Shown: in pieces, positions 1 through 38,075 of the stretch
How positions within the stretch are numbered: the stretch's first letter is position 1
Layout: the number at the start of each line of letters is the position of its first letter
Assembly: GCA_022925895.1 (NCBI GenBank)
Contig: JAKSYS010000609.1
Span: 1-38,075, forward strand
From: Fragilaria crotonensis
Taxonomy: Eukaryota > Bacillariophyta > Fragilariophyceae > Fragilariales > Fragilariaceae
Direction: 5' to 3'
Length of the DNA stretch: 38,075 nucleotides
Program-made: the position numbers and the translations under genes
The notes under the pieces: model-generated
Told to the model about the DNA's origin: nothing
Seen by the model: the letters and a program-made list of their open reading frames with translations, nothing else
Databases searched by the model: none

Positions 1-2009
1 ATGGCTGGTTTCACCCTCAACCCTCGCGAGGTAGATCTTGGTACCTTTTGTACAGACGTTCATTAAATTCTATAGTAGATATTTTTGGTGAACATTCTCT
101 TTTTTGAGTCCACTCTCGTATCTGCACGCGATGGCACCACCTCCTCTCTCTTTATTCAGCCTTCCTTCCTTGCGTTGGCCAAAGTCAATGCACATCCATG
201 CGAATTGACCTTTTTCATGAGCTGCTCGATGTCAAGTAACATAAGTTGCTGTTCTTGCTGGGATGAGTGAACTAATGCAGCAGTAGCAAGGCTTCCACCA
301 TCAGTCGTGCAATGTGTTGGTGGATGGTGGTGTGTCGTAATTCACCGTGTAGCATCTTGTGCTTGAAAACCTGTTATGGCATGAGGTTTTCAGAAGAATA
401 CACAGCGTTGTTATAAGGAGGGGGTCCCAAACCATGTTGCTGTCATTGGCATTCGCAGTCCAACTGATTAACAAGCCCACCGCCGGTAGCGTCGTATGTC
501 TCTTCGAAAACTTGAGCGATTGAAACTCACAGATACGCCTTGGCTGCGGCGCAAGTCGGTCGGCACGAATTAAAACAAGAGTCCTATGATTATCATGCTG
601 CTGAGGCAATTTATCTCCAGTGAGGGCGGTGTGATCCTGGCATACTCTATGGATGCGATATTGTCTATGATGACAAATCCTATCATTGTATGCGACATTG
701 ATTTGGAGTTCCTGGTGGTCGATGTACAAGTGTGCATGCCGCCCTATGGTCATCGTCACACTTGCAGTTAGGAAGGAGGTGTAGTGAAAAAAATGGTCAC
801 AGTGTAGTGGTAATGTTTAACTTCTCGAGTCACAAATTGTGCTGAGTTCTTATCAACAGCTTCCGACCAATCCAACCTATTTTGAAGGATATTGTACTTG
901 TTTATGAAGGACTTGAAATCAGAGTACTTCTGTTATATCATGGCCAACTATGCTTGCTTGCAAGGAAACCCCGTTGAGGAATCGCTATTTTGCGATGTAC
1001 AGTTGCATCCCGCAATCCGCAGGGTTTGTGATGCGGTCTCAATTCAGCAAAATGTGAACACCACGTGAACACATTAACTTACAACTGTTTCCTGTTTCTA
1101 ATCTGCATCGTACAATGCACAATTTGAGCAAAGAGCGATTGTCCAGAGGAGTCTGAATCAAATCAAGTACAATTGCTGACAAGACGAGCGGCCAACGACG
1201 ACTGGTAGCCAAATCTGAGCTAACGACATGATGCCAAACAATCTGCGAAGGACACGAGCGTCTTGCTGACGATCGTGATCATCCCCTTCTCCATCCTCTG
1301 CTCCATCTTGGCCTCCCCCGTTATCATTTTAGATGATGCAGCTCTTATTTTCCTGTCGGAGATACAGTCGTCATCGAACAAATACCATTCTGGTTGTAAG
1401 GCGTCAAAATCTTTCAACACATGATTGGCATGTGTTGAACGCTGGTCATTGAATGCTGACTTCTTGAACAACAGCGTCCGTGGATCTCACATCCTTGCGA
1501 AGAATGTTAGGTGCTGGACTCACTGTTAATGAAGCACTTGACATCTGTGGAGTACATGCAACTGAAAAACGGTTGCAGAAAATGTTCGCAAAAGGTGCTC
1601 CTTACACTTGCCAAAATATTTGCAAGTGTGCGAGGACTATCGTCCTCACTCATATTATTCGATCCCTCGGGCAATGAAGAAGTCTATTTTCCTTGTGAGG
1701 ACGATAGTCTTCATGTTCGTGATTGCTTCGCAGCCGTGTAATCCCATGGTCAATGCCCTTGGTTGCAACGTGATAAAAATTCATTCTGGTGACGTCATGC
1801 CAAAGAAAACACTTGGGGTTTCACTTTCGACGTTGAAAACATACTATAGGCTACCTGCCGATTCTTTATGGTGAAACCAGCCATACATGTTCACCTATGT
1901 CGATATGCGATATGCATATGTCATAGGTCAAATCAGGTGTGACATATTCCCATACATAGTCCTAATGCCTGCACACATGCTACAAGTATGATACTTGTGA
2001 ATACCTATG
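1..2009. other. Left flank without a supportable gene
   Basis: No reading frame here has a recognisable domain, good length or a convincing intron pattern. The longest open stretches (152 aa on minus at 301-759, 83 aa on minus at 1220-1471) are low-complexity or unrecognised. The first 66 bases read as a 21-residue peptide from an ATG and stop, which could be the edge of a gene outside the window. The last ~90 bases (about 1920-2009) show patchy resemblance to the right end of the Crypton unit, discussed as a finding. Confidence 0.5.
1632..1712. repeat. Inverted repeat, possible hairpin
   Basis: Arms at 1632-1649 (GAGGACTATCGTCCTCAC) and 1695-1712 are reverse complements with one mismatch in 18, separated by 45 nt. 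The left arm is itself nearly palindromic, so more than one fold is possible. No flanking duplication was seen, so it is not called a transposon. Confidence 0.5.
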
Positions 2010-2637
2010 GCGAGGGAGGAATCATATACCTAAGATATGACTGTAGACAGGAAGTTATATCCTATCGGGAAATGTAGGAATGGTATGTTTAAACAATAAA
2101 TCATACAAACATGAATGGCATTATCCCAAGATACTTAGACGCAAAATAAGCGCATCATGTTGGTTAGCATGTCAGGTGTCAAATTACAACTTGAACTGCC
2201 GTAGAACTAATACCAGGAAATCTAAGCGCTCTGTGTACTGGACTACGTGGAGGTGGAGTACTCGTACCAGGGTACCAAACTCGAACATGAACACATTCTT
2301 CATCCTTCAAACGACTTACCTGTCGATGCCATCGACTGCAACGAACGACGACGTCGTTCGGAGTGGTTGGCGCCATTACCCTTTGCACGATGATTCCAAG
2401 AGACCAGGCACTGTACATTGATGAAAGTAGTGGCATTACTACTACCTCTATACATACTTTAATAAGGTAAGTGATTTGTGTTTTTTTATACCGGTGCGCA
2501 GTACGATAACACAGCAACACTCGGACTTCTCACGATGTTAACGTTCACAGGAAATTACGTCTACTACGTGGATGATCGCACTACTAATTACAAGATAGCA
2601 ACCTTGCCGGCTTCTTGTCGCCCATTCTTGGTTGTTG

Positions 2638-5021
2638 TTATCCTTCGCTGCTATCGTTGTCGCTCATTACGTTGATTGTATCATGGGACCACGACGACGA
2701 CGCTGTTGCTGGTCGCCTGCAACATCAATCTGTTCTGCCATGGCTGCACCGCAGCGACAGCTTTAAGCCAGGGGCGCGGTCTATTAGAAAGTTTCATAGC
2801 TGGTAAGTTGCTCCTGTCGGCATCACTGCCTTTTGAAGGATGACACTCCTGCTCAAGTATTTGGCCCATGTCGCAACAACCCAGTCGTTGTGATGCAGTC
2901 TGTTGTTCACAAAGATGTAACTTACCCTGTTTGCAGGTATTCTGTCCTCTTTCATACAAATTATCAACAATTTCTGGTTTCAGATTCTCAGGAATCTGAC
3001 CGACACCTCCTCCATCATTGCAAACACTGGTCTCCAGTGTAGTTTGCCACATTGCTGATCCTTTTGGGTAAGCGAGCAGGTATGAACTTTCGAAATGCCT
3101 TGATGCTATGTTGCTCTATAACACCATTCTCACCCTCTGCTGCAAAGCTTGGCATGCTTGCAGCCAAAGCTTCCATCCGACATCTCTCTGACACCGACAG
3201 GGAAGGCAAATGTGGCAGGTACATCCCAGAACCTGCGGTAGCTGAACAGCGTACCTCGGTTTCTCGAACAATAACATCACGGCCATCGGCAGCAGTACGA
3301 TCATGCAGTGCAGTCCTGTAGACGAGCTTGACCTTGTTGAATAGCATTGATCTGTTCGCAAACATCGTCGCGAATCCCATTGCGAAAGTCATCTGAATAG
3401 TGATAATCTGGTGTCGACTAATTTGTCCATTTTCAATTCCCTCTCTTCCATTGCATCAAATATGGTTTGTCTTACCAACGTAGATTGTTCGTTCACTCGT
3501 AGTAATGTTGATTGACAAAGTTCAAGTAGTGAAGTCATCAGGTTAAGTTGCATCACGTGAGGGGGTACGCCAGTTGATTTAGACATGGTCTCCGTTGGCT
3601 CAGTAGTTACTTTTGCCTTCAAACGCAGTAGGAGCTCAGGATTTTGAAGCAGAGGTACTGCAGAGAAAGGGTGTCCTCCGTGTCTTCCAGATGTAGCAAG
3701 TAACCAATCAGACGAAATACAACGGATGCCAATATCAACCAGAACTCAATACTGGTTGGGTGTCGTGCAACAATGACACCGTACATAAGCTGCAACGCAT
3801 CATGGATGTCAGCATCTTCAACTGGATTGTCAACCATCCAATGAGGAGGAAGTACAGAAAAAGAACTGTGGTTCGGTCCAGTCCACATAAGCAGCGACCC
3901 AGGTAGGCATCGCCTACTTCTGCAAACTGCCAATAGACATCGAGAACTTTCCGAGGGACCAATCGCCCTGATTTGCAATGGAGGCAATTGGCGGTGGACT
4001 GTTGTTGCACATGACACATGTGTGGCACTGCCTTTCCTAAGCCATGGGCAGACATTGTTCTGATGTACGCCTGCACAATATCCCAGGACGCCATTATGAC
4101 TTGAAGCTGCTCACAGTAGCGATGAGCAGCGCTGCCGACACGAAACCGTGACGAATGAAAACACGCTCAGAGTTATCTCGGAAGGTGTTCTGGTTCAACG
4201 ATAACCAGACACCCAAACTGGCCCGGGACATAGAACCGGGTCCAAAGGGTTACAATAGACAGCTTTGCTGTGTGTCCTCTCACCTTCTTTGTCTGACTTC
4301 GTTGAATCATGACGAATCACAAAATGGTCTTTGAAATCCCGATGTTATGCAATGCCAGTGGGTCAATTGATATGGACCGGGCCATAAGGTTCCACTGTAG
4401 AATTGTCCAAACCCAAACAAATATGTTGCCTCTCAATTGCCCATGTAAGTATCATGCGAAAGAGCGAAAGCTGATTGATCGGCACTCTTCTCATCCATAT
4501 TGCCATTACTGCGAGCCTGCAGTTTCTTTCCTGAATGACTGGAGAAACTGTGCATCTCAGAATAGTATGATGATGACAGTACCTGTTTAACTGTTCTTGC
4601 ACCGAACAGAATAGCATCATGTATCTTACGCATGTGTTCATGCGAGTATATTTTGCAGCTTCACCTTCCTTTGAACCTTTGATTTGTCGCTGCACATGTA
4701 TATATACCATGTCCACACGTAGTCCCTCATACACAATGTCACGGTCACATGTGTGGTAGAACTTCATTGGGTCAGCCTTCTCTTCTGCAGACAAAACACA
4801 GTACCCACTTCAAAGTAGTCTGATACTCAACCATCCACCACACTATCAATTTTTTCATACAAAGACGATGCCCTCGTCGCGTCTCAGCAGAACTTTCTTT
4901 GTTCTTCGTCACATTCACAGCAGATACATGCTCAGCTCGAACTCTACCTCTGCACCAATTGTAACAGCTGAGTCATCGTGACACGGATTCTTCCTCCTCC
5001 TCTGTTGTTGGACCGTGGCAT
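2638..5021 (-). pseudogene. Crypton tyrosine recombinase, copy 1, multiply frameshifted
   Basis: The same protein as in copies 2-4, read on minus from the ATG at 5019-5021 to the stop at 2638-2640. The frame is broken many times, leaving fragments at 4363-4794, 3619-4017, 3735-4094, 3389-3622 and 2681-3052. The H-x-x-R segment region, the Y-nucleophile region and the C-terminal domain can each be found in different frames. The G-run at 3561-3565 has five Gs, which keeps the recombinase and C-terminal parts in one frame here, unlike copies 2 and 3. Breaks are mainly single-base or dinucleotide losses, so sequencing or assembly error is an alternative to real decay. Confidence 0.7.
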
Positions 5022-5318
5022 GATGATAATGGTTGGGAAAATGTCATGACGTGCCAACAAATTAAGTTGGTACCAGGTATGCATCCAAGCAGCACGCCCA
5101 CCAGATTTTGATATTTGACAAAACGTATCTGCATGTACTAATGGAGCAACCTTAAGTGCGGGAAATTCAAAAGTCTATATAAATCAAACAAATTAACGAT
5201 TTTTAACCGCCAACACTCCTTGAAGCACGGACCTGTTTTTGACTAGGTCCAGTTCAAAAGTCATACATTAAAGCATATGATTTTTGGCATGTACCAATGC
5301 TCTACACGTCGTATATAC

Positions 5319-5320
5319 TA
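5319..5320. repeat. Left TA target-site duplication
   Basis: Uninterrupted unit junctions read TATACTAGAGTC. Here the left flank ends in TATACTA and the right flank (12808 on) begins TAGAGTC, so TA is duplicated around the 5321-12807 insertion. Confidence 0.85.
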
Positions 5321-5344
5321 CATCTAAGGGTGCCAAAACTAAGT
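5321..5344 (+). repeat. Left terminal inverted repeat of CACTA-like element
   Basis: Starts CATCTAAGGGTGCCAAAAC and matches the reverse complement of 12784-12807 at 23 of 24 positions. Confidence 0.85.
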
Positions 5345-5389
5345 ACCATAGTTGATACAAGAATTTTTTATCATATTTATTGGAAAAAT

Positions 5390-5535
5390 TTCAGGATTCC
5401 CATATTTAGTTCAGGATTCCTGAAGTTTTTTTCTGGTTTATTTATTTAGTTCAGGATTCCGACATTTGCTGTTTCCTCATTTTTATGAAGAATTTTTTTT
5501 GCTCCTGAACTACTGCAGTATTATTCCTGAGCTTT
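5390..5535. repeat. Left subterminal repeats
   Basis: TTCAGGATTCC occurs at 5390-5400, 5410-5420 and 5450-5460, with inverted-orientation CTCCTGAAC and ATTCCTGAGC forms following to about 5533. Subterminal motif clusters are known transposase-binding sites in CACTA elements; binding here is inferred. Confidence 0.6.
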
Positions 5536-5539
5536 TTTC

Positions 5540-6160
5540 TTCATTATTTCGATGCACATAAAACACCGAGTACTGTACGTGTTTTGTACGAAATACTGGA
5601 GTAGCATGGTGTATCGTGGGTGGACTATTGGTTGTGCCGTACAGTGTACAGTATACAGCGGTTTTACAGTGCTGTCAGCTGGGATACTACCGTCGTACTA
5701 GCGCAATGGTTCGTTGTTGGTTATACGCTGTACATTGTACGTTGTACAAGTAGCTATGGGCGTGTCTGGTGCATGGTGCATGGTGTTCGGTGCCTGCTAC
5801 AGTACGTTTAGTATGGTGCGGTGGTGTACAGTATGGTAGCTACGGCGTGGTCTGTGTGTATGGTAGTGTGGTACTGTGTACGGTACTTTCATTACTATAG
5901 CGCTGTGTTTTGTGTACTACGGTATGGTGGTAGCGTATAATTTTTAGTACAGTATTGTATCATGCGAGTACTCCTATGACACTATGCTACGTACTACGTG
6001 ATCTTGTGTTTTCAACAACAAACCGTAGAATTGTAGGCGATAGTATGTACTGATTAATTCTTTGGCACCAATACCAGTGCATGCTGTATATTTCTACAAG
6101 GAATTAATTCTTTTCAGCCACAGTATTGTCTTTAGTAGAATCGTACGTGATTTTTTTGCG
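5540..6160. other. GTAC/TACG-rich non-coding stretch inside the CACTA-like element
   Basis: Dense in GTAC, TACG and GTGTACAGTAT-like words with no credible coding frame. The 61-63 aa open frames here are made of repeated Y, V, C, W and G and look like products of the base composition. Confidence 0.5.
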
Positions 6161-6164
6161 GGAA

Positions 6165-7155
6165 GTGTCACATCTCACACTTCGTTCGTTGAGCACTCCA
6201 CCACTTGGTGTCATGCCCGACACCACATTGATGCTCCATTATTTGGCATCTTCGCTCCTTCTTCGTCCTTTCCCACCACAAGACATTGCAGTCTTAAGTG
6301 GTAAGACTGCAAATGTGCTTTTTTTCGTGTTGATTGTTGTGTTGATTGAATGTTTCCATCATGGTGATGGTCGAATGAGTTTTGAGGTACTCCCGTTGTG
6401 CCAGTACCGTTGTCTACGTACGGTGCTCAGGGTGCAGTCAAGTACTGGGACGAGTTCGCACGACAGTACCTTGGAGGTTACGGTGATACACTACGTCGCG
6501 CCTGTACAGTCGTCTACCTACCGTACTTAGGGTGCTGCCAAGTACTGGGAGTACGACAGTACCTTGGAGGCTACGGTAATACACTACGTCGCGCCTGTAC
6601 CGTGGTCTACGTACCGTACTTATGGTACTGCCAAGTACTGGGAATACGACAGTACCTTGAGGCTACGGTACAACACTACCTTGTGCATGTACTGTTGTCT
6701 ACGTACTGTACTCATGTTGCTATCAAGTACTGGGAGTATGACAGTACCTTGGTGGGCCTTACGGTTTATTACAATACTACCTTGTGCCTGCTGTACGGTT
6801 GTCGATGTCACAACTTGGTGTCATGCCCAACACCGCATTGAATGTTTCATTCTGTGCTTGTCCCCTTTGCCCTTTGCTTCTTCTTCCTTTCCACTAACAA
6901 GGGCACTTAACTGTCGTTCTTGTTCGTGAGTTTTTGATTGTTTTGTCCTATCAACACAAGAATGTTGTGTTGAATCGTCGTTTCCATCATTGTGAGCAAC
7001 TGATTGATTTGTTGAGGTACTCCTGTTGTGCCTGTACCATTGTCTACGTACTGTACTCATGGTACTGTCAAGTACTGGGACGAGTTCGCACCACGACAGT
7101 ACCTTGGAGGCTTCCGTACAACATTGTGCTGGTACTGTACTCCAGTCTTTCTTGT
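6165..7155 (+). repeat. Tandem and long-period repeats inside the CACTA-like element
   Basis: About four imperfect copies of a ~105-110 bp unit lie at 6390-6790. Each carries CAAGTACTGGGA, then a CGACAGTACCTTGG block and a TGTCTACGTAC-like block. A further copy follows at about 7015-7140. A longer period is superimposed: the block TTGGTGTCATGCCC at about 6207 and 6819 introduces two related ~350-600 bp segments. Open frames across this region (e.g. 6398-6841) translate the repeats and are not considered genes. The position upstream of the protease gene suggests promoter-like or structural DNA, by inference. Confidence 0.65.
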
Positions 7156-7504
7156 TGACGTTGTGTCATTGCACATGATTGTATTTTCCAGCTTTCAATC
7201 TCACATCCTCCTCTTCTTCTCCTTTCATAATTAGGATCCTTGTCGACAAGTGTTGTGCTTCTCATTTTGTTGTTAATTGAGGGAATAAGTACTTCGTCTT
7301 GTGTGCGTGCTTCGATTGAGTTTGTAAGGCAATCTGTCATCTAGAATCCAATATTCGGTCATCTGCGAGATTCTCATTGATTTGAGTGAATCAAACCAGA
7401 TTGATCTACCGGTATTGGTTCTTTTTGTCAGTTGTCTGTTCGCATGCTCAAGAGTTGTATACACGCACACCAGTTGGAGGATTATTCATATTTCAACCAA
7501 CAAA

Positions 7505-9505
7505 ATGGCAGAGGTTCCATCACTGTCCCCTGTCTCTCGTCAGCAAGGAGGAGTCCCTATGGATAAGGCGTACCTGTTCCGTGATGGTATGGATGAATTC
7601 ACACCACCTCCAGGAACAAAGGTCAATAAACAATTCAGATCGCAAGTTCGAGTCTTTTTATCATCACCCGCTCGTGCTGTTTCAGAGTTTCCACTACACA
7701 TGTTCAGCTCTTGGTTTCAAGACCTCCCGTTGTCCAAGATTATGACTCAGAACGAAAGAGAGGACTCCAATGAAATTTGGCAATTCAAGGTAGTTACGTT
7801 GTACCCCACGTGTCCAAACAAACAAAGCTGAGGCGACAAGGTTTAAGTGGGCGACAGAAGCTGCAAGGCAATTCTACAGCACATCATTCAATTCTACAGA
7901 AGCTGATTTGAGCTCTATCGATCGTGCTGTGAATTCTGATCCATCAATAATGATTGTGGGACGTCCTCTTGAAAAGAAGATGACCCCTTCAAGAAATCTG
8001 TCATAGGGTGCCAAGACTCTGTTGTTATTGCATGCATTACATTTCGAAGTGGAATTGGAGATGAAGTTGGTGCGTCGTTGGTGCTTTGGCTGTTGATTGC
8101 AGAATCTGAATCACGGAAGCCATCCGGTCTTACATCCTGGAGACGGCAAGGGTTTGGACGTCTGATGTTAGTAATGCTCATCAAGCATTCAACTTTTTTA
8201 TTATTGTCTCACCGTGAGCTGTCACAATGTCAGGAGAGCCTACATGGTGTGGACATCTACTTGCAGTGTCCCCATGACGAGCCAAAGGAATTCTACCAAG
8301 CCTGTGGGTTCCGTCAAATCAATCTCCAAGACACAACTGGCATTGAGTTTCTTCCCAAGACAATTGCCGACACCTTAATGGACGAGACCACAGGTGGATT
8401 TGCATGGATTGTACCAGAGTCTGAGGAGCACTGCATTATCCCTCTGATGAAACTTTCTTCCGGTTCCCTTTTGAACAGTGCTGCTAACAGTGCTGCTGTC
8501 GAGGTTGTTGAAAGCAACAGTGATGTGATCAGTGCAACAAAAATGATGGTTCCCCGCGTGCTGTTGTTGAGTCAGAGGAAGAAAGCAAGATCAATATAGT
8601 CGCAAAATCGAGTGGTGGTTCCCCTTCCTCGTGAGCAGTGATGTTTTGGAGATTGTGCAGAGCAACAATGAGACAGTCAGTGCACGGAATGATGGTAGCA
8701 ACACCAGAAAAACATTTGTATGGTGCCAATACCCTTCATCAACAATCGATCTCCAAGATGATGTTGCAAGTGGAGCATTGCTGACAAATGCAGATCTGGA
8801 AGAGGCATTTACCGGTCTGGACTATTTGAACAACCTTCTTCCACCACCATTTGGTGACCTGGTTCTGCCTGACCAGTTGCGTGGTTTTGGAGAAATGGGA
8901 TCACAGGAAAGGCTTGATCATAGCAAAAGTGGTGGGAAAACTTGGATGGCCACCCGTGAGCTGCAAATGATGACTTCACTCCTCATGAGGGATGGCAGGT
9001 ATCACACATCAGTTGCAATCCTGTCTTTTGACGACATGCAGGTAATTCAAGGTTGCTTTGCGTCTTCAACGTCATCTATCTGCAAAGAAGTACGAAAACG
9101 ACTTGATGGTAGCCAATGGAGCCGATCATGCAGAATGTCTTGCCCTTGTGAAAAAAGGTATGGAAGTTCTAAGGAAGAACTTTACCAGAGTATGATGACC
9201 AAATGAATCGTGTTGTGAAGGAAGTCCTGTTGTTCTATCAGGGCTTCTGCAGAAGGTTGATTGTGTTTCCTACAATCTCAGCAACGATCATTGGGGGCAA
9301 CATTTGTTTTCAATGCTGGAGACGTTGTGGCTGCCACGGATGATGTATCATGCCTCCGGACATGTTTTTTCGCTATTGCAGTCTTCATCCCTCCGGCACG
9401 AGAAAAATTCCAAACAATGTCGGTGTTGTCTGGTTCCTGAACCTTGCCTTCAGTTACCAGGAGCAAAGGAAAAACAGTGCAAATGATAGCAGCACTCCAA
9501 ACAAG
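7505..9505 (+). pseudogene. GNAT acetyltransferase + Ulp1-like protease fusion, frameshifted and truncated
   Basis: Reading from ATG 7505, an N-terminal segment (to 7800) is followed, after frame changes near 7800-7830 and 7970-7980, by a GNAT-like region. That region has a strand (VVIACITFR, about 8026-8050), the acetyl-CoA-binding loop R-R-Q-G-F-G-R (about 8140), VDIYLQC, and EFYQACGF (about 8290-8315). After further frame changes comes an Ulp1/C48-type region: ELQMMTSLLMRDGRY (about 8959-9003) and, at about 9280-9300, NDHWG with the likely catalytic His, then GVVWFLNLA (about 9420-9450). The expected Asp/Gln/Cys part (D-x-x-N-C-G) is missing because homology stops near 9505 where the opposite-strand transposase begins. 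Known: C48 proteases remove SUMO-like proteins and occur in plant and algal transposons. Family assignment rests on motifs only. Confidence 0.6.
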
Positions 9506-10386
9506 ATGAAGTGGCTCACCCAAAACATTGCTGCCTTTCAATTTGTGGTAGGGCTTCAGGGGATCATTGATATCGATGGCAAGGTTTTCTGCAGTCATAA
9601 TGCTTGGATTTTGCAGCAAACTTAGCAACTGTGAAGCGAAGTCAAAACAAATCACATCTGATGGAGAGCCATGATGTACATCCACTCTTCGTACAAAGGG
9701 AAGCAGTCTTTTCCATTACGAACTGAGTTGATCAGGGCATCAACATTTTTGGCACGCGAGTCCACCCACTGGGTTGTAAGAATAATTATCAGCAGATGCA
9801 GAGCGTGCCCACTCCAGGACTTGACCAAAAGTGTAGTCGGGTGCATTGGCATGGTCCAGGATTTTGAGGAGAGAAACAGTCCACTTCTGATCGGTAGTAT
9901 ACATGAAGTTTGAACGAAATGATGGGGCTTCCACATCTTCATCAAGTGCAGAATTCGTACAGGTAAGAATGTTTGGGTCATCACTTAACATGGACAAATC
10001 ATCACTTTTGTTGCAGTCCTCGATGTCCTCACAAGAAGTGCTTTCAACTTCCACACCATTGCCAGCCGGAAACTGCAGAAGGTTGTCTGTGCCATCAAAA
10101 TCCATGTGGGGATCATTCACCATATGTCGCCTTAAAGGGCAGGCCTCTTGTTACTTGTGCATGTGATATTCCCATCCTCATGAAGACGGCGACGGTGTGA
10201 AGCAGAAGCCCCATGTGTTGCTGCATGGTGTGATTTCTTCACAATGAAATTATAACACCCGATGTTTCTATCAATATGCTGTGTATATGCTGCTTGATTG
10301 GAAAAGGGTTTCTTGTTGAAATTCAGGCAGAAGGGGTTTTGACAGAAGAGCAGGGGTGCCTTTGAGGAAGCAGACGAGGACAACAT
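9505..10386 (-). pseudogene. CACTA/Plavaka-type transposase, N-terminal part only
   Basis: On the minus strand from an ATG at about 10384-10386, an N-terminal zinc-finger-like segment (two Cys, then the F-S-N-x-x-x-Y-x-x-H segment, then Cys) is followed by an acidic linker. Then come conserved blocks D-Q-K-W-T-V-S-L-L-K-I-L-D-H, A-P-D-Y-T-F-G-Q-V and A-S-A-D-N-Y-S-Y-N-P (9740-10123), followed in other frames by SDVICFDF and LLSLLQN-P-S-I-M-T (9550-9670). I recognise these blocks from large transposase-like proteins repeated in diatom genomes and related to fungal Plavaka transposases. The catalytic DDE region should follow, but similarity ends after a G-E-P-L motif near 9510. Breaks in frame occur near 10130, 9740 and 9670. 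Inferred role: DNA binding and excision of this element, now lost in this copy. Confidence 0.55.
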
Positions 10387-10744
10387 TTTGAAGAGAAGGT
10401 TTTGAAGAAAGGGTTTTGAAGAGGACGAGTGAAGTGAAAATGAGGTGTTGAAATTGACAGGACACAGATTCACTAAACAGAAGTTCGGGAAAGCGTGCAT
10501 TCAAATTGTACATTTACTTTCGGTACATTTTTGGTGTATGTAAAGAATGAAGGGGGGTGTGGTATGAATTCAAAATTTGAAAACCCTGCATGAATGTGTA
10601 GAACCTACATACCAACTCGGTACTTGGTATGAAATTCAAATGGTGGCAAAAAAGACTATCCCACAAACAGGATTTTCAGTGTTCAAAATTTGGCGCACAA
10701 TCGGAAAGTTTTTCACACAACAAGGAAGCACCACAAATACAACC

Positions 10745-12247
10745 ATGGCATCAATGGCACACCAAACAGCAGCAGGCATGACTGCCTTAAAGCCCAGCTC
10801 TAGGAAACAAAGGAGAGACTTCATAAGAGGCGTGAACAGTGACCACAGATCCCAATGATCTGATTCAAAGTGACAACGAGGAGGAGGAGGAGGAAGAAGT
10901 GCCACGGAAAATGGATGCAAAACTAGGACAGAAGCATGCATACGGAAATCCACCATCCCTACCTTCAACTATTAAAGTCGGAAATCAAGTGACAGCCAAC
11001 TAACATCATCGGTTCCAGGGCTAAGCAGCATAGTGGACATGAGCATGACGGAAAATACAGAAGAGAATCAAATCAGTGTGATCAAGACTTGCATCAAAAA
11101 ACACGTGTTCTCTATTTGGAAGTTCTATCAAAAGACTATCATTCTCATTTCAGTGAAGATGAGAAAACACTTTGTGGCTTTATCATGAAGCACACAAACA
11201 TTCGAGGAACCGAAAACTGGTGGCTTGGGATGCGGAGAATAGTTGTAAAACACACACTGATCTTCGAACAATGCAATAAAAACATGCAAACGAAATTCAA
11301 AGGTGAGGAATTGAAGTGAGTGTACTTTGCCAAAGCCGAGCATACTCACACTCACTTGCATTCAACATCAAACACCTTGCATCCAGAGGGATTCACTTCC
11401 AATTTAGGAACGTATGAACACAGCCTATACAGTGGAAGCGAGGAAGAAACCAGTTACCTCCTCAAGATGAGGGATAATATCTGCTACTATGCCCAAATCA
11501 TAGACACCTATGCCCCATGCATTGTCGGCAGCAGCAAGTGGAATAACACTATCAACATGGAGAACCACTGTGCAACAACTGACAGAAAAGTATGGAGCAA
11601 GAAAATCCTGTCCATAAGTGATGAAGCATTCATTTTGCTGTGCCTGATCAACTATGGGAAGAGGTGGTTCGCGGAATTAGTTAAGACAGAGAAAATGGTA
11701 AGTTTATCCGAATGGTTTGTCACAGAACAAACAACAAGAAACTGACTTGTTTTGTTATCACTTGTTGGAAACAGCGAATTGGTACATGGACTGATGAGGA
11801 CAACAACAACCTACCCGTAAGTTACACTATGATACTAAATGAAATGAAAAAACCACATCCTAACTTCTGACCAATCTTTGCAATACCATGTTCGGCAGCC
11901 ACCACTTTACACATTCTCCAGGAACAAGGGTGCTCATGATAATGGGGGAGGCTGTGGTTGGTCACAGGTGGGAATGAGGAAATACGATGAATTATACATG
12001 GCCATCAAGAATGATAGAAAGAAATCAACCACCCCAACATTCAACCAGGAACTACTTAAAATGTTTCTGTCCAGAAGGAAAAAGGAGTCTGGCCGGGGTC
12101 AGGAAACAATTTGATGACAAGGGTAAGAAACGCCCACACAAGTGCATTGATGTATTTGACGAGGACTCTGATGAGGAGGATGATAACTACTCCAGTCATC
12201 TTGCTCCTGAACTTGTCTACAGTGAATTGAAAGTGGAGGCAGTTTAG
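10745..12247 (+). pseudogene. Third transposon gene (unnamed diatom family), intron-bearing, partly broken
   Basis: Several in-phase pieces join through GT-AG introns: 11303-11386 (84 bp), 11698-11774 (77 bp) and 11817-11898 (82 bp). The spliced product reads across a W-T-D-E-D-N segment into P-P-L-Y-T-F-S and then the block G-W-S-Q-V-G-M-R-K-Y-D-E-L followed by a basic N-D-R-K. Earlier blocks include SDEAFILLCLINYGKRW (about 11617-11667) and a YAPCIVG motif. The acidic and basic patches (E-rich at about 10880-10900, D/E-rich near 12160-12180) suggest a DNA-interacting protein. Frame is interrupted between about 10858 and 11090 and at about 12090. The pattern matches a hypothetical-protein family I associate with diatom transposons; no function is known to me. 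Confidence 0.55.
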
Positions 12248-12807
12248 AATAGATCAGACACTTAGTAATGAATAGTAGAATGGTTCATCAAAGCCACACG
12301 AATAGGCACAATTAAAACTAATCTCCAACAAAAGTTAAAATGAGCGACAATAACATCTATTATATGAACAATGTCAGCTCAGAACTACTGAGGTGATTAC
12401 TTCATACACACTACACAGCAAACTTCTTCTTTTCGAATATCTAATTCAGGAATTGAAATTCATGATCACAAATGAAGAAGTGGTATAGTTCATATATTTA
12501 GAGTCCAAGAGTTCAGGAATCCCACCCGAGTGTTAGTAAAATGAGTCAGTGAAATTCAGGAATTGAAATTTTGGAGCTCAGGAATGCAAAGTATGAGCTC
12601 CTATGCAAGAGATGAAAAAGTTCAGGAAACATAAATTTCAGAGTTCAGGAATACGAGGAAACCCGCTTCATACACATGATGTACAAGCTCTTTAGTCCTA
12701 AGTTTTTACCTATATTTTAGGTAAAAATTATGAACAAAAAATTCTCATATCAAAGATAATTGGTTTTTCATATCCAAGAGCCGACTTGGTTTTGGCACCC
12801 TTAGATG
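12248..12807. repeat. Right subterminal region and terminal inverted repeat of CACTA-like element
   Basis: TTCAGGAAT-type motifs occur at 12445, 12512, 12555, 12578 (CTCAGGAAT), 12621 and 12644. The right TIR ends GTTTTGGCACCCTTAGATG at 12807, the reverse complement of the left terminus. No coding frame was recognised. Confidence 0.7.
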
Positions 12808-12917
12808 TAGAGTCTACGGCAAACGGACATTAGGTACACCTGGAAATCATATACTAATCGTATGACTTTCGTGCTAATACCTGCACTGGAACATATGCTA
12901 GCCTCAGTTATCTATAA
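12808..12917 (-). mobile_element. Crypton-like unit, copy 1 (right end remnant)
   Basis: This ~110 bp segment (GAGTCTACGGCAAACGG through TCAGTTATCTATAA) is the right end of copy 1, cut off by the 5321-12807 insertion. It starts with the second TA of the target duplication and joins copy 2 at the common unit boundary. Confidence 0.75.
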
Positions 12918-13566
12918 GCGAGGGAGGAAATCATATACCTAAGATATGACTGTAGACAGGAAGTTATATCCTATCGGGAAATGTAGGAATGGTATGTTTA
13001 AAACAATAAATCATACAAACATGAATGGCATTATCCCAAGATACTTAGACGCAAAATAAGCGCATCATGTTGGTTAGCATGTCAGGTGTCAAATTACAAC
13101 TTCTGAACTGCCGTAGAACTAATACCAGGAAATCTAAGTGCTCTGTGTACTCGGACTACGTGGAGTGTGGAGTACTCGTACCAGGGTACCAAACTCTCGA
13201 AACATGAACACATTCTTTACATCCTTCTCAAGCGACCCTACCTGTCGATGCCATCGACTGCAACGAACAACGACGTCGTTCGGGTGGTTGGCGCCATTAC
13301 CCTTTGCACGACGATTCCCAAGAGACCAGGCACTGTACATTGATGAAAGTAGTGGCATTACTACTACCTCTATACATACTTTAATAAGGTAAGTGATTTG
13401 TGTTTTTTTTTATACTCGGAGTGCGAGTACGATAACACAGCAACACTCGGACTTCTCACGATGTTAACGTTCACAGGAAATTACGTCTACTACGTGGATG
13501 ATCGCACTACTAATTACAAGATAGCAACCTTGCCGGCGCTTCTTGCTCGCCCATTCTTGGTTGTTG

Positions 13567-15982
13567 TTATCCTTCGCTGCTATCGTTGTCGCTCATTACG
13601 TTGATTGTATCATGGGGACCACGACGACGCGCTGTTGCTGGTCGCCTGCAACATCAATCTGTTCTGCCATGGCTGCACCGTTGCGACGCTTTAAGCCAGC
13701 AGGCGCGGTCTATTAGAAAGTTTCATAGCTGGTAAGTTGCTCCTGTCGGCATCACTGCCTTTTTGAAGGATGACACTCCTGCTCAAGTATTTGGCCCATG
13801 TCGCAACAACCCAGTCGTTGTGATGCAGTCTGTTGTTCACAAAGATGTAACTTACCCTTGTTTGCAGGTATTCTGTCCCTCTTTCATACAAATTATCAAC
13901 AATTTCTGGTTCAGATTCTCAGGAATCTGACCGACACCCTCCTCCATCATTGCAAACACTGGTCTCCAGTGTAGTTTATACATTGCTGATCCTTTTGGGT
14001 AAGCGAGCAGGTATGAACTTTCGAAATGCCTTGATGCTATGTTGCTCTATAACACCATTCTCACCCTCTGCTGCAAAGCTTGGCATGCCTTGCAGCCAAA
14101 GCTTCCATCCGACATCTCTCTTGACACCGACAGGGAAGGCAAATGTGGCAGGTACATCCCAGAACCTGCCACGGTAGCTGAACAGCGTACCTCGGTTTCC
14201 TCGAACAATAACATCACGGCCATCGGCAGCAGTACGATCATGCAGTGCAGGCTCCTGTAGACGAGCTTGACCTTGTTGAATAGCATTGATCTGTTCGCAA
14301 ACATCGTCGCGAATCCCATTGCGAAAGTCATCTAGAATAGTGATAATCTGGTGTCGACTAATTTGTCCATTTTCAATCGCCCTCTCTTCCATTGCATCAA
14401 ATATGGTTTGTCTTACCAACGTAGATTGTTCGTTCACTCGTAGTAATGTTGATTGACAAAGTTCAAGTAGTGAAGTCATCAGGTTAAGTTGCATCACGTG
14501 AGGGGTACGCCAGTTGATTTAGACATGGTCTCCGTTGGCTCAGTAGTTACTTTTGCCTTCAAACGCAGTAGGAGCTCAGGATTTTGAAGCAGAGGTACTG
14601 CAGAGAAAGGGTGTCCTCCGTGTCTTCCAGATGTAGCAAGTAACCAATCAGACGCAAATACAACGGATGCCAATACTCGAACCAGAACTCCAATACTGGT
14701 TGGGTGTCGTGCAACAATGACACCGTACATAAGCTGCAACGCATCATGGATGTCAGCATCTTCAACTGGATTGTCAACCATCCAATGAGGAGGAAGTACA
14801 GAAAAAGAACTGTGGTTCGGGTCCAGTCCACATAAGCAGCAACCTAGGTAGGCATCGCCTACTTCTGCAAACTGCCAATAGACATCGAGAACTTTTCCGA
14901 GGGACCAATCGCCCCGATTTGCAATGGAGGCAATTGGCGGTGGGACTGTTGTTGCACATGACACATGTGTGGCACTGCCTTTCCTTAAGCCATGGGCAGA
15001 CATTGTTCTGATGTACGTCTGCACAATATCCCAGGACGCTTTCATTATGACTTGAAGCTGCTCACAGTAGCGATGAGCAGCGCTGCCGACACGAGTACCG
15101 TGACGAATGAAAACACGTTCAGAGTTATCTCGGAAGGTGTTCTGGTTCAACGATAACCAGACACCCAAACTGACGCCGGGACATAGAACCGGGTCCAAAG
15201 GGTTACAATAGACAGCTTTGCTGTGTGTCCTCTCACCTTCTTTGTCTGACTTCGTTGAATCATGACGAATCACAAAATGGTCTTTGGAAATCCCGATGTT
15301 ATGCAATGCCAGTGGGTCAATTGATATGGACCGGGCCATAAGGTTCCACTGTAGAATTGTCAAACCCAAACAAATATGTTGCCTCTCAATTGCCCATGTA
15401 AGTATCATGCGAAAGAGCGAAAAGCTGATTGGATCGGCACTCTTCTCATCCATATTGCCATTACTGCGAGCGTCTGCAGTTTCTTTCCTGAATGACTGGA
15501 GAAAACTGTGCATCTCAGAATAGTATGATGATGACAGTACCTGTTTAACTGTTCTTGCACCGAACAGAATAGCATCATGTATCTTACGCATGTGTTCATG
15601 CGAGTATATTTTTGCAGCTTCACCTTCCTTTGGAACCTTTGATTTTGTCGCTGCCATGTATGCTATGACCATGTCCACACGTAGTCCCTCATACACAATG
15701 TCACGGTCACATGTGTGGTAGAACTTCATTGGGTCAGCCTTCTCTTCTGCAGACAAAACACAGTACCCACTTCAAAGTAGTCTGGATACTCAACCATCCA
15801 CCACACTATCAATTTTTTCATACAAAGCGATGCCTCGTCGCGTCTCAGCAGAACTTTCTTTGTTCTTCGTCACATTCACAGCAGATACATGCTCAGCTCG
15901 AACCTCTACCTCTGCACCAATTGTAACAGCTGAGTCATCGGTGACACATTCTTCCTCCTCCTCTGTTGTTGGACCGTGGCAT
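13567..15982 (-). CDS. Crypton-type tyrosine recombinase, copy 2 (best-preserved catalytic region)
   Basis: The main open frame, 15756 to 14494 (420 aa), holds the tyrosine recombinase domain. Counting from its first Met, Arg I is likely R142 (W-N-L-M-A-R), a lysine follows near 169-172, H-G-L-R is at 255-258, W284 is in R-G-D-W, and the nucleophile is Y293 (L-D-V-Y-W). Upstream, an N-terminal exon probably starts at 15982. A 48 bp GT-AG interval (about 15749-15796) would join it in phase to E-E-K-A-D-P, but this is inference. Downstream, a C-terminal region (13976-14497, other frame) resembles GCR1_C-like domains of Cryptons (W-K-L-W-L-Q-G-M). A run of four Gs at 14502-14505 puts the two parts out of frame, and more breaks follow below 13976. 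Known role of the family: cut-and-rejoin of a circular DNA element at short cores. It is the most intact recombinase domain of the four. Confidence 0.75.
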
Positions 15983-16136
15983 GATGATAATGGTTGGGAA
16001 AATGTCATGACGTGCCAACAAATTAAGTTGGTACCAGGTACGCATCCAAGCAGCACGCCCACCAGATTTTGATATTTGACAAAACGTATCTGCATGTACT
16101 AATGGAGCAACCTTAAGTGCGGGAAATTCAAAAGTC

Positions 16137-16145
16137 TATATAAAT
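16137..16145. promoter_or_regulatory. TATA-like sequence upstream of the recombinase gene
   Basis: TATATAAAT lies about 155 bp upstream of the presumed minus-strand start at 15982 and is conserved in all copies. It could equally serve plus-strand transcription; no initiator was identified. Confidence 0.25.
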
Positions 16146-16389
16146 CAAACAAATTAACGATTTTTAACCGCCAACACTCCTTGAAGCACGGACCTGTTTT
16201 TGACTAGGTCCAGTTCAAAAGTCATACATTAAAGCATATGATTTTTGGCATGTACCAATGCTCTACACGTCGTATATACTAGAGTCTACGGCAAACGGAC
16301 ATTAGGTACACCTGGAAATCATATACTAATCGTATGACTTTCGTGCTAATACCTGCACTGGAACATATGCTAGCCTCAGTTATCTATAA

Positions 16390-19300
16390 GCGAGGGAAGA
16401 AATCATATACCTAAGATATGACTGTAGACAGGAAGTTATATCCTATCGGGAAATGTAGGAATGGTATGTTTAAAACAATAAATCATACAAACATGAATGG
16501 CATTATCCCAAGATACTTAGACGCAAAATAAGCGCATCATGTTGGTTAGCATGTCAGGTGTCAAATTACAACTTCTGAACTGCCGTAGAACTAATACCAG
16601 GAAATCTAAGTGCTCTGTGTACTCGGACTACGTGGAGTGTGGAGTACTCGTACCAGGGTACCAAACTCTCGAAACATGAACACATTCTTTACATCCTTCT
16701 CAAACGACCCTTCCTGTCGATGCCATCGACTGCAACGAACGACGACGTCGTTCGGAGTGGTTGGCGCCATTACCCTTTGCACGATGATTCCCAAGAGACC
16801 AGGCACTGTACATTGATGAAAGTAGTGGCATTACTACTACCTCTATACATACTTTAATAAGGTAAGTGATTTGTGTTTTTTTATACTCGGAGTGCGAGTA
16901 CGATAACACAGCAACACTCGGACTTCTCACGATGTTAACGTTCACAGGAAATTACGTCTACTACGTGGATGATCGCACTACTAATTACAAGATAGCAACC
17001 TTGCCGGCGCTTCTTGCTCGCCCATTCTTGGTTGTTGTTATCCTTCGCTGCTATCGTTGTCGCTCATTACGTTGATTGTATCATGGGGACCACGACGACG
17101 ACGCTGTTGCTGGTCGCCTGCAACATCAATCTGTTCTGCCATGGCTGCACCGTTGCGGCGCTTTAAGCCAGCAGGGCGCGGTCTATTAGAAAGTTTCATA
17201 GCTGGTAAGTTGCTCCTGTCGGCATCACTGCCTTTTTGAAGGATGACACTCCTGCTCAAGTATTTGGCCCATGTCGCAACAACCCAGTCGTTGTGATGCA
17301 GTCTGTTGTTCACAAAGATGTAACTTACCCTTGTTTGCAGGTATTCTGTCCCTCTTTCATACAAATTATCAACAATTTCTGGTTTCAGATTCTCAGGAAT
17401 CTGACCGACACCCTCCTCCATCATTGCAAACACTGGTCTCCAGTGTAGTTTATACACATTGCTGATCCTTTTGGGTAAGCGAGCAGGTATGAACTTTCGA
17501 AATGCCTTGATGCTATGTTGCTCTATAACACCATTCTCACCCTCTGCTGCAAAGCTTGGCATGCCTTGCAGCCAAAGCTTCCATCCGACATCTCTCTTGA
17601 CACCGACAGGGAAGGCAAATGTGGCAGGTACATCCCAGAACCTGCCACGGTAGCTGAACAGCGTACCTCGGTTTCCTCGAACAATAACATCACGGCCATC
17701 GGCAGCAGTACGATCATGCAGTGCAGGCTCCTGTAGACGAGCTTGACCTTGTTGAATAGCATTGATCTGTTCGCGAACATCGTCGCGAATCCCATTGCGA
17801 AAGTCATCTAGAATAGTGATAATCTGGTGTCGACTAATTTGTCCATTTTCAATCGCCCTCTCTTCCATTGCATCAAATATGGTTTGTCTTACCAACGTAG
17901 ATTGTTCGTTCACTCGTAGTAATGTTGATTGACAAAGTTCAAGTAGTGAAGTCATCAGGTTAAGTTGCATCACGTGAGGGGGGTACGCCAGTTGATTTAG
18001 ACATGGTCTCCGTTGGCTCAGTAGTTACTTTTGCCTTCAAACGCAGTAGGAGCTCAGGATTTTGAAGCAGAGGTACTGCAGAGAAAGGGTGTCCTCCGTG
18101 TCTTCCAGATGTAGCAAGTAACCAATCAGACGCAAATACAACGGATGCCAATACTCGAACCAGAACTCCAATACTGGTTGGGTGTCGTGCAACAATGACA
18201 CCGTACATAAGCTGCAACGCATCATGGATGTCAGCATCTTCAACTGGATTGTCAACCATCCAATGAGGAGGAAGTACAGAAAAAGAACTGTGGTTCGGGT
18301 CCAGTCCACATAAGCAGCGACCTAGGTAGGCATCGCCTACTTCTGCAAACTGCCAATAGACATCGAGAACTTTTCCGAGGGGACCAATCGCCCCGATTTG
18401 CAATGGAGGCAATTGGCGGTGGGACTGTTGTTGCACATGACACATGTGTGGCACTGCCTTTCCTTAAGCCATGGGCAGACATTGTTCTGATGTACGTCTG
18501 CACAATATCCCAGGACGCTTTCATTATGACTTGAAGCTGCTCACAGTAGCGATGAGCAGCGCTGCCGACACGAGTACCGTGACGAATGAAAACACGTTCA
18601 GAGTTATCTCGGAAGGTGTTCTGGTTCAACGATAACCAGACACCCAAACTGACGCCGGGACATAGAACCGGGTCCAAAGGGTTACAATAGACAGCTTTGC
18701 TGTGTGTCCTCTCACCTTCTTTGTCTGACTTCGTTGAATCATGACGAATCACAAAATGGTCTTCGGAAATCCCGATGTTATGCAATGCCAGTGGGTCAAT
18801 TGATATGGACCGGGCCATAAGGTTCCACTGTAGAATTGTCCAAACCCAAACAAATATGTTGCCTCTCTCAATTGCCCATGTAAGTATCATGCGAAAGAGC
18901 GAAAAGCTGATTGGATCGGCACTCTTCTCATCCATATTGCCATTACTGCGAGCGTCTGCAGTTTCTTTCCTGAATGACTGGAGAAAACTGTGCATCTCAG
19001 AATAGTATGATGATGACAGTACCTGTTTAACTGTTCTTGCACCGAACAGAATAGCATCATGTATCTTACGCATGTGTTCATGCGAGTATATTTTTGCAGC
19101 TTCACCTTCCTTTGGAACCTTTGATTTTGTCGCTGCCATGTATGCTATGACCATGTCCACACGTAGTCCCTCATACACAATGTCACGGTCACATGTGTGG
19201 TAGAACTTCATTGGGTCAGCCTTCTCTTCTGCAGACAAAACACAGTACCCACTTCAAAGTAGTCTGGATACTCAACCATCCACCACACTATCAATTTTTC

Positions 19301-19860
19301 ATACGAAGACGATGCCCCGTCGCGTCTCAGCAGAACTTTCTTTGTTCTTCGTCACATTCACAGCAGATACATGCTCAGCTCGAACCTCTACCTCTGCACC
19401 AATTGTAACAGCTGAGTCATCGGTGACACGGATTCTTCCTCCTCCTCTGTTGTTGGACCGTGGCATGATGATAATGGTTGGGAAAATGTCATGACGTGCC
19501 AACAAATTAAGTTGGTACCAGTACATCAAGCAGCACGCCCACCAGATTTTGATATTTGACAAATATCTGCATGTACTAATGGAGCAACCTTAAGTGCGGG
19601 AAATTCAAAAGTCTATATAAATCAAACAAATTAACGATTTTTAACCGCCAACACTCCTTGAAGCACGGACCTGTTTTTGACTAGGTCCAGTTCAAAATCA
19701 TACATTAAAGCATATGATTTTGGCATGTACCAATGCTCTACACGTCGTATATACTAGAGTCTACGGCAAACGGACATTAGGTACACCAAATCATATACTA
19801 ATCGTATGACTTTCGTGCTAATACCTGCACTGGAACATATGCTAGCCTCAGTTATCTATA
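16390..19860 (-). mobile_element. Crypton-like unit, copy 3
   Basis: A complete 3,471 bp unit, nearly identical to copy 2 and directly joined to copies 2 and 4. Together copies 2 and 3 define the unit length and the junction sequence. A few small deletions cluster near its right end (about 19511-19865). Confidence 0.8.
17038..19466 (-). pseudogene. Crypton tyrosine recombinase, copy 3, two frameshifts, intact C-terminal domain
   Basis: Three long minus frames overlap: 18252-19238 (328 aa, N-terminal exon joint through H-x-x-R and W), 17960-18454 (164 aa, containing the Tyr nucleophile context L-D-V-Y-W), and 17038-17973 (311 aa, the whole C-terminal region to the natural stop at 17038). The breaks are a G insertion in the run around 18377-18381, just before the nucleophile, and a six-G run at 17978-17983. 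The N-terminal exon (start at 19466) reads M-P-R-S-N-N-R-G-G-G with an acidic continuation. The C-terminal frame shows a coiled-coil-like start (about residues 1-75), then G-R-F-W-D-V-P, W-K-L-W-L-Q-G-M and a basic tail with R-R-R-R. This is the only copy with an uninterrupted C-terminal domain. Confidence 0.75.
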
Positions 19861-22800
19861 GCGAGGAGGAAATCATATACCTAAGATATGACTGTAGACA
19901 GGAAGTTATATCCTATCGGGAAATGTAGGAATGGTATGTTTAAAACAATAAATCATACAAACATGAATGGCATTATCCCAAGATACTTAGACGCAAAATA
20001 AGCGCATCATGTTGGTTAGCATGTCAGGTGTCAAATTACAACTTCTGAACTGCCGTAGAACTAATACCAGGAAATCTAAGTGCTCTGTGTACTCGGACTA
20101 CGTGGAGTGTGGAGTACTCGTACCAGGGTACCAAACTCTCGAAACATGAACACATTCTTTACATCCTTCTCAAACGACCCTACCTGTCGATGCCATCGAC
20201 TGCAACGAACGACGACGTCGTTCGGAGTGGTTGGCGCCATTACCCTTTGCACGACGATTCCCAAGAGACCAGGCACTGTACATTGATGAAAGTAGTGGCA
20301 TTACTACTACCTCTATACATACTTTAATAAGGTAAGTGATTTGTGTTTTTTTATACCGGAGTGCGATAACACAGCAACACTCGGACTTCTCGATGTTAAC
20401 GTTCACAGGAAATTACGTCTACTACGTGGATGATCGCACTACTAATTACAAGATAGCAACCTTGCGGCGCTTCTTGCTCGCCCATTCTTGGTTGTTGTTA
20501 TCCTTCGCTGCTATCGTTGTCGCTCATTACGTTGATTGTATCATGGGGACCACGACGACGACGCTGTTGCTGGTCGCCTGCAACATCAATCTGTTCTGCC
20601 ATGGCTGCACCGTTGCGGCTTTAAGCCAGGGCGCGGTCTATTAGAAAGTTTCATAGCTGGTAAGTTGCTCCTGTCGGCATCACTGCCTTTTTGAAGGATG
20701 ACACTCCTGCTCAAGTATTTGGCCCATGTCGCAACAACCCAGTCGTTGTGATGCAGTCTGTTGTTCACAAAGATGTAACTTACCCTTGTTTGCAGGTATT
20801 CTGTCCCTCTTTCATACAAATTATCAACAATTTCTGGTTTCAGATTCTCAGGAATCTGACCGACACCCTCCTCCATCATTGCAAACACTGGTCTCCAGTG
20901 TAGTTTATACATTGCTGATCCTTTTGGGTAGCGAGCAGGTATGAACTTTGAAATGCCTTGATGCTATGTTGCTCTATAACACCATTCTCACCCTCTGCTG
21001 CAAAGCTTGGCATGCCTTGCAGCCAAAGCTCCATCCGACATCTCTTGACACCGACAGGAAGGCAAATGTAGGTACATCCCAGAACCTGCCACGGTGGCTG
21101 AACAGCGTACCTCGGTTTCCTCGAACAATAACATCACGGCCATCGGCAGCAGTGCGATCATGCAGTGCAGGCTCCTGTAGGCGAGCTTGACCTTGTTGAA
21201 TAGCATTGATCTGTTCGCAAACATCGTCGCGAATCCCATTGCGAAAGTCATCTAGAATAGTGATAATCTGGTGTCGACTAATTTGTCCATTTTCAATCGC
21301 CCTCTCTTCCATTGCATCAAATATGGTTTGTCTTACCAACGTAGATTGTTCGTTCACTCGTAGTAATGTTGATTGACAAAGTTCAAGTAGTGAAGTCATC
21401 AGGTTAAGTTGCATCACGTGAGGGGGTACGCCAGTTGATTTAGACATGGTCTCCGTTGGCTCAGTAGTTACTTTTGCCTTCAAGCGCGGTAGGGCTCAGG
21501 ATTTTGAAGCAGAGGTACTGCAGAGAAGGGTGTCCTCCGTGTCTTCCAGATGTAGCAAGTAACCAATCAGACGCAAATACAACGGATGCCAATACTCGAA
21601 CCAGAACTCCAATACTGGTTGGGTGTCGTGCAACAATGACACCGTACATAAGCTGCAACGCATCATGGATGTCAGCATCTTCAACTGGATTGTCAACCAT
21701 CCAATGAGGAGGAAGTACAGAAAAAGAACTGTGGTTGGTCCAGTCCACATAAGCAGCAACCTAGGTAGGCATCGCCTACTTCTGCAAACTGCCAATAGAC
21801 ATCGAGAACTTTTCCGGGACCAATCGCCCCGATTTGCAATGGAGGCAATTGGCGGTGGGACTGTTGTTGCACATGACACATGTGTGGCACTGCCTTTCCT
21901 TAAGCCATGGGCAGACATTGTTCTGATGTACGTCTGCACAATATCCCAGGACGCTTTCATTATGACTTGAAGCTGCTCACAGTAGCGATGAGCAGCGCTG
22001 CCGACACTGATACCGTGACGAATGAAAACACGTTCAGATTATCTCGGAAGGTGTTCTGGTTCAACGATAACCAGACACCCAAACTGGCGCTGGGACATAG
22101 AACCGGGTCCAAAGGGTTACAATAGACAGCTTTGCTGTGTGTCCTCTCACCTTCTTTGTCTGACCGTTGAATCATGACGAATCACAAAATGGTCTTTGGA
22201 AATCGATGTTATGCAATGCCAGTGGGTCAATTGATATGGACCGGGCCATAAGGTTCCACTGTAGAATTGTCCAAACCCAAACAAATATGTTGCCTCTCAA
22301 TTGCCCATGTAAGTATCATGCGAAAGAGCGAAAGCTGATTGGATCAGCACTCTTCTCATCCATATTGCCATTACTGCAGCGTCTGCAGTTTCTTTCCTGA
22401 ATGACTGGAAAACTGTGCATCTCAGAATAGTATGATGATGACAGTACCTGTTTAACTGTTCTTGCACCGAACAGAATAGCATCATGTATCTTACGCATGT
22501 GTTCATGCAGTATATTTTGCAGCTTCACCTTCCTTTGGAACCTTTGATTTTGTCGCTGCCATGTATGCTATGACCATGTCCACACGTAGTCCCTCATACA
22601 CAATGTCACGGTCACATGTGTGGTAGAACTTCATTGGGTCAGCCTTCTCTTCTGCAGACAAAACACAGTACCCACTTCAAAGTAGTCTGGATACTCAACC
22701 ATCCACCACACTATCAATTTTTTCATACAAAGACGATGCCCTCGTCGCGTCTCAGCAGAACTTTCTTTGTTCTTCGTCACATTCACAGCAGATACATGCT

Positions 22801-23285
22801 CAGCTCGAACCTCTACCTCTGCACAATTGTAACAGCTGAGTCATCGGTGACACGGATTCCTCCTCCTCTGTTGTTGGACAGGCATGATGATAATGGTTGG
22901 GAAAATGTCATGACGTGCCAACAAATTAAGTTGGTACCAGAAACGCATCAAACAGCGCCCACCAGATTTTGATATTTGACAAAACGTATCTGCATGTACT
23001 AATGGAGCAACCTTAAGTGCAGGAAATTCAAAAGTCTATATAAATCAAACAAATTAACGATTTTTAACCGCCAACACTCCTTGAAGCACGGACCTGTTTT
23101 TGACTAGGTCCAGTTCAAAAGTCATACATTAAAGCATATGATTTTTGGCATGTACCAATGCTCTACACGTCGTATATACTAGAGTCTACGGCAAACGGAC
23201 ATTAGGTACACCTGGAAATCATATACTAATCGTATGACTTTCGTGCTAATACCTGCACTGGAACATATGCTAGCCTCAGTTATCT
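19861..23285 (-). mobile_element. Crypton-like unit, copy 4 (right end of the array)
   Basis: Last unit, about 3,425 bp. It ends with the normal right-end sequence GCCTCAGTTATCT at 23285, after which non-repeat DNA begins (GTTGGTCC). The array therefore contains a whole number of units. This copy is shorter than copies 2 and 3 mainly through scattered 1-4 nt deletions. Confidence 0.75.
20498..22885 (-). pseudogene. Crypton tyrosine recombinase, copy 4, multiply frameshifted
   Basis: Same gene as copies 1-3, start at about 22885 and stop at 20498-20500. The longest fragments are 20974-21483 (169 aa) and 21496-21960 (154 aa, carrying S-A-H-G-L-R-K-G). The five-G run at 21422-21426 leaves the recombinase tail and C-terminal domain in one frame, which suggests that five Gs is the ancestral state. 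Other breaks are small deletions relative to copies 2 and 3, for example around 21780, 21060, 20930 and 20610. Confidence 0.7.
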
Positions 23286-23526
23286 GTTGGTCCTTGTGAA
23301 TCTCTGCGGATTTGCATTCCAATCGGATCTCACAGCGTCGCTTGTGCTCGTCTGGCCCACCGGCCCACCGCTCACCGCACATACTGTAGTACCTCGACCG
23401 TAACTTGCCGACTGCAGCAGTCCAGTACCTGGTACCAGAGTCTGATGCCCAGCATCAAGATCATTCGTAAAAATCATCGTCGGAGCTTCGAGTAGGAGTG
23501 CCTGTCATAATGCAAACATAACAATC

Positions 23527-24889
23527 ATGAGCCATGTTACTGGCCTCGCAGCGGCGATTCGGGCAGCCACAGGTACGACGTTCTACTATCCGACTTCACT
23601 CATTCTGACAAAGCAACACTCTTACATTTGGTTCCGCAGAATCCGAAACATTCGATCTCGGCGGACAGACCGTCTCCACCATTACCAATACCATCCAATC
23701 CGCCTTTTCAAAGCCTCTTCCTCTTGGACATGATGGAGACAAGAACAAAATGATTCGTTTGACATTTGTCACTGGTGCTGGGAAACTGGGTCGTCAAAAG
23801 TATGACCCGGACGCCGCCAAGGCTGTCACGTCGACTCTGCGGGATTTGGGTTACGAGGAAGACCGCGGAGCATCGTGTGTCGTCGAGTGTGCCGGATCCT
23901 TCAAATTGCAGCACGATACAGGGAAGAATCTCAAAACTGTGGTGGTCTTCCCCAAAATTGAGGGAGCGACGCAAGACTCGAGTCGACCCGGTGGTACGAA
24001 CGGTTCCAAACAACATCCGACAATACTTGAGGAGGGGTCACAAGAACACATGATTGCAACGTCGTCCATGACTGTGTTTCAGCGCATGTTATCTAGTAAA
24101 TGCCCCTCGTGGAGTCAGAAAAAGGGATGTGCCACAGCCTTGGAATCCCTGCGGTTGCAGATGGCGGAGCTCGATGCCAAACTAGTCAAAGGTACACCCC
24201 TCGATCCCGCCGAACAAGATTTCTATGATACAGTGTCGCACCTGGACGATAAGGAAGAGCATGTGCGGACTGAGATGCACAATCAGGTGGAACGGGGAGA
24301 CATTACGGCATGGGAACTAGAATTGCTGTTGAAACTCAATGCCGAACGCATCACGGCGTTGCAGCAAGACAAGACCAGCAAAAAGCCTCTAATCGACAAG
24401 GCGCTCCAGCGCAAGAAGGTATTGACCAACATGGTTCCCAAGGAACCACACAATCTACGTCATGAAGTTACTATTCGTAAGCTTCGTAAGGAACTCCTGC
24501 CCTTTCTCCACATGGAAGAGGAGCAAAAGGGGCGATTACGGAGTGTCAAGGAAACGCAAATGATGGCCCGGAAGGATGAACTCGAGCATGAGATTGCCGC
24601 TTTAGAGGAGGACAGTCGAGGATGGTTTGAGGACGAGGACGCCTTTCAATCCCGTGTATATGCCAGCCGTGCTTCCTTTGCAGCAACACATTCCAAACCC
24701 AAGGTAAAAAAAGTTGCGGCCTCTTCGACAGGACAAGGCGCCCGAAAGACTGTGGGTGACAATCAAAAGTGGGTCCTGCCTGGCGATATTAAAAAAGGCA
24801 TCGCCTCAGGAGCCAATGCCAGTGGTCCCAATAAAAAGAAGAACAAGTCCAAGACTGGGACTGTATTTGGTGCCATGATGATTGATGAT

Positions 24890-24921
<32 letters not shown>

Positions 24922-25279
24922 TGACGGCATGATGAAGTCTGTGACAAACAAGCAACAAGCGACGAATCGCAATACTCCAGTCGATATTTCCATGGATTCA
25001 GCAGATGCAAAGAAGCAGGCAAGCGGTGCCCGAAAGAAGAAAAAGGGCAAGAAACAGGATCATGATCAAAGCGAGGACCGCGCCTTGGATCAAGCGTTCG
25101 CTCAACAACAAAAGGCAAAACGAAAAAAGGAGGAGGAGGAAGCCAAACGGAAGCAAGTGGCACACCCAGCCATTGCTTTCGTTCGCGACCACGTGCTTCC
25201 TCTTTTGGCTGCAATCATCACTTGGTTCGTCACTCTCCTGGTCGGCAAACCAAAAAAGCGTAAAGATAAGGGGCGATAG
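23527..25279 (+). CDS. Tail-anchored, lysine- and aspartate-rich protein of unknown function (2 exons)
   Basis: Exon 1 is 23527-23572, the intron 23573-23639 (67 bp, GT-AG), and exon 2 23640-25279. The join is in phase and yields about 561 aa. The N-terminal third is compact (I-R-L-T-F-V-T-G-A-G-K, later A-G-S-F-K-L-Q-H-D-T-G-K-N-L-K, V-V-F-P-K) and looks like a conserved domain I cannot name. The middle is helical and charged, probably coiled coil. A run of 14 Asp is encoded by a GAY microsatellite at 24885-24926, followed by Lys/Arg-rich stretches. A single hydrophobic segment of about 18 residues (534-551, L-P-L-L-A-A-I-I-T-W-F-V) ends in a basic tail, the layout of a tail-anchored membrane protein. 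The intron and downstream frame make a gene likely; function is unknown. Confidence 0.8.
24885..24927 (+). repeat. GAY trinucleotide microsatellite coding poly-Asp
   Basis: Consecutive GAT/GAC codons produce an acidic tract in frame. Mixed GAT and GAC use argues that the protein tract is tolerated or selected, and that it is not a fresh slippage product. Confidence 0.85.
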
Positions 25280-25791
25280 ATAGAATACAAATATAATGTG
25301 GCGGCATATATTCTTAGCGTTATCAGATTTCAATGATGTTGGAACCCTCCTTTAGTTGGGCTGTTGTCGTTACGTAAGGCATGCATGAATCTCCACTAGG
25401 AACAAGGTCCGCTGAGTGACAGGGACAGATGGCCCCTTGCCTCAGACTAAAATTGAAGTCCCTCGTAAGAAAGAGACGAAAATCAAACCAACTTTTCTCA
25501 TTACGGACAGCCATGATACAATGCAGAAATTCTTTAATCAAGCCTCGTTCACATCACTTTCAGGCTGCTTCAACGGAACAAAGTCTTCCAATGTTGCTTC
25601 CGTCGCAAAATCCTGCGGATTTCGCGGAAGAGTCATTTCCATTTTTCTTAACTCGCTACCCTGGTCGCTCGACCTACAGGCCGCCAACGATCTTTCGCAG
25701 GTTCACAACTTATATGACATCTGGAAACGATTTGTCAATGGCTAAACTCAATCTCCAAAGGAGTGCAAGCATTCGATAGCAAGCCTCTTTG
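25280..25791. other. Interval between convergent genes
   Basis: It lies between the 3' ends of the tail-anchored gene and the MOSC gene. Plus-strand open frames (25416-25745 and 25429-25779) look like antisense shadows. A minus-strand stretch of about 34 codons from an ATG near 25646 to a TGA near 25542 has a protein-like composition (F-A-T-E-A-T-L-E-D-F-V-P-L-K), which could be a small exon or relic. No terminator was identified. Confidence 0.35.
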
Positions 25792-26607
25792 CTACGCAAG
25801 TCGAACGGCATCGCCAACGCGCACCGTTCCAGGATAAAGAACCTTGGCGTACCATCCTCGAAGTCCATCCGAGACATCCAATTGAGAAATAAACTTTTGA
25901 CATTGATCAATCCGCTGCTTGGGGGTAAGATTTTCATCATTGATGTATGGCAATTTGCAGAGGTTGGCACATGGTTCAATGGGTTCCGTTATTTCCAAAA
26001 GCACTTGTTCGCCAATGCTCACTTTCCCACCTGCACGAAACGATGAATGAACAACGCCGTCAATCAACAGATTCTCTCCCAGATCTCCATCCAGACCGGC
26101 CGGGTGCATGGAACGAAGGTACTCCATGGAATCTGACGTTAGGATCGAAACAGCGCGGTCCAAAGTCGATTGAAGAGCCACTGTACGATAGTGGTTGTAA
26201 TCTCCCTCGACACCTTGGGCCGAAATGGAAATGCTGAGTTGAGTGTCCTTGCGCGTGGTGTACTCTCGTGACGACGGTTTGGAGGTATCTTTGTTGTAAG
26301 CCCGAGACGCTGTTCGAATAATGTGACCAACTTTATCGGAATTTTCCTTCTCTTCTAACATTGTTGTCGTCTGGAATGAATTCTCATTGTCGCCGGCTGC
26401 CACAACCACAGATGCAGCTGTAGGAAGCTGTTTATCACTCAGAAATGCCTTGACTTGATCGATGGATTTTTGGAGCCAGGAATACATCACTGCTGACGAC
26501 TGTTGCTTAATCCGCGTTGAAAAGCATGATTGAGGATGCAGAAAGCCAGCAACGGCAGAAGAGACGGCCAAAAGGATGGCAACTAAGACCTTGTTGTTGC
26601 GCATCAT
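25792..26607 (-). CDS. MOSC-domain protein with plastid-targeting pre-sequence
   Basis: The open frame extends to 26802, but the Met pair at codons 66-67 (start 26607) opens a classical signal peptide (basic M-M-R-N-N-K, then V-L-V-A-I-L-L-A-V). It ends A-V-A-G-F, close to the diatom ASAF-type plastid cleavage motif with an essential aromatic residue. From this start the protein has 271 aa. A MOSC domain occupies about residues 125-271: G-E-N-L at 178-181, G-x-x-V-x-I-G-E at about 194-200, the conserved cysteine in E-P-C (C213), and a terminal G-x-V-R-V-G-D-A-V-R-L. Known: MOSC proteins bind sulfur through this Cys and act in molybdenum-cofactor sulfuration or related reduction chemistry. Residues 26-120 are a variable linker. 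Exact substrate unknown. Confidence 0.8.
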   Translation of the reverse strand: MMRNNKVLVAILLAVSSAVAGFLHPQSCFSTRIKQQSSAVMYSWLQKSIDQVKAFLSDKQLPTAASVVVAAGDNENSFQTTTMLEEKENSDKVGHIIRTASRAYNKDTSKPSSREYTTRKDTQLSISISAQGVEGDYNHYRTVALQSTLDRAVSILTSDSMEYLRSMHPAGLDGDLGENLLIDGVVHSSFRAGGKVSIGEQVLLEITEPIEPCANLCKLPYINDENLTPKQRIDQCQKFISQLDVSDGLRGWYAKVLYPGTVRVGDAVRLA

Positions 26608-27387
26608 CTTGTGAACGACGTGCGACAAGGACTGAAGTGCAACAACAATAAGACGAGCATACGGGAGCCCGTGTATCTGCCGTTTGACCGCGCGTACAAG
26701 TACCAGGTATGGAAGCAGTATCTTCTCACACACAGGCATCGGATGTAAATCCTGAATGCGGATCGGACAGGGAAGCTGCTCGGCGAATGAGAAATTTGGC
26801 AACCTTCGATTCAGAATTAACCGTTGTTTTCCAGACCTGTTCAGACTTCAGACTGTGATACGCAGGTCCCGTAATTGATTGTTATACGCGAAGATTATTT
26901 ATTGTAGAAGTCGCTGGGTTTGAATTTATATATGGTATACAGATTTGAATGTTAATAGGCATGACACCCTCGGGAGGGCACTATGATATTGCGCATTGTA
27001 CTCGGAGTACTTCTACCGGTAGTATGTGTATCATACATGTTTCGTACCATCTATCGTATGTGTGAAATGCCCGACTCTTCACGTTTGATAGAAAGCTACC
27101 GCCACCAACCAACCTGGTATCATACTCGTACAAAATGTACCTCCTTGCTACTGTAGTTGCACGTGGCACGTGGCATGCGGAAGTTGCATACACAGACGTC
27201 TGCATCCAACAGTCACTTTTCCCTCCCAAACTCGAATATCTGCACTGGCACATCTCTAAATTTTAAACGCTGGGGTTGCTCTTCTCAAAATTCGGCTCCC
27301 TTCGCCTGCGCATCGACATAGCACTGCGCCCATCCTCTCCTCGCACACCACCACCAAAGGAGCACCTTCCGCGTGTGAAACTTGAGG
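26608..27387. promoter_or_regulatory. Divergent intergenic region
   Basis: Lies between the minus-strand MOSC start and the plus-strand small gene at 27388, so it probably holds both promoters. A perfect palindrome GTACTCGGAGTAC occurs at 26998-27010. Open frames of 90 and 77 aa on minus have no support. Confidence 0.4.
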
Positions 27388-27723
27388 ATGTTTACGCCCG
27401 ATCGTGCTGCCCACTGTGCAGTCAAGGTGCAAGATGTAACTGATGAAACCATCTCCATAGTTGGCGACATTATGTATGCCGTGTGTCAACTGAATACCCC
27501 CGTCGATTCATCGCTGACCATGTCACCGGATTGCGATAAAACTGCCTCCATTGAAGTCAATTATGATGGTGTATCGGATACTATTATCACTGCAGCAGCT
27601 GAAGGAGGTGATCCGGTTGAATCCGTCATTGTGGTTCCTCGACGACGCGCCTCCCCGAAAACACGTGCTCGTCCCTCTCTGACGGGCATGGTGCGTCGAA
27701 CGAAGAAGGACCGAGGCGATTGA
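27388..27723 (+). CDS. Hypothetical small protein, 111 aa
   Basis: The ATG at 27388 gives 111 residues: an N-terminal region with alternating hydrophobic and polar residues (A-V-K-V-Q-D-V-T-D-E), a middle with T/S/D content, and a very basic C-terminus (P-R-R-R-A-S-P-K-T-R-A-R, M-V-R-R-T-K-K-D-R). Composition and GC look coding and the opposite frame is weaker. No domain was recognised. The basic end could suit a nucleic-acid-binding or nuclear protein, but this is only a guess. Confidence 0.5.
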   Translation: MFTPDRAAHCAVKVQDVTDETISIVGDIMYAVCQLNTPVDSSLTMSPDCDKTASIEVNYDGVSDTIITAAAEGGDPVESVIVVPRRRASPKTRARPSLTGMVRRTKKDRGD

Positions 27724-28163
27724 TGATTGTACTTTACCGATAGTCAGGTTTCATGACCAAGATGGTGGTTTGGGTCTGCACGACACATGAGATTAAGGTG
27801 AGATCATGACAAGAGATGCAAACATAATGCCTCTCGGCGGATAGAGGGTGCTACGTAGTGCATAAATGGTACATAGGAACAAGCGAAAACGATTGGGCAG
27901 AAGTCGTCGAAGATCACGACGCATGTGACTTCAAAATGCAGTGAACATCTGTATGATGCCTCAGGGCTAAGGCTCCGCAGAATGACAAAGTCTACAGAAT
28001 GATGATTAAACAAAAGCCGGTGCGTTTCACTCTGCTGTAAAAGCTCCTCCAACTCTCCATAGCACAAGTACATCGAAATACGACCCATTCACGAAGATGA
28101 CTGTTCCTTGTAGAGTTACCAAGTTCGCTAAGAACGTGCCACACTATCGCTTCCGTGGTACCT
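27724..28163. other. Intergenic, 3' region of converging genes
   Basis: Convergent 3' ends of the 111-aa gene and the coiled-coil gene. No further gene, repeat or RNA was recognised. Confidence 0.4.
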
Positions 28164-29417
28164 TCAGCCGTTACGGCGAAAGGGTACGAAATCACTTATA
28201 TCGTCATCGCTGTCGCTGTCCTCCACGGTACACGAAGTCGGTGGTACTGCTTGGTCACCACCAATGTCAACACCGATGGAAGCTCCTCCAAACTGCCGAT
28301 CCATACGAATACGACCGACCAGATGTGGATGTTGCTGGACGGCCCGATTGTCATGTTGACGAGCAGCCTCCGTATTGCAACCATTGGAGCGTGTATAAGG
28401 ATTGGAGGGCAGCTCTCCACGTCGCTGTTGCTGCGTCAGCGGCTGTTGTTGGTACATTTCTCTTGGAGGTACTCGTTGAACTCGTTGCCGATACATTTCT
28501 GTCAATGCCTCGAGCTCTCGTGTTTGCTCCTGAGTGTCGTTGAGCTCTTTCTCGAGTTCCTGAATGGTCGTGCGAAGACGGATCAGTTGCGATTTCAAAG
28601 TGGTTCGTTTCTGCTCCCGGAGCCTGGCTCGATCCTTTGCCTCGCCCAAGGCGATACGAGAGTCGTTGTACGCGTGTTCGGCGACTTGACGTGCGACAAA
28701 GGCTAGTTGATAGGCGATTAATGCTGAATGATGTGGATATTCTGAATCCTCCTTGCTGATCGCGTTGTCATTGTGCGTTGAAGCGGATGCTGCCATGGCC
28801 TCGTCGTGCCATGCATCTTGCAGTGCGTCGGTCGATCCTGATTCGGATGGGAGTGACTGTGACTCTCTCATATGATTTTCTGCACCGTCTTCTTCCGTCA
28901 CGTCAACACCATGAATGTGTAAAAAGGCGTGACTCATGGCCGTATCGAGTCCACATTCAGCCGACGTGAGTTTGAGCCGTTTCACGGTCGCACGAAACGT
29001 TCGAGATTCTTCACAAAAATCTCGTCGTTGCTGTTCGGCATGTTCCTGTAAGAATGCAACTCGCTGTTGTTGGTATTGGTGTTCGGTAGACGAAGTGTCT
29101 GACGTTATAACAATAGAAGTAGTACTTGTAGCATCAGGAATAGCACACAATGGCAGTGATGGCAACGACTGGGATGACATGGTTTGCTGAATTTCACGTT
29201 GGAACTGTGTCGCTTCGTCTTGCGCTCGTGCCGTGCGTTGCATCATGGTTTCGCGGTCCTGTCGCAATTGTTCTGCCTGTCGCAACATATCCTCCTTGGA
29301 TTCCGCGAGTTGGGAGGTTTCGCGCCGTGCGTCCTCAATGCCTCGATTCAGAAACTGATACTTGTCCATAATATTGGACATGGCGTCCGAAGTAGAAGTG
29401 GATGACAACGACGACAT
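28164..29417 (-). CDS. Coiled-coil protein, 417 aa, function unknown
   Basis: Single exon, ATG at 29415-29417. Residues about 20-75 are heptad-rich with Q/E/R (M-D-K-Y-Q-F-L-N-R-G-I-E-D-A-R-R-E). A Ser/Thr-rich linker follows, then charged helices at about 110-150 and a strong coiled coil at about 245-310 (L-R-E-Q-K-R-T-T-L-K-S-Q-L-I-R-L). The Q- and P-rich C-terminal section ends in an acidic patch with S-D-S-D-D-D-I-S-D-F, likely a phosphorylation-prone tail. No membrane segment or signal was seen. It faces GET3 head-to-head across 614 bp, so the two may share a promoter region. It could be a cytoskeletal or basal-body type protein, but nothing in the sequence proves this. Confidence 0.7.
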   Translation of the reverse strand: MSSLSSTSTSDAMSNIMDKYQFLNRGIEDARRETSQLAESKEDMLRQAEQLRQDRETMMQRTARAQDEATQFQREIQQTMSSQSLPSLPLCAIPDATSTTSIVITSDTSSTEHQYQQQRVAFLQEHAEQQRRDFCEESRTFRATVKRLKLTSAECGLDTAMSHAFLHIHGVDVTEEDGAENHMRESQSLPSESGSTDALQDAWHDEAMAASASTHNDNAISKEDSEYPHHSALIAYQLAFVARQVAEHAYNDSRIALGEAKDRARLREQKRTTLKSQLIRLRTTIQELEKELNDTQEQTRELEALTEMYRQRVQRVPPREMYQQQPLTQQQRRGELPSNPYTRSNGCNTEAARQHDNRAVQQHPHLVGRIRMDRQFGGASIGVDIGGDQAVPPTSCTVEDSDSDDDISDFVPFRRNG

Positions 29418-30031
29418 GATGATCGTTAGAGTGATTGTCGTTCAAAGTATGTGCAAGTGTGGAGCAACTGCATCAATGTGAGATGGAAGGTCTTTGCTTT
29501 GAGTCTACCTGGTACTTTACCCGGTACAACGAATACCGTGGCCATTGGTCTGATACATGAGCCATGATTTTGTTGTTTGTTGGGATGGTGAAACAATTGA
29601 TGTGCTACTCTAGGCTCTAGTAGAGTGCGGGAATTGTGAGTTTGGGTTTGGGTACTGTTACGAAGAGTTGGTACTAGGATTACAAGGTACTTGTGCGTTG
29701 TACCTTGTACCTCGGAGGGAGCCCGTTCCTTGTCCTTGGCCCCAGTGGATATGGGACTCAAAGCCTGCGTTCTGGGAACTCGGAGGCTCGGCTACGTAAG
29801 ATTCAAATTCGGGATATGTATCTATGTTAGGGATTTCCGTCTGCCCCTCTATCGGAAATAGAAGCCACACGAAACGCCAAGCGTGCGTGCGGCTCCCGTG
29901 AGTGGACCGCAATGACGGCATATGATCAATCACAGCAACAATCCAATAAGACTGTTCTATTCTATTGGATCAGCGAGCTGCTTCCCTCATTGTTGTTCGA
30001 TAACTATCTCTCGTTCACTTAAAAAGAAATC
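29418..30031. promoter_or_regulatory. Bidirectional promoter region (coiled-coil gene / GET3)
   Basis: 614 bp between two divergent starts. Minus-strand open frames here (29426-29761, 29658-29933) lack codon bias or domains. No canonical TATA box was identified with confidence; a GGTACTTGT/GGTACAACG-like group of GTAC-containing words lies at 29510-29710. Confidence 0.4.
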
Positions 30032-31413
30032 ATGGCGGACGAAGACCTGGAACTCCCTGATCCTTCCTTGAAGAATATTCTTGATCAAGAATCTCTGCAG
30101 TGGGTGTTTGTCGGTGGCAAGGGCGGTGTCGGAAAGACAACCACGTCGTGCTGCCTCGGCGTGCAATTGGCCAAGTGTCGTAAGAAGGTAGGTGTTCGTG
30201 TTTCAGCATTGCAGTGCTTTTATACTATATTTGTTGTGCGCTGCGTGTGCGTGTGTGAGCACTCTTATTCGTTGTCGATCACGGTATCCATGGTCTTTAA
30301 TAGCACTTTCCGCTTTCCGATTATCCAATCCCAAATAACTAATTACTAATAACGTCCCCTCACGCGGACACACACAGGTCCTGATTGTTTCGACCGACCC
30401 GGCGCACAATTTGAGTGATGCCTTTTGTCAAAAGATTGGTCGTGAACCAACGCCAATCAATGGTTTTGACAACCTCAGTGCCATGGAAATTGATGCCAAC
30501 GATGACATGGAGGAGATGCAACGATCCATGGAGGCCGCCACTAGTGAGGACGATACCGGCTTGCAGAGTCTCATGGCCGAACTCACATCGTCAATTCCTG
30601 GAATCGATGAGGCCATGAGCTTTTCGGAACTCATGAAGCAAGTTCAGAATTTGGACTTTGATGTTGTTGTCTTTGATACAGCCCCAACCGGCCACACGTT
30701 GCGCTTGTTGAGTTTCCCAACCATTCTCGAGAAGGCACTTGGAAAGGTTATGGATTTGAAGGACCGCTTTGGTGGACTGATCGGACAAGCCTCGGCCATG
30801 TTTGGAGGGGGCTCGAATCCTGGACAAATGCAAGATATGTTGTTGGGACGATTGGAGGAGACTCGCGCTGTGATTAATAAAGTTAACGATGCCTTTCAAG
30901 ATCCAGCATTGACCACCTTTGTAAGTTTGATGCATGCCTGTGTTTCCTTGGAGATGAATGTTGATTACTTTTTGACCGCATTGCCCTGATCAATGTTGTA
31001 AAACCGTCAAAATCTCATCAACCCCAACATTAATTGCACAGGTTTGCGTCTGCATCCCGGAATTCCTCTCCATCTACGAGACAGAACGTCTCGTACAAGA
31101 GCTTTCCAAATTCGGCATTGATTCTCACAACATTGTTGTCAACCAAGTCCTCTTCCCCGAAAAGGACGCGGAAGAACTCGGCGAATGGTACGATTCCAAC
31201 AAGGCCAAGTTACCCAAGGAGGCCCAGGAAATCTGTGCCAAACTTATGGCACGCAAGCGCATGCAAGACAAGTATATTGGACAATGCTTCGACCTCTATG
31301 GTGATGACTTTCATGTCATCCTCATGCCTCTATTGGATTATGAAGTACGTGGTGTCGAAAAGATTAAGGTCTTTTCGGAGCTTTTGATCAATCCTGTTGA
31401 TTTGGAGGAATGA
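30032..31413 (+). CDS. GET3: GET3/ASNA1 (ArsA family) ATPase, 3 exons, 356 aa
   Basis: Exons 30032-30187, 30378-30920 and 31042-31413 join in phase through GT-AG introns of 190 and 121 bp. The protein has the usual length of cytosolic GET3. The deviant Walker A is [10 protein letters not shown] (28-37), switch [11 protein letters not shown] (59-68) with the catalytic Asp66, and switch [12 protein letters not shown]. The family block [15 protein letters not shown] begins exon 3. Known role: a homodimeric ATPase that delivers tail-anchored membrane proteins to the ER. The zinc-binding C-x-x-C of yeast and animal GET3 aligns with C298-A-K-L301, so the second Cys is lost. No plastid or mitochondrial pre-sequence is seen, so a cytosolic location is inferred. 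Confidence 0.95.
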
Positions 31414-31719
31414 AAAAGCGGTGATCGTTGAATACTTTGAACTGCAAGGATGATTTGATCCGTAATTCTGGACTACAGTAGTCATTTTCAGTACTAGTAG
31501 GTCTCTAGAAGTGATACGTCGATACATGTGAAAGGAAGTAGACCGTCAACTTTAATAGCTACACTGGAGTATTAGCGGTAGTACGACTTCATCAAGCCCA
31601 CTCAGAGTCTTCTACGATATGGCCCGAGCCAAAGTAGTTTCATCGCAAACCAGTTGGTAGTTGTATTCATAGCTTGTCGGAACGATACTACATTCAAACG
31701 CCACATGCACCTTTCCATA
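31414..31719. other. Interval between convergent GET3 and globin genes
   Basis: Short 3' interval with no further gene recognised. The two genes end toward each other. Confidence 0.4.
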
Positions 31720-32334
31720 TTACTCCGACTCATTAGCTTCCTCCGCACCCTCAATCATGCTGGTGCTTACAATATCATAAATACGCGCCCACGCAGTCTT
31801 GATCTCACTGGTAAACTTCTCCCCCAACACCTGTTGCAACGTATCCATGAGAGCCCGTCCGACCACAGCATAATGTGCCGGAAGTGCCCCATATTTCGCA
31901 TGCTTTTTGCCCAAATCGTGCAAAATTTCCATAAGTGGATCCAAGTCGGGGGCCAACAAACTGATGGCCGTATTGATGGTCGCAATGACTCCAGTCGCGT
32001 GTTCCATGAAACGTTCGGATTTGAAAAGCTCTTCCGAGCCAATCTCGAAGCCGCGAGTGAAACGGAACATGCCGTACACTTCCGGGGCAATTTCGAAGAT
32101 TCTATGAAAGCAGAGAATGAAGTGAGTTGTTTGTTGGTTGACGGCAAAGTGGTATCAACGTGTCGTGGACACGACAGTCATTGTGGTCACTGCCGGCAGG
32201 ATAAGTAGACATGGAACAGGCTTCAGCAAGATGACTCAATGAACGTACCGTCGGAAGAGCATTTCGCCCGCCACTTCTTCATAGTTTTCTATTTCCGTAA
32301 CGATCTTCCATGATTGAATTACCTGTGCTGCCAT
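31720..32334 (-). CDS. Globin (single-domain, neuroglobin/flavohemoglobin-like), 2 exons, 155 aa
   Basis: Exon 1 (32334-32249, ATG at 32332-32334) joins exon 2 (32101-31720) across a 147 bp GT-AG intron. Codon R29 is split in phase. The 155-residue length is that of a globin domain. The A-helix W is at position 9; the C/CD region is A-P-E-V-Y-G-M-F (34-41); the distal His is H63 in F-M-E-H-A-T; the proximal His is H96 in G-K-K-H-A-K-Y. So both haem-facing histidines are present. Known: such globins bind O2 and NO in the cytosol and, with a reductase partner, detoxify NO or sense gases; no reductase domain is attached here. A mobile element sits only 57 bp upstream of the start codon, so its promoter may be partly transposon-derived. 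Confidence 0.85.
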
Positions 32335-32390
32335 GGTTGACGTCTGGTGGTTGTCAAAGTTTCGGAATGTGAGTTTTCGTGATAATCAAC

Positions 32391-32399
32391 GTTTCTTGA
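32391..32399 (+). repeat. Left 9 bp target-site duplication of MULE-like element
   Basis: GTTTCTTGA here is identical to 33443-33451. Confidence 0.9.
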
Positions 32400-33442
32400 G
32401 GGAATGCCTAATGCACTAAAACTTAAGGAGCAAACTAAACACTAAACCAATCAGAATCCGCGGAGACGTCATCATTTCGAGTTTCGTCCTCAATGACTAT
32501 TTGCACCCCCCTCTCTAAATAAAGCACTTCGATCGAGGCTTTGAAAAATTCGATCATGCATATTCGTATACATACATAATCTTAGACACATGTAAGAGAG
32601 GATCTTCATGTGCATTCGAGTTTTGAACTCACATTCATTTATGCAAATGCATGGGCATACGATATATACGATATACGTAATCTGTATGCACACCAAGGAC
32701 TTGTATGCATACATTGTACCAGGTTGGCGTGTCTTCGTACAAATCGGCTCCTGAAATACTACGAAGACAAATCAACGATCGTCTGATACTGGATGTCTAC
32801 GGAGTTTGTCGTCGTGTGTACTACAGTAGCACGACATGTATTGATATGAAAACAGTAAATCGATACGAATGCAACTACTTCAGTACGAGTAATGCTACTA
32901 CGACAGTACGCCATACAACATGTTTCCGTACGCCGGTGTTGTTGTCAGGTGAGACCCTTGAAAAAATGCGATGAAAATCAATCAAAACAGCTTCACTCCC
33001 ATGGTCACTACAACTGACAGACTACAATTGCTACATGAATAGAGGATACAGATTGGAAAGTTAAAAAGGGTCAACTACAAGAGAATGGACCCTCAACTGT
33101 CAACAGTTGAGGGTCCATTGTCGCAAAATACAATTTAATTGTTTTGTGCTCATCCGGATGCGTACCAGTCTTTCAAGACCGTTTCTACGTGATTCTACCT
33201 ACTGTGGACTACGTAAGTTTAATAGTGCAGTACTATTTTCCTTATCTAATTTCAAAACTGGACGTTGAAAACGTAGCGTTGCGATGCCGGCGTGCAATTT
33301 GAATATACATTTATATGCATGTATAAGATAACGATCACCTCAGATGACTATTTTTACCCCTCTCCCCTATGACGTCTCCGCGGATTCTGATTGGTTTAGG
33401 GCTTTAGTTTGCTCCTTAAGTTTTAGTGCATTAGGCATTCCC
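32400..33442. mobile_element. Non-autonomous Mutator-like element (1,043 bp)
   Basis: Ends are inverted repeats of about 75 bp (32400-32474 and 33368-33442). They begin GGGAATGCCTAATGCAC, the first ~40 bp are identical, and then only a short indel/substitution follows. A perfect 9 bp target duplication, GTTTCTTGA, flanks it. Long TIRs plus a 9 bp duplication are the known signature of MULEs. The interior carries no transposase-like frame; its short ORFs (32490-32714, 32705-32974) have no domains. A perfect 36 bp hairpin lies at 33084-33119. Confidence 0.88.
33084..33119. repeat. Perfect 17 bp-stem palindrome inside the MULE-like element
   Basis: AATGGACCCTCAACTGT and its reverse complement are separated only by CA. 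The arms match without mismatch. It could be a cruciform-forming or hairpin-RNA element; no T-run terminator follows. Confidence 0.8.
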
Positions 33443-33451
33443 GTTTCTTGA
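33443..33451 (+). repeat. Right 9 bp target-site duplication of MULE-like element
   Basis: GTTTCTTGA, exact copy of 32391-32399. Confidence 0.9.
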
Positions 33452-34340
33452 AGTGTGAATGTGATGATGTTTTTTTCCGGCTCCCATGTCGTACTCGGAG
33501 TACACGAATACTTCCAGCATCAAATCAAAAATTTGGTGGTTGTAATGGGAACATCGGTCGAGCAAATAAGGCGCCCACATCTACAAGTACCAGTTACTGT
33601 AGTAGTCTGGTAGTCAAACGCTGCTACCGGTAGTATTCGTACTCCAGTGTCCAGTACTATACTGCTGTACAACATACTGCGTAGTACTCCGAGCACCCTA
33701 TGTACGAACACAAGTACTGGTGTATGCATACTGCATACTCGGAGTCTCGGAGTACTCCCGTACAGCGCTACACTTCGAGTTGATGTACTGTATGTATGAC
33801 TACTTGCATAAATGCAAAACGTGCTGCATAGCTGCATAGCCGATGTACTACGCGTCCCATATGTTCCCGATCGGTTGATAACTGGGCCAGACATGCAGGA
33901 CACAGGTCGTGAAACGAGAAATGACGAAATGACTGTTGCATACGACCACACCGGTGTGGCGTTCCAGCACTACATACCTGCATGATTCCTGCTACCACGA
34001 GAACCTGAAACACGTCGAACGACAAGGAGATTTCATGCTTTACAACACATAACAGTATATGAAGGAGTTTCGGAATTCAGCGATTGAACAGGCATGGGGG
34101 CAACCGAGATATAGGTACTTGTGGAACTAGCATACTACGGAACCAAGTGGTGGAAGATATGATATGACGTGGACTGAAGGCTGGCGGCAAAATAATGCTG
34201 TGGACCTAAGTGGCCAAAAGATCAACAGCAAGTAAGGCCCCAGATGTAGACTCATCCTTAAAACAATCCTGTTAACAACAGAACTGGAGTTTTTATCACT
34301 TCATTTCCCTTGTTTTCCATTAGTATCTGCTGCTCACCCA
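33452..34340. other. GTAC-rich non-coding DNA
   Basis: Contains repeated GTACTCGGAGTAC-like palindromes (33491-33503; forms at about 33665 and 33736-33755) and many GTAC words, resembling the composition at 5540-6160. The open frames at 33448-33633 and 33520-33951 are not supported. Confidence 0.4.
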
Positions 34341-35275
34341 CAAAAAAGCGGAAAGCCTTGCCTTGCTAGTACTATTGGCATTGTCAAATACTACAACCAA
34401 GGGACACATGAAGACTTGCACAATACTAAAAGTCCACTTGAACAATCATTTTCAGCAACTGCTGACATTCAAGTGTACCCCCAACTTTTTGAGCATATCC
34501 ACATCCAAGAAGCAAAACAACCCATCATATCATTCATTGTTGATCTGAATCACCAAAGAGTGATGATTGGGGTTGAGAGTCTCACTGTTTTGTCCCTCTG
34601 AAGGCTGTTAATTAGTCTCTTTCAAACTTGTTTGAGGGCCATAGACATTGTAGATTATGTCTATGGCCTGTTGCAACTGTGTCCCAAACCTGATCAGGTT
34701 GCAAATCACAGTCAGACCATTATCCTCCTTGACCACTTCATATACTATACCTAAACCTAGAGTATGATAGAAAATGCAACACTAAAAACGTTTCAGAAAT
34801 CTCACTTTTTCTGTATCATCCATTAGCGGGGGGATTAGACAACAATTTCTTCTTCAAAAGCTTGTGGTTCTTGCCTTTTCATGGGAACCATTTCCAACAA
34901 TTGGGCAAGGCCTTAAGCTCCAAGGTTATTGGTTTCCTTTTTTCAAGCTCAGAAGTGGGTTTTATATTCAAATTGCTTGCAGACCATAAACTGCTTAGAT
35001 GATGCCCCCATTCTATCATGTCCACACAGCCATGCAAAGAACAGTGCATCATCATCACACATTACTTGTCCTCCTTTGCAACTTGCTCCATCATTATGTG
35101 TATTGATTCAAACCATAAGTGCTTTGTGCAACACTTTGACTCAAATAAAGAAATCATTGAATATGGAATGTGTTAGCCCCTCAAGACATTTACTTTGGCA
35201 CAAGATGTTGCCCATTTTGTGTTTCGTAGTTGTGACTAAGTTTGTAGACTCCTCCATACAATTCAGTTTTTAATT
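34340..35275. pseudogene. Possible degenerate transposon-like coding relics
   Basis: On plus, about 34340-34601 reads as a protein-like stretch (S-A-T-A-D-I-Q-V-Y-P-Q-L-F-E-H-I-H-I-Q-E) without a proper start. On minus, about 34985-35260 gives another stretch with stops inside (a D-D-D-A-L-F-F-A-W-L-C-G run). Neither has a recognisable domain; these are fragments of something once coding, possibly mobile DNA. The long plus-strand ORF at 34929-35273 is probably a shadow. Confidence 0.3.
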
Positions 35276-35651
35276 GCTTTGTTCAGGCCAACTTTGCAAT
35301 TTCCATTGATGAACAAATTGTCACATGACCAATATCTGTTGGTACATACATGTACAATCGATTGCTTCGAATCAAAATCTCAAACGGGAAACAATTGTTA
35401 CTGTGGAAAATACTACTCGGAGTACACTACATAAGTACTCGCATGCCATAGTAGAGATTCTCCGTTTTGTAATTTCGAAGGCCAGACACATTTATCACCA
35501 TCCTTTTCATAACAACATTCTGGAGGGAGCCGGCAAATTACGAGTATACGAGAGAATCTCATCCGACACATCCAATATCCTTTGATATTTCCCTATCTAT
35601 CGCTTTTGCGTCGACGTTACGGAAAGCCCGTGGGTCGCGGTACACTCCAAA

Positions 35652-35975
35652 ATGCCTGTATTTGCGTATTTGTACACTTGGCAAGTTCCACGCACTCTAC
35701 ATGTAGGTTGTAGCACATCGGTCCAAGTACAGTCTCATCGTGCTCCATTCATCGTACCGGTACTCGTAGTTAACAATATGCGACATCACCAGAATGAGGA
35801 AGCTCGGACGACCGATCAATGTCCCTCGCGAAACTCCGTCTTCGGCCCAATGAAGAATCTCGCAGAGTCAGCCATCCTTCATTTGTCGTGGAAAGTGGAA
35901 CACCTGGAAGGTCCGGCCCAAGCACGTTTCGCGATTAACAAGATGTACCATAAGGATGTGCGCGCCAGCCAATGA
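35652..35975 (+). CDS. Possible small protein, 107 aa, unrecognised
   Basis: An ATG at 35652 opens 107 codons; an internal Met at about 35778 starts a more coding-like, GC-richer tail (E-E-A-R-T-T-D-Q-C-P, L-H-L-S-W-K-V-E-H-L-E-G-P-A-Q-A-R-F). No signal peptide, membrane segment or domain was recognised, and no intron is needed. It is isolated between the relic region and the minisatellite, so it may be a real short gene or an accident. Confidence 0.3.
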   Translation: MPVFAYLYTWQVPRTLHVGCSTSVQVQSHRAPFIVPVLVVNNMRHHQNEEARTTDQCPSRNSVFGPMKNLAESAILHLSWKVEHLEGPAQARFAINKMYHKDVRASQ

Positions 35976-36033
35976 CCGGCCGGCGTGATGAGAGCTTGTT
36001 AGGATCTTTGTCGTATCATTCGAGCTGGCAAGG

Positions 36034-36302
36034 TTCAGCAAATGTCAGCAGATTTCTTTTTCGTCAGCAAATGTCAGCAGATTTGCTTTTCGTCAGCAAA
36101 TGTCAGCAAACTTGATTCTCGTCAGCAAACGTCAGAAGATGTCAGCATCACCGTAGCTTCTGTACTGGAAAAAACTCGTTTTCGTCATCATATGTCAGAA
36201 AATGTCAGCAGATTCGAATTTCGTCAGCAGACGTCAGCAAATTCGTTTTTTGTCAGCGGATGTCAGCAGATCTGTCTTTTCGTCAGCAAGTGTCAGCAAA
36301 AT
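36034..36302 (+). repeat. Minisatellite of GTCAGCAAATGTCAGCAGAT-like units
   Basis: About eight imperfect units of roughly 29 bp, each containing two GTCAGC words and ending in TTTTC. Some units are shortened or interrupted (for example a divergent insert near 36140-36190). The open frame over it (36042-36404) simply translates the repeat. Confidence 0.85.
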
Positions 36303-36693
36303 GACGATGACGCTGGCATAACCAGTTTAGCACCAGCCAGACACAGAACGGAAATGATTTTCGCCTCCGGCCAGCGTGAATTCGACCTTGATTCACGAGA
36401 CTAAGCGTGTATTGCCGGACCTTCCTGGAGTCCACATCGCTACCGTTGCCCACCACATCGTTGAGAGAGAATCCCCTTGAGTTGTCTTTCGAGTTCATCA
36501 CCTTGTGTCTGGTATCATTTACCTACCTCGACCACTGTGAACCGGAGGCCACATTCCACAGGCCGCCGCCCCTGGAACTTCCTGGAGCAATCAAGAATAC
36601 GGCGTATATTAGAGCTGGTATTCGGAGTCACTGCTCTTGAGTACCAGTCTGCACTCTTCGCAGTTCGCAGTACGGTGTTAAGTTCCGGTCTAG
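36303..36693. promoter_or_regulatory. Upstream region of the CBS gene
   Basis: No gene recognised; overlapping 72-87 aa frames on both strands are weak. It is likely to contain the promoter and leader of the CBS-domain gene. Confidence 0.35.
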
Positions 36694-37930
36694 ATGATGA
36701 ATTATCATTCACATCCGGAATCAGTACAATTCCGCAATGAACGAGAAGTCATTCAAGAGGCAGGACGACAAGCCATTGCATCATTTTTGGAAGAGCAGAC
36801 CTGCTTCTCGATTTTGCGACCCAGTTCCAAGGTTGTTGTCTTTGATACACGGATACCTATACAGCTGGCCTTTTATGCGCTTGTGGAGCATGGTGAGTAC
36901 ACTTGCCATTAGTTCATTGCTGTAGTTGTTGTGTACAGGCGATTACATTAAGTGTTACCAGGTCACCAGTTCGTCCGCATAGCGAGCTAGTCGGCGATCT
37001 GCTCGATTCTCGACCATGACGCACAGATCGGAATGTTATGACGTTAGCCTCTCTATGTTCGCATTCACATATTCCATGTATTAATGCATTACCTCATTGA
37101 TTCTGTACAACGACCAACAGATATGCCTGCTGCGCCGCTGTGGGACCCGACACTTTGTCAATTTGTGGGCATCTTGACTGTCACAGATTTCATAGATGTA
37201 CTTCGCCACTTCCATCAAACTAAGACCCCAGCCTCGACGCTAGTAAGCAGGAGCATTGCCGAAATCTTAAACCAACCGCATATGCCCAAACCTGGCGAAT
37301 TTCTGTCCGCTGACTCCAGTACCTCCCTGAAACAAGCCTGTCTCTTACTACATCGGAATGGTTTGGACTTTTTACCCATTGTATACCCCGAGGATATGCG
37401 TGTCTTGGATACTGTGACATACACGACCATGTTGGAACATTTAGTCACAAACTTTCGAGAACAACGGCGACTCTTTGATGATTTGTTGATAGATTTGCAA
37501 CTTGGCACCTACGATGACGATTTGGTTACCATCCAACCCGATCAGACACTGGCAGCGGCCTTGCAATTGCTGCACGAACACAATTTGTCTGCCCTTCCCG
37601 TTGTCGAACACTTGCCGAATGGCAAACGCTTGTTGATCGGAGTGTACAGTCGATCGGATGTAACGTTTCTGATAATGGCCGATGATGCACAACAGGGCCT
37701 GAATAATTTGGACCTGACCGTGGGAGAAGTGTTGAAGCATCAAGAACACAAGGGACCAATTGACATCCGCAGATGTCATGCACTCGTGTCGGAAGGATCA
37801 AACTCTGCAGAATGTGTTTGAATACTTTTCACAGCAAAAATTCAATCGGTTGTACGTTGTAGATGGGGAACATTGTTTGTTGGGAGTGGTATCGGCCAGG
37901 GACTTGGTTGCGTACTTTTTAGAAGAATAA
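36694..37930 (+). CDS. CBS-domain protein, AMPK gamma / SNF4-like, 2 exons, one frameshift near the 3' end
   Basis: Exon 1 36694-36892 and exon 2 37121-37930 join through a 228 bp GT-AG intron (donor GTGAGT), splitting a codon in phase. Motifs run in the AMPK gamma order: V-V-V-F-D-T-R-I, A-F-Y-A-L-V-E-H-D-M-P-A-A-P-L-W-D, F-V-G-I-L-T-V-T-D-F-I, F-L-P-I-V, I-G-V-Y-S-R-S-D-V-T, and finally V-D-G-E-H-C-L-L-G-V-V-S-A-R-D-L, which makes four CBS units. Known role: the nucleotide-sensing regulatory subunit of SNF1/AMPK kinase. The fourth CBS motif lies in a different frame from the rest; the frame shift falls around 37750-37790 and no GT-AG intron can fix it. Exon lengths sum to 3n+1, so one base appears extra. 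Sequencing error or real inactivation are both possible. Confidence 0.85.
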
Positions 37931-38075
37931 GATTGATGTCTGATCTGGAGTGCGAGAATACCATTCGACTACCGTAAGGCAGTTACTCTTCTGTCGTACA
38001 CTGAATAACCAGTTTCTTCGGAGTTGTACACCTTACTTCAGAACGAAAGACTTTGGGTTCGCTCGAGACCTAACT
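37931..38075. other. Right edge, downstream of the CBS gene
   Basis: Short 3' flank without a recognised feature. Confidence 0.4.

Follow-up and report, generated by a model that had tools for sequence, protein, structure and literature searches.

The window, by which we mean the whole 38,075-bp stretch of DNA analysed, corresponds to C569:1-38075 in a genome assembly of 62.1 Mb and 881 contigs. Self-comparison placed four head-to-tail units, each ~3.42-3.47 kb long, at 2010-23285, and none of the three internal joints (12917/12918, 16389/16390 and 19860/19861) contains any spacer. The features of the locus are listed here.

1990-2012, plus strand: left junction of array and flank; the cleaner copy on contig C769 reads tacCTA followed directly by TAAGCGAGG.
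2010-5320, minus strand: unit 1, part before a later insert; unit start at 2010, recombinase gene on the minus strand, 96.8-97.0% identity to units 2 and 3.
5321-12807, unstranded: later insert in unit 1, 7,487 bp, with terminal inverted repeats (TIRs) and flanking TA; outside the Crypton-like unit proper.
12810-12917, minus strand: unit 1, part after the insert; 12808-12913 is 100% identical to 23180-23285.
12898-12937, plus strand: internal joint, element end CCTCAGTTATCTA plus element start TAAGCGAGG, as expected at a circle junction.
12918-16389, minus strand: unit 2, 3,472 bp, delimited by self-comparison.
14494-15756, minus strand: 420-aa recombinase domain in unit 2, in which R142, K169, H255, R258 and W284 are followed, nine residues beyond the Trp, by a Tyr.
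16390-19860, minus strand: unit 3, 3,471 bp, its recombinase spread among frames of which the longest are 18252-19238 and 17038-17973.
19861-23285, minus strand: unit 4, 3,425 bp, with numerous small deletions.
23270-23300, plus strand: right junction of array and flank, CAGTTATCT followed directly by gttggtcc and lacking one base of the usual CTA core.

The original prediction of four abutting units of ~3.47 kb was borne out in their orientation and in their spacerless joints, but unit 1 is split by the 7,487-bp insert. As had also been proposed, the array consists of whole units, starting at a unit start (2010) and stopping at a unit end (23285). A boundary common to all four starts was found only in part: the ten-base unit start GCGAGGGAGG is exact at 2010 and 12918 only, while the start at 16390 reads GCGAGGGAAG and that at 19861 reads GCGAGGAGG. 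Two exact occurrences of this ten-base start were seen in the window and in none of 100 shuffles, and a chance origin of the repeated unit start is excluded. Units 2 and 3 are separated by 14 substitutions over 3,456 aligned bases (0.41%). The residues R-K-H-R-W-Y, attributed beforehand to every unit, lie together in one open frame in unit 2 alone; a frameshift separates Trp from Tyr in unit 3, and the reading frames of units 1 and 4 are interrupted at many points.

When compared with other copies, unit 1 shows 44 deletions and 4 insertions and unit 4 shows 30 and 0, and this excess of deletions over insertions looks like an error of the consensus and not like a biological feature. Contig C769 repeats window positions 1-12807 at 98% and ends where the insert ends. 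The window copy of unit 1 differs from unit 2 by 1.35%, compared with 0.24% for the C769 copy. Whereas units 1 and 4 carry deletion-biased noise, the window's flank and insert are in good agreement with C769.

The insert at 5321-12807 is bounded by TIRs (CATCTAAGGGTGCCAAAAC) with TA at both edges, and it contains a 93-bp tandem repeat at 6460-6752 and several broken frames. An imperfect inverted match (77%) between 5257-5344 and 12784-12869 runs from the insert TIRs out into the unit sequence on either side and is a palindrome-like stretch close to the unit's right end. Elsewhere in the window, a 29-bp repeat forms two short arrays at 36035-36298, and a 74-bp sequence occurs as an inverted pair, 97% identical, at 32400-32472 and 33369-33442. 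Host-type genes adjoin the array (25792-26802, 30411-30989 and 37084-37821), with Pfam matches to a MOSC domain and CBS domains; one host-type frame beside the array we take, by eye, to be GET3/ArsA-like.

That the unit's gene encodes a tyrosine recombinase was predicted at the outset and is upheld by alignment of its catalytic residues with those of Cre relatives. Across ten proteins of the genome, R142, K169, H255 and R258 are invariant and W284 is almost invariant, and in an alignment of eight proteins the catalytic W and Y are both invariant. Profile comparison by hhalign with Cre, Dre, lambda Int and four phage relatives gave an E-value of 3.9e-5 and a probability of 70%, with all six residues (R, K, H-x-x-R, W and Y) co-aligned; R173, K201, H289 and R292 of Cre are invariant among the Cre/Dre/lambda Int/phage set. 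A related copy on C658 retains an intact frame of 809 aa. The aligned residues support placing the unit gene in the tyrosine recombinase superfamily. Searches with the recombinase gave no family above cut-off in Pfam, no convincing relative in PHROGs (matches were below cut-off or unrelated) and no recombinase among the matches of a PDB sequence search, and a pattern scan of viral contigs gave 34 matches, none of them confirmed. A single-sequence AlphaFold2 model of the window protein was unusable (pLDDT 35.5). An open 659-aa frame at C764:352286-354262 encodes a distant relative of the recombinase (26% identity), possibly another lineage or a domesticated gene.

Copies elsewhere in the genome, which the original prediction had proposed to look for, were found, solo copies among them. 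Genome searches for relatives gave at least 39 matches in one search and at least 71 in another; matching contigs such as C58, C144, C346, C515, C367, C712, C130, C63, C32, C482 and C872 were left out of the counts. Self-comparison of 17 stretches revealed unit-length direct repeats in three (C471, C219 and C443), and seven contigs bear arrays: C569, the window, with four units, C219 with three, and C327, C262, C471, C443 and C79 with two each. C219 and C443 were scored as one locus, giving six array loci. Two units are visible in the C79 array, the first truncated by the contig end, and the C262 array, at whose edge the contig begins, has no right flank. The arrays comprise four end-families with unit lengths of ~3.47, 3.38, 3.78 and 4.19 kb, and C79 belongs to a 2.4-kb group having only its ends in common with the 4.19-kb units. 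Matching ends are found on solo copies in the window, C327 and TAC families; in the C471 family, all further copies seen are short elements with only the ends in common. Such short elements (~1.9-2.6 kb) share scarcely more than their two ends with the larger families and are probably non-autonomous partners, one of which (C79) is itself tandem.

Several of these loci carry further repeats or genes. The window-family copy on C770/C321 is interrupted by ~11.9 kb of other DNA with several frames. From 8851 upward, the C327 stretch consists of a high-copy repeat (at least 40 matches; 194 first-look candidates), of which a ~590-bp part recurs ~11 kb apart and which ends ~86 bp from the dimer; this repeat is probably an LTR retrotransposon. 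Beside C262 lies what we take, by eye, to be a plastid-type presequence, which would hint at a stramenopile host capable of photosynthesis.

In the four families, the internal joint is composed of the right end of one unit and the left end of the next, reading CAGTTAT-CTA-TAAGCG, CAGTTAT-GTA-TAAGCG, CTACTAT-CTG-TAAGTG and GGCTCC-TAC-ATAAC, respectively. The joint at 12918 recurs at 16390, has lost one base at 19861, and is matched by counterparts on C262 and C327. When the joints of the first two families were searched for as patterns, four exact matches and four with three mismatches were returned; the reversed control returned six, so only the exact joints of these families count. At the outer ends, the left flank mostly has the three-base core and the right end mostly carries the core before the flank. 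As scored by eye, this rule holds in the two window-like families for 7 of 11 left ends (C769, C525, C658, C262, C327, C162 and C534, but not C807, C106, C467 and C770/C321, the last with an aberrant left end) and for 6 of 9 right ends (C770, C525, C658, C327, C650 and C534, but not the window, which has CT, C106 and C467). The corresponding search in the TAC family turned up four internal joints without mismatch as well as ten right ends, with TACGTA in 10/10, under a mismatch limit that favours TACGTA-type matches; among the deviants of this family, C355 reads TACGGA and is absent from the search matches, and the left core of C81 is CAC. C616, in the C471 family, deviates too. The dyad at the joint is imperfect (8/10) and was reached by 80 and 89 of 2000 shuffles in two families; in the other two it did not rise above chance in the shuffle test. 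The joint sequence hints at an inverted-repeat binding site in those two families only, and does so weakly. One might also speculate that a six-base exchange region, of which the first three bases are required to match, would fit the junctions as well.

One insertion point was also found empty. Contig C200 passes through the C443 insertion point without an element: the empty site reads CTACTACTAC followed by GTGGG, and the filled site reads CTACTACTACTAC followed by ATAACC, two units, and then GGCTCCTAC followed by GTAGG, where the left side ends in CTACTAC. The filled C443 site has one CTA more than the empty C200 site. The left part of C200 matches the C443 left flank at 97% over C200:2086-4810 and at 84-86% in the pieces adjoining the site, and its right part matches the C443 right flank at 79% over the first 126 columns and at 96% thereafter (20 mismatches in 896). 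Given this divergence, and since each side also differs in length (C200 is longer by ~1.27 kb to the left, C443 by ~0.63 kb to the right), C200 represents a different haplotype or a close paralogue. Its arrangement bears on C219, which has the right flank in common with C443 (2 mismatches in 1,508) and a left flank unrelated over ~10 kb: C200 backs the C443 arrangement, so the left join of C219 is a rearrangement or misjoin, and the order of its units is equally doubtful. Comparable searches gave no element-free allele of the window locus with the right flank as sole query, none of the C262 locus with the left flank, and none of the C327 locus with the right flank or among the matches listed for the left flank, which were mostly to the high-copy repeat.

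Divergence between neighbouring units varied among the arrays. Units 1 and 2 of C219 differ by 0.24% from each other and by 0.53-0.69% from the solo copy on C250, compared with 3.2-3.3% from their neighbour, unit 3. The two C443 units are 2.07% apart. In C79, the neighbours are 1.48% apart and the upstream unit differs by 0.36% from the one unit that C81 carries; the flank common to C79 and C81 at their contig ends has 0 mismatches in 2,144, so the two contigs, instead of being alleles, may overlap on a single chromosome, C81 then being a collapse. Copies on C525 and C770 lie 0.34-0.49% from window units 2 and 3, which are no closer to each other than to these copies. All four units of C327 and C262 lie within 0.00-0.15% of one another, the C327 pair with 1 substitution in 3,375, and the two C471 units are 0.16% apart. 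Adjacent units are in some cases, as in C219, more divergent than units at separate loci, so the arrays are not simply local duplications. Unit 1 of the window, as read from its C769 copy, counts against our main reading: it is 0.24% from unit 2 and either is 0.42-0.44% from a solo copy, a closeness that local duplication would give. In the C219 and C443 units, patterns of shared substitutions swap partners blockwise, and by this pattern the units look mosaic. These comparisons suggest that distinct elements join the arrays and that the arrays undergo sequence exchange.

The assembly thus displays catalytic residues, exact ends, six array loci, an element-free site, unlike neighbours and mosaic-looking units. 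We consider it probable, with moderate confidence, that circular units insert into the ends of resident copies and that homologous recombination then reshapes the arrays. A Crypton-like DNA transposon whose one conserved gene is the tyrosine recombinase would leave the chromosome as a circle, the joined ends of which would form the recombination site (CCTCAGTTATCTATAAGCGAGG in the window family). The recombinase would join this circle site to targets with a common three-base core (CTA, GTA, CTG or TAC, depending on the family). Because a resident element carries a half-site at each end, a circle would join to it more readily than to random DNA; such an insertion, at one resident end or the other, would give head-to-tail whole units with a circle-type joint between them, and arrays would grow, shrink by excision and become reshuffled via homologous recombination between units. 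What we presume here is circle formation, enzyme activity and a preference for resident ends, the last of these from arrays at six loci in a 62-Mb genome. The earlier proposal that a whole-unit tandem arises by integration beside a resident copy, or from a multimeric circle, gained from the exact joints at six loci, the element-free counterpart and the neighbours of different ancestry. Recombinase-driven insertion of circles is our preferred reading, given that one and the same position is used in joints, at solo ends and at the empty site, and that adjacent units can differ in ancestry. More tentatively, arrays could be the normal state of these elements, with the circle site favouring resident ends and the arrays serving as reservoirs that shed circles, capture lineages and breed hybrids.

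The main rival holds that circles enter by host homologous recombination, or that dimers expand by unequal crossing-over, while the recombinase only makes circles. A crossing anywhere in a resident unit would give identical joints, near-identity of the C327 units is in keeping with homologous or unequal exchange, and the mosaic-looking C219 and C443 units point to exchange among copies, which suggests that homologous exchange does occur. However, the first dimer cannot arise from one unit by unequal exchange, and tandem units 1.5-3.3% apart suggest that distinct elements entered, though homologous entry is compatible with this; we judge this rival unlikely. One-step insertion of a dimeric or multimeric circle, or of an excised array segment, may explain the near-identical dimers of C327 and C262 (0.00-0.15%), which lie beside different left flanks, but C262 is without a right flank and may be a chimeric contig, and the neighbours in C219, C443 and C79 differ by 1.5-3.3%, leaving this an improbable account of the arrays. 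There is also a slim chance that the assembly strung together copies from different loci, and the conflicting flanks of C219 and C443, the ends of C769 and C262 at repeat edges and the deletion-biased noise in units 1 and 4 are what such an artefact could produce; base-exact element ends in four end-families (two with related ends) would not be expected from it, C443 joins the two flanks that C200 joins element-free, and the C471 and C327 arrays lie within contigs of 160 and 483 kb. Satellite-like duplication in situ of a single element, the alternative named in the original prediction and one that leaves the recombinase without a role, is in keeping with the high identity within some arrays but has next to no probability and was rejected: wherever arrays were examined, their breakpoints coincided with element ends, and nearest relatives are not always neighbours.

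By comparison with published descriptions the elements are likely Cryptons, and they may be Cryptons in the strict sense. Pfam found no transposase or reverse transcriptase domain in three long frames of units 2-3 and in P0001, an absence that is weak since the recombinase itself has no Pfam match. Long terminal inverted repeats pairing the unit ends were absent from the self-comparison (matches >60 bp), as in Cryptons, and with E-values up to 10 admitted, Pfam gave P0001 no match to GCR1_C, a domain that marks CryptonF. Cryptons are described as having 4- to 6-bp terminal direct repeats, which were not found in animal Cryptons (PMC3212892), so this trait is not universal; the terminal direct repeats here are of three bases (CTA, GTA, CTG or TAC by family), with exceptions. 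CryptonS, a stramenopile group, has been described in a diatom as well as in oomycetes (Kojima and Jurka 2011, PMC3212892). TATGG termini are not the rule here, C769 and most other copies shown having TATAAG and the window left junction TATGG, but TATGG ends characterize a majority of CryptonS, so the mismatch is not decisive (PMC3212892). Like CryptonS as described there, these elements have a tyrosine recombinase as main gene, short direct repeats, a proposed circle and no long TIRs; unlike them, they have a three-base, family-dependent core, whereas CryptonS mostly have TATGG and very few copies in most hosts (PMC3212892). According to the same source, Crypton transposition had not been studied as of 2011, and a circle was proposed by analogy (PMC3212892). 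In that paper the word 'tandem' occurs once, in a reference title on P elements, and among the literature matches listed, judged from titles and abstract openings on Cryptons and with subscription papers and Repbase outside this scope, there was no report of Crypton arrays. The internal joints show the letters required of a circle junction in four end-families and the empty site gives the target, so both intermediate and site are directly testable.

Among better-known recombinases, P1 Cre and lambda Int have the same order of R, K, H-x-x-R, W and Y, and in Cre too the W-to-Y distance is nine residues, but the similarity is distant (hhalign probability 70%). Tandem multimers of a eukaryotic DNA transposon are described for KolobokP, which differs in having a DDD/E transposase and a long terminal direct repeat between neighbours that is absent here (PMC9587614). 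In the SXT/R391 family, as in our reading, site-specific elements form tandem arrays that give rise to mosaic hybrids by homologous recombination; those elements are bacterial, conjugative and confined to one chromosomal site, whereas here a small transposon has many targets in a eukaryote-type genome (PMC2786100). If our reading is true, these arrays would be a eukaryotic counterpart of the tandem accretion known from bacterial integrating-conjugative-element arrays.
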